From positions 496,001 through 560,000 of the forward strand of contig NBIV01000009.1 of the NCBI GenBank assembly GCA_003194525.1: 64,000 nt of DNA, given 5' to 3'. Source of the stretch: Gracilariopsis chorda (lineage: Eukaryota; Rhodophyta; Florideophyceae; Gracilariales; Gracilariaceae). Both the position numbers and the translations under genes were made by a program. Shown here in pieces: positions 1 to 64,000 of the stretch. The notes below the pieces were generated by a model. It was not told the DNA's origin, did no database searches, and was given only the letters and a program-made list of their open reading frames with translations. Every line of letters begins with the position of its first letter. The stretch's first letter is position 1.

Positions 1-539
1 AGCTGTGTGTACTAAATGTGTCCTTGGTACATGCTAGTCCGCCCTCCCGCGTTGTACTTGCCTTCCTTTCTCTGAGGAAGCGAGATGTACTGGCGATCGA
101 GTTTCTCTCGGAGGAAAAAGTTCTGTGCCAATGCATGCCGAACGTAGTGGATACCACGGACCACTTTCTGCGCTTCCGCTTGCGAGCATCATCGAGAAGA
201 AGAAAACTACGAATAAAAGGGGCAGCGATTGGCTTTCTAAAGTATTTTAAAAAAATGAATATTTTAGACGTTATTCAAAAATTGAGCTCTATCGGGCTGG
301 TGGCTTTTTCTGTAGTCTCATCATGATTTCTGAATAAGACGATCCATAAACAACCTGTGGCGGACTGCAACCGGAACTGGAAAGACCATGTGGCAAAGCA
401 TCAGTGCGGCGATTTTTTCCTCTTCGCCGTCCTTCTTACGTTCTCTTCTGCCACTCCTCCCTTCCAGCACAACCTACCCTAGCCGCTCTATATACCGCCC
501 TAAACGCCGCAGAACCGCAGAGCGCATCAGACGGTGGCG

Positions 540-580
540 AAGTAGGTTCTTGGCCTTCTTAAAGACAGAGAACTTCCTCA
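540..580 (-). repeat. tail fragment of the hairpin repeat family
   Basis: On the minus strand this reads like the tail of the copy at 59283-59392: an AGTTCTCT block followed by AAGAAGGCCAA. Only the tail is recognisable, and no clear stem is present next to it. It is a weak member of the family. Confidence 0.4.
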
Positions 581-663
581 TAGAATTGGGTTCTTCTATA
601 GCACCGAAATGAGGTGACACGCTTCAACTTCACTTCACAGGAATGTTCCTTTCTCCACGTAAA

Positions 664-780
664 CGAGTTCTTCTTCTTTATTGCGAGTTCAATATGCCTG
701 ATTTCGACATATTGATAATGGTTTAGTATGAGAAAAAACTCTCTCTCCTAACAAAAGCTAGCAACTTCTGTGGCCATGGC
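664..780 (+). repeat. hairpin repeat family, copy A
   Basis: A pyrimidine head TTCTTCTTTATTG is followed by an 8-bp perfect stem (TCAATATG 689-696 pairing with CATATTGA 708-715) around the 11-nt loop CCTGATTTCGA. A tail AACTTCTGTGGCC follows near 765-777. The loop is identical to that of copy B at 59.3 kb although the stem sequence is completely different. The tail is shared with copy C at 60.9 kb. Confidence 0.6.
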
Positions 781-1573
781 CACTGGCGGACCATCTCCGC
801 CAAAGTGCTACCTCTTTCTGCTGGAGCAGGAAGCTCGCGTCTCCTAGAATTTGTCCGCTTGGCACAGCGTAGCACAAAGTGCTCAACACTGCTGGTAGCG
901 AGTGTGCTGCAATCGCATTGTGACGGTTTTCCTTCTGTGTAGGTAGCAACAGGATGAAGCCTTGGAATGTGTCCTACATAGATCTGAGACAGCGTGACTT
1001 CTGCCTTTCGAAACGATATGATGTCCTCTAGCTAGTTGTTCTGGGACTTCATCGATCAAATGACTGCATACAGTACTTCTTTTCTATTGGGAATGTGAAG
1101 AACATGTACAATGGCGGAAATGGTTTCTTATAGTAGGAAGAAATTTTCGACATCATTGCCTTAAGAGCCATTTTGCGAAGCCAAGATACCCTAGCCGAAT
1201 AGAATTGGATCCTGCTCTACGCCTTAAGATTGTCATGTGAAACATCAGGTTTCATGTTCCAGAATAGATATAGTGCAAATTAGTAACAATCATTGGGAGT
1301 GATATGGGCGTACGCGACATAGGTAAAGGGTTAATTGTCAGTCTGAATTGTCTGAGGACGTAATGAGGATTTTCGGATCGAAAGTTGTCGCAAACCTGCT
1401 TGGACGGGGAGGGTAACTTCACTGCAAGTTGAGCCAGCCTTGTGGCAATCCTGTTCACCGCCAGCGATGGTCTGCCTATCTTGCGAATCAATTTTAACGG
1501 AGCAGCTATTGGGAGTAGGATCATACTAGCACTGGCCCTTCACTATACAGAGATTAGCTGCCTTCCTGAAGAG

Positions 1574-1652
1574 AGAAAGCTTTTACTGAAAGCTCTCCTT
1601 CAGCTTAGTAACAGAAAGCTGTTGACCACAGTAAAGAAGAAGAGGTTCGCTG
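1574..1652 (-). repeat. hairpin repeat family, copy D
   Basis: Read on the minus strand it has the head CTTCTTCTTTACTGTGG, then stem CAGCTT / AAGCTG with loop TCTGTTACT, then a second small stem CTGAA / TTCAG. It is roughly 90% identical by eye over about 80 bases to the copy at 60826-60920 on the opposite strand. Confidence 0.7.
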
Positions 1653-2820
1653 TTCGAGATGACACCGTGGCTGTCGGAATTCGAGAAGCGAATGCGGAAA
1701 CGCCAAGCTGTCAGTGAAAGAAGGTTAATTGCTGTTCGTTGTTGGAGTACCATTGGTACGTAGTTGTGTTCTGAGATGGATGTACAGCTCCGTGACCCAT
1801 GCTGCAACTACCCCGAAAGCAGCTCCAGGAACAGTATCGAGTGCGGACGTACTTTGCATTCCTCCGACTGAATGGCAACGTACCCTTGTATTGCTCTCTC
1901 GAGGAGTGGGCAATATCGAAAGTTCTTAGCGTCATGGGTTGGTGCCGGACAATGCATCTCCTGACTGTAATGAATTAGCTGGCGCTTGGCATCTGAGATG
2001 GATATTCATCTCGAAACTGGACGTGGAACGAGGTGAAAGAGATCGCGAAGAGCTCTCCAGAAAAAGAATGTATTGAGTGTCACATGCTGTTGAGCCATCT
2101 GTTCGTGTTGTGCGGAGTGGTAGAGGGTGGCAAGGTGCGTAGAAATACGAGGTGCTATTGATGAGTCATTGAAAGCAAGGATAATAAGCGGGGGCACATG
2201 TGCGACGACGACTCGCCGCGCGAACTGGAGGCAGCGAGAACAAAAAGATCCAAAGGAATATGGTACTGCAAACACGAAAGAGAGTGGAAATAGATTCGGG
2301 TGCAGAGTTGCCAGTCACTTGCAAGAGATACGCCAGTGGAGTGCGTTGCAAAGCACGGTTGAATTGAGGTATGGCAACACGCGAGAAATCAAAGCACGGA
2401 GCGCATGAATGGCTGCTGACGACAGATGCATTTCGGGCGCACGGCTTGCGAGAGATGTGAGGCAAGCGGTAGAATAAACGGGTAATGACGCATCTGGCGG
2501 AACGGGAAGTGATAGCTTGGATGATACGCGAGGTAGAAAGCGTCGAAATGAGTGCGCGAATTGTTTGCGTTTATGGGAGCGGACAGAAGGAAGAGGTGCG
2601 GAGGACGAAAAACAAGACAAGCGCAGTGAGGTTGTGATGCAACTGGATGCAGGTTGTGCAACTGGTGGCTGTTGCCAGTTGGAGAAGGGTTCCAGCGCTC
2701 ATGTAGACGGGCAAGGCAAGGGGGTTTTTAAGCAGACACAAAATAAGGATACAAGATACACTAATCTACACGAACAAGACAAGCAGAGGTGATGACGAAA
2801 ATACGGGGTCAAGCGCTGGG

Positions 2821-3096
2821 TTACACGGGGTTGTGATGAAGATTCGCAACTCGCATAGCGCGTAACTTGGCCACATGTTGAGCGCGTCTACGAACGAGCG
2901 TAGCGAGATCGGAAACATCAGCCACGTTAGCCTTGGACCGACGGTTTGCAGCGCTATGCTTCGAAGTGGCTGCGTTGACAAGATTGGAAAAGTCATGCGT
3001 GCCATATCGCATGGTTGAGCTTGTCGGAACGGCGCATACGACCATGAGCTGCACAACGGCGAGAAGAAGGAAGAAAAGAGTGGATCTCGGAGACAT
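2821..3096 (-). CDS. small predicted secreted protein (91 aa)
   Basis: I do not recognise a family. Starting at the ATG at 3096, the N-terminus is a textbook signal peptide: Ser-Pro-Arg followed by a hydrophobic stretch (FFLLLAVVQLMVVCA) ending at a plausible cleavage site near Ala-Val-Pro, about residue 22. The mature part of about 69 residues is basic and rich in Ala, Arg, Lys and Asn, with no cysteines. A longer reading from 3114 would need a GTG start and is less likely. On the sense strand a C-rich homopolymer tract lies about 54 bases upstream, as it does ahead of two other genes here. The frame is short, so it could still be chance, but signal peptides this clean are uncommon in random frames. 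Confidence 0.4.
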   Translation of the reverse strand: MSPRSTLFFLLLAVVQLMVVCAVPTSSTMRYGTHDFSNLVNAATSKHSAANRRSKANVADVSDLATLVRRRAQHVAKLRAMRVANLHHNPV

Positions 3097-3147
3097 TGCA
3101 GACGGGGAAATCACGAGACGGGCTCCTGGGGAAGAATGTTCGACGGT

Positions 3148-3180
3148 GTGGGGGGGGGGGAGGGGGGAGGGGGGAGGGCG
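3148..3180. repeat. G-run / potential G-quadruplex tract
   Basis: Eleven consecutive G followed by further G6 blocks separated by single A. It lies immediately upstream of the small secreted-protein ORF on the minus strand, where it reads as poly-C. Confidence 0.6.
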
Positions 3181-4088
3181 GTCGAGATGGTGAACAGGTG
3201 AGCGGGAGGTGAAGGGGAGAGGGTTGTGAGCTTGGTGTTAAAAGGGATGGAGGACGGGTGGCGAGGAGTGGCGCAGAACGGTGGAAGACTGGGTTGGCTG
3301 GAAAACAGGGCCCCTAATCGGGCCTTGTACGCCAGCAAGGTGTTCGAAACGAAGGGCAAGTGGCGGTTTATCGCACCGAACCAGTGAGCGGTCGCTGGTT
3401 GTCTCACACTGCCATCGGTATAATTCGTCGGGCAGCAGTGCGATAAGTACGTTATATCGAACAAGTCGTGCAACTACGGGTCAATCGAAGCGCAAAGTGG
3501 TGCGCTTCTGGTGGCGCGCAACGCGCACTTCTCACAAGTCACCGCCAACGGATGGCGCGGGAGAGTCAAGAAACTGGCGGGGCAAAGATGAGTCGCCGTG
3601 GGCGTGTACCCACTGGTGTGCACTGTATGACGCGAAAAGAGCGCGGCGGTGACACGGCTTCGCGGGATGGCACAGCTCGACAGCAGCTGTTGAGAGAGCG
3701 CGCCGTGCCACGTGTAACACGCGTCGAGGGCGTGGTTGCTGGCGGACGTGCGCCGCGCCGATGCACATGGCGTGCTGCCGCGCTGTGAATGGGCAGCACG
3801 GCTGCGGCTCTATGTACAGTACGGCGGATTGCTCGCGCAAGTGGTGAACTTGTTCAGTGCGTTCGATGCGCCGTCTCGATAAGCTGCGTGCGGGCGCCAA
3901 TTCGTGTGGATGGGAGCGTGGGTGGTGTGGCGCTTGCGCTGCTTTTGTTGTGTGACAGTAACATTATATGGCGGTGAGGCGTCGATCGTCGATATGCAAG
4001 CACGACTTTGCACGTGAACATCCGCTGTCTATCTGTCTATTCACTGCAATAAAAAAACGTACACAACTGCAATCACGTCATGCACTCG
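3181..4088. other. intergenic, no supported gene
   Basis: GC-rich sequence with short overlapping frames on both strands and no recognisable domain. It separates the secreted-protein ORF from the 3' end of the DUF1348 gene. Confidence 0.5.
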
Positions 4089-4796
4089 TCACAGCCGCAG
4101 GTCGGACAGGCCGGGATGAGACAGCGGGCGGCGAGACCCAGACGGCCAATGAAACAAGCGATCCGCCTCGGATATACTCACGTCGTTAATACTCGCATGA
4201 CGAACTCTCATTCGACCATCCGCCGCAAACAACCAGTTCTCATTGCCGTAAGATCGGAACCACTGTCCGTTTCGATCGCGCCACTCGTACGCAAATCTCA
4301 CCGCGATGCGCTCGTCGTCATGCGTCCACAGCTCCTTGATGAGCCGGTAATCCACCTCGCTCGCCCACTTGCGCGCGAGGAACTGACGCACTTGATGGCG
4401 CCCATTGAGAAACTGCGAGCGATTGCGCCAGTGCGTATCCACCGTATACGCTTGTGCGACCACGACGGGCTTCTTGGTGTTCCATGCATCCTCTGCCAGT
4501 CGCACCTTCTGCATAGCGCTCTCTCGGGTGAAGGGCGGTAGCGGCGGTCTATCTCCCTCTTCCTGTCCGTTTCCGGTGGCTGCGGAAACGCTCATCCTGG
4601 ATACCGCCCACCCGGTGCTTCGGCGCGAAGCATTCTGAGCCAGTGCGCGCGTGGCAGCGCTCACAACGGCAGCATTCATGCTTGCGAAGGAAGGTTGATG
4701 AGAAGCTACTTTCGGCAGGTAGATAGTACGCAACCGAAAAGTGTGCGCGCTGCTCGTCGCCACCGCGCCGCAACTTGGGAGTGCACGAACAACCAC
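4089..4796 (-). CDS. DUF1348 / SnoaL-like (NTF2-fold) protein with N-terminal presequence
   Basis: Residues about 85-235 match the bacterial DUF1348 family of the SnoaL/NTF2-like fold. The landmarks are [19 protein letters not shown], the [11 protein letters not shown] segment, the RFAYEWRD...[10 protein letters not shown] block and the C-terminal [16 protein letters not shown]. These proteins are small single-domain cone-shaped folds whose substrate is mostly unknown, so no reaction can be assigned. About 80 residues precede the domain and are rich in Ala, Ser and Arg, which fits an organelle presequence. An internal ATG at 4679 (residue 40) is an equally good start, giving 196 aa. The core is strikingly bacterium-like, suggesting transfer from bacteria. 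It is divergent with the orphan at 5462, and the roughly 670-780-bp gap probably holds both promoters. Confidence 0.85.
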
Positions 4797-5149
4797 TCTC
4801 TTTTGATTGATTTTGGGATGTGTTTTCTGCGAGTTGGATATTTTGTTTCACGCCATTTTTGTTTTCTCGAGCACGGGCGACAGTTGTGTGACGGCGGAGC
4901 TCAAATCAGCCGCACGTGACGCTTATTTACAGTTATCGACCAGTAATATACGAATGAAAGCGATATCGGCGCGCGCACTGCCGCCAAGTTGAAACCACAG
5001 CGACGGCAGCGGCTGCGGCAGCGGCACAGCAGCCACTGCAAAAGCGCTGCAGCGCATCAAACGAACAGAAGTGTCCCACACGCGCCATCCCCAACCAGCG
5101 CCGTCCGTGCTCCAAAGGGGCATCAGCTCTTTCTCACCTCATTTTCACG

Positions 5150-5396
5150 CACCCCCCTCCCCCCCCCTTTCAAATCTTTGAAAATTAATGAAACCCCCTC
5201 AACTGTCTCATACACCACCGTGCACGTACAGCTCACTTGTGAGTTCCCGCGCTGCCCCACCTCCCAAGTCGTAACCGTTTTTCCCTTCCATCGCATCATA
5301 CATAACCTGGCCCAAACCGTTCATCCACTTTTAATCTCCCACTCAGTCCTCCGCCCACCCCACCTCCTCCCTCCGACCCACCCCCCCCCCCCCCCG
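5150..5396 (+). promoter_or_regulatory. C-rich promoter/5' UTR with two poly-C tracts
   Basis: C-rich runs at about 5150-5168 and an uninterrupted C15 at 5381-5395, ending 66 bases before the ATG at 5462. A similar poly-C tract precedes two other small genes in this window. A regulatory role is inference only. Confidence 0.35.
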
Positions 5397-5461
5397 ATAC
5401 GTTTCCATCCGTTCGCAAAGTTACACAAAGATATACCCGTTTCGTTCTATCTTTCGATACA

Positions 5462-6754
5462 ATGCGCTCTTCTTCCCATCTTCGTCAGTCAAGCGCTAGT
5501 GCAGATTCGCGGAGAGCTTCAAGACGACTCTTTTCTCGACCTGCCCATCCGCGTGCAGAAACAACTTCCTCTCCAACCCCCCTTCATTCAACAATGAGTC
5601 TCCCACCTCCAACGCGTCGTCGTCAGTTCCTCAGTCGTTCCTCATCTTCGTCCCGTGCGCCCCGTCGCGTACTCGCCCGACTCACCTCACATCGTCGCCC
5701 CCCACCATCGTCCTCCAAAACGCCCCACGCCCCCTCCCGCCCACAGCCCCCTCAAAAGCTTCCCCACAACCCCACAAACCCCCTGCTAGACGCCCACACC
5801 AGCGATGTATCCGACTCGACAAGCAACGAGCCCACGTCCTCCCCTGACGCCGACCTCCTTTTCATCGACGATGTTCCCCACATCAAGATCTCCAACGTCG
5901 GCGAAGAAGAGGAACCCCTCATCCCGGACAACGCCTCTTCCTTCAACGTGCCCTTGTCTTCAGAGCAGTCTAACCTGTCTCAACACGCCATGCGCTCCCA
6001 CAACGATCGCCTGCTCCAGGAGAATCGTTCCTTACAAACACAAAACTCCCAATTACAATCGGAGCTAGATGCCCATCGCGCACGTGCTTCAACCACCTCG
6101 GCAGAACTGCTTTCACTCACCCGCCAACTCGCAGATACCCGATCCAAACTCAACAACCGGATCCGTCAACTAGAATCCGAACTCGCCTCAGCAACATGTG
6201 CAACAAGCACATGTACGCATCATTCGCGCACAGCCCGTACAAGGGCATCTGTGCCATCCCCCGTTCCAACCTCTCCACGCACGCCCAATGAACTGCCCCC
6301 CTCACAGCCGTCCACAAACCACCTCGCATTCAATCGCGTTCAAAGCACGGGAAGTGTTGCCGAATCTACTCGACGTCGATCTGTGCGACACAGTGCCAGT
6401 TTGAGAAACAGTACCGTTCGACGCGTCATGGATGCCGACACCAGTGTCGCGTCTCCTGCAACTCGTGCTAGACAATCTTTGATTCGACGTGCATTTGTGG
6501 CACATATTCATGCACAGAAGTATCGAACGGCCAGACAGGCTTGGATCCAGTTCTTAGGCGCGCATCGACAAGCTGTTGAGTTATCCAGTTTTGCAGCTTG
6601 TGTCAGGGGCTTGGCTGTAGCGGCTGAAGCCAGTGATAGGGAATTGCAGTTGTTGATGCAAGAAATTTGCGAAGTTCCGGTCAGTCAACATACGGTTATG
6701 ACTTGGGCTATGTTCTCTCGCTTCTACGATAGCACTAGAAAGGAGTTTATGTGA
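5462..6754 (+). CDS. coiled-coil protein of unknown function (430 aa)
   Basis: Not recognised. The first ~140 residues are basic, Ser/Pro/Arg-rich and probably disordered. An acidic patch follows at about 120-160. Residues about 167-241 form a strong heptad-like coiled coil (repeated LQxENxxLQ and LxSEL spacing). A second Ser/Pro/Thr-rich linker leads to a basic segment and a helical C-terminal region from about residue 335 to 430 (AFVAHIHAQKYRTARQAW onward). Its spacing resembles a degenerate helix-loop-helix pair, but no calcium loop is visible. An internal ATG at 5594 would trim 44 residues. There is no signal peptide or membrane segment. It is convergent with the membrane protein at 7074 and could be a scaffold, but nothing in the sequence proves a role. 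Confidence 0.6.
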   Translation: MRSSSHLRQSSASADSRRASRRLFSRPAHPRAETTSSPTPLHSTMSLPPPTRRRQFLSRSSSSSRAPRRVLARLTSHRRPPPSSSKTPHAPSRPQPPQKLPHNPTNPLLDAHTSDVSDSTSNEPTSSPDADLLFIDDVPHIKISNVGEEEEPLIPDNASSFNVPLSSEQSNLSQHAMRSHNDRLLQENRSLQTQNSQLQSELDAHRARASTTSAELLSLTRQLADTRSKLNNRIRQLESELASATCATSTCTHHSRTARTRASVPSPVPTSPRTPNELPPSQPSTNHLAFNRVQSTGSVAESTRRRSVRHSASLRNSTVRRVMDADTSVASPATRARQSLIRRAFVAHIHAQKYRTARQAWIQFLGAHRQAVELSSFAACVRGLAVAAEASDRELQLLMQEICEVPVSQHTVMTWAMFSRFYDSTRKEFM

Positions 6755-7073
6755 AACAGTCATTGCATAGATATCCTTTACTCATTGGTTGGGTATTAGT
6801 TGTCAGTGCGTGTATGTCTGTTGGGGGTGAAGAGTAGGGGAGGGGTTGAATGGGATGCGTTCTTTTGTCTTGTATCTGTACATATCTTGGGGACGGGATA
6901 CAACAAACGCATATGACGATGAGTTCTTGTACACGTTGACTTTCTATATTTATCCTTTTCTTTTCCGCTGTCAATACTTGACCACGTCTTGTTATTAAAA
7001 CTTAATGGCCTTCTGATGGCACATGCTTGCGAACACACAAGTGAGTCAAGCAAAAACCGTACAATGCACGCAG
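6755..7073. other. convergent 3' intergenic gap
   Basis: This 319-bp spacer lies between two convergent genes. It must hold both 3' ends. No hairpin or further ORF stands out. Confidence 0.5.
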
Positions 7074-7973
7074 TTAACGGTAGAATCGGGTGTGATTCTC
7101 AATGTTTAAGGACTGTTCCCAACGTTGTTGTAACGGCTGCAGCTGCGTTTGAGAAGTATGTACGTCGACCTTGAGGCGTTGAATGTCCTGTTCAAGCACC
7201 TGACATTGAACTTGTGTATTATCAACCATCTGAGTTAAGCTCATGACCAGCAGTTGATTGTCGTCGTTGTGTGCGTCTTTTGCCTTTTGCTGAGCGCTTG
7301 TGAGCATTTGCTTGGAGTTGTCTAGGCTGGATTTTGTCTTTTGTAATTGCTCGGTCTTGGTTTGTATGGCGCGTTGTGCGAGCAGTTTGCGTTTGGATAT
7401 GGCGACCATTTGTTCCATTATGTGGTCCAGGGCGGAGGCTCTCTGGTTGACGGCTAGGTTATGAGCGCGTGAGCTGACGGAATGGGCGCGCCATCCACCA
7501 AGAAGACGCGGTGAAGTGGATTGCCACCACGGTCGAATGAGGCGCTCGTTTAAGACGCCAATGGCAACCCATAAGGCGAGTATCGCGTAAACTCTCCAGA
7601 TTGCCGAAAACAAATTGGCTTCTTTTCGACGGTGTCCAGTGAACAACTCAACGACTGACGCGTTGATTGTGGGCAGTACGGAGCTGATTAACCAGACGGC
7701 TGTGACAAGTTTGAGCGGAATTGAAGTTGAAAGTAGACGAGTGTGGAGGTTTGTGCTGTGAATGTACGGCAGCCATGCGGATACTAGTAGTGTTAGAGTT
7801 ATTTGATAGCTGAGTGGGGCGGTGCCCAGACGGTTGGCGAGCAGGGCGGCGAGCGTTATTGAGTTGAGTAATACGGCAGTTGCTGAAAGAAGGAATGGGC
7901 TTTTGGTTGAAGTGGGTGTCGGTTCGACGGTGTGCTCTTGCTGTTGGTGCTGCTTCTGCTGCTGTTCCGACAT
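7074..7973 (-). CDS. membrane protein with C-terminal coiled coil, unknown (299 aa)
   Basis: Not recognised. A Gln-rich soluble N-terminus (about 25 residues) precedes four likely membrane helices at roughly 27-46, 55-72, 82-103 and 122-142 (for example FLLSATAVLLNSITLAALLA and VYAILALWVAIGVL). From about residue 175 to 285 the chain becomes a long Gln/Lys-rich coiled coil. The layout of four helices plus a cytosolic coiled coil recalls membrane tethers and organelle-shaping proteins, but that is analogy only. The ATG at 7973 is the first in frame and the Gln-rich start is plausible. It is convergent with the gene at 5462 and tandem with the GLTP-like gene at 8750. Confidence 0.65.
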   Translation of the reverse strand: MSEQQQKQHQQQEHTVEPTPTSTKSPFLLSATAVLLNSITLAALLANRLGTAPLSYQITLTLLVSAWLPYIHSTNLHTRLLSTSIPLKLVTAVWLISSVLPTINASVVELFTGHRRKEANLFSAIWRVYAILALWVAIGVLNERLIRPWWQSTSPRLLGGWRAHSVSSRAHNLAVNQRASALDHIMEQMVAISKRKLLAQRAIQTKTEQLQKTKSSLDNSKQMLTSAQQKAKDAHNDDNQLLVMSLTQMVDNTQVQCQVLEQDIQRLKVDVHTSQTQLQPLQQRWEQSLNIENHTRFYR

Positions 7974-8749
7974 GACGCTGGCGAGTGAATGAACGGAAGC
8001 GTGGGGGGAGGAAGGAGCAAGGGCGCGTAGGCGGTGGTTGCGCGCACGGAGCAGCGCGGTGCGAGCGGAGATGCGATTTGTGAAGACGTCTACAAGGGCT
8101 ACAACAACGGCTGTAAAGCGCGCGTCTGTGCCCCATAACTGGTTAGCCGAGCTCTGCGCCGACTACTCGGGGTACAGCACCCACGTCAAACACGTCTGCA
8201 ACCTGGCGTCCGTATTCGACGTGCAATACGTGGCGTGTATGTCTGAGCGCAGTACGTGCTCGGGACAGGCGCCAGCGCACGCGGGTGGTGTCCCGGGTGA
8301 ATGCCGCACGTCGTTGCACTGCATCCGAAGCGCAAGCAGCCAATCAAAACGCACGCTGACGTGCTCCGCATTGCTCCCCAACGGGACTGGCGCCATCGCT
8401 CGGATAAAGCACGTACGGTACAACAACAGACTGTTTAGTGAACATGTGCGTGTGGAACAATAGCGACGAGGACGGAAAGGCTGGCAAGGGAGTAGCCCTA
8501 TAGCCCTTTGAAAAGTAAAGCAACAAAAAAAAAAAAGATAGAGTCCACTGGGGTGTGTTCGCTGAGATTAATTTCTTTCGCGGCGGCTTGTGTCTTCATT
8601 GCCGTTGTAAACATGCTAGCTCAAGGATAGGAAATGGGTGTGTGCGGCCAGTGACCCCTCCGGCCCCTCCCCTTCCAGCTTGATCAGGGAGGCAAAAACG
8701 AAACATGTGGAGCATAAAAAAGGACGTTTAGGGGGACGGTATCGAGAGA
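7974..8749. other. intergenic between membrane protein and GLTP-like gene
   Basis: No supported gene. It contains an A13-type homopolymer near 8523-8536. It must hold the promoter of the membrane-protein gene and the 3' end of the GLTP-like gene. Confidence 0.5.
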
Positions 8750-9484
8750 TCATCGAGGAGGATCTTCAATCTGCTCCATCTCAAAAAGGGTGGCAAGAGC
8801 ACTGGTATGCGGTCGAGTAGCGTTGAGAAAGTCCTCCATACCAACCAAACACAGCTTGATGTCTTCGTCACTCAAACATTCGCTGTCACACAGATTGGTC
8901 AAAAACTGCTTTCGAGGCGGCACCAGTTGTAAGGCGCGTTCAAAAATCACCTTGGTCATGTGCGGGTGTCTCAAAGCTAACGTCTCTCGGTACGCCATGA
9001 TACACGCTTCCTTCAACTCCCGTTGCGCATCGTCCACCAAAAGCTGCACCATTCTCTGAATGAAGTGGAGAATCCTCTGGCTCCATAACAACGACTGAAT
9101 TCCAGAAGGCGCCCAAAATCGGGGCGGTGATTTCAACTCATTGACCACCAACTGTCGTAACGTGTGTGCGCGAAGTCGACGCGCGGAATTTCTCAACCCG
9201 TTGGTCTTGGCTCGAAAATCTCTACGCACGATTTCTGTGATGATGGGCGAGCCTAGAGCATCGAAGATGGTGAGGAAAGCTGTAATGGCGGTGTTGTAAA
9301 TGTCAACGTTGATGTCACCCTTTTGAAAGCTGCGTTGATTGGAGTGCGCTTCGTGAATGGCGTGATAGAACGGATGATTGATGCATGAAAAGGGGGTGTG
9401 GATGGCGTCGGTGGTGACGGTCAAGGTGCTCGTGGTGGACGATGCGGATGATGACAGTGTTTGTGAGTTGATGTTGGCACTCAT
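8750..9484 (-). CDS. glycolipid transfer protein (GLTP/ACD11/CPTP-fold) family protein
   Basis: The GLTP fold is an all-helical sandwich that shuttles a single glycosphingolipid or ceramide-1-phosphate between membranes in the cytosol. Using the ATG at 9484 (244 aa), residues about 60-200 follow the family. Visible landmarks are LTIFDALGSPIITEIVRRD at 71-89 with Asp89, the helix SLLWSQRILHFIQ with Trp134 and Arg137, and RHPHMTKVIF with His173, followed by ALQLVPPRKQFL. By eye, Asp89 and His173 match the conserved headgroup residues (human GLTP Asp48 and His140). The Asn position is occupied by Lys93, as in phosphate-binding CPTP/ACD11 proteins, while Trp134 resembles the sugar-stacking Trp of true GLTPs. 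An upstream in-frame extension to 9697 is low-complexity and less likely. The gene has a Ser/Thr-rich N-terminus. Confidence 0.82.
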   Translation of the reverse strand: MSANINSQTLSSSASSTTSTLTVTTDAIHTPFSCINHPFYHAIHEAHSNQRSFQKGDINVDIYNTAITAFLTIFDALGSPIITEIVRRDFRAKTNGLRNSARRLRAHTLRQLVVNELKSPPRFWAPSGIQSLLWSQRILHFIQRMVQLLVDDAQRELKEACIMAYRETLALRHPHMTKVIFERALQLVPPRKQFLTNLCDSECLSDEDIKLCLVGMEDFLNATRPHTSALATLFEMEQIEDPPR

Positions 9485-12400
9485 GGTGTGTATCGATGAT
9501 AGTGCGCCGCACGAAGGTGGAGAATGAATACGGCGGTTTGGTGTGCACAAGAGGCGAGGGTTAGCAACGATGGGCCCTTGGGGCGACGATGGTTGACAGC
9601 GAGGTAGCACACAACCGAAGCGCAACCGAAGCAACGAACCAAAAAAAGGAGGTCCCACGGGAGCGGCGAGAAGAAAGGGAAAAGAAAAAGCACTCAAGCG
9701 CTACGGTCGATGACACAAAGGCGCAGCGCGGGACGCATCGGAGGCTGGGGACGAGTCCGGCACGAGAGCAGCGGAGGCAGGCGCAAAGAAAAGGGGCACG
9801 GCCGCAAGCGAAGTCGCTCAAAAAACGGCTGTACGCAACAACGGCGCGCAGCTGCGCGAATGGTATGTAATTGGGTGCGCGTGTGGACGGTCGCCAATTG
9901 ACTTGCAGCTGATGCATTTGGTTTGTGATATTTAGAGGGCGGCGCGGCCAATGAGCGCGCTGCAAACGCAAAGGAGCATCGCGTTGGATTGGGCGGCATG
10001 CGCTGACACGACATGCGCGTCGTCTATTGTGTGATGTCCTAACTTTATGCGCCTGTTCACCGCCACGCGCCTCGCTGCTTGTGGCCGTTCAGATGATTGA
10101 GAGAGGCGGATGTGCTCTGCGCGTCTGCCACGTTGCATTCGTGTGCACGCGTGTGCGCGTGTGCTCGTGTGTGCGCTGTGAACACTCACGCACACGTGGC
10201 GGCATTTGAGGACGCTGCTTTCTCAAGTGCACGGCTGGCAAACCCTCCCCCCCTTTACAGGTATTGGCTATTACGGCTATCTTGCTAGAGCAATCCCAAC
10301 CCTTTCACCCTTCCCTAGCTAGGCTAGGCAAGACATACACACAGCCATACCAACAACTCATTGCTCGATATTGGTTTCGCGTTTACCAAGTAATGCAACA
10401 TCGTCACCCGCGAGCACTACAATTGCAAAACGCATTGCAAATGCGTGCTCAGGGAGCTCGAGAGCCACGCCAATCTGCAACGAGTGAATGGACTTGAGAT
10501 ATCGGCATCAGTTGGGAACCATGTAACCATCAACGTATCGGTGACCTTGCATATCGAAAAGTGAGCCATTCCTTTTCACCATCACGATGAATTCGTCACC
10601 GTGAGGCACCGTTGTACCTGCTCATTCAGTGCTTGACAGTGGTAAGCGATAGGTTGAGTTACTGCTGGTACTTATCATAGCATGTACACCTTTTGGTGCC
10701 ACAGCACGTTCCCCCTTTGATTTCATCATCGAACAATGTGGCGTATGACGCAATTGTATCTGCTGCAACCAACTGCCTTTTGGTACGTTTGGTACCACTT
10801 GTGACGGCAGCAGCTGGCCAAAGCGCACATTCGCAGTCTAATGCGCAGCAAACCGCTTCAGGGGCTCACGTAGCGAAAGGTGGTGAACGCACACATGTCC
10901 CAGCCATTTCTAACGTATCAACCTCGACCACCGTTGTTACAACGCCAACGGCTTCAGCAAAGCACGCACGTGAGCTACTTTACAGAGCCGGATTGGGTTT
11001 CAGTCCACATCCTCACCACAAGCAACATGTTTCTCTCTTCTTCATGCGCACCCCACGCGACGCTTGCATCTCTCTCTCTCTCTTTGTAAAGAACAGTCTG
11101 ACGGCACTCGAGTGCACGCGCCGCGCGCCGTGCAGCCGTCTCGCGAGCGGAGTGGCACACGAGTAACTTTACGCACGGCACAAGCTGCGCAACAACAGCG
11201 CGCACAGCAAGTGGAGCGCGCTCGCTGCGTGTCTCGGCGATGCCTTGGCGCGCGCCCCAGTCGCAATGGCTGCCTGCCGCCCCCGTGCAGCTGCGCCGCG
11301 CGTCGCTCCGCCGCAGCGCGTTATTCGCTTCCCGCGCGAATTTGTGCGCGCGTGAGACTGCCACTGCACCGCGTTTGCTGCTTCGTTGCTGCGGCAGAAG
11401 GCGGCGGCGCCAGCGGCGGCATGTGTGCCCCGTTCAGCAGCTGTATCTAGTATACCGCTTGCACTGTATGTAATCGTTTCGCACGAGAAGGTGTGACGCC
11501 TCTGCTCTGTTGATTCATCTGGTTGAATGTGTGGCTGTAAGCCGTACTTGCGTCGAAGCTCCCGTTCGGACAGAAGCTTCTAGACCGTTTCGGTAGTTAG
11601 AATAGTTTTATTTAGACTAGCTACTGAACCGTATCGGAATCTAGATGGCACGAACAAGATAGGCGAAGTAGAAGATTAGCAGTAAAGGGAAACACGGTTG
11701 TCCGTGTCCGGCTGCGTACAGAGGCTGTTGTCAGCTCTGGTCTTCTAAGTCTATTCTATCCTCTAACGTTCTAGTATATCCTACTACCGCTTGGAAACTA
11801 CCGATTACGGATTGCGCTTACCGCCGTGCCAACGCAAAAGAGCGCGTCATCGAAGAGATCGTCAATCTGCGTGGTATTCGTTGAAAGTGATTTGTAAACC
11901 GTGCACCATAAAATGCGAACAGCTCGTCACGTCGCCTCCTCTTTTCTGACCATCGGTGCAGCTCTGGCTCCGTCAGAGTGCTGTGTGCATATGATACAGG
12001 TACACCCGTACACAACCAGCTATAGTGATTGAAACTGTGCAGTAAAACGCACGCCCAACCCCCAAGTTGTGTTGGCTCGCAAGTGTGAGTGAGAGCTAAT
12101 TTTAATGGCACTTGTGACAGATGGCACGGCTGCATACTGCCAAACCACTATGGCTCAGCATCCGTGGTTGTGATTCGAAGGAGCGAACGACTGGCTGCAC
12201 CACCGCTGTACAAAGGGCACGTACCGTGCTGCAGCCGACGAGTTTGTGAGCAACACTGTACTATACGGCGATTGTGTGCAGGATTAACAAACGGTTCGTT
12301 GTCCGTTTGCGTGCGGTTTGTGTGGTTTGTGTGGTTGGTGTTTCTCTTGAAGCAGACTGACAGGTTTTACGGTGGGTGAGCTGCATGAAGATGGATGTCA

Positions 12401-13575
12401 AATGTATTAGTGGAAGTAGACTTGATCGTTTGATGAGAACGTTGCGCATTTTGGTTGGAAACTGATTTGGTGGTATTGGCAGATATGTACCACCTGTGGT
12501 ATGCAGTGCCATTTATCGAAGCGAAGCGAGTAGTACAGGTACGTGGAATGGAATTAAAGAATGGCTTGTGCCAGCCGTTGAGTGAAACGTGTGCGTCTTA
12601 CAGTCACAATGGAAACGATCAAAAAGGGCTGTTGCTGCGCGACGAAACATGCGCGTGCAGAGGTGATGCATCAGCCGATGTTTGCTGAGGAAAAGGGATT
12701 GGCCAGAGGGGGCTATGAGCTGGTAAGCAGTTGGGTGAAAACGGGTGAAAACGATTTGGTGGTTGAAGAAGGCATTTGACTTGATCGCTGAACGGGTAGA
12801 AGCAAAGCACTGAGTGCAGTTGAATTGTGCAACGTTTTGCAAAGCAAGAAACGCACGCATGAGCAGAAAGCGAGTTGGTTTGTGGAAGCAAAAGGCTGCA
12901 CGTGCATCCGAATGGAATGCGTTGAATCGATGCTGCTGCGCAAGCCGACTGTGTTTCCCCCGCCGCCAAACGTCTGCAAGCAGCGAATCATGCGAGCGCA
13001 AAGCACAACTCATACGCGTGAGACGCGATGAGGGACGCCATAAAGGCGGCTGTGTTTGAAGATGGCGTGGCACGGCCGCCTCAGAGCTGGTGCGCGGCGC
13101 ACATGCACAGTTTGTCATCAAAACGGCTCAACTCACGGTCGTATGTACGGTATGAAGCGCGCCCAGCAGCGGCGCACAAGATCACAAAAGCGCACGCAGC
13201 GCAACAACATATACAACAGTATAAAAACGAAGCAAAAGGCGCAATGCTTACAGCTGTCGGAGAGCGCTGATTGGGCGACGCGTGCAATGCAGCCGGAGCC
13301 GCGTTGTGGCACGTGTCACGAACCGTCTCTTGTTTTCACAACTCGCGAGAACAAAACGCGTGAGCAGCGCCGCACCGTCGCGCCGTTCGGTACCACCAGT
13401 ATGCGCGACGGCCGTGCATATGACACCCCAACGCCCATCGCCCGTGCGTGCAGCCGCTCCCACACGCCCGAGCGTCGTCCGGAACATCATCACGTCTCAT
13501 CTCCTTATAAGCCCCCCATTGCCCCGATCTCCACCGCCATCGTCTCACTTCACTTCCCTACCACCACTTCCTGAG
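9485..13575. other. 4-kb intergenic region without supported gene
   Basis: Many overlapping frames of 60-200 codons occur on both strands, but none shows a recognisable domain and composition is that of GC-rich noncoding DNA. A (TC)n run lies at about 11068-11086. A TATA-like CTTATAAGC at 13503-13511 sits 65 bases before the ATG at 13576 and may drive the MYB gene. Confidence 0.5.
13503..13511 (+). promoter_or_regulatory. candidate TATA box of the MYB gene
   Basis: CTTATAAGC lies 65 bases upstream of the ATG at 13576. That spacing suits a TATA box with a short 5' UTR, and it supports translation starting at 13576. Confidence 0.35.
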
Positions 13576-15836
13576 ATGGAGCCGTCACAAGTCCCCCCTC
13601 CGTTTGCAGTCCATCACCATCAAACTCGCCTCGGTAGCGCTTACCCGCCGCCCCCGTCCCCCTCAATAACCTTCCTACCAACCACTCCATTCCCCGTCCA
13701 TCGCACTCGATCCCCCCGTCTGCCTTCCGTTCTACCTATCCGTCACTTCACACCGTTCACCCCCTGGGTGTCCATCCCTCCCCCGATGCCTTCCCGCACC
13801 CCTCGGACCCCTCTGCTACGGACACCACACTCACTCCTCCATCGCTTCCGTCAAACCACTCTGCACCACCTCCGCATGCACACACCTTCACCATATCACC
13901 GCGGCAACCTACCACGTCGCCTCTACCGCCAGCATCTCCATACCATACCTCTCCATCTTCATATCCTCACCCATCACCCTCGTCACTCACGGCAGAACCC
14001 ACTTTGTACGACGTCCAGAAGCTCCTTGCAAACGGCTGTGTAATTGTCACCGGAGCCATCTACAACTCCGACGGCCATCGCATTTGCGGTGTGCTCAATC
14101 AGCATGACAAGCCCTGCCGTCGTATTGGCAAGTGCCCGTTTCACCTACACCGCTCTCCCCTCTCCGCATCCAACTCCATCAACGGTGTTGTGGATGCCTT
14201 CGGAAATGTCCCTGTATCCATCACCCCTGCAGCATCATCCCCGTCCATCGCGCCCTCGCTGCGAAATTTAACCGCCAGTCAACCTCAAATTCGTTCGCCT
14301 GCCATCCCTCGGAAAAGACAGTACAAGCATGGCTGGACACGCGAAGAGCATTATCTCTTCTTGGAGGCCTTGGCTATATATGGTCGCGGTTGTTGGAAAG
14401 AAACTGCCGCAATAGTGGGCACGCGATTGCCCACCCAGGTGCAATCTCACGCGCAGAAGTTTTTCAAGCGCGGTGAGAAGCGCAAGAAGGTGAAGCGCTC
14501 AATTCACGACCTGGGTTTGGAATCGAAGGAAATGAAGCAGGTATCAGCAAGATTGCGAGCTGATCCGTCGCCGACTGCCAGATCCTGTATCCAGAGAATC
14601 AACGCCGCGAAAAAGGAACATGAGCGCTCACAGCTCCTGCATTCAAACGGCCAACAACGTGTTCGTACGAGCTCTGCGAACCCCGCTCCCGTGGCCCAAC
14701 TTCACAGCTTGGTACAGTCATTCCCCACTCACTCGTCGGCGTCTCGTGCGCCTGCCGTATACAATACCGAAGCACAGACCTTTGCTGCCCCGCCACAGAC
14801 TGCACATTTTGTCCAACCTGCACCGTTTCCCCCCAGTTTTCAGCTCCAAACGGCTGCTCCGATCGATGCCGAACCTACAGCGGTGTATGGATGCAAGCCG
14901 TTCGCACTTCCTCAGCCGCCTCCTGCACTACCTCAGCCGCCTCCTACACTACCTCAACCACCGCCTGCTCTACCTCAGCCACCGCCTGCTCTACCTCAGC
15001 CACCGCCTGCTCTACCTCAACTACCGCCTGCTCTACCCCAACTACCGCCTGCTCTACCCCAACTACCGCCTGCTCTACCTCAACCACCGCCTGCTCTACC
15101 TCAGCCACCGCCTGCTCTACCTCAGCCACCACATCCACTTCCCATTCAAGCGCCAAGTTCGTTGATCCGTGCTCCTGCTATGAGGACTACATTTGAGGGC
15201 GTAGCAAACACTGCTACCAAGGGTACTGGTTTGGAAAGGGCAGCTGTCGACTCCGTGATGATAATGAATGGACATGGAAAGCGCCCTCTTCCGTCGGGCC
15301 CCACGCACGAGCCGTCACTGTACGAGCCCTTTGACAGCATACGAACCGGCTACATAGTCGGCATTCCACATCCGACTGTGCCAGCCACGAATGGTAGCAA
15401 TGTTGAGCAACAGGGACACGTTTTTACAGGTGCACATGCGGTCTATACCGCTGGACAACTCACCGGAGTGACTCCCCACATAATGGCATCAGACTCCGTC
15501 AAGCGAAGGCGAGTTGATGTGCACCATGATCCGTTTGCGTCTTGGGATCCCACGGCTGCTGATACTACAAACTACGGGCATGTGCAGGGTGCTAGGCGGG
15601 AGAGTGACGGCCGGTTTGCAGCTAGGGCTGGGATGCCCGCCGCACGAACCGGTGGCGTAGACATGTTTTCAGCAAGGAACAATGCAGCGCTTGCAGACCA
15701 GCTGCGGTTCCAACCTACGTTTGGCGGGGCCCAGCAGCAGAATGCGGTACGCGAAAGATTGTTCGGCAGTCAACACGCCGTCGCTAACGCGCGTTTTAGA
15801 GCAGGGTTTTCATATAACAATTTTAGCTCACGTTGA
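13576..15836 (+). CDS. SHAQKYF-type single MYB protein with N-terminal SCA7-like zinc motif; 5' end unresolved
   Basis: A nuclear transcription factor is likely. The main frame (open from 13638 to 15836) begins Pro/Ser/Thr-rich. It then has a compact Cys/His motif near 14087-14150 (CGVLNQ...PCRRIGKCPFH, spacing C-x9-C-x5-C-x2-H), the spacing of the SCA7/ataxin-7 zinc finger. At about 14326-14475 follows a one-repeat MYB: GWTREEHYLFLEALAIYG...GCWKETA...SHAQKFF, the plant-type SHAQKYF signature that binds I-box/TATCC-like DNA. A basic KRGEKRKKVKR stretch follows. Then come eleven tandem ALPQPPP units (14904-15134) and a disordered tail. No ATG precedes the zinc motif in the main frame, and a TAG at 13635 closes it. 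The only good ATG (13576) is in another frame, so an intron (for example GT at 13634 to AG at 13932, which restores phase) or an indel in a C-run is needed. Confidence 0.75.
14904..15134 (+). repeat. 21-bp in-frame tandem repeat coding for ALPQPPP units
   Basis: About eleven head-to-tail 21-bp units encode (A/T)LPQ(P/L)PP, all in the MYB reading frame. The middle three units share a CAACTACCG variant (ALPQLPP), showing that blocks of units were duplicated. Such tracts vary in copy number between strains and can form polyproline helices. Confidence 0.85.
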
Positions 15837-16611
15837 AGCCAATAAAGTGGAAGAACAGGCGGTGAGAGCGGAATTCGCAGTCGTAAACAAATCCGGTGCA
15901 AGACTCTGCTTGCCTACTCTCTTTCTTCTTTGTTGTTCCCCTATGACAATGTCGTAGACAACTTCTTTGGCGACTGGGAGATCGGGGGAGGCGGGCCGCG
16001 AGATAGACGCCGGGTTTGAGTGGAAGGAGAAGTTACGTGGTGGGGTATCACTATGCTCAGGAACCCTGACGCCGGACAGGACCCTGTTTCATCCGGAAAC
16101 TCGGCGTGACCTCCGACATCATGTCACGCCAATTTATAGTCCGCCATACACGAAGGCCGAGGAAACGGGACTTCAGCAATCGAAGACACTTGACAGAGTC
16201 ATGCGCGCGAGCGAGCTTGCGGAGAACGGCATGGTCAAGTGTAAGGCGCCATTTTTCTTTTGCCTGCAATGGCGACCAGTGATCGATAATTTGAAGGGTT
16301 GAAACATGCTGAGGTTGGACGGTTCCGGGGATAGAATGCGCGATTACATGTTCCCAAGGGTAGTTGGCAATAAACGACTAAACGAATACGACTAAATTTG
16401 GAGTCAAAACTGATGCGCAGCAGCAGCTCAAGCATGTCAAAAGCTTTCACGCGATCGAGCACAGAGATCAAACTGCTGCCTCAGCAGCTCAGTAGATCCG
16501 CCGATCTGACAGAATAGGTGTCACTTCCAACTCCATTGTGCAACACAAGTTATAGATTGTTCAACTATCAGTACCGGTACTACAGAACCTTTTGAACGAA
16601 GTATCCTCGAG
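15837..16611. other. intergenic between MYB and IF-2 genes
   Basis: No supported gene. Both flanking genes read rightward, so it holds the MYB 3' end and the IF-2 promoter. No convincing TATA box was seen. Confidence 0.5.
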
Positions 16612-18819
16612 ATGGCGGCGCAGTTTTTTCGATTCTCACGGTCGATCTCGTGTTATCGGGCACACGTGACGCGCTGCGTGTACTCCCGAGTGCTGCCAAG
16701 CTCGTCGTCAACTTTCAACCGAGGGCGACCCAGAGGTTTGGTCATGGAAGCCATGAGTGAAGCGAAGGAAGGAGTTGAAAGGCGAGGAAGACGAATGGAA
16801 GACACGAAATCTCATAAACACATGCATCGATCATTCAAAGAGCCCGAACTGAGAAGAGATCAATTTGCCCAAAGACGCCCGTCGCCTTCCAAGAGACGAC
16901 CCCGAGAACGTTTTCGTCGCGAAGTCGTACTACCAGAACTGGGTCTATCATCAAGACAGCTGGCTGCACTTTCTGAATGTCCTGAGGCAAAAGTGTTCAA
17001 GGTTGCAACAGATCTGGATGACTCCGTTTATACCCCGAGAACGGTGCTTTCGCCAGCACTGATAGAGCTCATTACTGAAGAGCTGAAGCTTAACATTTCT
17101 TTCTTACCTCAGACGGAGCAATTAAGGCCTTCCCAGCGGACAGCGGCCGAGGAACCGACTCAAACGAGGATGCCCATAATTACGGTAATGGGCCATGTTG
17201 ACCATGGCAAGACTTCTCTTCTTGACGCATTGCGGCACAGCAACATCGCAAGAGGAGAGGCGGGGGGAATCACCCAGAGCGTTGCCGCCTTTCAGGTGCC
17301 ACTACCTAGTGCAGATCTTGGAAATGAAGAGGAAGCCTTTGCAACTTTCATAGACACCCCGGGCCACGCAGCTTTCAAGGCGATGCGAGCGAATGGGACA
17401 GTTGGAACCGATATCGTTGTGCTTGTTGTCGCTGCAGACGATGGTGTGATGCCACAGACCATAGAAGCCGCAAAACTTGCTCGACTTGCAAGTGTTCCGA
17501 TCATTGTAGCCATCAACAAGTGCGATGCACCTGGGGCAGATCCGGAACGAGTGAGATATCAGCTCTTGGATCAACTTCAACTCAACGCCGAACAACTCGG
17601 TGGTGATGTGCAGTGTGTCGATATCTCGGCAAAAACAGGGAGCAACTTGCCCCAACTGCTAGACGCAATATCCTTGCAGGCAGAGATGTTAGATCTTCGT
17701 GCAAACTTGAATGCTCCGGGAGCTGGAGTCTGCCTGGAATCGCGTATTGATCGTGCTCTGGGGTCAGTGGCAACAATTGTGGTGCGGAATGGTATGCTAC
17801 GAGCTGGAGACTTTCTTTTGTTTCAATCTCCAAAAGTGCTGCGCGGTGATTTGTACGGTCGCATAAGAGGCATCATCGCTAGCGATTCCGAGCGATTGAA
17901 TGAAGCGACACCAGGGATGACAGTTGGTGTGATAGGCATCAAGACGACCATACCGCCGGGTGCCGAGGTGCATGTGGTTGAAAATGAAAAACTAGCGAAA
18001 GCGAAGTCTCGCGAAATGCTTGCAAAGAACGCCTCTGCAGTGTCCACTATCAACCTCGCGAATTCGCTGTTGGCAGCACGAGAGTCTGAAGAAGAGCAGA
18101 AGGAAGCAAAGGGAAATAGAGAAGATGAGCATGAAGCAGAACTCGACCATACTCAGTCTGAACCAGAGAAGCGAAAACTCGCCGTCTTGGTCAAGGGAGA
18201 TGTTCAGGGAAGTGCGGATGCTGTGGCACAGTGTATACAGTCACTAGAAACGGCAGACCTTAATATTCGCATACTGGGCGCTCAGGTTGGCGACGTTAAC
18301 GACATGGACATGAAAATCATATCTACATCCCGACAAGTGAAAGATAGTGTGGAGGAGCCAATCGTAGTCGCGTTTAATGTCAGAACCAAAGACTCTGCAA
18401 TAAGGACGGCAAAACGGTTCTCAATTCCAATCTTGACACATTCAATAATCTACCACCTTGAGGACGAGGTCAAAAACAGAATATCCGATATCTTATCAGC
18501 AGGAAGGATTTCTCATGAAGTTGTCGGAAAGTTATCTGTCATTCGCGTATTTGAAGACGGAGCTATTGCTGGCTGCACTGTGGAAGACGGTTCCCTATCT
18601 CAAGGGGACACGGTGAGAGTCATGCGATTGCCTTCCAAAGACGCAGGGCACCGCACTCTTGAAGAGGCATTCTCCGGACCAGTGGAAACCATAAAACGGT
18701 ATGCAAAGACAGTGAAATCGGTCGAGAAAGGGACCGAGTGTGGCGTGAGCATTCAGGGCTGGACGAACTTTGAGACGGGTGACGTCTTGGAGGCTGTTAG
18801 TAGCACACAAAAGAAATGA
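16612..18819 (+). CDS. translation initiation factor IF-2, probably mitochondrial
   Basis: This GTPase delivers initiator tRNA to the small ribosomal subunit and promotes subunit joining. All G motifs are present: GHVDHGKT at residues 194-201, GGIT in the switch I region, DTPGH from residue 248, NKCD from 302 and SAK from 339. Domains II, III and the fMet-tRNA-binding C-terminal domain follow (QGSADAV in domain III, about 520 onward). An acidic Glu-rich insert at about 490-520 separates domains II and III. The first ~45 residues are rich in Arg and Ser and lack acidic residues, as in mitochondrial presequences. Red algal plastid genomes usually keep their own infB, so a nuclear copy most likely serves mitochondria; this is inference. 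At 735 aa it is close to human mitochondrial IF-2. It is convergent with the F-box gene, only 90 bp away. Confidence 0.92.
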
Positions 18820-18909
18820 AAACGATTTCCTGACTGTTCGTTGTCAAAAACCGACTGTCGCTGTCTTGTAGGGTAGGCACATCTAACTCGACACGGGACG
18901 TAATTGGAT

Positions 18910-20613
18910 TCATAGTTTACCTGCGAACACGACTAGTGCTTGTCCAATAGACCCGCATATTACGGTGATTACATCTGCACACACTGAGAGAGATGATGCG
19001 GCTGAAGGTAATCGAATTTCACTTCGAAGCGTTTGTGTCTCTGCGTTCCATACTTGTAAGCGAGGAGACTCGGCAAGTGATGCCTTTCCGGACACCTGAA
19101 CGCCCAATCTTCCAAACGCATTGCCTTCAGCGGTGACAACGACGCGATCATCTGTGCTCATTGCTACAAGCGCCCGTCTAGCTCCGTCAAGTTGCTTGTG
19201 CATCGTGCTGTCACCAAGACAGGAAGCAACCCGCACAATCAGCACGCGATTTGAGGTTGCAAGAGCGGCGAACCGTTTATCCCCAGACAATGCCATTTTG
19301 CAGGTCCCCAGTTGCGCAGAGCCAGCGCCATGTTCAGCCTCTTCTACCGCACTCCGCAGCTGGCGTCGAAAGCGCGGCTTGATATCCGTGCTGAACAGAA
19401 ACGTTCCCCGTTCAACATCGAGTACGGAAAGCTTATCGCGCCCGTTCCAAATGATGAAGTGATCGTCGCTATTGCCAGGCTCGATTGCAGCGATGGTGAT
19501 GATGTTTCGCCATCCCGGTGATTCGTGCGTGAACGAGTGCACACAGGTTCCATCACTTATGCGCCATACAGACAGCGCGATGGGTTGAAACGAGCTACTA
19601 CCAACGACCCATTTACGGGAGGCCACCACGATATCAGCACCTTCTCGCATACAAAGCGTGTGCTTACGCGTCCCTTTTGCAATGTCAACGACGCGAACTA
19701 TGCCCGAAAGGAAACCAACAACAGCGTACTTATTGTCCGCAGAAGCGCACACATTGAGCACAGCGCCATTCTCTGAAGCAAAAGAGTCAAGGATTCTCCA
19801 CGAAATGGCTCGGTGTTTGTCCGGGTTGACAGTGATGCATAGAAGCGTACCATTGCCAGAAAGCGCCAATAAAGATGCATTCGGAGGCATGGCACGAAGC
19901 GAAAGAATGCTTATTCCAGACACAAACGAGTTTCTTTCATAGTAAAGAGACGGGCACGATTGGCGATTATTTCGCAACGACAGCGTTCGACGACGCACCA
20001 AAGCAATGCCGTGTTCAAAGGCAACGAAGGCACACGAAGCAAATGCATGTGCGACGAGCGCTTTTCCGAGAACGTCCTCCAAATCCACGTTACAAGGCGT
20101 GCAGTGTAGACGATCGGAGGGGAGAACAGTGCCGTCACGTTGATACCTGGGCGGGATGTACAACGTACGCGCGCTGGACTGGGGCGATGATAAACGTTCC
20201 AGGTTGTATGACGCGGAAACTTGGTGACGCCAGTTTGATGGAAGTCGAGCCCATGGGATTTTCAGGAGAGCGTTGGACGAGATTGTGGCATGTTGATCCC
20301 ATACAGTTCGCCATACGCGGTCGAAATGGTTGGAAATGATTTCATTGTACCAGTGGGTAGTGGTGAGGGAGGCGGAACACAAGTGGTTTGGGGAGGTGAG
20401 ATATGATAAAATGTGTGCCCATACTTGGATGGGAAGCGATGGAAGTGGAGTATTGGGATGCGGTAAAGTTGTGGATGCGGTTGTGACTGGGTTGGGTGAG
20501 GTAGTCGGAGATTGGGGTTGGTCGGAGTGAGATGAGGGTCGCATGCGAGACAGAGCGCGTTTGTGAAGGCATGGTGTAGCTAGGGCGGCGTCATCGGGGT
20601 TATTGCGAGACAT
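18910..20613 (-). CDS. F-box protein with WD40-like beta-propeller
   Basis: Likely substrate-recognition subunit of an SCF ubiquitin ligase. With the ATG at 20613 (568 aa) the first 55 residues are Ser/Pro/Thr-rich. Residues about 59-105 form an F-box (LPIQVWAHILSYLTSP...HWYNEIISNHFDRVWRTVW), which would bind SKP1. The rest, about 160-567, shows divergent WD40-like blades such as YAVVGFLSGIVRVVDIAKG, DHFIIWNGRDKLSVLDVERG and RLQVWNAETQTLRSEIRLP, enough for one propeller. The frame stays open upstream to 20940, but that extension is a hydrophobic, Cys-rich, untypical run and probably 5' UTR. The target protein cannot be inferred. Confidence 0.8.
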   Translation of the reverse strand: MSRNNPDDAALATPCLHKRALSRMRPSSHSDQPQSPTTSPNPVTTASTTLPHPNTPLPSLPIQVWAHILSYLTSPNHLCSASLTTTHWYNEIISNHFDRVWRTVWDQHATISSNALLKIPWARLPSNWRHQVSASYNLERLSSPQSSARTLYIPPRYQRDGTVLPSDRLHCTPCNVDLEDVLGKALVAHAFASCAFVAFEHGIALVRRRTLSLRNNRQSCPSLYYERNSFVSGISILSLRAMPPNASLLALSGNGTLLCITVNPDKHRAISWRILDSFASENGAVLNVCASADNKYAVVGFLSGIVRVVDIAKGTRKHTLCMREGADIVVASRKWVVGSSSFQPIALSVWRISDGTCVHSFTHESPGWRNIITIAAIEPGNSDDHFIIWNGRDKLSVLDVERGTFLFSTDIKPRFRRQLRSAVEEAEHGAGSAQLGTCKMALSGDKRFAALATSNRVLIVRVASCLGDSTMHKQLDGARRALVAMSTDDRVVVTAEGNAFGRLGVQVSGKASLAESPRLQVWNAETQTLRSEIRLPSAASSLSVCADVITVICGSIGQALVVFAGKL

Positions 20614-21058
20614 GAAGAGGTACGCAACGACGGTACCAGTGGCAAGACACGCACGCGCAGACTTGGTGCGAGTGGTGCGAGGGGAAAGCGAGCTAGAAGT
20701 GAAGCAACTGCGCGCAGGGCGAAAGGATAGTACGGCGGGACAAAAGGCAACAAATGGCGGCGACAACAAAATAAAAGAAAGAATAATTACATAATCTCGT
20801 TTACAAAAATAAAAACCAGCGATACACGCCCAACCACCAGCAGGTGCCGTCAGAGAGGGATAAGCGTCACAAGCGGCACCGAGCATGACACGCAGCGAGA
20901 GCGAAACACACACAAAGACAGCGCGAAACAAGACCATCACACAAGGCCGTCAAACCACAGCGCGGGGGCGACGAATGCACAGTAGGTACACATCAAAGTA
21001 GAAGTAAACATGGGGCACAGCGACAATTGATGACATATACATGAGGCACATGAGGCGT
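20614..21058. other. intergenic between two minus-strand genes
   Basis: An in-frame extension of the F-box gene runs through the first part (to 20940) but does not look coding. No other feature seen. Confidence 0.4.
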
Positions 21059-21373
21059 TCACTCCATGACGATCCAAGCATCCCGGAACTCCCTGGTGGC
21101 GCGGGCCACGCGTTGAGTGTGGGTGAGACGTTCCGGCAGGTCCAAGTCGGTGAGACTAGCTTGCAGACCAGGGGAGGGCAGTGGGGTGCGAGGCTCGGAG
21201 GACGGGGAGATTGGGAGTGAACGGGTGCGGGACAGACTGAATGAAGGGGGGCTGCTGAGTGCCGGATTGAGAGAGAGCATCGGCACTCGGAAGGCGGACA
21301 GAGGGGACATGGGGGTGGGGTCAGTGTCGATGGACGACGGGGTCTTGGGGGCGGAGTCGGGTGCGGTGGACAT
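21059..21373 (-). CDS. short Pro/Ser-rich protein, unknown (104 aa)
   Basis: Not recognised. The first ~70 residues are dominated by Ser, Pro and Thr with several S/T-P pairs (possible proline-directed phosphorylation sites). The last ~30 residues are different: an amphipathic, charged helix (LTDLDLPERLTHTQRVARATREFRDAW). A disordered tail plus one docking-type helix is typical of small regulators, but function is unknown. A 19-base poly-C tract on the sense strand lies about 108 bases upstream of the ATG, resembling the arrangement at 3.1 kb and 5.4 kb. The clean ending helix argues for coding, but the short length keeps this uncertain. Confidence 0.45.
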   Translation of the reverse strand: MSTAPDSAPKTPSSIDTDPTPMSPLSAFRVPMLSLNPALSSPPSFSLSRTRSLPISPSSEPRTPLPSPGLQASLTDLDLPERLTHTQRVARATREFRDAWIVME

Positions 21374-23376
21374 TATAAGTAGAGTAGGAGTGAGAGGTAA
21401 AGAAGAATTAGGAAAGGGTAAACGAGTTGTGGGGGGTGGGGGGTGGGGGATGGTGTGTGAGTGCAGGATCAGTGAAAGGCGGGGGGGGGGGGGGGGGGGT
21501 ATTTGTAGGGAAGAGTGAGATGGTGTGACGGGAGAGTTCTTGAGGGGTGGGGTGCGGGGTGCAGTGGAGGGGGGGTGTGCGAGGTGGCTTTGCAGCGGAC
21601 GTCAAAGGTGTTCGAAAGCGCAGCACTTCGCGTGGCTACAAATGGGGGCACCCGCCGCGTTGGACACGCCCCAGCGCACGAAACACGCGCGGCAACGGCG
21701 CGCCAAGCTGACGGTGCCAGCATTGAATTTCGTGGAAATTTGTGGGGGGGGGCGCGACGGCTGTGTACCAAAGGTACCCGTCAAGCGCTGTGAATGGGCG
21801 CTGGAAGCGGGCGCGCGGGTCGGTCACGCGGGTGATCTCCCCGCGGCGAAGTGACACGGCAGCTGGCCAATGGCGGGGCGCGCGGGGGGGGCGCCGCCCA
21901 TTGAGGCTCGCACACGTGGGGGATATTTGGCGCGCGCGCACGCGAATGACGTGGGCCGTGGTCACGGCGGCTGTTAGGGTTACGGCGCGGCGCGCACAGA
22001 GACGCTTCGAGACGCTGCTTACAGCGTCATTTAGGGCGCGCGCGCGGCTGGACACGTGGATGGGAGTGTTTTTGTTTTGCATGTGGCCAATCAGCGTCGA
22101 TCGTGCTGGCGGCTGTCCTGCAACTCACGCCTGGCGGCACGCGTTTCGCCGCCGTTCGGTGCGCCATGCCGCCTTCTCGACGCCCGTCGAGCGCGCGTTC
22201 ATGGCCGTCGTCCGCGTTTGCACGCTTTTCATCGCATCACATTACATACTTCAACCCAGATTCCTCTTCTACTGCTACGCTCGCGCACGCAACAACTTCC
22301 CACTCTTGCTCAACAACATTCCCGACCTCTATCTCCAGCCTCCACACGCAGCCGTACCATATCTTGCCCAGCTCCAGATTATTGCAGCTTGCACCATCGC
22401 ATCCATACAAATCTCACCTCAAATTCTATCTGCGCTCTCGTCCCTGTAACATTTAACCTACACGGTATCTTGTTCCATCGCGTCTCTTCACTGTTGCATG
22501 TGTCGCAATACTCCTCCGCAAAACGCCACCGTTGTCCACAATCGCCCACACATACAGCGCACAGCGCGCTCCAACCTGTGGCCGAAAAACAACTCTTCTC
22601 GATAAACATCGCTGCGTATCACTGTTAGCACCACACATGTTTCCCGCAACTGAAAAACGATTCGCGTCAGTTTTTCCTCGCCTGTCTCCGAGCCACTCGT
22701 GTTCGTTTTTGCCCTTGCAGTGGGGACAGTTGCACGCCTCCTCCCCCGCACTCCCCCCCTTCCCCGACTTGCAACTGAGCAACTCCTGTTCGGTCCGCCC
22801 TTCGTAGAAGAGCTGTCATACACTTTTCCCCGCGCACGCCCCCCTGTCAAGCGCTCCGCACCAGAAAAAGCTCTGCGCGCCCCGATCTCGTGAGCATCGA
22901 AGCTACGCTATTCCCTATCAGGTTACACTCATCACCTCCGTGACCACTCATCGTAGCGCCCTGTCAAATCCTACCTTAGTCTTGGTGCTGTCCCTTCCAC
23001 CCCAACAGCAAGCACAGTCCGACTTCGCAACTTCGCACCTCGCTATCGATGCACAACAACAAACAGCACCTGCACCTCTTACGTTGTGAAGCGTGTGCAA
23101 TTTCGCTCTTGTGCTTTGCTTTTTCCTTTTTTGGCTCAATTTTCTGCCGCCGAATAGCATCTGCCCTTCGAAAAAAAGTGCTCGTTCCAAATTTAATCTC
23201 GCCGCTAGATTGTGTGCATCCCCGTCATGTGATTACCTCAACACCCATTTCCGCATGTCGCAGCTACGCCTGTGCAACCGCCATGCTGTTTTCGTTCCAC
23301 GTGCGCTCAGGTACACCACCAAACATACCAGCCTCTTACTATCCGCCGGTAATCCACCACCCATCCGCCTCCCGTC
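21374..23376. other. 2-kb GC-rich intergenic/promoter region before pullulanase
   Basis: G19 at 21481-21499. Very GC- and CpG-rich until about 22250, then pyrimidine-rich. A Ser-rich frame of 96 codons from the ATG at 22166 has no recognisable domain and is not called. The pullulanase promoter should lie in the right half. Confidence 0.45.
21481..21499. repeat. G19 homopolymer
   Basis: Nineteen uninterrupted G on the plus strand (poly-C on the sense strand of the ORF at 21059-21373). Confidence 0.9.
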
Positions 23377-26300
23377 ATGCATCCTTCTCCCGAAACGCCA
23401 ACCCATCTCGTTGTGCATTATCACCGCCCGAATCATCATTATCACTCATGGACACTCACCCTTCCCAACGCCACATATGCCCAGCCCGTGCAGAACGCCC
23501 TCACCTCGTACGGTGCTCTATTTCGTATCCCTTTTCCACTGCCCGCCTCCGTCACACTGCACCCAACCCATCCCAAGCTAGTAGATGCTCCACCCCGTCA
23601 GTGTGATCTCACCTCGCTCACTGCCGTTCATCGTGAACTCCATGTCTTTCTTCTGGAAGCTCATCCCCAGGCAGTTCGCTCCCCATCTCTGTTCCAAACG
23701 CATCCAAATCCACGCTTGTTCGCCATCTCCGTTCCAGATCCTCACGCATGGCTCATCGTATACGCCCGCGATACGAAGCGAGACGTTTTCCCAGCCTCTG
23801 CTCACTATCGCCAACGTAACCACCCTGCTTTGTTTCTCCTTGATACCAGCACACTTGCCCGCCAAATAAGGCTTACAATACAACATCATTACCACCGACC
23901 TGCTCCAGCAACTGCGCAGCTCTCCTACCCTGCGTTTCGTGCTCCTTACCCCAAACACGTCATGCTATCGGCTCACCCTCTGAAAGCTCAACAAACAGAC
24001 CAAGATTTGTTTGCTGCCATTACCACTCAAGCGCTTCAATGCAGGTTTCTTTCCCGACAAGTACAAGGACCAACCGTTCTCGATTCTCCCCTTATTCGCA
24101 CCCCGAAATACAAGCATCTAGTCCTCTTTTACTATCGTCTTGACAGATCTACTCCCATCGTATCACTCACTGTATCAGCTAGCGTGAAGCTCGAAGCCGT
24201 CCCTTTGCCCTCTTCTTACCATACTTCGAAAGCCTTCACCATTGATATTTCTGCTCTTCCAGAGAGTCATTCCTCCCATTCCCAGCTCTCCATTACTCCA
24301 GTTCGTTCTAATTCTGGTGTTGTCATTCACGAAAACAAGCTCACATGGCGCCCGTCACTTGGCCTTCGCGTCATTTATGCACAGTCTTTCCCTCACCTTT
24401 TGACTCCTGCACAAACCGATCTTACGCTAGTCTATCACCGATACGACAGTGAATGGAGCGACTGGGAATTACATGTATGGAGCAAGCCACAAGACGGTTA
24501 TCCTGCAGTTTCGGCCAAGTTAACACCCACCAGACCAGTGAAACCAGGACAAGTAGTATTTCATCTTGTTGGTTATGTGTTTCCCTATCAAGCTCAAGTA
24601 TTTGTGGAGCCTGTGCGAATGGCCTTGCACCCTGGCCACGCTACTACTGATGAGTTTGGCATTACCGTAGTTGGTGAACCGTATCGTGATGCATGTCGTC
24701 GAGATGTGATTCGTAAGTGGACTAGCGCACAGCCTCCCTCTCAAGTCATCCATCTTGTGCAGGGTGATTCTCGCATATACGCACATCCTCCGGACCCCGA
24801 TACATTTAACGCACAACGAAGGTTTCGCTTGCGATATCGCCGCTTCTTGCCATCAGACTATGAAGGTTGGGACCTGTGGACATGGGATCAAACGGATCCT
24901 GAGTCTCACAGAATTCCGCTCACGCCTGTGGCTGAGACCCGGGACTGGGCTGACTTTGTTGTTGATCGCGCTGACTATGGTAGTGGCAAGATTATATCCA
25001 TACTTCCCAGAAGAGGTGGTGATGCATGGCTTGAACAAGACGAGTTCGTGCGACAGTGGAGTTTGTCGATGTTGGAATCGTTGGATACTTCTATCGTCAA
25101 GCACCATGAGCCTCTGAAACAACGTGCCGACGATCATGATGACCTACCTACATTTCTCATCACGCAAGAGACGAAGCTCGTCCTTCGTCATCTTGATGAT
25201 GCGAGAACAATGCTTGATGCTTACGTTGATTCGGATAACTCCATTGTCGTGAGTGCGCCTGTACCCTTGCAATGGCTGATGCCACCGCAGCTCACGCAAT
25301 CGCAACCTAATGAAGATATGGTTATTAAAATTGCGCAGAGACCAGTTCAAGGATTGTTAGATGTCGGAAAGGAAGCCGATGACATTGAAGGAAAGAGCTT
25401 ACGTTTTCTAAAGGCAAAACAGGTGACTCCCATAAAGACTGGGTATGTGTTTGACAAATCCGTCGCACATTTTGAGGAGGACTTCCTTGTCGAGAATGTT
25501 GTTGTGTCTGTTCCGGGTTTTGTTAGCGTCGCTTTGCACTGGGAAACGCACGAGAATGAAGACAAATACTTGTACGAAGGTTCTCTCGGGTGGGAGTACT
25601 CTTCGGCGAAGTGCATCTTCAGATGCTTTGCACCGATCGCTAGTTTAGTAAGCGTCGTATTATACGACGAGCCGACAGGGGATGCAGGAAGAACGGTTGT
25701 CCCAATGCGTCGTATACCGCAAGGCTGCTGGAAGGTCACTATCATAGAGGATTTAAAGGGAAGATACTACAAATTGCTTGCTGAAGGAGGAAACAAACGA
25801 CTGTTCCCGGGGGTCGAAGTGATTGATCCTTACTCTAGATGTAACACTGGGCACACTGGGCGAGGTCTGGTGTACGGTATAGATTCCACAGAAGTTTATC
25901 CACGACCAAATGTCAAACCTTCAGCGGCAATCGTGTACGAACTGCACATTCGTGATATCACAATAGACAAGTGTTCCGGTATTCGACAACGAGGAAAGTT
26001 TCTGGGGCTCACTGAAAGGGGAACGGGTCTACCGAACAAGGTTTCTAAGTCAGAATCGAAGGTTCTTACTCAGTGGCCTCAAGAACGTATGCGGGGCGTC
26101 AACGACGAGTTTTCTTTGCTTGATAAGTTCTCGACAGGACTCGACCATATTGTGCAGATGGGCGTAACAGCTGTTCAAATCATGCCTATTCAGGACTTTG
26201 ATAATGACGAGTCAGACGATGGTTCATATCGGTGGGGATATATGCCAGTGCACTTTAATTCTCCGGATGGCTGGTACGCCTCGTCGACCCACACTGTTGC

Positions 26301-27906
26301 AAGAGTTGTGGAATTCAAGCATCTTGTTAGTGCTCTACACAAGGCCGGCTTGAAGGTAATCATGGACGTGGTCTACAATCATACTGCCGAGGATAGCAAT
26401 GAACTCAACTTGGATGCACGATTTTCCTTCAATGGCCTCGCCCCACGCTACTACTACCGTACTTGTGGAAACACTCCTATTGCTCATACTGGCGACAGAA
26501 CATGCGGAGTTCGAGAACATCCTAAACCACACTGTGGAGAATGCTACTCGAACGGTTCAGGTTGCGGGAATGAATTCCGAAGTGAATCTCCGATGGGAAG
26601 GAAATTTATAATTGATTCTCTCAAGTTCTGGGCTATGGAGTATGGTGTCGATGGATTTCGGTTTGATCTCTTAGGTTTGATTGACCTGGAAACGATTCAT
26701 CGAGCAGCAACTGAACTAAAGAGTATTCATCCACATATACTTGTTTATGGAGAACCTTGGATTGGGGGCCTCTCCCCAATAAAAATCACAGACAAGGGCT
26801 CCCAGCGTTCTAAAGGCTTTGGAGTTTTCAACGATACATTCCGAAATGCTGTTCGAGGTTCTCCCTTTGATACAGAGGAGACGTTCATCATGGACGGTGG
26901 GAGACTTCCCGAAGTGAAGGGCGGAATCATTGGCTCTGTTGACCTGTTTACTGATTCTCCACTAGAAAGCCTCAACTACGTTGAATGTCATGATAATCGT
27001 ACTTTGTGGGACCATTTGACATACTATACTCGTTCTAGAACAGATAATATCAAGTTTAATGAAGAAGATCTGAGACGGATGCACAGGCTGGCCGCTGTTC
27101 TTGTTCTTACCTCACAAGGAGTTCCATTCATTCAAGCAGGTCAGGAAATGTGCCGAACAAAGTTTGATGACGAGAACTCGTATGAATCTTCGGACGAGAT
27201 TAACATGATTCGATGGATGACGAAACTGAACGAATGGTCGACGGTTCAGTATTATAGGGGTCTCATTCTGCTGCGCAGATCTCACCCTGAAATCTTCTGC
27301 CTGGAAACTGCGGACGAAATTCATAAGAAGGTTGCTTTCTACGAAGATTGCGGTCTTTGCGTTCCGGAGAGATGCATTGCTTACAGAATCAAAGGCAACC
27401 CGGAGAGATTGTTTAGGCAACTGCAGGAAGAGGAACCGGACGTAGATAGAGATTTTCATCGAGAGGAATCTCTGCGGTGGTCGGAGGTTGTTGTTCTGCT
27501 TAATGCCACACCTCTTCATGTGACATTTGAGTTGCCGGGAAGAAAGACGGACACTCTATGGATGCAGACTGTCGACTCCTCCGCTGCAGGTACTCGCATA
27601 ATTCAAGGACCGCATGTAGGATCGGTCACTGTTAGCGGTCGGTCAGCAGCGGTGTTACGTCGTGCATCACCGACAGAACAAGAAGTGGGACAGCTTGAAA
27701 TGCGCCTTTCATCAATATCAGATGCTTACTCTTCGTTTCATGGGGATGATCCGTTAACCAGATATACGGTTGGATTAGACCCTCGCCCAACAGTAGAAGA
27801 CGTGAGTCAAAGGAACGACCTTATTTCTCAAAGGTTAGAATTCGATCGGAGAAGATCTGTGAATCCTAGTCAGGCTACGCAGGATTCTGATATGATCACC
27901 GAATGA
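23377..27906 (+). CDS. pullulanase-type starch debranching enzyme (GH13) with several N-terminal CBM41-like modules
   Basis: It hydrolyses alpha-1,6 branches of starch; in red algae the substrate is cytosolic floridean starch. The 1509-residue chain begins with CBM41-like starch-binding modules, the first at residues ~8-100 (LVVHYHRPNHHYHSWTLTL). Similar modules follow around 330-420 (YHRYDSEWSDWELHVWS) and 485-570 (RFRLRYRRFLPSDYEGWDLW), and a degenerate one may lie at about 245-310. A CBM48-like region follows at ~700-800. The catalytic barrel carries YRWGYMP, the VVYNHT motif, nucleophile Asp1097 (DGFRFDLLGL), acid/base Glu1126 (YGEPW) and transition-state Asp1206 (ECHDN). A Cys-rich insert of about 25 residues precedes the SNGSGCGNE motif. 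There is no clear signal or transit peptide, consistent with a cytosolic enzyme. It is convergent with trigger factor. Confidence 0.93.
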   Translation: MHPSPETPTHLVVHYHRPNHHYHSWTLTLPNATYAQPVQNALTSYGALFRIPFPLPASVTLHPTHPKLVDAPPRQCDLTSLTAVHRELHVFLLEAHPQAVRSPSLFQTHPNPRLFAISVPDPHAWLIVYARDTKRDVFPASAHYRQRNHPALFLLDTSTLARQIRLTIQHHYHRPAPATAQLSYPAFRAPYPKHVMLSAHPLKAQQTDQDLFAAITTQALQCRFLSRQVQGPTVLDSPLIRTPKYKHLVLFYYRLDRSTPIVSLTVSASVKLEAVPLPSSYHTSKAFTIDISALPESHSSHSQLSITPVRSNSGVVIHENKLTWRPSLGLRVIYAQSFPHLLTPAQTDLTLVYHRYDSEWSDWELHVWSKPQDGYPAVSAKLTPTRPVKPGQVVFHLVGYVFPYQAQVFVEPVRMALHPGHATTDEFGITVVGEPYRDACRRDVIRKWTSAQPPSQVIHLVQGDSRIYAHPPDPDTFNAQRRFRLRYRRFLPSDYEGWDLWTWDQTDPESHRIPLTPVAETRDWADFVVDRADYGSGKIISILPRRGGDAWLEQDEFVRQWSLSMLESLDTSIVKHHEPLKQRADDHDDLPTFLITQETKLVLRHLDDARTMLDAYVDSDNSIVVSAPVPLQWLMPPQLTQSQPNEDMVIKIAQRPVQGLLDVGKEADDIEGKSLRFLKAKQVTPIKTGYVFDKSVAHFEEDFLVENVVVSVPGFVSVALHWETHENEDKYLYEGSLGWEYSSAKCIFRCFAPIASLVSVVLYDEPTGDAGRTVVPMRRIPQGCWKVTIIEDLKGRYYKLLAEGGNKRLFPGVEVIDPYSRCNTGHTGRGLVYGIDSTEVYPRPNVKPSAAIVYELHIRDITIDKCSGIRQRGKFLGLTERGTGLPNKVSKSESKVLTQWPQERMRGVNDEFSLLDKFSTGLDHIVQMGVTAVQIMPIQDFDNDESDDGSYRWGYMPVHFNSPDGWYASSTHTVARVVEFKHLVSALHKAGLKVIMDVVYNHTAEDSNELNLDARFSFNGLAPRYYYRTCGNTPIAHTGDRTCGVREHPKPHCGECYSNGSGCGNEFRSESPMGRKFIIDSLKFWAMEYGVDGFRFDLLGLIDLETIHRAATELKSIHPHILVYGEPWIGGLSPIKITDKGSQRSKGFGVFNDTFRNAVRGSPFDTEETFIMDGGRLPEVKGGIIGSVDLFTDSPLESLNYVECHDNRTLWDHLTYYTRSRTDNIKFNEEDLRRMHRLAAVLVLTSQGVPFIQAGQEMCRTKFDDENSYESSDEINMIRWMTKLNEWSTVQYYRGLILLRRSHPEIFCLETADEIHKKVAFYEDCGLCVPERCIAYRIKGNPERLFRQLQEEEPDVDRDFHREESLRWSEVVVLLNATPLHVTFELPGRKTDTLWMQTVDSSAAGTRIIQGPHVGSVTVSGRSAAVLRRASPTEQEVGQLEMRLSSISDAYSSFHGDDPLTRYTVGLDPRPTVEDVSQRNDLISQRLEFDRRRSVNPSQATQDSDMITE

Positions 27907-28120
27907 AACAGTGATCAGTCGTCTCGTATCTTTTAGTGAACTTTTGTAGCGGAATCAGAGAATATCCGCAGGAGAAGGACTTGATATTCCATTACCTTAC
28001 TGACTGGTGCCTTTATGTCGCGACGTGTTTCATTTTCGCTTGGACAGATTGACAAACTTTGCTCTTGAGTAACTTCTTAACCTTATAAACTCTTACCTTG
28101 GTTTATGTTCGCGAATACCA

Positions 28121-29596
28121 TTAAGACTGTTCCTCAGCTTTGGGGGGCACGAGGGTAACTTTTGCAGATTTCTTGATATGTTGCAGCACTAGCTCTCGTT
28201 CCAGCTGCGCTTCGATTTGATCACGAACTCTCTGTTCGTCCATTTCCTCCCCTTTCAGCTCTGCACGAACGAGGGCCATCTGATTCTCAACTTCCTTTTC
28301 GTCAAATGCCAAGTTCTGATCCTTCGCTATTTGCGACACAGCAAAATTCACTCGTAAGCTCTTCTCCACGTTTCCTTTAGCACGCTCTTTGTACATCTCA
28401 TAATTCTCTTTCGTGACCATGGACTTCACCTGTTCATCAGACATACCCTTATCCTTGAAGGAGGACAGCATGGTGGCAAACTTGTTCTTGACCTGATTCT
28501 CAACCAGAGTTTCAGGGAGATCTACTTGAACGATAGACGCCAATTTGTTGTCAATGGCGGTATTGATGTTCTTTTCTTGGGCGGTCTCTGATTCGGTATC
28601 TATCCTGTCACGAATCGTTCTTCGAAGATCCTCGAGCGTCTTCTCTTCGCTGACTTGTTTTACGAATTCGTCATTGAGTTCAGGCAGAATCATGTTCTTG
28701 ATAGCGTGAACCGTGACAGAGAAGACAGCTTTGACACCGGCCAATTCTTTCCGGGGGTTCGACACCGGGAATTCGACGCTCACATCTCGAGTTTCACCGG
28801 CTCCAATGCCAATCAAACCCTCGACAAATCCCGCCATGAACTTGCCCTCAGTCATGTTAATCTCAATTGAATTGCCATCCGCAATCTCGGGCAATTTGTC
28901 GCCTTTCGTACCATCTTCATTGCGATAGTATCCGACGAGATCGGCAATCAAAAGCTGTCCCATTTCAGCTTTCGCCCCCTCAGGCGCTATGACGGAGAAA
29001 GCCTCCCTTTGTCTTAACTCTTGAAGTGCTTTATCCACGAGCGATTCATCAAATGCAGCCTCTTCAGCTTCGATCTCCAGATTTTCGTAGGGAGAGGAAA
29101 AGGTTGCGCTAGGCCAAACGTCAATCTTCACCGTAAAAGTTAAGGGCGATTGGGGATCAAAGTTGGAAATTACTGAATCGACACCTCCATCATTATCAAC
29201 TTGAGCCTGGCCAATGGCATGAATACCAGCATCCTTAAGAGCCTTCTGAACAGATTTCTCAATTACCTCTTCACATGCGCTTGCTTTGATATTCTCCTTG
29301 CCGTATTGGTTGATTATGAGCTGCTTAGGGGCGTTTCCTTTGCGGAAACCTTGGATATTAGCGCGCTTTGTTAGCTCCTTGATAACCGAATTCCATGCAG
29401 CAGTACATTCTTCTTTATCGACGGAGATCTCAAGACTCATTTGGCTGTTTGGAAGTGGTGCTGATTTAACTGAGAGTCCCATACGCAAAGTTCGCGGTGC
29501 AAAACTGGCACGGCGTGTTGAGCATATCGAGGGCCTTTGACATTGACGGCTGAGCCATTGTCGTGGCGCATTGTTGACGAAACCTGTAGGATACAT
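28121..29596 (-). CDS. tig: trigger factor, organelle-targeted (peptidyl-prolyl isomerase/chaperone)
   Basis: Trigger factor binds at the ribosome exit tunnel and shelters nascent chains; in algae and plants it acts in plastids. From the ATG at 29596 (492 aa), residues ~1-50 form a Ser/Arg-rich transit peptide with Phe near the start (MYPTGFV), a feature of red algal plastid import. The ribosome-binding domain carries the signature GFRKGNAP at 83-90. A PPIase-like FKBP domain follows at about 195-275 and the helical chaperone domain runs to the end (TLEDLRRTIRDRI, LPETLVENQV). An in-frame extension of 124 residues to 29968 is possible but looks like 5' UTR. It is divergent with the OXLD1-like gene. 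Confidence 0.9.
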   Translation of the reverse strand: MYPTGFVNNAPRQWLSRQCQRPSICSTRRASFAPRTLRMGLSVKSAPLPNSQMSLEISVDKEECTAAWNSVIKELTKRANIQGFRKGNAPKQLIINQYGKENIKASACEEVIEKSVQKALKDAGIHAIGQAQVDNDGGVDSVISNFDPQSPLTFTVKIDVWPSATFSSPYENLEIEAEEAAFDESLVDKALQELRQREAFSVIAPEGAKAEMGQLLIADLVGYYRNEDGTKGDKLPEIADGNSIEINMTEGKFMAGFVEGLIGIGAGETRDVSVEFPVSNPRKELAGVKAVFSVTVHAIKNMILPELNDEFVKQVSEEKTLEDLRRTIRDRIDTESETAQEKNINTAIDNKLASIVQVDLPETLVENQVKNKFATMLSSFKDKGMSDEQVKSMVTKENYEMYKERAKGNVEKSLRVNFAVSQIAKDQNLAFDEKEVENQMALVRAELKGEEMDEQRVRDQIEAQLERELVLQHIKKSAKVTLVPPKAEEQS

Positions 29597-30159
29597 TGAG
29601 TCGCCAAATTCGATCTGTCCTTGCTGAATGTTAAGAGAGCGGCTTAAAAGCGCCGAGTGGATTGGCTTTGTGGTCTTGGTCTGCCGCGATGGTCGATTCG
29701 GTGATGCGCTCTCAGCTCTGAGCTCGGTGAAGTTATCTGGAGTGAGTGATCTGTGTGCAGACCGTGCTCGAAAACGATGAAACCTCAATGAAAATTGATG
29801 AATAAGGCGCACATGCACCGGTGGCACTGGAACCTTGATGGAGCCCGAGGAGCACCAGCTTTGGTGAAGCTTGGGTTCAGCACTGCTGTTCGCTTCCGGA
29901 CGCCTTGCTCCACTGCGGCTTCGCGAAAACACTGCACTCCCAGTTGGTCGCTTCCTGCGTTTCAACATTTTATCAGTCTGTCATTCCTATTGAACAAGGA
30001 ATTGTGGCACAGTTAGCGACTGCTAATTGACCGCAGATTACCACTACCGCCCCGCGCCGTTTGAAAATGACATCTTGACGTACGCCTAAGCCAAGCAGAC
30101 GGCTATCACACTTTGAGACTGGTTTCGTACCAGCGCCTGGTCGCTGATGTAACAAACAA
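29597..30159. other. divergent promoter region, trigger factor / OXLD1-like
   Basis: A 563-bp gap between divergent starts. The trigger-factor frame stays open to 29968. No clear TATA box. Confidence 0.4.
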
Positions 30160-30453
30160 ATGCGGTTGCAGCCCGAAGAACAAATGAAATCTCATCAATT
30201 CCGCGGCCTGAGAAGGTCATTTCGCCAGTTGTGGATAAACAGGGATCAGCTGAAGAGCAATGCATTTCTCCGTTTTTCCACGCGCTCAAGTCATGCGGAA
30301 GCTGCAGATAAGCCACCGCGCTTGCCAGAACCTCATGAGTGCTGTGGCAACGGATGTCATGAATGCGTCTGGGAGGTATACTTCGACCGGTACAAAGCTT
30401 ATACGGAAAGAAAAAAGAGAGTTAAGTCTACGCAGCCGAAAGCGCCACCGTAA
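30160..30453 (+). CDS. OXLD1-like protein (oxidoreductase-like domain, 97 aa)
   Basis: The C-terminal half contains the short Cys-rich 'oxidoreductase-like' domain found in animal OXLD1 and fungal mitochondrial proteins: PRLPEPHECCGNGCHECVW followed by EVYFDRYKAY, with Cys61, Cys62, Cys66, Cys69, Trp71, Tyr74 and Tyr81. The biochemical role is unknown; known members are mitochondrial. The first ~45 residues are basic and poor in acidic residues apart from the extreme N-terminus. An alternative start at Met9 (30184) would give a cleaner presequence. It is convergent with the G-patch gene, with 175 bp between stops. Being short it is easy to miss, but the motif is diagnostic. Confidence 0.82.
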   Translation: MRLQPEEQMKSHQFRGLRRSFRQLWINRDQLKSNAFLRFSTRSSHAEAADKPPRLPEPHECCGNGCHECVWEVYFDRYKAYTERKKRVKSTQPKAPP

Positions 30454-30627
30454 CTCACACGAACAATAAAAAGCAAAACGGCACGGACAGCATGCGCTCT
30501 CAGCAACGCAAGAGACCGAAAGGCAAAATGCTTACAAGTGGTTTATGAACAGCCTATAATATGCAGAGGGATACTCGTCAAAAGAACTGGTTAGCACTCT
30601 CAACCTCGGTCTTGAGGGTGAGCACTG

Positions 30628-31230
30628 TCATTGTTTTTTCTCTTTCTTTTGCTTGCGCTTTTTCTTATCGGCTTTATGAACCTTCTTAATCTTGGTCGCC
30701 ACTCCAAGCTTTTCACTCTTTTCTTTCTTTCTCCGCTTTTCCGCACGACCATGCTTACGTTCGCGCTCCTGCTCCACTTCCCTCTGTATTCGTTCCTCCT
30801 CCTTGAGATCCACCTTGCTCCCGGAAACATGCACGCCTCCCAGAATTTCTCTAAGCGCCTCTGCGGAGTATGCCCTGACATCCTTTTGGGCTGCGCGTCG
30901 TGCGTAGAAACCGATCGCCTTGGATGATTTGGTGCCTCTGTCCGCGCTTTGCGAAGATTTATGAGAAGGATCGGAAGCCAGTTTGGAAAGCACTTCGTTC
31001 AGTCCCGCAGCAACCAGGCCTGGGGTTTGCCAAGGATTGTCCTTTGCATTCGCGACGCCCAAGCCTTGTTTATCACCTTTCTTTCTCGCGCGCAGAGCAG
31101 CCGTCCGGCCATCTTCAAGACGCCCCAGCCCTTTCCCTTCGCTCCATCCCATCTTTTGCAACATCTTGAACCCGAATCGTGATTTGTCTTTTGCCCACGT
31201 TTGGTTTTGAGTATCAATAGAACCGGCCAT
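30628..31230 (-). CDS. PINX1/Pxr1-like G-patch protein
   Basis: Likely nucleolar cofactor of a DEAH-box helicase in ribosome biogenesis, as in yeast Pxr1/Gno1 and human PINX1. The N-terminus has a G-patch at about residues 17-62 (SRFGFKMLQKMGWSEGKGLG then ARKKGDKQGLG). The middle has the family's second conserved block (IGFYARRAAQKDVRAYSAEALREILGG), and the last ~60 residues are almost continuous Lys/Arg/Glu, ending in a poly-basic nucleolar-type tail. At 200 aa it is shorter than yeast or human members but keeps their order. A run of A on the plus strand (31287-31300) lies ~57 bases upstream of its ATG. Confidence 0.88.
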   Translation of the reverse strand: MAGSIDTQNQTWAKDKSRFGFKMLQKMGWSEGKGLGRLEDGRTAALRARKKGDKQGLGVANAKDNPWQTPGLVAAGLNEVLSKLASDPSHKSSQSADRGTKSSKAIGFYARRAAQKDVRAYSAEALREILGGVHVSGSKVDLKEEERIQREVEQERERKHGRAEKRRKKEKSEKLGVATKIKKVHKADKKKRKQKKEKKQ

Positions 31231-34200
31231 GTTGGAGTTAGGGAGTTAGTTGTAGGGGTTAATCCGCAAAGTAAGGATGGGCTCCGAAAAAAAAAAAAAC
31301 TTGCCCCAACACCGTTTGAGTTCGAGGTAAGTTCAAAGGGATTGCATAGAAAGCTTTCTACTCGACGCACGGTTCAAGACACGATAGGCAGGGGACGGCT
31401 GTTCCCGACGGCGGGGCAAACGCTGCTCCCTTCTCTGGGCTGACATCTCCGATTAATTCAGAAATCTGTAATTGTACGAGAAACGAACTAATTACATGCC
31501 GCAAATGGGTGGGATCAAGGACTGCCCAAGGCTCGTGGTACATCAAAATTTGTTAATTTAATTACGAGCTGTAGACCGATATTCTAAAAGGCTCGTTGAT
31601 CTCCAAAAATGAAAATGAGCTTCGGCAAGTGTATGAAGGAGCTCGTATGCCTCTACACCCACTCTTCCACCGGTAAGTAGGCGTGACACGGCTTCGCTGA
31701 CGGCGATGCGTTACGGAGGTACCGTACCGAAGGTACCTGTCGCTTCCCATCTGGATGGAAGGACGTGTCGGAAGTTACACCTTGGTACTGCCTACTATTT
31801 CCCCAGGTCCTTTGTGCTTCTGCAAAATGCTGGCGTTCTCGACGGCGTATGATACGTGATGTTCACTCCGGTCGCGGTCGATTACCGGAGCCCTGATGAT
31901 TCAGATCGCATCCAGTTTTGGAACAACTCGCCTGCAATGACTCGTTCTCATAGCGATACCCTTAAACAGGATCCTGGTCGGGGCAGTAAGGAAGCGTCGA
32001 ATTCTACGTTCGATGATATCATCCAACACCGCACGAGAGCGGATGCAAGAAGTGCTGTTTTTATCAGATGGGTTTTCGAAAGCGTAGACCAACAAAAATG
32101 GCTTTATCGTCAATAAGATAGCAGACAAGGGAAAGGTAGGTGAAGGATTATAAGGATTGCCAACCCTTACTCTTTGATACATACGCAAAAAAGCTATACT
32201 TATAACCCTTACAATCGCGTATTGCAGTGTTGCGTATCATAACATGGTAAGAGCTCCGACATTGCGAGCTCCGAACGGTGTATGAACGCGATGCCGCAGC
32301 CTCGAAGGCTCGGCTGCGGGTGCCGCACAGTTATCAGCAATCATGAACTCTTGACTTATTCCGCTGTTGCGACTGAATCTACCGCTTACGCTTGATGCAC
32401 AATCGACGGCTATTCTTGTTACCCATGTAGCTTTCAGTGGTACGTCGTATGGCCGCAATGAGACATTCGGCGCCCATAGTTTCGCGAACTGGGGAAGGTA
32501 GGTTAACCCTTCAACCGAAGGATGGCCCTTTAGCGCTCACCACCCTTGGGCATTAGCGATTGTAAGTCTTTCTATGAGGTAAACCGTTTGTGGAGTTCGC
32601 ACTGATTTGTTAACAAGTTCACTGATTCAGTTACAAAACTTACGTGCAACATCCACTGTTGACTCAGCAGTGTTGACTTACTCTTTAACCTGACAGTAAC
32701 CGTAGCGGGGTACGCCAAGCGACTTCTAGTTTGTAGATTCTGTCTGCGGTTCCTTTGGAACCGTTGTAAAAGGCCGCAAGGTGGCTCTTATGTTTCAAGC
32801 AACAATCCAAACGATATGGTTGCTTCCAATCGTGACGCCTTAATTGACAGTTTGCGTGACAAATAACTCGTGTTGCGCCAATTTCATGCACTTGCCTGAA
32901 CAAAAACCTGACCCACGGCAACTCTTCAACTTCATAGGCTCTCAGCTTCAACCTTACGAAAGAGTTGACCACCTGAGAACAACTAGATATTGTCTGAGGT
33001 GCAACCAACGGCGGATCAGATTACACCAATGTAACATTCGGAATGTTCGTCACAGCTTTCTTGCTTTTAGACTTCGTATTCAAAATTATAATACCTTAAA
33101 CAAATCCTGATTCATTTATGTAGCAAGCTAGTATTCTATCCCTGGCAACCGGGTAGAGGTCAAAAAGAGTTAATTTCGAACACCCTCATGACCTTGAAAT
33201 ATGTCAAGTTTTGCTTAGCTTTTGGTACGCCAGCATTGAGGGTAAACAAAGAAGGGGTTAATTTAGGACGAAGAGGAGCTTGGACGCTTTATCATCTTTT
33301 GAAACTTGCATTCTATTTTTTCATAAGCGCACTGACTATTGTAAATTTAAACCGTAACAGAGAAAAATATTGTAAGACTAGTTTATTTAAGCGCAGTAAA
33401 AATGAAAGAAAACGCGTAAAGAAAACGAAAAGCACACAAAGAAAAACAAGTAGATACTGTCAAGCAGAAAAACTAAAATATAATCATTGTAGCGTGAAAA
33501 TGCAAACCCCAAAATCTAGGCAACAATTAGTTTGCAGTAAACAAAGGCATACAACACCTTTTTTTGGCTTTTTTAGGTGTAAATTAGGGATCATGCGGAA
33601 ATGACACATTGGCCTATTAATGCATGCGCTAGATTCATACATGTGAATAATCCATGCAAAATAATAGATTAAATATCATAAAACAGGTCTATCACATAAT
33701 CCTTTTGCCTTTTCTAAACCACTTCTGCAAACGCAAGACAAATAGAAATCTGCCGTTATTTTGTGCGACTATCTTCACAAAAAGGTTATAATACGGAAAC
33801 GTTCGTTCCAAAACTGGTATTTTGTGGCACAATAGAGAAACTTTCATATTATAATGATTTGAAAAATAAGAATGAATACAAACAGTTTTATATTAATTGG
33901 AGCATACATGAAGCTTTTGTGGTGTCCAAAAACTAACAAGTCAATGGTCAAGTGCAAATTATCAAATGGTACTTTTTTAAGCAAACATAATATGCAAATT
34001 TGTAAACCATTGCAATGAAGACATAAAACGTTAAATTATGTCCAATTTCTGCGATGCTCGTGAGCGAGAGAACACCGAATGACGTTTGAGATCTTTTTTT
34101 GCTAGGAATGACCCCAGATACTTAGATCCGTGCAAGAAATGGCACATTGTTTTTGGTTTGTAGGACCGAAGTAGCCAGTTGTGACTTGCGAAGGAAGTTT

Positions 34201-34561
34201 AAAAAGAAAATCTGGTATTCAGAATAGAACTGTGGGTTTGTGAATGTTTTCGAAAATTGTAAATTTTTCAGATCATTACTACGTGAAAATAAGGGCTATG
34301 GACAATTTGAAAGCCATCCCGTAAAGATTATAAGAAAGGAAAACTGAGTCACGAGAGTAGTGCCAGATGTAAACGGCAGTGCCAATGAGTAACCCCTATA
34401 CAAAGGCAAAAACAAAAATAGTTGAATTAACAGTCGAAATTCTGTAGTTGTTTACCCAGGCAAGGAAGATACACTTTCCGTAGGTTACGGAACTTCTATC
34501 CAAGGAATGGTAGAGAAAACGTGAAGGCGACGAGGTCTCCAGTCAACCCCTCAGATTCGGT
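31231..34561. other. gene-free, repeat-degraded region
   Basis: No supported gene. Around 31717-31738 a short inverted repeat GGTACC...GGTACC occurs. From about 33040 the DNA becomes AT-rich. Short frames on both strands show no convincing domains. Confidence 0.45.
33040..34460. other. AT-rich block of foreign composition
   Basis: Composition here is about two-thirds A+T by eye, against roughly half in the flanks. One open frame (33188-33604, 138 codons) is Lys-rich as expected from AT-rich DNA and has no recognisable domain. It could be an organellar insertion or an unrelated transposon. Confidence 0.4.
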
Positions 34562-34800
34562 TTTCTTGTTGGGGAAGGTTTAAATGTCCGACAGCAACTC
34601 GGCGGCGCATTAATTACTACCCATCCCAGAATTGGGTGTGAAATACTAAGTACAATTAACTAATATTACTCTACATTGTTGGTTGATGCCCACTACTGTA
34701 CCCAACCACCAATTAACTTTTCCCTCTCTTACTTGTCACCTCCACTATTAGTGGTCGTATTACATGCAATGATTACATCACTGCAGCATTCGGGAAATCA
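34562..34800 (+). repeat. partial copy (R1) of the TGGGGAAG repeat
   Basis: Starts at TTGTTGGGGAAGGTTTA and shares ordered blocks (TGGGTGTGAAA, CCCACTACTG, CCAACC) with the reverse complement of 40030-40200. It is a fragment of the ~720-bp repeat at 36409 and 40000-40748. Confidence 0.5.
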
Positions 34801-35286
34801 ACGAAGTGCCAAAACGTCTTCTCTGAGGGCGTTGAACTACAGTCCATAATCAGGTTGTAGAACAGTTGCCGACGAAAAATTGAAGCTTTGAATAAGACAT
34901 AGATCCAGCGCTTCTACACCATGTTCGTCCACCAACTTGTTTGTTGACCCAATGAGCATTTTACTGAGATTCTCATCCTTCCTGCGTCTTAACGTGAGCC
35001 AATTCCACGGTAACTGGTAGGCGGTTTGCATCCATTTGTAGATCCGAGTTGTAGTAGAGCGTAATTAGATCTTGTTTTGCATGCCATAGATTTTAAGAGC
35101 GATGCAAAAGCCGTATCGTCGGCTTGGTGTACTTGTTTGGTGAGAGATAGGGCTTTATGTCAGCAAACATTCGTAAATCACTCTTCCATACCAACTCTTT
35201 GAGAACTTTTGTGTTCACACATCTTACATTTTTGCTCGGCCCAGCCGCCATGTGTACACCTGCTGTACAGTTGGAAGCAGGTTGGA

Positions 35287-35585
35287 TTAAACGCCAGATG
35301 AAATGGTCGTCAAGCCCCCAGACGGAGATGGGTTTCTCATTCTACTGCCCTGGATATCTTTCAGCAACACATCCGTGAGCCCAAAAAGGGTTCGTGAAAG
35401 CATGCATTCAGTGTCTAAGAAGAGCAGTTGTATATCGCGAAGCAGCTCCGCATATTGAGTTCGAGGATTGTATTTAGACAAAATAGCTGTACGGCTGCGT
35501 GTCCTGTCCTTATCTTCCACGCCCAGTACAAGAAAGCATGGTAACGTGCGGCCACCTTCCTACAACCACGCAGCACTGTCTGTTA
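35287..35585 (-). pseudogene. PIF1/Helitron-type helicase relic
   Basis: On the minus strand, translation gives the helicase segment SAAW-L-stop-EGGRTLPCF, then AELLRDIQLLFLDTECMLSR and LTDVLLKDIQGS. These match, in order, the AA-x-LL-x-GGRT and Walker B (normally LIIxDE) regions of PIF1-family helicases carried by Helitrons. A TAG at 35560-35562 interrupts it and the Walker B Asp-Glu has become Asp-Thr. Upstream P-loop and downstream motifs are not recognisable in place. A possible QLPW remnant at 34837-35031 on the same strand is weaker. Confidence 0.6.
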
Positions 35586-36197
35586 TAGCAGTCATTTTCG
35601 TCTAACATTGCTCCTGACTCCGTGATACTGTGAAGGAAGTTGAGCACTTATATCTTTCCAATGCCTGCGTATACCTGCAGAAAACCAACTTCTCTGTGTG
35701 GAGCAATATCACTAGGCGGGAGATCTCTCAAGTTGTTCGCTGCTTTGGTCCCTTACGAGGTAGACACAGCGACAGGCCACCCCGTACCACACGGTGTTCG
35801 GTTGTCAAGCCGAGGTGGCTCCCAGCTATACCGACGGATGACAATCCAAGCTGCTAACGAATTCACAACTGAATATAACGGATGAGTCTCGTAACCGTAT
35901 GAGGACTTAGGGGGTCATCTTTCTCTTTTTCCGAATTGGTACCCTAAAGGTGTGGGACCATTTTCTGGTCTCCAGAAACCCAGCCACATCGTGCTTGCTA
36001 GGAACAACGTTCATCGATAAGCACGTGGGGGCCATGTTCCAACAGCGGAAATAAGTTGCTTTCCAGCCTTCCCGATCGTTTGCTCTACTTTTGGCAACCG
36101 CAAGGTTTCAAACCAATACCGTTCACGAGTCTTTTCCAACAACGGACAATTCGATCTCTATAAGATTCGAGTAGTCCAAGCAGTCAATATACCACTT
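35586..36197. other. spacer between PIF1 relic and Gypsy pol fragment
   Basis: No supported gene. Probably degraded transposon sequence; short frames on the plus strand have no recognised domain. Confidence 0.4.
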
Positions 36198-36385
36198 ATG
36201 ACCCAAGCCGAAGTTCAAGTAACTACAAACGCTGGAGGGCTTTCACTCCTCGAACTTAATCCAAAAATGGTCAAAAAGCGCCTCATGCTCATGGCCAACT
36301 GCCTTATGGAACTAATACCGAAGCTGTCATTTCGAGTACTTCTTTCTAACTTCGGAAATGCACCCATCTATTTAGAAAGAACACC
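36198..36385 (+). pseudogene. Ty3/Gypsy pol fragment (region between protease and reverse transcriptase)
   Basis: The short frame contains LMLMANCLMELIPKLSFRV and then LLSNFGNAPIYL. This is the pattern of the linker that joins protease to reverse transcriptase in Gypsy polyproteins (L-V-A-N-G ... FRVLVANF ... P-x-x-L). The expected reverse transcriptase resumes only at about 37.4 kb, after an inserted repeat, so the element is broken. Confidence 0.55.
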
Positions 36386-36408
36386 ATTCTCGTCCCCGCT
36401 ATGCCGGT

Positions 36409-37130
36409 GGTGCAATGCCCGGTGATGGGAAAACACGCCGAAGACGTTCGGGATCTTCCTGTCACGAGGGTAGCCCAGCGAAAGAGCCCTTATAGGGATG
36501 ACACGACGAAGTCGGGTGTAAACCGAGGTCAACCTTTGCGACTAGCGCAGGAACGTGAATAGGTAAACCTGTAACACAGTGCAATACTCCGGTGAGGAGG
36601 GATGACTCCACACAGGGGCGCACACACAACAGATGTCGGTATGAGCTGCGGATAGCGGGAACTATCCTAAATAGGAAAGGGGAAATATAAAGGAATATGA
36701 GGGGAATGGGACAAAGGAAAGGGACGACAACGAGTCACGCGAGTGGCTCGGGGGAGGCCCGGCACTGCCGAGAAATATACCGTATACACGGACGAAACCA
36801 CAACAATGGGAAAAATCCTCAAGAGGGGTATCTTGGCGAGCAAGGTGGTTGAGCACACCGTAGGCAACGGGATATCTCTCCTAAATGGAGTGGAGTACCG
36901 CCGAAGGCGAATTAGCTCAGAGCCAAGTTCTTGCAGTAGAACACCCTTGGTGGGGAAGATTTAATGGTGCGGCGGCCGCGAGGCCGGCGCACTAAGTAGT
37001 GTAGCTTCTCTAGTGTAATAACTAACTAAATAGATAATTAAATAAATATATAACAACCACCCGTTCACTATCTATCCTTGCCTGCAACCCTTGCCAACGC
37101 CCGTGTTCCACGTGCACCACTGGTGTACCA
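36409..37130 (+). repeat. ~720-bp dispersed repeat (R2), putative non-autonomous LTR-type element
   Basis: Begins GGTGCAATGCCC and shares many ordered blocks with the reverse complement of 40748-40000: GACGTTCGGGATCTTCCT, CACGAGG, GCGCAGG, CTGCCG, the TGGGGAAG block near 36950 and GTGTTCCACGTG near the end. Overall similarity by eye is about two-thirds. It lies between two pieces of one Gypsy pol gene, so it probably inserted there. No coding capacity. Confidence 0.6.
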
Positions 37131-37265
37131 GGCCAACTCCTGCTCGCAGGCAGTGCCACCTGGCACTGGTAAAAGTCATGTATGAACATGTATGAAAGCC
37201 GGTGCGACCGGGAAAATTAACAAGTCCCCGGATGTCCCTCTTACGAGGCATGCTCTTCAATGCCC

Positions 37266-38312
37266 ATCCCGGTTGCCTTACCTTCCCCGTCCCTACTCTT
37301 TGAGGACGACGACACAAAAAGGGGGGAGCTCATCCCCTTCCAACCAAGCAAGAACATAAGTTCGACGTGGTCAAACCCGAAGTATGGAAAAGCAAGTCCG
37401 TATAGGAGAAGAATACGAGAACGAAGGGGAAAGAATTACCGACTTTCTCGAACCTTTTGCGGATGTTTGGGATGGGCACCTGGGCTCCATCTCTATCTCC
37501 AAACACCGCATACACCTGGAAGGGGTTCAAAGCACTTCTTCCAGATGCCTTACCGAGAGGGACAAGAACGGCGCGAACTGGAAAGAAAAGAGGTAAAGAA
37601 GCCACGCTGTGCAGTTGTAATAGAGCCCTCGTCTACCAAATGGGCAAGTACGGTCGTGTTCGCGACAAAAACTAATGACACTCTACGCTTCTGCGCGGAT
37701 TATCGTCACATTAATGCGTTGAATTTCTGGAATGCTTACCCCATACTAGTAGACGAGTTTGCCGCATGGAGCACAGCCAGTATCCGTCCGCAACAGGACC
37801 AAGACTATCTGATAACGAAATGTGACAAGCTTTGTAATGCCAAGAATCCTAATGGTGATCCTTCCTGCCCAACTGATGTTCGAGGTGCAAAGCACAATGC
37901 ACGAAATATTCAATGCACTATTGCAGAAAAGCGCCTTGAAAATGACATAAATGCATCTACAGAATCCAGTGATAACTCAGATGAAGAGAAAAATGAGACG
38001 GACGAAGGAACTGTTGGTGCACGGAAGAAGCGTCGCCCTATAGGACAGATTGGAGTCCATGGCAAGAAGCCCAAGACAGATGAGGTTCTAATAAAAAGTG
38101 TAGAGTCGATGACCGAGTTTATGGGAATTTTTGCCAACTCATTTGCTTCACCGGTGTCTGGTTTAAACGACCAAGAGGTAATGATCACGAATGTGGTCAA
38201 GAAATGTAACATTCGAGATGCATTGGTATCGGATCACCGAATGATAAGTTTAGTCGATGACGACATTCATAGTTTTCGGCTACAGTACCTGGCTGTCCAG
38301 CAAGGACTATGA
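37266..38312 (+). pseudogene. Ty3/Gypsy reverse transcriptase relic fused to an unknown acidic/basic tail
   Basis: In one frame LEPFADVWDGHLGSISISK and HRIHL (about 37440-37520) give the start of a Gypsy reverse transcriptase. A frameshift near 37520-37545 moves the match to the frame PYREGQERRELERKEVKK, VIEPSSTKWASTVVFATK and LRFCADYRHINALNFW, ending near YPI-x-VDE (about 37760). The catalytic YxDD region is absent. The same frame then continues for ~170 codons (37795-38312) into sequence unlike RT: an acidic Ser/Glu/Asp stretch, nuclear-signal-like KKRRP and KKPK, and a helical C-terminus. This junction is either a chimera or two unrelated remnants in frame. I do not recognise the tail. Confidence 0.6.
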
Positions 38313-39999
38313 GAGGAACCCTTTAATGTAGGAATGTGAACTACGAATAGTATATTCTGGTACTGTACTGGGCCTTCATTAATTATTAGTTTTGTTTTCA
38401 TATTTTTAAGGTAGTTAGTGGAGAGCCACCCATTTAGGCATTACAGTCAAACTACTGCATGGCTTCGTAGCCTAGTAAAGAGCGATCTGCCCAGGTGAGG
38501 GAGGCAAAGGCCAACCAACAACCAACTTCTTACCCCGGTGGTAAGCTGGAGGAATCCTAAGTCGCTAGCGAAAATAGAGCGCCTGCAGCACCAGTACCGG
38601 ACGGTATCTGAAGTACAACTTTCGTTCGGAGGATTTCCTCATATTCCTACCATCATTGGCTCTCTTTTCGCCCCTCTTTCTGGCATTGTGTGCCACTTTC
38701 TCAGGTACTCCTGTGCTGTACTCGATGCTGAGATCCCTGGACCCTCCGATCACTCGTCCGTTCGTGCACTCACGAGACATCACTGACTGGAACCCAAGCC
38801 TGTGTTTCTACCTAGTCACCCGCAAGGCGACGCCCGCTTATGCGGTTACTCTGTGGCTATCCAAGACCGTTACCGAGACCCTACAGTCAACGGTGGAATA
38901 CCAGAAGAAAGAAGTGAAATCTTTAGAGAAGGACGTGGCGCAGACCATGAATGACACAAAGCCAATGACAGCCGGCATGAACTTGCCTCTGCAGGTACTT
39001 GTTGTAAAGCTGTCTACTACGGGGAAAGCGAAAAATGTGCAGTAATGCAACTGGCCACAGAACGGAGAAAACCGCTGGACGTCCGCTCGCTGGCGCTCGC
39101 ATTCGCGCACTTGGCACCTCGGGCTGGGACAGCGCTTTATCGTGATTCTGTACTATCGTACGTAATGGTGATTTGATTTCGTTCCATTGTTCTTGTGAGA
39201 TTGTTCAATGAACGAACCGCAAGCTGTTTTATAATCAATTGTCTCTCTGTGTCGGCTGCTAGCGTCGATTCAAGTCGACAAAGAGGGTCTTTAACAGCTC
39301 ATATAGCCAACTCAGCACTTTGTCTTTCGCTGGGCAGAATACGTTGTAGAATGAGGTCGATTGCAGCGACTTCCCGTGATTAGGATATATCCGCATTTTC
39401 GTTGGTCTTGCGTGCACGTATAATTTTCCCGTTTGTACAACTAGTACTTTTGACGAACGCTGAATCTTCTAGAATCGCGTGACCGGGTGAGGCTAATTCA
39501 TCGCTAAGTTTAGGATATTACAAGCCGGACAGTGTCGCCAGGTTTGTTTCATGCCAGCTTCCTGGAAATTGAATAGCTGTAGGAATCACTTCATCAAAGT
39601 AATTGAAGAAAAGTAAGTTTGTAACTTCGTTTTGCGGCGTATATCCCTCATACTACTCATTTTGGATATTAAAGTCTCCGTATTGTTGGGATTTGAACCT
39701 TCCATCATCAGATATTCCAAACACACCCTGAACAAGAGAACCAAACTTTCTTTTTGTTCTCGAGGAATGCAGCAGAGGTCTTTCTTTCTTCCATGGTGGG
39801 CTACTGGAACTTAAATAAAACGGCCTCTTTACTTCTTGCTGCCTTTAGAAATAAGATTAGAGCATAGTCGAGCCACGCACTTAATGTCGACAGTACGATG
39901 CCGATAGAGGTACAGAGTTATGAAGTGCAACGCCCTCAGGGAGGGATTCTTGGTACTTGATCGTTTTCCCGATATTATCGGTTGTGTAGTGTGTATATG
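38313..39999. other. repeat-rich spacer
   Basis: A 129-codon frame at 38656-39045 has a hydrophobic start and a short coiled-coil-like middle but no recognised domain, and I do not call it. Nothing else supported. Confidence 0.4.
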
Positions 40000-40748
40000 A
40001 ACTACGCCCCACAATGGTGGGTATGGACACGTGGGACACGGTTTTGGGTCAATGGGCGGTTGGCCACAGTAGTGGATGTTGCAACGAAATGTGGAGTATT
40101 TTAGTTAATATTATTTATTATTTTCACACCCATTTCTGGGAAGCTAGTACTTAGTGCGACGGCGCACTGCCGTCGCACCAGTAAACCTTCCCCAACAAGG
40201 GACCCCAACCTGGGGAATTGGCTCTAGTTGTTGCCGCTTGCGCGCGTGCTCTACTCCTCCTTGGAGGGAAACGCCGTAAACCACGGGACATCTAACCCCC
40301 TTGCACATCTAAAGAAGCCCATCCTTGGGAGTATAATTGTTCCAATCATATTGGTGTTTCGCCCTGTATAGGGAGTCCTGTCCACCGGCATTGCCGTATC
40401 TGTTCGTCGCTCTCGCGACTCACTTCGTCCTCTCTTCCTCCTCTTCGCCCTTCCTTTTCCCCCTTTTTAGGGTAGCACCTCCCGCTACCCGGGGCCCTCG
40501 TGTGCGCATCCGCTCACACACCCCCAATTACGTGGAAACATACCTCTACTGAGGATCACACCCCGCTCACGCGGATACCGATTCTTCGCCTTCACCTCCC
40601 TGCGCGAGTCGCGACAGGTGTTCCTGGTCTTACAAACCGGCTTCGCCGTGACACCTCTGGGAGGGCTCTACCCAACTGGGTTCACCTCGTGAGAGGAAGA
40701 TCCCGAACGTCTTTTGGTATTTTTCTCCTTTGGGGCATTGCACCACAA
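40000..40748 (-). repeat. inverted copy (R3) of the ~720-bp dispersed repeat
   Basis: On the minus strand it runs from GTGGTGCAATGCCCC (40734-40748) through GACGTTCGGGATCTTCCT to TTGTTGGGGAAGGTTTA (around 40180-40200) and on to GTGTCCCACGTG (about 40030). It keeps the same order of blocks as the repeat at 36409. It is not embedded in recognisable pol sequence. Confidence 0.6.
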
Positions 40749-41480
40749 GTTAGTATGCTTTAGAATTTGTTTTCAGAAAGCATGACACTATCCCAAGCAA
40801 GTCAGTCGACTTTAATAACAGTTTGTGTTCTTTTCTTGAGTTTGCGATGCGCAATGGACTGCTTTTTTTGTGTTCTTCTGGAGCTGCATGAAATAAAGGA
40901 AGCCTTTTCTCGACTGCGATTGCTTTTGTAAAGTTCATGGTTACAATGAAATCATCATCCGTGCCGTGCAAGAGAATTTCTTGCCATGGAGTGTGTTACG
41001 TGGTAAAATATGGGTGTAGTAGAGCACCCTGTTTGTGTTGCGCGCTATTGATGGCTCCAATTTGCTTTTGTTGAGGCTTGCAAACAGCCAGCAAAATCTT
41101 AAGCGTTATCGAGTAAGCGGGAACGCTGGCTGCGACTGCGCCTTTTTTCCGTTTGAATGCATCTGAGCACGTGAATATCTGATGGACGGTTTTGAATGGT
41201 GGCAGGACTCTCCGAGTACCCTTCGTGATTGCAAAATCTGGTATTTTGCACCCCAGAGTTTATGGTGCTGTGCATTTTATTATTGTCTCATATTTGAGCG
41301 TCCGTTTATCGGGTAATTCTTGCATGCACCCATTATTGTGCGAATAGCTACGTCCAACGACTGAAAGAAAGGCGGGAAGCAAGGCTGGAAGAAACTTTAC
41401 GTGCGAAAGATAGCGGAGGTGGTTCACTGGTCAAATGAACATATAAATCGCTGACAAAAATTCTTTGTTTTAGTTTACCA

Positions 41481-41535
41481 CAGCCTCTGAAAGTTCCTCT
41501 AAACGAATCTCGTTTCGAGATACTTTTAGAGGCTG
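41481..41535. repeat. nested inverted repeat
   Basis: CAGCCTCTGAAAGT at 41481-41494 pairs with ACTTTTAGAGGCTG at 41522-41535 (one mismatch). The enclosed loop carries a second hairpin, ATCTCG TTT CGAGAT. Confidence 0.6.
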
Positions 41536-41595
41536 CGCTAATGGTTTCCAGTTAAAGGTGTTTTACAGACGAAGTACAGATGCTTGACTCTAAAA

Positions 41596-41638
41596 TTCTG
41601 GCTCTAAATTTCTGGCTCTAAATTTCTGGCTCTAAATT
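41596..41638 (+). repeat. short tandem repeat, three TTCTGGCTCTAAAT units
   Basis: Three consecutive near-perfect copies with one-base spacing differences. Confidence 0.7.
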
Positions 41639-42369
41639 TCGTTTGAGAGGCACAATAAAGATGCTTTGAGGGACAGTGAAAACTGAACGGACAGTTTCAG
41701 GTCATCCGTTGGACTGGGCCACGTAGTCCATCCATTTTGTCGTGTGAAGGCGGTGCGTGTCTTCCCCGCGTCTTATCTTGTACGATCAAGATAGTGTAGG
41801 GCGCGGCGTTGAAATGTTTTAGATAGTAGGCAACGGACTGTTTGGGGCGCCAGCGTCTCTTCGCTACGCTACAAAGCTCTTCTCTAGAGAGAAACTTCTG
41901 ATACCCAAAAACCTGCTATCTTCCCCTTTGAGGTGAAGGAGCTGCGTAGGTAGCAGTATATTTATTGCGGAGATGCGCGCATCGTCAGCGGCTTACGCCG
42001 GCGTAAGCGGTGCAAATACACCTAAAAATATATCTCACTGGGTGGTTGTCTGCTTTTGCATAAATGGCACATCGACACATTTACTGCTGTATAAACACAT
42101 TAAAACGGAGGCTACAATGCTTCATGAAGCGGTCGCACTCCGTCTGCTTTGTAACTTTAGGGTGAGTCGGGCGATATGTAACGCTTGCTGTCTTTCAGGA
42201 TATGAGACGTGAGGCGAAAGTCGATGTAGGACAAGAGGTCTACTGCCTAGTAGGCAGTGCCTACCATTCAAAACGGCGAGTGCAAAGTGCAAGAGATTTC
42301 TTAGACATTGCAGGTAACTTTATGTCACGATAAACGATCTCGAGAATACAGAATAGTGATGCCTGCATA

Positions 42370-42429
42370 CGGCAGACAATCGGATGGGATGCAGACGGCA
42401 GACAGTCCGATGGGATGCAGACGGCAGAC
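42370..42429 (+). repeat. 26-bp tandem repeat, ~2.3 copies
   Basis: Units at 42370-42395 and 42396-42421 (CGGCAGACA..., GATGGGATGCAGA) differ at two positions. A partial third copy ends at 42429. It lies about 140 bp upstream of the AUDH-like TATA box. Confidence 0.8.
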
Positions 42430-42565
42430 TTATCGATTAATCAGCAAGCCCTCCACCCAGCTTTAAAGGGTAACTAATAAGGGATTAAACTGTGACGTGT
42501 TCTCGAGTTCAAAAAGATGTTAACATTTTGTCGAACATATACCTTTCTTACGACGAGATTCACTG

Positions 42566-42573
42566 TATATAAA
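42566..42573 (+). promoter_or_regulatory. TATA box of the AUDH-like gene
   Basis: TATATAAA lies 141 bases before the ATG at 42714. Transcription would start around 42595-42600, at the beginning of the 19-bp tandem repeat. Confidence 0.55.
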
Positions 42574-42595
42574 TGCTAGAAGTCTTCCTCGGATT

Positions 42596-42652
42596 GCAAC
42601 AGGTGTTGAAGTCCGCAACAGGTGTTGAAGTCCGCAACAGGTGTTGAAGTCC
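42596..42652 (+). repeat. 19-bp tandem repeat, three perfect copies, in the 5' UTR/initiator
   Basis: GCAACAGGTGTTGAAGTCC occurs three times without a mismatch (42596-42614, 42615-42633, 42634-42652). The perfect identity implies recent duplication or selection. Position relative to the TATA box suggests repeated initiators or a leader motif. Confidence 0.85.
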
Positions 42653-42713
42653 GCAAAAGCGTTACAGGTCTACCGCACTTCCCCATCTTCACCGCAGAAA
42701 GCGTATCCAGAAG

Positions 42714-44945
42714 ATGCATATTTGGGGCGTTTCACCAACTTTCGGCAGGGTCGACAAGACCTTGACCCCTGAGTTCGAAGAGAACATCATTCAAGATCAT
42801 CGCGAGGATGGATATTGGGTTGACAGTTTTGATGTGAATGGAAGCGGGTTACCAGACATCATCGGATATGGTCTAAACTCCGGTGAACTGACTTGGTTCG
42901 AGAACCCGAACGCATCTCACCTCGCACCTAAAGAATGGACAGCAAGGAAAATTGCACAAGTAGATGAACCGGTTGGTATGTATCATGCTCCGATAGCTGG
43001 TACTGCTTACGAAGATATTGTCATATGTTCTCAGTACGGAGGTACCATGGACACCATTGACACGGAAGGCGGTAAGCTACATTGGTACCAGAACCCTCTT
43101 GGAAATGGTGGTACCGTTGATGACGTCTGGGTGAAGCGGTATATCGGCAAAGCCGCCGGTATGCATCGAGTAGTAGTTGGGCGCTTCACACAGACTGAAG
43201 AGCTCGAGGTAATGGGGTGGCCCATCTGTGGCCAGCCCGGCAACACCCACTCGGCTATCAAAGTGAAGCTTTGGCAGAAGCCTGAAGACATACTCAATGC
43301 TTCAATGTGGAATGAGACGCTGATTACAGAGACATACTTTCACGTTGTACATGATTTGGCGATGCGAAAATACCGCGCTACGACAGGGGACCTTCGCGAC
43401 TCTTTGATTGTTGCCTCCGAAGAAGGCCTAACTTGGGTATACTTCGATGAAGGATGGAACTTTAAGCACATTGCCGACGGCGTACCTTCCTCGACGGAGT
43501 GTGGATATTGGGGCTGTCAAAATGTCGATGTGGGGCAAATCGGAGAAGATCCTTTCGCTTTCATCGCTACATCTGGGCCATTCCATGGCAATGTGGCCAT
43601 GGTTTACATCAAGCAACGGGGTGGCCTAGGCTCAATCGAGGGAGCCGAGTGGAAGGAATATACTCTTGATGTATACGGGAACAATGGACTGCCGATACGC
43701 GACGGAAACGGAGACAAACATCACGTTCTGTGCGCAGACATGGATGGCGACGGAGATGACGAAATACTCTTCTCACTCAGAGACCAAGGAGTGGTGTACT
43801 TCAAGATCGACGACGCAACATGTGGAGAATTTCTACAATATCACACTTCGACAGCATCAGCAGCAAGAGCCACCGTTGGGGATTTTAACGGTGATGGGTC
43901 TTTAGACTACGCTACCATGGGGTATGGGGTCAAGGATTATTACGAGGCGGAGGACGTACAGTTGAATGTGTACTACAACAGTTTCGTGACGCCTTCGAAG
44001 AAACGCCTATTCAACACCCAAGAGAATGTTGCTGGCACCATTCAGCTTTCATGTACCAAGGACTCGGAAGTTCAAGTGGATATCTTTCCGGACCGCAAAG
44101 CTTTATACCAATACTTGATAACGATTTACCATTTTAGGCACACCATCGCGTACGTACCAGCTCTTAGCTACCTGTCCAAGGACTACATCAAGCGTGGTAC
44201 CATGATTAAGGTCATTTCCGGATATGTGCAAGTGACGCATCAGGCGAACACTACCCCGGAGACTATCGGTAACACCTGCACACCACAAGGGTCATTGAAT
44301 TTGACAATCCTCAGTGATGATGAGAAGATTCTGGCTGTTCAGGAAACTGTGCTAATGATCTTTCAACCAGACTTCGATCCGACCACAGAGGACTTCCCCA
44401 TCGTCAGGAACGCGGGGCAGGTGAACGAATCGATCGAGTTCCAGGAGGTTTCTGGCTTGAAGGAATTTGCATTCAAACCCTACAGTGATTCCATGAGCTT
44501 CTGTAACATGACAGGTTTCACCATTAGGAAGAGGCGTTTCAAATTGTGTCATATTCAGTTCTGGTTAGCAGACCGAGGAGTCGACTGTGGTATCCATGAC
44601 CACTCCGACCTGAACGCTCAGAAAACATTCTGCGAAATTCATGCCTGCATGATCAATGGCACTGGCAGTGGAGCGATGTATCGCAGTCGCGAGCCGTACG
44701 TAATTCCGATTGGACAGATTGACCGTGAGAAAATGAAGAAGATTGTTGTTCCTTCCGGGTACGAGCATGGACCCCTCTGGAACTGGGATGAGAACGGTCG
44801 TCCCCTCCGAAGAGAAGATGGGAGTGTGGTGTATCGTGCCCATGCATGGATAGCGGGAGATGGTGATCCCTTGAATAAGCATCAGTCGATGGACTTCTGG
44901 ACAGCCTTCGAACTGAACCCAATCATTGTTGATTCTAGTTTGTAA
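42714..44945 (+). CDS. aldos-2-ulose dehydratase/isomerase-like (1,5-anhydrofructose dehydratase-type) protein
   Basis: Fungal AUDH dehydrates glucosone and 1,5-anhydro-D-fructose toward cortalcerone or microthecin. It is built from a seven-bladed propeller and cupin domains. This 743-aa protein shows the same plan. Residues ~1-440 are an FG-GAP/VCBS propeller with calcium-binding-like loops (DVNGSGLPDIIGYG near 40, DMDGDGDDEIL from 342, DFNGDGSLDYATMG near 388) and Trp/Tyr-rich blades. The C-terminal ~300 residues include a cupin metal site HDH at 628-630 and EIH at 641-643, preceded by CHIQFWLADRG. No signal peptide is evident at the ATG. Red algae form 1,5-anhydrofructose from starch by alpha-1,4-glucan lyase, which makes this sugar the likely substrate. 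It has its own TATA box and repeated leader. Enzyme identity is by domain plan and motif memory, not alignment. Confidence 0.75.
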   Translation: MHIWGVSPTFGRVDKTLTPEFEENIIQDHREDGYWVDSFDVNGSGLPDIIGYGLNSGELTWFENPNASHLAPKEWTARKIAQVDEPVGMYHAPIAGTAYEDIVICSQYGGTMDTIDTEGGKLHWYQNPLGNGGTVDDVWVKRYIGKAAGMHRVVVGRFTQTEELEVMGWPICGQPGNTHSAIKVKLWQKPEDILNASMWNETLITETYFHVVHDLAMRKYRATTGDLRDSLIVASEEGLTWVYFDEGWNFKHIADGVPSSTECGYWGCQNVDVGQIGEDPFAFIATSGPFHGNVAMVYIKQRGGLGSIEGAEWKEYTLDVYGNNGLPIRDGNGDKHHVLCADMDGDGDDEILFSLRDQGVVYFKIDDATCGEFLQYHTSTASAARATVGDFNGDGSLDYATMGYGVKDYYEAEDVQLNVYYNSFVTPSKKRLFNTQENVAGTIQLSCTKDSEVQVDIFPDRKALYQYLITIYHFRHTIAYVPALSYLSKDYIKRGTMIKVISGYVQVTHQANTTPETIGNTCTPQGSLNLTILSDDEKILAVQETVLMIFQPDFDPTTEDFPIVRNAGQVNESIEFQEVSGLKEFAFKPYSDSMSFCNMTGFTIRKRRFKLCHIQFWLADRGVDCGIHDHSDLNAQKTFCEIHACMINGTGSGAMYRSREPYVIPIGQIDREKMKKIVVPSGYEHGPLWNWDENGRPLRREDGSVVYRAHAWIAGDGDPLNKHQSMDFWTAFELNPIIVDSSL

Positions 44946-45881
44946 GAATTGAGAAATGGTATATGGAGGTGTATACCATGTGCTCATTTGGTGCAGGTAC
45001 ACTTTTACATGACGTCCTCATGGCTGCTTTAGACGAAGCCTGTCGTGCATGGCTTTTTTAGCCTTCAACTTAAGCACCGAAGGTGTAAAAGCCACATGCA
45101 AAACGTGATAATATCTTTCGTTTGTACTTGGAACTAGGCCCATCATGCTCACCGTGATTAGTAGTAACCCAGCTGTAAAAGCATCATATTACCTTTGTCC
45201 TACAACTGAGTCCGTCTTCGTGACGACGACGAAATGCGGAGAGGGTGAGGTATGTGAAGCAGAATTGCAGCCATGTTGAGCGTGCTGGCACATGAACAGG
45301 TTTTAGAAGTTGCAGCAAGTTGACGTCAAAACGTTTAGAGTTTTAGCTATGGACCCGCGGAGCAAGTAATGTTACATGAAAGGGAGAAGAACAAAAAATA
45401 TTATTTCTAAGAACCTACAACGAGCGCGACCCATGCAGCCGTGGCGCCTCAACGCCCATGAAACACCAAGCGCAATTCATGGGACGAACCGTTACCGCCA
45501 CCCCAGCGTCGATGCACCATCAGAACAAAATATTCGTTTCCGTCTCGGGTGCATTCACCGAGCGAGCACAAAAATCGCAATAAACCATAACAAAACAAAC
45601 TCATAGTTAGTGTGTGAACCATATGAACAGTTAGGGAACATGATCAAGGGAGTGACATATTCGATTGCAACGAAAACTACCACCGAGAGATAAACAATGC
45701 CATACAGCACTTATATCTCATGAAGAATTCCATTCGACTTCTTGAAGAGCAAAACAGTTTCCATCAAAACATACGTTGCATGTTGAAACAGAAAAACCTG
45801 TGTCACAAAGAAGCGGGGAATCGGCTTTGCGACGATTCACAGCAAACCGAAAAAGAAGTGGACAAGGGTACATGATGTTCC
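44946..45881. other. 3' intergenic region, AUDH-like / EamA (convergent)
   Basis: No supported gene. Both flanking genes end here. Confidence 0.5.
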
Positions 45882-47075
45882 TCAGCTTTCTTTCTTACCA
45901 GTGCTGGAGATGACTGCACCGGAAACAATCATAGCAGCTCCCGCCATTCCGAGAGAGGTAAGTCGTTCACCCAGCATGAGCGTGGCAACAACGCTGGCCC
46001 ACAATGGTTGTGCGGCAAACAAAACGGCCGCTTCAGATGCTGGAACCGCCTGTTGGCCCTTAGTTTGCAGCCAGGAAGCGGCCGCACTGACAAGCACGCC
46101 AGCCCACAAAACAATCATCAAGTTGAGAAAGACAGCCGTGGGTGTCCACAAAACCGGCGCAGCAGCGGCGACGGAAGTAGCCGCAGCTGCACTAACAGTG
46201 CTTCCACTTTGAAAGGCTGTCTGTGCCCCCAGCCAAATGAATGAAAGCGCCGCCTGAGAGCAGACTTTGATGGCAACTAGAGCGCTGCTCTTCTTTGTAT
46301 TACGTGCGTGGTACGACGTGCGAAGCATGTATACTGTAAGAATAACTGCTGATAACACCTCAAGAAGATCTCCAAGTGGTCTGAGAGTGGCGGCTGCTGC
46401 AGCGGCTGGAGCAGCTGTGAGGGTGAGAAGGCCAACGCCAGCCAGGGCACACGCCGCACCCATGGTTACTTGCGGAGTTAGTTTTTCAATGCGTAAAGCG
46501 GCTGCTGCCAATGGCACAAGCACAGTTGACATTTGCTGCAAGAAGGCGGCGCGAGAGGCGTCGGTGTACCTCAATCCCAGCAACTGAAGTAAATTAGCAA
46601 CGAACATTAGAAGACCGAGCTCCGCGCCGGCTCGAAAAAGCCGTAACAAGGGTCGGGGTGAAGAGCGCATGGAAGGGATATCTCGGATGAGGACGGGTAC
46701 GAAGAAAAGAGAGGAAACGAGAAGTCGGGCAGCGTTGAAATGGGACGGTGATAGGGCTACGGGGAGAACGTAGAGCAGTTTTGCGCATGCTAGAAATGTA
46801 GCGGTGAGAAATGGAACGAGACAAAGAAGCAGGCGCGCTGGGATTGTTGCTTTGATTGGACCGAATGCTAGGGGGATGGACGAGGGTTGACGGGGGAGGA
46901 TGGGTCTCTGAGCACGTGATGGGGTAGCAGCGGAGAGCTCTGGTGCGGCGACTCGACGGATAATTGGGCGACGTGGAAGGAGCGAGGGTCTGTTCGGCTG
47001 AAGCGATGGAAGGGTGTGGCGACGAAGCGAATGGTGGAGCAGAGTAGCTCCGACGAAGGCGGCTGAGTTCGTCAT
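45882..47075 (-). CDS. EamA/DMT-family membrane transporter, probably plastid-targeted
   Basis: Drug/metabolite-transporter superfamily protein of two EamA halves, about ten membrane helices. From the ATG at 47075 (397 aa) the first ~85 residues are Ser/Pro/Arg-rich with Phe at position 7, resembling a red algal transit peptide. The hydrophobic part starts about residue 88 (LLLCLVPFLTATFLACAKLLYVLPVAL). It includes SPSHFNAARLLVSSLFFVPVL, typical of the first half, LRYTDASRAAFLQQMSTVLVPLAA, and the second-half counterpart AVPASEAAVLFAAQPLWASVVA, the classic EamA end-repeat motif. The substrate cannot be told. The in-frame extension to 47282 is unlikely. Confidence 0.85.
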   Translation of the reverse strand: MTNSAAFVGATLLHHSLRRHTLPSLQPNRPSLLPRRPIIRRVAAPELSAATPSRAQRPILPRQPSSIPLAFGPIKATIPARLLLCLVPFLTATFLACAKLLYVLPVALSPSHFNAARLLVSSLFFVPVLIRDIPSMRSSPRPLLRLFRAGAELGLLMFVANLLQLLGLRYTDASRAAFLQQMSTVLVPLAAAALRIEKLTPQVTMGAACALAGVGLLTLTAAPAAAAAATLRPLGDLLEVLSAVILTVYMLRTSYHARNTKKSSALVAIKVCSQAALSFIWLGAQTAFQSGSTVSAAAATSVAAAAPVLWTPTAVFLNLMIVLWAGVLVSAAASWLQTKGQQAVPASEAAVLFAAQPLWASVVATLMLGERLTSLGMAGAAMIVSGAVISSTGKKES

Positions 47076-48241
47076 GGCGGCGGAAGGGCGGTACGGAGAA
47101 GAAGTGAAAGTCGGTCGGAGGGAAACGCGGAAAGGTGAACGGGAGCGCTTAAAGAAAGAGTATATGCAAGTGGGCGCGGGGATGGAGATGAACAGTGGTG
47201 GTGAGGAAGGTTTACGGATTATGTGACGTCGACAGAGAGGCGGGGCGGTGGAGAAGGCGGAAAGGGGCGGCGTATGGTGCAATGGCAGGGCACAGCATTC
47301 AGCCGTTCAGATTCGGAAGCAGCTCTCCGCGGCCGTCGATTGCGGCCAGACGCGCCGCCGCTCAACTCGAGTGTGGCGCGTGACAAGATCTCACGCTGAA
47401 GCGAATACGGCCAATGCGCGATGTCCAAGTGTCGCGCGCGACGTGCTACGCCCCACGTTTGATTCACATGGCGCATCTGGCGCAAATAAGAGCCTTGTAT
47501 CATATTGCCATTTCGGACACGTTGCTGCATTGCGCGTGCGTGCTTCCCCATCCGGCTTACCCTTGGTACCTTTGTACCCCTTCCACACCGCGCTGTCTTC
47601 GTCACGGCCTCAGCGGCTGTCTATCCCGTATGAGTACCCTTTATCTGGTGTAGCCTTTTACCCTTGGTAGGACCATTCCAAGATGCAACTCGTTCTCAGC
47701 TGTCTACATCTACGACTGCGTCTTAGTTTCATCCGCGTGAACCCACGCGACGGCCGTAGAGCACGACGCCAACCCGCGATCAAGTGCGATACACTACAGC
47801 GCGTGATTTGTTGTTTCATCATCATCCACGTCAATTCACTGGTTCTAAGAACCTTGTCACACTCATACCCTTGACGTCTGTTCGCCAACCTCCGAAATTC
47901 AGTGCGTGTCCGACTCACAAATTCACATCGTCACTCTCATACTCTGCCGCTCCAGCTCCGCGCCGAAAGAAATCGAGATTCGAATCGGCACATTCCCTTC
48001 TGAACAACCAACAAGATCTCGCGCTAATCCCCGAGAAGCACCGAGAAGTGATAAGCTTTACGCTTTCAACATACTCTTACGCTTCAGAATCTCGCTTTCA
48101 TCGTTCCACCCGTCAGCAGTGCTGACTCAGCACCATACATGCCCGATCAAGTGCCATATGATTAACTCTACAGCTTACCAGACCAGTCTCACCTCTTCCA
48201 CCATTGCGCAGCAGTCCGTAGTATCACCATCACGCTGACAG
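47076..48241. other. intergenic between EamA transporter and YceD/DUF177 genes
   Basis: No supported gene; several overlapping Ser/Arg/Leu-rich frames on both strands look like chance. It should contain the transporter promoter (right of 47075) and the 3' end of the DUF177 gene. Confidence 0.5.
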
Positions 48242-49003
48242 TCACAAGCCACGTTCCTCCAACTTCCTCTTCATTTCCATCAATCTATCACCAGCACTAC
48301 GATCCCCAATAGTTTCTTCCGCATCAATCCGTTGATCTCCCGATTTAAAAACACTCCATTGTTCCCCATTCTGTACAGAAACTCCACCGCACTGTTCATT
48401 ACAAATTGCTCTAGATTTCAGTCCGAGATATAGAGCATCTCTCACATGTCTAGACATTTCAATTTCATCCGACTCCACAGTTTGCACATCCTCAAACAAA
48501 CTTTCATCCACCTCTTCCTCCCCCTCATTTAAAAGCACGTCAAACGTTCCATCCGCAAGCTCTTCAAATGAGTTTCCACATCGATCACACATGCGCTTCA
48601 ACCATCCTTTTGCGCGCCCGCGCAGCAGCAACCCACCTTTTGCTCGTGTTGCAACCAGCCATACGCCTACTTGTTCGTCGTCGGCGCGATCTTCCTTGGG
48701 CATGTCAATTGTTGCCAATGTGGTCGTTAGTTTTGTTCTTGATGTGCGTCCCTTTCTAGTTCGCGTTTTCATAGTGGAATAGGATAGTGTAACGCCTTTG
48801 CCCGCAGTTTTCGGGGCTGATGCCTGTGAATCGAGTGAAGCAAAATGCGCTCTTCTGTGTGGAGCCGGACCAAGTTGCTTTAAGTGAGATGGTCTTCCGG
48901 CGGATGTTACGCTCGGTCGCAGGGGTATTGGATGGGTCAGCGGCAGAAATGTGGTGAAAGCAGCCATACCACTCTTGCAGTTGCTACTTGGGCGGTGATT
49001 CAT
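48242..49003 (-). CDS. DUF177/YceD family, plastid large-subunit rRNA accumulation protein
   Basis: Bacterial YceD and plant DUF177 proteins are needed for accumulation of 23S rRNA. The plant forms act in plastids. Here the core carries a zinc-type pair of motifs, Cys139-x2-Cys142 (MCDRCGNSFEEL) and Cys201-x3-Cys205 (ICNEQCGG). The acidic strand region between them and the helical segment HVRDALYLGLKSRAICNEQC fit the family. The first ~75 residues are basic, Ser/Pro-rich and include MAAFTTF at residues 13-19. Met13 (48967) is therefore an attractive start because red algal transit peptides keep a Phe near the N-terminus. The function in this alga is inferred from the family. Confidence 0.75.
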   Translation of the reverse strand: MNHRPSSNCKSGMAAFTTFLPLTHPIPLRPSVTSAGRPSHLKQLGPAPHRRAHFASLDSQASAPKTAGKGVTLSYSTMKTRTRKGRTSRTKLTTTLATIDMPKEDRADDEQVGVWLVATRAKGGLLLRGRAKGWLKRMCDRCGNSFEELADGTFDVLLNEGEEEVDESLFEDVQTVESDEIEMSRHVRDALYLGLKSRAICNEQCGGVSVQNGEQWSVFKSGDQRIDAEETIGDRSAGDRLMEMKRKLEERGL

Positions 49004-49321
49004 CTCTGAACATCAAATCCTTTCAGTGCTGACCAGGGTTGAGCGAAAGACAAAAGCACAAATCGGGTTGCAGTTAGCTGTGAACAACTTTGGAGATGCG
49101 CATCAGTTCATGTTTCGATTCCAACGCAATAACCCTCTAGCTAGATCATAGCACGGCATTGCCATGCGACGCGGAATGAAGCGCTAAGATCTGGGCGCAT
49201 CATTTCTCGTTTCTGTTTTTTTCGGGAATATTGAACAGGGTCGGTTTGATCACGTGTACAAGTGTACACAGTTCAGAATCCCTGCAACGCCGCTCGATTC
49301 GCCGCATCCGTTCATCCTTTA

Positions 49322-49533
49322 GGCCTTTCTGCATATGGACATGGACAAAAATCTATCTTGTCCATTGTCCACGATTTTCGGGTCGCTGAAAGAGCAACCC
49401 CACGGAAGAGACACTTCGGAATCTTTCTACCAGATTTGTTTTTAAATTTTGGGCTTAGTAAACATGAATTATTTTTCATTCTTTTCCCGGTGCAGTGTCA
49501 AAAACCCATGTCCATGTCCATATGTAGAAGGCC
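49322..49533. mobile_element. MITE, PIF/Harbinger-like, 212 bp
   Basis: Terminal inverted repeats of ~26 bp: left GGCCTTTCTGCATATGGACA continuing TGGACA, and right ending ...CATATGTAGAAGGCC. Read on the minus strand the right arm matches with one indel and one mismatch. TTA flanks both ends (49319-49321 and 49534-49536), as a 3-bp target duplication typical of PIF/Harbinger. The interior has no coding capacity. Both TIRs start with GGCC, near the GGGCC-type ends of Tourist-like MITEs. Confidence 0.8.
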
Positions 49534-49897
49534 TTATGGACAGACATGCAACGGATTTGTATCGGAATACTGGTAACCCTTAACCTGTATCTCCTATTGT
49601 TCGGTAGCGCGACTCAACAAAGGCACGGTATTGTTCGCTTCGCGGATGAAGAAAATGTGAGATATGTCTTGTATACAAATACCAAAGCAGAATAATTCGT
49701 GAAAACTTCGCGGAGGCCAGAAACTCAACTGTCATACAAGATACCAAAGATAACGAAGGATTCAGACGAACGTCATCTGCACCCTTCGTCACTATTAATA
49801 TGCTTGAGATGATGATGATCTTGGTTGTTGAACTGTCGCCAACTGGTTCCAGAGATTCGCAAGAAGATGCAGGCTTCGTCAACTCATAACATCAGTC

Positions 49898-49916
49898 ATG
49901 CGATTCCAAATCGCAT
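49898..49916. repeat. 8-bp perfect hairpin ATGCGATT-CCA-AATCGCAT
   Basis: Perfect 8-bp arms with a 3-base loop. It is followed by GCGCAGGCGCAAA, whose TTGCGC motif recurs at about 49965 and 50134. Confidence 0.7.
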
Positions 49917-50156
49917 ATTGCGCAGGCGCAAAATGAGTTCCACGTGTACAAAACGTGACAGTTTGAGACAATTTGCGCAAAAGGGCTACTCACGGTTGAG
50001 CCCCCTTGCAGCAAGAAATTACGAAATTTTAATGCCGCTGCCAGGACGCTGCATCAATGCACTACACGGATGCGGCGCTACGAAGGATAATTGTCACACT
50101 TTGGATCAAATCAGTCACGCCACGCATGTACTATTTGCGCCTACGCAAAATGCAAT

Positions 50157-50206
50157 TTGGAATTTCAGGAGTTACCCAATGCGTAAATTAACTCCCGAAA
50201 TTCCAA
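50157..50206. repeat. 18-bp inverted repeat
   Basis: TTGGAATTTCAGGAGTTA (50157-50174) pairs with TAACTCCCGAAATTCCAA (50189-50206) with one mismatch, around a 14-base loop. Confidence 0.8.
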
Positions 50207-50631
50207 GGCGCCGCATTGGCAGAATCGAAACAGATTGTCAGTTCTGACCAATCACATACCGGCACGTTCGTCAAGGCCCATGGCGTTACTGTTCATCTCA
50301 ACATGGTGTACGAAGCACACTCTTGTTGCATGCACTTCGATCCAAGTCCAGAAGAGACAACCTGCGCGCTGCAGGATGTGTTCCTTTTGCTTGCTGTGGG
50401 ACCCATTCTCCTTATCAGGCGCTGGACAGACATGATGGGGCAGCGTGTCACAAATGCACGGTCGTCTTCCAGCCTGCCCACCCATAAGTTGGCAGGGTGA
50501 ACCGCTATAAGAACATCTGCTGCTTGTGCAAACGACGACGACGACGACAACAGCAACACAACAAACAGCCAGATATAAGCGTTGACGTCAATAGCATTTC
50601 CAAACATCACATCCTTGCTAACCAATACGCA

Positions 50632-51303
50632 ATGGCTGCTTCAATTCTTATCATTGGTGCCAACGGACGCATGGGACAGCATCTCATCTACGCCGCAGCT
50701 CGTGAAACAAACAAACCTACGATTCATGCTTTCGTTCGCAACCCTGCGTCACTCCCACCTCCCGTCGCCTCCGTTTGCGATTCTGTTCAGAGAGGGAATG
50801 CTCTGGAAGCTGAAGATGTGCGAGCCGCTCTTGTCGAATCTTCAGCCACCCACATAATTGTCGCTATCGGCGTTCCAAACAGTACTGCTCGAAGCACTCT
50901 TCGCGCGGACTCTGCAAAGGCAATCACTGAGGCTATCGAACGAAGTGAGCAGCCAGTCAAAGTGGTGGTCGTATCCAGTATGGGTGCCGGCGGTACGAAG
51001 ATCAAGTTCGGGTTCGGTATTGGCTCTTTGACTCACTTCATTTTGCGACACGTTCTGGACGATCATGACCATCAGGAAGAGCGCTTTCTCAGCTTTTTCG
51101 AGAATGACAAGGATAAGTTACTTATTGTCAGACCTACTGAGTTGACGGAGGGAAGGGCTGGTGCGAAAGTTACGCTGTTTGACGGTGATAAAAGGACCCC
51201 GTCAATGAAGGTCGATAGAGGTGATGTTGCGACCTGGATTGCAGGACAGGTTTGCAGGGATGGTGAATGTTTTGGACGCGCTGTAAACATCACCAGGGCT
51301 TAG
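50632..51303 (+). CDS. NAD(P)-binding Rossmann protein (NmrA-like/atypical SDR)
   Basis: A short protein (223 aa) with the dinucleotide-binding glycine motif G9-x2-G12-x2-G15 in LIIGANGRMGQ right at its N-terminus. The typical SDR/NAD(P)H-binding strands follow: FVRN after the second strand, HIIVAIGV, and the VVVVSSMGAG strand (residues ~105-115). YxxxK catalytic residues are not evident, as in redox-inactive or sensor members of the NAD(P)H-binding family (PF13460-like). It may be a reductase or a sensor; no substrate can be assigned. Met46 of a longer frame is this ATG at 50632; the upstream frame is Arg-rich and looks like UTR. Confidence 0.82.
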   Translation: MAASILIIGANGRMGQHLIYAAARETNKPTIHAFVRNPASLPPPVASVCDSVQRGNALEAEDVRAALVESSATHIIVAIGVPNSTARSTLRADSAKAITEAIERSEQPVKVVVVSSMGAGGTKIKFGFGIGSLTHFILRHVLDDHDHQEERFLSFFENDKDKLLIVRPTELTEGRAGAKVTLFDGDKRTPSMKVDRGDVATWIAGQVCRDGECFGRAVNITRA

Positions 51304-53631
51304 TAAGGCTGTGCTGTAGTTTATGGGGATGTGGCTTCTTCCGAAAGGTGTAGGTCAACGACCTTCTAGAAATTTCTTTTGCCTGTCTGCTTAAGGAAAG
51401 CGAGAGCAGAGTTGAATCCAGAGTTGTGCGTGCCATATTTGGGAGGGGAGGCGAAGGGGGCTATTATGACAGATGCGTGCGCGATGCATGAGTGATACGG
51501 TGATAGGGATGTTAATAGCAGTGCTCGTGGGTTGCGTCAAGGTTCTGATAACTGGTCTAGAAAAGATTTGAGTTGCTGCATGAATAAAGCGTCAATTGTG
51601 CAATGGTTATCAGCGTGTTATCAGGGGTAACATGAATGGAGCCAGAGGACTGTAGTAGGGAGCTCGGGAAAGCCAAGGGACCATGCTTAACGTGACCACT
51701 GTTAAGAATGTTGTCGATTTGTGATGAGTGCGTGAAGCAGAGTGATCTTGAGGCATTTGATGCAGTTTGGACCAGTGACATAACCTTCCAATGAACGTAT
51801 CGATGACTGGAGTGGACTGTTTGAGGTGAAGATGTCAAAGTTGCGACATGACGAAGATATTGCGCTCTCTTCCTGTATGTTACACCAATACGAATTCTGA
51901 TCGTAGTACATGTACTTGGCATTATCGATGATGAGCGCAAGACTTGCTATTCTGACGTCATTGCGCAACTCAAAAGAGAACGTCTCTTGTGGGAACGACT
52001 GGAATGCTAATGGGCTAATATGCTGCTGGGTGTTTCTCCCAGGCCTTGCACCCTTCTTCCTCAAGAATTGTTCGCTCCAGGACATCGTAGTGGGTGGTAC
52101 TGTCGCTAGGTGGTAATTGCTGTGAGCGCATTGGACTTTTTGGTGACGAAAGTGACGCAGTTGGGACAATCGTATGGGTCGCGATGACTGCGGACGCCGA
52201 ACAACACGCATTTCTCTGACGGGTCATCGCTGGTTCGGTTACTCAGTATGTAGAAATACTGAAGGCGGAGGAGGCAGCGAGGAGGGTGCAACGAAGTGGA
52301 GTGGCAAGTCTCGCGATTATGCTTCCTTGAGTGCCGGCGATAGGCGTTATGGGTGAGAGTTTCGAGTACGATCAAGGGCACTTATTCAGCACAGGAACGG
52401 CAGCTGAGCGACGGCGGAAAAAACGCCAATGTCGGGGGTCAGATGCGCGGCTCTACCAACTTGGGCGGTAAGAAATAGCCTTGTCTTTTTGAATAAGGCT
52501 GACGGTGGGCGGTGATTAGAGCCGACAGCGAATCAGTCTCAGTGGCCACCCCTCATTCTCAGTGCCAGTGATGTGTCGCACGGCCGCTCGCCCATTCGGC
52601 GTCCAGTAGCGTGGACGGTGGGTGGACAGCGGGACAGTAGTACTGTCACAGTACGCGCCACGTGAGCGGAGAAAATTAGCGCGATATCTGCACGTGAGCT
52701 GCCAATCAAAGCGCTCAATCTCACCGCACGCTGTCGGTCCGCGTCGGACTGAGCTGCCCTCGCGAGTCACACACAATCATCCGTCGTCGCTATCGACGTC
52801 ATTCACAAGGCTGCTAACCGTTTATCATTCGTAGCCAACAGAGCTCTTCGCCCTCCTCGCAAAGCTTTTCACCTTACAGGCACCAGGCTGCCGGTGAAGT
52901 GAAGAGAAATCCTTTCTTCATTAACGAGAGCGCCCTCGCAGAGGTTCTGCCACATTCGCCTTACCCCTGGCTGTTTATAGAAGTTAAGACAAGTAAACAA
53001 AGTTGCATGACACATGCACGTGCCGCTGCATGCCGATGGCGAGCCAATCGCAGCAATGAACATGTGTGTAAACGTAAACAGTTCTGCCAACGCTGTCGGC
53101 CTTCATCGCCCCGGAATCGGCGCAACGCTTATAGTCTATATTGCATCACCTTTGTGTATGCCGTTGCCTGGAGCATTTAACGGCCGCATCCTTGCTTCCC
53201 CGTCCCCAACCCTCATACGTTTCCCCTAATACAGCTTTTCTGTCGCCGAATTCGCATCACTAGTCTGTCTGCGCGCTGCGCCAAACTCACTGTACATTTG
53301 CCTGTCCTTTCAATACCGTATTGAAAGCGGGGAGAACAGCTTGCTTGGCCCGAGTATAATCTTCCAGACACGTTTTTTCGCCCATTTCGCTTTTCCTCGC
53401 TTAATCCGATTCCCCACGCCGCCTGTTTGTACACCTTCTTTCTAAACCCCTGCGCAGCTTTCCGTATCTTATCTGTGTGAATATCTTTCTCGGTGGAATC
53501 CCAACCAACACGTTTCTTTTTCGACCCTAGTTTGAATACGCCCCAACAGCAACTGCCTTCTTCACCTACCACTGTTTAATCAAGCGTATCGCAGTCTCAA
53601 CACTCGCTCCCTACAACTGTTGCCATTCGCC
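51304..53631. other. 2.3-kb intergenic region
   Basis: No supported gene. Frames at 51557-52211 and 53213-53572 on the minus strand lack recognisable domains. The DEP/DUF547 promoter must lie at the right end. Confidence 0.45.
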
Positions 53632-54924
53632 ATGACGCCTCCGCCAAACAGCATTCCATGGCGTAACTCTCCGCCCTTCAGCCCCCCCAGTTGCGGCACC
53701 CTCTCAGACGCATCACATTCCCTCGACCTCCAATTCGGAAAGCGCCCGTCAGACCCTTCAATCGATCCCACCTTCATCGACTTAATCGACGCCTTAGACA
53801 CCATGATGCAACCACCGGCCAAGCGCATGTCATTCTCCCGCAAGAAGTGGGACGGCTATAAGGCATACGTTGCTACCGGTTCGGAAATTGTTGACTGGCT
53901 CATACAGCACTCCTTTGCCTATACTACCGAGGCTGCCACCGAGTTTGCTCGCCAGCTAGTGAAAATGAGTGGACTCATCCCTACTTTCCGTGTTGATACT
54001 TCAGACAAATCTTTCTTACCTACAACTAGCGCCACATACGTACATAGGGGTTTGTCCCTCATGTCTCAGCACGGCCTCAACGTTTCAATTGCCTTTCCTG
54101 GGAAGACTCGCGATATCATTTCTATTCTGTCCGAATTGAACGACACCTTTGCTCAAGTGTGTCACACAGGGGTGTCCGTCGATGGACATTTCGTGGAGTA
54201 CTCTGCCATTCGAGGGAGCGCAGCTTGGAGAAGGGCTCTTTCTTTGTTAATTGAGCTTGCCAAATGTGATGATTCAAATATTACAACGGCCTCGGCTGAT
54301 TTCAAGAAGGCCTCATTCTATAACTTGTACAATCTGCTTATCTTCCATGCCAAGCTTGTCTACGGCCATCCCACCGACCTGCTCAAACGCAGCAGCTTTT
54401 TCAATGAGGCTGCATATATGATTGCCGGCAAGTATATAACATCTGTTGAACTTGAACATTTCGTATGCAGAAAGACCATGCCCGCCACCGATGACCGCGT
54501 GACATGGATGTTGGCCGAAAAGGACCCTCGCATGCACTTCATTCTGAACTGCGGCGCTCAGTCGTGCCCACCGTTATTGCCACTCGATGTGGATAACGTT
54601 GAAACTCTTCTACAGAAGGCCACGGAGAATTTCATTGAAAACAACTGCGAAGTCGATGTCAAGGCCAGAAGAGTCACTCTAAGTAGACTGTGGAAGTGGT
54701 TCCGGCCAGACTTCACGCCATCGTCAACGAGTGATGCTGACCTCATCAAGTGGATTGCTGAACGAGCAAGCAAAACCAAATCCCTCCAGCTTGCGGAGCT
54801 GACATCGAAAGACTTCAAAATCAAGTTCAAGCCGTACAATTGGGCAGATAACGGTGAAGTGAACGCAAAACCTGATATCCGTTTCATGGCTGTGTATGAT
54901 CTTAGTTTTTCAAGAACGGTGTAG
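53632..54924 (+). CDS. DEP domain plus DUF547 protein
   Basis: From the ATG at 53632 (430 aa), residues ~60-135 form a DEP domain, a membrane/GPCR-regulator-binding winged helix (KKWDGYKAYVATGSEIVDWL, FARQLVKMSGLIP, KSFLPTT). Residues ~195-330 are DUF547: FYNLYNLLIFHAKLVYG, then DPRMHFILNCGAQSCPPLLP with the conserved Cys at about 307 and 311. DUF547 is common in plants and bacteria and has unknown function; DEP+DUF547 occurs in plants, algae and oomycetes and may form a membrane-associated enzyme or signalling protein. The N-terminus is Pro/Ser-rich with no signal peptide. A TTG 12 bases upstream is not a likely start. It is convergent with the SLX4-like gene. Confidence 0.85.
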   Translation: MTPPPNSIPWRNSPPFSPPSCGTLSDASHSLDLQFGKRPSDPSIDPTFIDLIDALDTMMQPPAKRMSFSRKKWDGYKAYVATGSEIVDWLIQHSFAYTTEAATEFARQLVKMSGLIPTFRVDTSDKSFLPTTSATYVHRGLSLMSQHGLNVSIAFPGKTRDIISILSELNDTFAQVCHTGVSVDGHFVEYSAIRGSAAWRRALSLLIELAKCDDSNITTASADFKKASFYNLYNLLIFHAKLVYGHPTDLLKRSSFFNEAAYMIAGKYITSVELEHFVCRKTMPATDDRVTWMLAEKDPRMHFILNCGAQSCPPLLPLDVDNVETLLQKATENFIENNCEVDVKARRVTLSRLWKWFRPDFTPSSTSDADLIKWIAERASKTKSLQLAELTSKDFKIKFKPYNWADNGEVNAKPDIRFMAVYDLSFSRTV

Positions 54925-55414
54925 AGTATTACCATCTTACCCGCATTTGCATGTGTACATTTCTTCCTTCTTCATGCTGCATCTAATGCTGCCTCGCATA
55001 CTGAGTAACAGTTGCTGTGAACTGAGAAAGGGAAATCTTTCGAAACCCTTTTCTCCGTTCGCTTCTACTAAAGTTAACGTCTTGAGTCACCCCCGACGCT
55101 CGCACGCGTTTTAGGATCCAGGTCTTCTAGGATACTTCGCCTTTGGACGAGACGTGCTGACGAATGAACGGGTTACCGAACCGAATGCATATCGAAATCG
55201 TCTAAAACGACGACACTTCGCCACTAAATGTGAACTGCAGCAGAGTGGTTGGTCTCCGATGACTTCACTTGCGCTACTCTGCGCTACTCTATTTCCGAAG
55301 ATAATCCACAACCCAACCAATAGAGCTCGCGAGCAATCAGGTTTTTCTTACACGTCACTATGAACACCAGTCCAAAGCCTAGCACTCGCAAGTGGTTTGA
55401 AGGACGATTGTCGG
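54925..55414. other. convergent 3' gap
   Basis: 490 bp between the stops of the DEP/DUF547 and SLX4-like genes. No further feature. Confidence 0.5.
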
Positions 55415-57238
55415 TTAGAAATCAGAATTCAGCTTGTTCAGGTAGTCCCTTGAACCTTTGGAGACTGCCTCTCCCTTGTACATGATGCCCTCGGTGTGCA
55501 AGAAGGTCGTAAGCGCTTTCTTAGAGACATTCAGTCCAGACTGACGCACGCTGTTCAAAATCCCACTATAAGGAACCGATTCTACCTTGAGAATCCTGTC
55601 ATATAGATCTCGATCCTTTCGGATTGCTGTAGCTATAATCTCATGCCCTGTTCCCGTTCGTTTCTTCTTTAGTCGTGATACGGCGTCCTGGCCCTCTTCT
55701 GAGTTTGAGTCTGAATCCGAGCATGCACGTTTTGGAGAAAGCCGAGATATCCTTTTGCCTGCAGAAGGTTCTCGCAGCAGTGCGCTATTATTGGTCCCAC
55801 TTTTGTCCTGTGGACTGCGTTCGCGCATAAGGTCTATCATATCTTCTTCGTCCGAGGCTGCCCGTTCCTTTTGTCTTCGGAGGGACAGTTCTCTCGAAGT
55901 ACCAGGTCGCCATCCTGCCGAAAGTTTTGGGGCTTTGAAAACGTCAAGGTCACTGTCACTTTCCAAGGCACTGCCAATATGTGACTTCAAGATCATACCT
56001 CGTAAAGACTCCTCATCTGAGTCACTATAAGTATTCGAACGTTTTGCAGCACGTGCCGTCTTGGCATTGTCATCGCTTTCGGCGCTAGAGATGACAACAG
56101 TCTCGTTGATACAAATGTCTGGAGCTGCTCTTGTCTCTTCAACGGACTCGCGCACAGTTTCCTCAGTTAAATCAACAACGGCAGTCGTTCGTTGTTCGTT
56201 GAACTCTGCTTTTTGGAGAACTTCTGCCGGCCTTGTTTGATTTTCTTTTTCTTTCTCAAGCTGACTCACCATTTCTTGATAGCGGTTTTGAATCCTCTGT
56301 ACGACCGCTGTATGGCGCGTCTCCTCCTGGCGTAATTGGCGTCTTCTCCAGTTTTCAATCTTCATTTCGAGTGATATCTGGGATTTGAGAGAAATGTCCC
56401 TTTCGAAGTCCAACTCACTTTCGTCAGAAGACGCAGACAGTGCACCGAGATTCAAGGAAGAGTACTTTTCTTTCCGTAAAGATGCTGCAGTATCCAGCTT
56501 AGCCTGCGATATGCCGTAGGTTTTTGTGGTGCCCATGAGAGAGGTGCGGTCAGGAGCGCTGTCACCAGTTGGCGTGTGTCGCTGGCTTCCAGTAGGCTTT
56601 TGTGTGGGTTTGTATTCGTCATCGTCTTCTTCTTCATAGAGTGGCTTCCGCCGCTGTAGCATTGCTCCGAGCCTGCTGGTCGCGAATCTCTGTGTGGGAA
56701 TGATTCGCTCTTCGTTTGTCGGCTCAACCTCATCTGTGGGTTGCAAGCCATCTAGGATTGGCACTGCATGTAAAGCATCTGCAATGCGACGCCTGGCAGG
56801 GTCTGGTATTCGCAATCTAACAAAGTCCTCGTCTGTGAGCAGTCGCAACGCTTTTAAGTCAATTTCTTCATCTGCGAAACGTTGGGTATATCGCTGTAGT
56901 CCGAGTAGATTCAACAGGTCTGTAAGTTGTTCGTCGCACTTCTGACGCGGTGGTGATGACACGGTCGGCCTTGCGAATTGGGCGCTCGAGTTGGGTGGCT
57001 TTCTTTTCACAGGTCGAAGGGGAAGCTGTTCGTCTGCGCAGCGATTTGCGTGTTCTTGCCGTGCAGCTGGTGTGAAGGCGCGAAGGTCTCGGTGACATGT
57101 TCCACATATCGGTGCGTCATTTGTCTTTTCCTTTGAATCGAAGCAGCGATTAATGTGAGACTCAATATCATGGGGCGCGAAAAGCGTGAAGGGCACTGAG
57201 CAGGACGGACAGGCATCAAGAAACGTCTTGTGATTCAT
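55415..57238 (-). CDS. SLX4-like DNA repair scaffold: tandem UBZ4 fingers + SAM + SLX1-binding-like C-terminus
   Basis: Candidate scaffold for structure-specific nucleases. Two UBZ4-type zinc fingers, which bind ubiquitin, open the protein: Cys10-x2-Cys13...His28-x3-Cys32 and Cys45-x2-Cys48...His63-x3-Cys67 (ending QEHANRC). A SAM domain follows at about 101-157 (LLNLLGLQRYTQRFADEEID, DFVRLRIPDPARRRIADAL). The middle (~170-540) is acidic, Ser-rich and disordered with a coiled-coil-like stretch near 300-345, plus many SD/DSD phosphorylation-type sites. The last ~60 residues (DLYDRILKVESVPYSGILNS through GLNVSKKALTTFLHTEGIMY) resemble the SLX4 CCD that recruits SLX1. Known SLX4 lacks a SAM domain, so this is SLX4-like rather than proven. 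The alternative is an SNM1-related UBZ protein. Confidence 0.6.
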   Translation of the reverse strand: MNHKTFLDACPSCSVPFTLFAPHDIESHINRCFDSKEKTNDAPICGTCHRDLRAFTPAARQEHANRCADEQLPLRPVKRKPPNSSAQFARPTVSSPPRQKCDEQLTDLLNLLGLQRYTQRFADEEIDLKALRLLTDEDFVRLRIPDPARRRIADALHAVPILDGLQPTDEVEPTNEERIIPTQRFATSRLGAMLQRRKPLYEEEDDDEYKPTQKPTGSQRHTPTGDSAPDRTSLMGTTKTYGISQAKLDTAASLRKEKYSSLNLGALSASSDESELDFERDISLKSQISLEMKIENWRRRQLRQEETRHTAVVQRIQNRYQEMVSQLEKEKENQTRPAEVLQKAEFNEQRTTAVVDLTEETVRESVEETRAAPDICINETVVISSAESDDNAKTARAAKRSNTYSDSDEESLRGMILKSHIGSALESDSDLDVFKAPKLSAGWRPGTSRELSLRRQKERAASDEEDMIDLMRERSPQDKSGTNNSALLREPSAGKRISRLSPKRACSDSDSNSEEGQDAVSRLKKKRTGTGHEIIATAIRKDRDLYDRILKVESVPYSGILNSVRQSGLNVSKKALTTFLHTEGIMYKGEAVSKGSRDYLNKLNSDF

Positions 57239-58177
57239 GTTACCAAGACTCTAATAGGGTCGCTACCCAAGAGCGGATGTATCCCTGTACTTTCAAACTG
57301 GCTACGAGACGCGGGCTTTGAGGCCTCATAGAAAAGTGTTTTTGAAACCATGCTGCCAGAAAAGGATTTTTAAATGATAGTCACAGCGGTCCTCTCAGGA
57401 GCAAAAACGGAATGACGCGCCTCTTTTCTATGGGAAAAAGCTACGCTTTCCCGCGATGTTCCCCGTACCCATCACGGCCATCACGGCTTTATGGGTTGGA
57501 GAAGGGGTAAAGGGAAGTCTGTAAGGGTTACAGGGATAGCTTTCCTGGTCCTGCTGTTTGTCCTCGCCCCTGCGAGCGATGGGAAGTTCGTACACGGCTT
57601 TCCAGATTTCATCGCATGCCAATTGCAGTCACGCAATTCGTGTTCTGCCTCTCCGTGGGAGACCGCTTTCAATTCATGAGGTTTTCGAGCGTCACCTTCC
57701 CCCTCCTCGATTTTCTGAGAATGCATCTCCCAAGTTTACGGGCCGGTTTCTCTCACGGCCCTGTAAGCGTTTCCGTTTTCAGCATGCGCTGTGTCGTCCT
57801 CAGTCTTTCCTTAGTTTCACAGCTCACACAGCATCTACTCGTCTCCCGGTATCTGCACTGCGACTCTCACCGCCAGACGTTGTCCAATTGTTAGTGTATG
57901 CCATAAACGCAATCAACTCGCCATGAGTCTTCAAATTATTCCACTATCCATCAGCTAGCTGTGAAACTCCTCACGCACTTCCGCCATCCTCCTGTACGTT
58001 CCTCGGCTGTACATAAGCTCTTATGTCAAACCAACTTTACCGACAGACGCTGGTTAATATCATCAGTCCGGAACAAGCAGTTGTATGCAAACAAATTCAA
58101 AGTGAGTCTGCACCTCTCTTTGGCCAATTTCGCTTCAGGCTTCGTGTGTGTTGTTCGCGTTTTATCTCACACTATCC
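57239..58177. other. divergent promoter region
   Basis: Between the SLX4-like and coiled-coil genes. A 62-codon frame from the ATG at 57491 has a hydrophobic stretch that could be a signal peptide, but I leave it uncalled for lack of other support. Confidence 0.4.
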
Positions 58178-58996
58178 ATGTCTAAGAAGTCGGGTCTTCT
58201 TCGACCCTCTGTAAGTCAAAGTGACCAAACCGAGTACAGAGACGCAAAGGATCGTCTAATCAAGGCATATTGTAAAAGGGCTCATTGTGAAAACCGAATT
58301 CTCAAGTATCGCAGAGAGATTGAAGCCATAGTTAAAAGGATCAATGGGCATCTAACGAATGATGATCGGCTGGATTTCGAAAAGTTTCTTCCCTTGGTGA
58401 GTTCAACGCCTATGCGCCACACTTTTAGTCGAGAAAGCATCAAACGAATATCCACGTTACAGGGCAGTTTGGACACCGTTAAGGCTCGTATAAACGCACT
58501 TCTTGCGGAAAACCAGCAACTCAGGGAAACAGTCAATCGTCATAGCCATTGTTGTGGGGCCCAAGTTTCCAAGCTCGACGTGATCATCAATGAGCTTACT
58601 GCACTTCGTGAGAAAGAACAGGAGCTAGCTGATTGTGACACCATTCCGGATACTATTGATGAGCTTACTGAAGTGGTACAAAATGATCGAGATTACGAAG
58701 GAAGCATTGACCATCAATCCTCTCATACTTCGAAACATGATCAAGATATGTCTGACGCTGGACTCCAACTATCACCCCGCGTGTCCTCTCCCACGCCTAT
58801 CCATACGCAGGCACCCGAAGAACCGCGCACTCCGCTACTTGAACCGCCCCACTATGGACAGAATCAGGAAGTATCGACTGAACAACTGTCTCACGAGAGC
58901 CTGGAGCCCAGAACGCCACTCAATGAGAACGAAGATGCACCGGAAACAACCTCGCATGCTCCTGTTGGAAGCGTATCCTCTCGTCATAGAGAATGA
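58178..58996 (+). CDS. coiled-coil protein, unknown (272 aa)
   Basis: Not recognised. From the ATG at 58178 residues ~15-60 are basic and helical (RLIKAYCKRAHCENRILKYR), residues ~95-160 form a coiled coil (LDTVKARINALLAENQQLRE, then ELTALREKEQEL), and the C-terminal 100 residues are acidic, Ser/Thr/Pro-rich and probably disordered. The longer frame from 58148 starts with a non-ATG-like hydrophobic run and is not preferred. The plan suits a structural or regulatory protein, for instance a kinetochore or centrosome-type component, but no family motif supports that. Confidence 0.6.
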   Translation: MSKKSGLLRPSVSQSDQTEYRDAKDRLIKAYCKRAHCENRILKYRREIEAIVKRINGHLTNDDRLDFEKFLPLVSSTPMRHTFSRESIKRISTLQGSLDTVKARINALLAENQQLRETVNRHSHCCGAQVSKLDVIINELTALREKEQELADCDTIPDTIDELTEVVQNDRDYEGSIDHQSSHTSKHDQDMSDAGLQLSPRVSSPTPIHTQAPEEPRTPLLEPPHYGQNQEVSTEQLSHESLEPRTPLNENEDAPETTSHAPVGSVSSRHRE

Positions 58997-59217
58997 TGAG
59001 GATTTGTGTGTTGTTGCGTACTCTTCTATTGTTGATAAACAACACTAGCGGTAACATGAGTTTTTGGTGTAGGACGTTGGTTTTCTACTCATCACTACCG
59101 TTAAAACGAATGCTGCTTCGGAATCTCAACAGTGTCTGAGCAACTAACCTTTTACCGTGTACCGAAGGTAAACTAAAAAATGCATCGGAGACGAGCCGAG
59201 CGTCGAAATGTATCTTC

Positions 59218-59280
59218 ATATCTTCTTCTTCTTCTTCTTTACTGTGGGCCCTTGATGTCTAACTACAACATAAGGGTAAA
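59218..59280 (+). repeat. hairpin repeat family, copy F
   Basis: CTT-repeat head ending in CTTCTTTACTGTGGG. Stem CCCTT(G)ATG (59249-59257) pairs with CATAAGGG (59269-59276), with a bulged G at 59254, around an 11-base loop TCTAACTACAA. Located immediately before copy B. Confidence 0.65.
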
Positions 59281-59282
59281 CT

Positions 59283-59392
59283 GCTTCTTCTTCTTTAGTA
59301 TGGTCTGTCGCTCCTGATTTCGAAGCGACAGGAGATCTATCTGATTACAGGTAGTTCTCTATCTTGAAGAAGGCCAAAAACTCTGAGGGCCA
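59283..59392 (+). repeat. hairpin repeat family, copy B
   Basis: Head CTTCTTCTTTAGTATGG, perfect 8-bp stem CTGTCGCT (59305-59312) with AGCGACAG (59324-59331) around loop CCTGATTTCGA, identical to copy A's loop at 697-707. Tail GAAGAAGGCCAA follows. Confidence 0.75.
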
Positions 59393-60321
59393 TTTTCTAA
59401 TCATTTCCAAAAGCGATTTGTCTTCTCTTTCAAGGGTAAAACATATCTGGTTAAAGATATTTTTTTTTCTCTCCGCAGGAAACCAATTTCTGCGGTCACC
59501 GTTAATATCTGTACCAACGGTAACCTCTTGTACGTTTTCTATGGTTCTGTTTGTTGCAAAACATTGCTTATCACTGCCCCACCTATTGTGACATCAGCAA
59601 AGGGTTTTTAGCTTGGTTAACACTCTGTCCCAACTAAAACGTTCCATTCCGGTGGAGTGGAGTGATTACCCATTGACCGTGAACATAATCTCTACCGCGA
59701 GGCCGTAGCAGATGTGTATTGTTTTCCAGCACCACATCTCATTTGCATTACTAATATTACACTGACAGGTATTCGTTAGTCGCGATGTGCCGGGGCGGCA
59801 CGGCACTGCCGGCCTCCCTCTGATGTGAAATAAATCAACAGTGGGTCTGTGTGTGTGTGTGTTTACGGGCACGTGCCTCTAATTCCGAGGCAGGGGTATT
59901 AACTTTCTAGAAGAAGTAGAAGGCTAATCATCTATTCGACGGCTAAATTCCCCTAATAGACCCAATTGCATCTCCATTTGGCTTCCTCATCCGGCGTAAC
60001 GTCACAGTCTTTTGTAGCCTTTTCGGAAGGTCGGCACACCTCGACGGGCTGAACTGCATGTGCCTTTAGCGGGACTCGCCAGTACCTTGCAGTGATCCCT
60101 CACCACAGCCGGCATCCAGCGCAAAGCGATTTTGCATCGTGGTTCCATATGGGCTACGACAACTTTGACGCCCCAACAGTGGGTCTATGTTAGAAATTTT
60201 GCTGTCGGGACAAAAATTGATTCGCAGACTTAGTCGGAAAAAAGGACTCCGTTCACTCTCAGTAAGCAACAGAAACGGCTAGTCTTTATCAGCAGAAAAC
60301 CTGTTTCCAACCAAGAGCTGC

Positions 60322-60376
60322 GCACAAAAATGATATGTGTCTAGTAGGTCCTACTAGATACATATAATTTTTGTGC
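60322..60376. repeat. 55-base near-perfect palindrome
   Basis: 27-base arms with two mismatches around a single T at 60349. The core is CTAGTAGG-T-CCTACTAG. The transcript would form one long hairpin on either strand. Confidence 0.8.
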
Positions 60377-60825
60377 CCGAACCTCATGATGCTGGCCAGA
60401 TGGAGAACAACAATTGAGTTTATTCTCATATAAGGTTTGCGTTCTGCCGATTGTTGTTGATATGATAGAACAATTTGGTCTTTGTCCAGCTTCAAGGTAA
60501 GTTAATCCCGTTGGCTCGAAGGGAAGCCTTTGATGCAAGGGGACGCTATTGAATGCACTGATTTCGCAGTTTTTGATGATTCAATAGATTCGGTTCCAAT
60601 CTGCGGAGAAGCAGTTCCACAGGCAGCATTTGCACCCTCATGTCAGGTGTTCGTAGTCTAGTTATTCATGCTGCAATCCGTTCCACCACCAAGCACGGTT
60701 AACGGTTTCAAAGGTAGTTCCCGAGTATCCTATGAGTGCCTACCATTGGCCGCTCTGTTCCAGAACCTCGTCTTCATAGGAGCGCTACACCACTCACTCG
60801 AATGTTGATCACAAATTACGACTGG

Positions 60826-60920
60826 AAGCGCTTCTTCTTTATTGTGGACAACAGCTTTCTATTACTAAGCTGAAGGAGAGCTTTCAGTAAAAGCCTTCTC
60901 TTTTCAGAAAGGCCAAGAAC
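60826..60920 (+). repeat. hairpin repeat family, copy C
   Basis: CTTCTTCTTTATTGTGG head, stem CAGCTT (60852-60857) with AAGCTG (60867-60872), loop TCTATTACT, and tail GGCCAAGAACTTCTGTGGC. About 90% identical by eye to the minus-strand copy at 1574-1652. Confidence 0.75.
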
Positions 60921-62632
60921 TTCTGTGGCTCATGTCGGATTAACTGCTGACTGGTAGCGCTAATCACCCCAAAACGGGGACTCGTCGTGCGGCGAAAATC
61001 CTCATTGCTTTCGTTCGCGGCATAACGAAAGGCATTACCAACTGTGAGGTTTAGTAAACCCACTCAACCCTTAAGCTTTAGTATTTGCTCGTAATGCGCT
61101 CGTCTCACGCGGCGGGAATCAAAAAAGAAAAAGAAAGCAGATTGGCCACTCTCCTTCAAACGCAGAGAATTCCTTCTGAGAATCAGTATGTGTGTATCTG
61201 TGTTTATATGGGCTCTTGTCCATAATTCCGAGACTACCTTACGGTAGGGGCTAATCTAAGAAAGATAAACCAGTAACTTCATAGTGCAAAGCTTGGTCGT
61301 CTAAAGATTGCACGCGCAGATACGGTAGTTCGTCTCGTCAAAAACTTTGAAAGCACGGTGGTAACCTGAAGGGATATATGTTTTATATATAGGGGTTCTT
61401 CTAGGATCCATGCCAACCGCTGTTTCGGAATTTGGGATTCGACCCATGTAAACACACAGACACACATTCGCACAATAGTACAAAAGTAATGTCATTTCCA
61501 GGAGTGCAGGAAGAGGATTTGTCGGAGAGCGGAGCGGGCGAGTTGGATTACAAGTGCTTGGTGGCAGTGCGGAATGTGGCCGTCGCATGCACACACCGGA
61601 TCGCAACCGCCAAGCTTCTTGAACGCCACCTCAGCTCCTCGCTCCGTTCTCCTCCTTCGCTCCTGGTGTCAAAATCCCTCTCCTCCCACCTTATTCGAGA
61701 AGACAGCACCCGTCTTCGGTGCGAAGCGGTTGTGCGCCACTCGGCGCCGAACAAAAGCCGAACAAGGAGGGCCCATCGTTCAAGCTCTTTCTCCCAAACT
61801 ATAGAGATTTCGCAATATTCGGTGACTTCCCGATAAACTGTTTGTAGCCGTCCCTTCCACGGATATTGTGCTGTTTGGTTGCCTTCTCTTGTTTTATTCT
61901 TTCGTTCCTAATATCTCGTTGAAACACTGCCGTCCTCCATGAGAGACTTCAGACGCAGACCGATTCTACCGTCCAAATATGCTGGGGCAGGTGGCTGGTC
62001 GACTTCGCTGTTGTTTAGTCAAGACCGTGAAACATTAGACCGTTATGCTTCGATACCCTAGTCACACCAGAAGAGCTCGCATTGGCCTTTGGAATCGTGT
62101 CTCTGCGGAGAGCGCCCCTTGCGTACCACATAGAAGAATGGCCCGGTTCCATAGCATGAGGTATAGCTCCGTGCGCGAGCGGAGCTACAGAAGTGTGTAA
62201 CAAACACGCAAGGAATCTGAAATGGTTCTTCTTAGATGAGGGGGAGAGCAACCATGCATGATGAGCTTTCGTCTCACCATTTTGCTAGAGAGGTACGGGT
62301 TAAAAGGGATTGCTATCGTAAGTATATTCCGCAACGATAAAGGTTAAGGGTTAAGCTCTTTGCCCTCTACCAAGGAAACCCTTTCGCAGCTTCGCATTGG
62401 CGTTTAACGTTGTGTTGCGTGCCTGATACGAATGGGGGTTTATAGAGGATAATGCTCAGGGTTTTGGGGCATTGACCTATGCCTGTGACAAACTGTCCTG
62501 CTATGGGATAGTCAGCAAGTTGACTGGAACAGACAGCAGCGTTCTTACCGTTTGATACCATGATTTGTGTTCAAGGAGCTCACGAATAGAAGTGAGGTGT
62601 TTAGGGTCAAAGGTATCTTTAATAACCCTCAA

Positions 62633-62659
62633 CATCTTCTTGTTCCTATGAAGAAGATG
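62633..62659. terminator. 3' hairpin downstream of the PPK/Nudix stop codon
   Basis: CATCTTCTT pairs perfectly with AAGAAGATG (9 bp, 9-base loop). On the minus strand it lies about 16 bases after the stop at 62675 and could mark a 3' UTR structure. A terminator role is not proven. Confidence 0.4.
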
Positions 62660-62674
62660 CAGTCTTCAAGTCAT

Positions 62675-64000
62675 TCAATGTGAATCTCGCAAAGTTCTCG
62701 CACTAACATTCCTGTCCTGATTATCTATGAATGTTTCCTGCACTGAACTCGCTGAGCCGTTGACTATTGACAGAGCTGGAGTAGATGGTGTAGAATGTAT
62801 TGAACTAGCCCCTGCCACACCAGCATTCAGACTGCTTCCGTCTCCCATTCCATCACACCAAGACTTCACAGCGGCGATTGCCCGATCGAGTGCCTTTGCA
62901 GTGAATTCATGTCGGTGTTCGCCTCTAGAATACTCCAGCGCTTCCCGAATAGGCATCCATTGCCGCCTTCTATTGCGCCCCACGGTAGTACCAAGCTCTT
63001 TGGCAAGAAGAACAACTGTTTGGAAAGCTGATTGCTTTTGTCCTTTGTCCACTTCAATCCATCCGAGGTTGGCTAATATTTCGTAACTTGAAACTCCCGC
63101 CTTCTCTCTTGCAATTCGAATCGTGGCGTCGATCTGAGTCTCGCCCTCGTTCTGACCACCCTTCGGGACAGCCCATGGATCGTCTGGCTCACGAGCAACC
63201 ATCAATACCTGAATAGAATCAAAATCTCCCTCGCCTTCAACAAATCGTATTGGTACCACACCGACAGCGACCTTGTCAACCATCTTAGTGTTACCCTTGA
63301 TATTGATGACATATCGAGGTCGAGATCTGCTCCGCTTGGTTGGTTTCTTTGCTTCAACATGACTTTCTGAAGTAGGAAGGGCGCTTCCATTTGTGTCAGC
63401 CGGAAACTTGAGCAGTCCCTCCGAAGCTTCGTTATCCATGAAACTCGGGTCTTCAGGGCTAGGAACAAAGTCAAATTGTTCTTGGCTTCTCTCATCGGCA
63501 TCACTGTCACTGCTACGGTTCTCAGCTTTCTTAGACTTTGATAATTCCTTCGCAGAAGGAGCAATAGAAACGGAGACGGGGGGTGACTTGGGCGCCGGAA
63601 AGCCTTTGTAGTAATGACCGTCTGACGCCATTCGCCACACCCACCTACCATCATCGATAAGCTCGAATGCCTTGGATAAGCGCTTTCGCAGGTAAGCATC
63701 CCTGATAGGAACGATTACCTCAACGCGCCCCGTGAGATTCCTTGTTCGCCAGTCCGCTGAACCAATGAAATATTTACCCTCTCCACCGGCATGGAAGTAG
63801 TATACTCTGCGATGCTGCAGAAGCTGTCCGACCCAAGAGTAAACATTGATGTTCTCACTCAAGCCCTTGATGCCTGGACGAATACGACAAGCAGCCCGGA
63901 CAATAAGATCAATACGAACACCCGCTTGCGAAGCGTCATATAGTTCCTTAGTAATCTTCTTATCTGAGAGCCCATTCATCTGACAGGCAATTCTAGCCGG
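62675..64000 (-). CDS. polyphosphate kinase (PPK1-type) C-terminus fused to a degenerate Nudix domain; partial at right edge
   Basis: PPK1 makes polyphosphate from ATP. The window shows its C-terminal part: GLSDKKITKELYDASQAGV, the RPGIKGLSENINVYSWVGQ segment, QHRRVYYF (His codon at 63812-63814, matching by memory the E. coli second catalytic His region) and GSADWRTRNLTGRVEV. After an acidic Ser-rich linker (about 63590-63290) comes a Nudix domain (63290-62880). It has the diphosphoinositol/polyphosphate-hydrolase-like WAVPKGGQNEGET, but the Nudix box reads G-x5-E-x7-R-I-A-R-E-K-A-G-V. Two of the usual glutamates are replaced (Ile and Lys), so hydrolysis may be lost. The frame is open to position 64000; the N-terminus lies beyond. 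Confidence 0.85.
   Translation of the reverse strand, partial: PARIACQMNGLSDKKITKELYDASQAGVRIDLIVRAACRIRPGIKGLSENINVYSWVGQLLQHRRVYYFHAGGEGKYFIGSADWRTRNLTGRVEVIVPIRDAYLRKRLSKAFELIDDGRWVWRMASDGHYYKGFPAPKSPPVSVSIAPSAKELSKSKKAENRSSDSDADERSQEQFDFVPSPEDPSFMDNEASEGLLKFPADTNGSALPTSESHVEAKKPTKRSRSRPRYVINIKGNTKMVDKVAVGVVPIRFVEGEGDFDSIQVLMVAREPDDPWAVPKGGQNEGETQIDATIRIAREKAGVSSYEILANLGWIEVDKGQKQSAFQTVVLLAKELGTTVGRNRRRQWMPIREALEYSRGEHRHEFTAKALDRAIAAVKSWCDGMGDGSSLNAGVAGASSIHSTPSTPALSIVNGSASSVQETFIDNQDRNVSARTLRDSH

Follow-up and report, generated by a model that had tools for sequence, protein, structure and literature searches.

A red-algal gene whose enzyme probably makes antimicrobial microthecin from a sugar released from starch

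An intron-less gene of the red alga Gracilariopsis chorda encodes a protein whose membership of the aldos-2-ulose dehydratase (AUDH) family is well supported by its sequence. Judged from its homologues, it probably encodes a bifunctional, zinc-dependent dehydratase/isomerase of the AUDH type, which would convert 1,5-anhydro-D-fructose into microthecin. The AUDH family and the microthecin chemistry of algae are both known, and a gene linking them appears to be new in the open-licence literature; the word 'dehydratase' does not occur in the main text of the Gracilariopsis lemaneiformis genome paper (PMC5970526). The gene and its two parts lie in the window, i.e., the whole stretch of 64,000 nucleotides analysed here, as follows.

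42714 to 44945, plus strand: AUDH-family open reading frame, 743 amino acids, single exon, ATG to TAA.
42765 to 43988, plus strand: beta-propeller part, residues 18-425, aligned with residues 19-435 of 4a7k and also with whole bacterial propeller-only proteins.
44184 to 44918, plus strand: AUDH_Cupin part, residues 491-735, of which 593-734 align with residues 592-731 of 4a7k.

The frame is not a product of chance, because the longest stop-free run in 200 base-shuffles of positions 41501-46000, read in three frames, was 171 codons. The gene sits in a 590-kb contig of a 91.3-Mb genome assembled in 1081 contigs, in which a single gene of this family was found. According to Pfam, its neighbours encode an organelle-type IF-2, a trigger factor, a pullulanase-type enzyme and an EamA transporter, and bacterial or fungal contamination is an unlikely source since the gene stands among ordinary eukaryotic genes. 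Two further frames of the window are recorded here in their own right. At 62675-63979 on the minus strand, a single frame holds both a polyphosphate kinase C-terminal domain and a NUDIX domain (Pfam), its gene being truncated close to the end of the window, and a frame of 350 amino acids at 37260-38312 on the plus strand contains a stretch that resembles a retrotransposon reverse transcriptase by eye, with no Pfam match at E<=0.001.

The preliminary description had placed the protein in the AUDH family by eye, on the basis of a propeller-plus-cupin plan. Both the plan and the assignment are confirmed, because two curated Pfam models, each far above its cut-off, and a solved fungal enzyme match the protein: AUDH_beta_propeller (PF22301) at residues 119-301 with E 4.8e-45 and 154 bits against a cut-off of 27, and AUDH_Cupin (PF18637) at residues 491-735 with E 8.2e-44 and 150.7 bits against a cut-off of 25, covering profile positions 52-308 of 308. 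FG-GAP_3 repeats were also matched in Pfam, and a search of NCBIfam gave no match. In the PDB, the sole phmmer match at E<=1 is the fungal aldos-2-ulose dehydratase 4a7k (E 3.3e-94, 319.9 bits), with an alignment that spans algal residues 18-425 and 593-734. The poorly conserved residues 426-592 are omitted from it, though the Pfam cupin model starts at residue 491. AUDH propellers are seven-bladed according to a published account, and seven blades would be expected in the algal propeller from its homologue only; an AlphaFold2 model from the single sequence had a mean pLDDT of 32.7, too low to read a fold.

When the propellers of the alga, the fungus, Streptomyces and Persicobacter are aligned, the algal histidines H151, H213, H291 and H336 are invariant and correspond to fungal residues 155, 215, 295 and 337. 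H151, which aligns with His155 of 4a7k, is kept in four of the four. In their 2012 abstract, Claesson et al. reportedly propose His155 as the proton-moving residue and place zinc in both the propeller and the cupin of fungal AUDH. We take fungal His155, the counterpart of algal H151, to be the catalytic candidate, and we infer from the alignment that the remaining invariant propeller histidines include zinc ligands. The cupin residues H628, H630, E641, H643, E684, H685 and H710 are common to the alga and the fungus. The H-x-H...E-x-H cupin site that had been noticed by eye is indeed present as H628-x-H630...E641-x-H643, with all four residues invariant in 4a7k. Candidate metal-binding histidines and glutamates are thus kept in both parts in the alignment with 4a7k. 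It is rather unlikely, judging from these sequences, that the cupin of the algal protein was not kept as a second active site: the propeller is a separate gene in bacterial relatives and the beginning of the cupin region aligns poorly, but the metal-type residues argue that the second site was kept, as does the C-terminal cupin part, which is 41.9% identical to its fungal counterpart across 136 aligned residues.

The proposed AUDH-type reaction would run as follows. The alga's own alpha-1,4-glucan lyases would release 1,5-anhydro-D-fructose from floridean starch. In the propeller, the C2 ketone would be polarised by a zinc whose ligands are conserved histidines, most probably three from among H151, H213, H291 and H336; H151 as the counterpart of fungal His155 would shift a proton, and water would be lost from C3/C4 to give ascopyrone M, which the cupin metal site would then isomerise to microthecin. 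The mechanism is carried over from the fungal crystal-structure work that Claesson et al. are said to have published in 2012.

The upstream enzyme of this route is present in the same genome. Eight GH31 matches were found, three of which are intact glucan lyase frames, each of about 1090 codons from ATG. The sole PDB match of each at E<=1e-50 is 2x2h (2462, 1767 and 1903 bits), which presumably originates from G. lemaneiformis; in the best match, L005, two residues out of roughly 960 compared differ from it. A fourth copy, L007, is interrupted by stops. The intact lyases are on contigs C123 and C340 and the AUDH-family gene is on contig C9; the four lyase loci (L003, L004, L005 and L007) are distributed over C123, C340 and C48, and two of the intact ones are about 52 kb apart on C123. 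According to the literature, 1,5-anhydrofructose is the precursor of antibacterial microthecin made by some red algae (PMC6003095) and is metabolised to microthecin by fungi and red algae (PMC2974679), and the title of a 1996 paper concerns microthecin from G. lemaneiformis formed from 1,5-anhydrofructose (Broberg et al., cited in PMC6003095). The suggested route from floridean starch to microthecin-type products gains support from the three lyases; a GH31 glucan lyase in this genome had been named beforehand as a check, and the check was positive. Because of these lyases and the reports of microthecin from red algae, the AUDH-family frame is, on sequence grounds, the leading candidate for the microthecin-forming step. 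Sequence identity of 30-40% does not fix a substrate, and the enzyme might act on another red-algal keto-sugar or clear reactive 1,5-anhydrofructose instead of making an antimicrobial, but this is decidedly improbable as the source enzymes of the known substrate and the known product both occur in the same kind of alga.

Codon usage gives a hint that the AUDH-family gene and the lyases belong together. The relative codon use of the gene correlates with that of the pooled lyases at r 0.939, compared with 0.912-0.931 for each lyase against the other two, and the highest value among 32 other frames of at least 300 codons is 0.906. Six of these 32 are compatible with lyase codon usage at the 5% bound, as the AUDH-family gene is; the comparison was unplanned and its background is not a random set. 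High expression was considered as the cause of the shared profile and rejected, since GAPDH is strongly biased yet has a low r: one of two GAPDH frames is in the final set (r 0.631, ENC 39.3), and in an earlier set the values were 0.631 and 0.572. The frame with r 0.906 (L009, 22-2754, contig C104) encodes a glycosidase-like protein of 910 amino acids, of the alpha-galactosidase type by eye.

Taken on sequence, a microthecin role is favoured by the Pfam and 4a7k matches, the invariant histidines, the cupin residues, the three lyases, the single family gene and the lyase-like codon usage. Against it would count a propeller identity of only 33.9%, the absence of a 4a7k match over residues 425-593 and the lack of a counterpart to about 165 C-terminal residues of 4a7k; besides, gene and lyases do not adjoin.

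The region before the gene contains the following elements.

42364 to 42437, plus strand: 26-bp imperfect tandem repeat, upstream of the TATA-like box.
42566 to 42574, plus strand: TATA-like box TATATAAAT, 148 bases before the ATG, a consensus match only.
42596 to 42656, plus strand: 19-bp direct repeat in 3.2 perfect copies, probably in the 5' leader, with the near-palindrome CAACAGGTGTTG.

A short tandem repeat with a 14-bp unit is also found further upstream, at 41588-41640. The repeated leader had been read as a sign of special regulation. The repeat is real, and the regulation is unsupported and was rejected. An exact 17-mer of the repeat occurs at three places in the genome, all in the leader of this gene, and with up to two mismatches it occurs at 13 places versus 17 for a reversed control. 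In the 1-kb regions preceding the three lyases, the shared 10-mers number 2, 0 and 4 (means after shuffling, 3.65, 3.62 and 3.44), and the leader RNA fold has a z of -0.56, with 53 of 200 shuffles as good. The debranching enzyme pointed out 15 kb away is likewise real, a pullulanase-type enzyme (Pfam) at 23377-27906 on the plus strand, 14.8 kb upstream, and uninformative, with unrelated genes in between. This enzyme has a long N-terminal region followed by a PUD domain at residues 483-558.

The lyases begin with N-terminal leaders (e.g., MFSTLAFVAPS), which we take to resemble red-algal plastid transit peptides, whereas the AUDH-family frame has no such leader and just 17 residues precede the start of its homology. 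There is little room for an extra exon because the TATA-like box is 148 bases upstream and no ATG occurs within 42600-42713. Since only the lyases carry leaders, the AUDH-type enzyme and the lyases may reside in different compartments, which is a difficulty for the route as well as a prediction of it.

Relatives of the propeller without a cupin are found in bacteria. A tblastn search of plasmids gave propeller-only relatives in three of 72,556 records, in Streptomyces sp. NBC_01022, Streptomyces sp. NBC_00464 and Persicobacter sp. JZB09, whose whole chains match the algal propeller and Pfam AUDH_beta_propeller. The cupin part alone gave no match among the same 72,556 plasmid records, and none of 50,697 phage records was matched. 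Scans with short peptide patterns, which do not show absence, gave 18 and 89 pattern matches in genome_contigs (six and two patterns) and 85 in viral_contigs (two patterns), with none confirmed. Propeller identities are 39.7-40.6% between the alga and the bacteria, 33.9% between the alga and the fungus, and 39.4% between the fungus and Streptomyces; the algal gene is not especially fungal because its identity to the bacterial propellers exceeds that to the fungal one. In Streptomyces, the gene next upstream of the propeller encodes 256 amino acids with a sub-threshold AUDH_Cupin match (19.5 versus 25 bits, E 7.3e-4), and blastp aligns it weakly with the algal cupin (9.6e-5 for these two sequences). 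By sequence, the two neighbouring genes resemble the fused enzyme in two-gene form.

L011 (NZ_CP108675.1), 7108-7878 and 7971-9224: Streptomyces cupin-like gene, then propeller gene.
L012 (NZ_CP107901.1), second Streptomyces plasmid: same pair at the corresponding place.

The Persicobacter plasmid (L013, CP012860.1) carries at 4417-14839 an uninterrupted series of genes for a GMC oxidoreductase, a ferritin-like protein, the AUDH propeller, glycogen-debranching and GH63 types and a xylose-isomerase-like TIM barrel, perhaps a bacterial sugar-dehydration cluster. A tentative wider picture, which might well prove wrong, would be a complete, self-made route from starch to microthecin that is split by compartment, with plastid-type leaders on the lyases and none on the AUDH-type enzyme, and whose shared codon profile would reflect one functional set. 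The fungal and algal enzymes might then derive from separate bacterial propeller and cupin genes such as those of Streptomyces, which would have fused either before they reached each lineage or independently of that.

Fungal AUDH accepts both 1,5-anhydrofructose and glucosone. By analogy with wood-decay fungi, where the gene for pyranosone dehydratase adjoins that for pyranose 2-oxidase (PMC4256170), the algal substrate might be glucosone and the product cortalcerone. The GMC oxidoreductase of Persicobacter, encoded 1.6 kb before the propeller gene, has a weak pyranose-oxidase match in favour of this, but the pyranose oxidase model of NCBIfam matches none of seven algal GMC frames at E<=0.001, and a search with the Persicobacter oxidoreductase found no match, which is uninformative taken alone. 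The models that the seven frames do match, each below its cut-off, are those for choline dehydrogenase and mycofactocin-type GMC proteins; the survey covered open frames with Pfam GMC_oxred_C, so that a divergent or spliced oxidase could escape it. A glucosone substrate is accordingly very improbable.

If microthecin is indeed the product, the gene supplies the missing step for a compound that earlier work had described in such seaweeds. It is a single, intron-less candidate that can be directly expressed and assayed, and the role of the anhydrofructose pathway in farmed seaweed becomes testable.

Among known systems, AUDH of Phanerochaete chrysosporium (pyranosone dehydratase; 4a7k/4a7y/4a7z) is, like the algal protein, a single chain in which the cupin follows the propeller in matching register, and the two propellers are 33.9% identical over 398 aligned residues. 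The two proteins share the His155 counterpart with three further propeller histidines, and the H-x-H...E-x-H and E-H of the cupin. On the other hand, the algal protein has four extra residues between H-x-H and E-x-H, its middle stretch (residues 425-593) has diverged so far from 4a7k that phmmer gave no match, and it has no counterpart of the last approximately 165 residues of the 900-residue 4a7k. The match stops at residue 731 of 4a7k, and the algal chain ends nine residues past it, about where the fungal cupin ends. The missing part is presumably the lectin domain, which is taken as an accessory feature because neither Pfam AUDH model needs it. The bacterial propeller-only proteins, unlike the algal one, have no cupin in the same chain. 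The alpha-1,4-glucan lyase (2x2h) is a different enzyme from the AUDH-family protein and its genes are unlinked to it on the contigs, whereas in the route the two are connected: isozyme 1 of this GH31 lyase is the upstream enzyme, and a near-identical copy of it is encoded in this genome.
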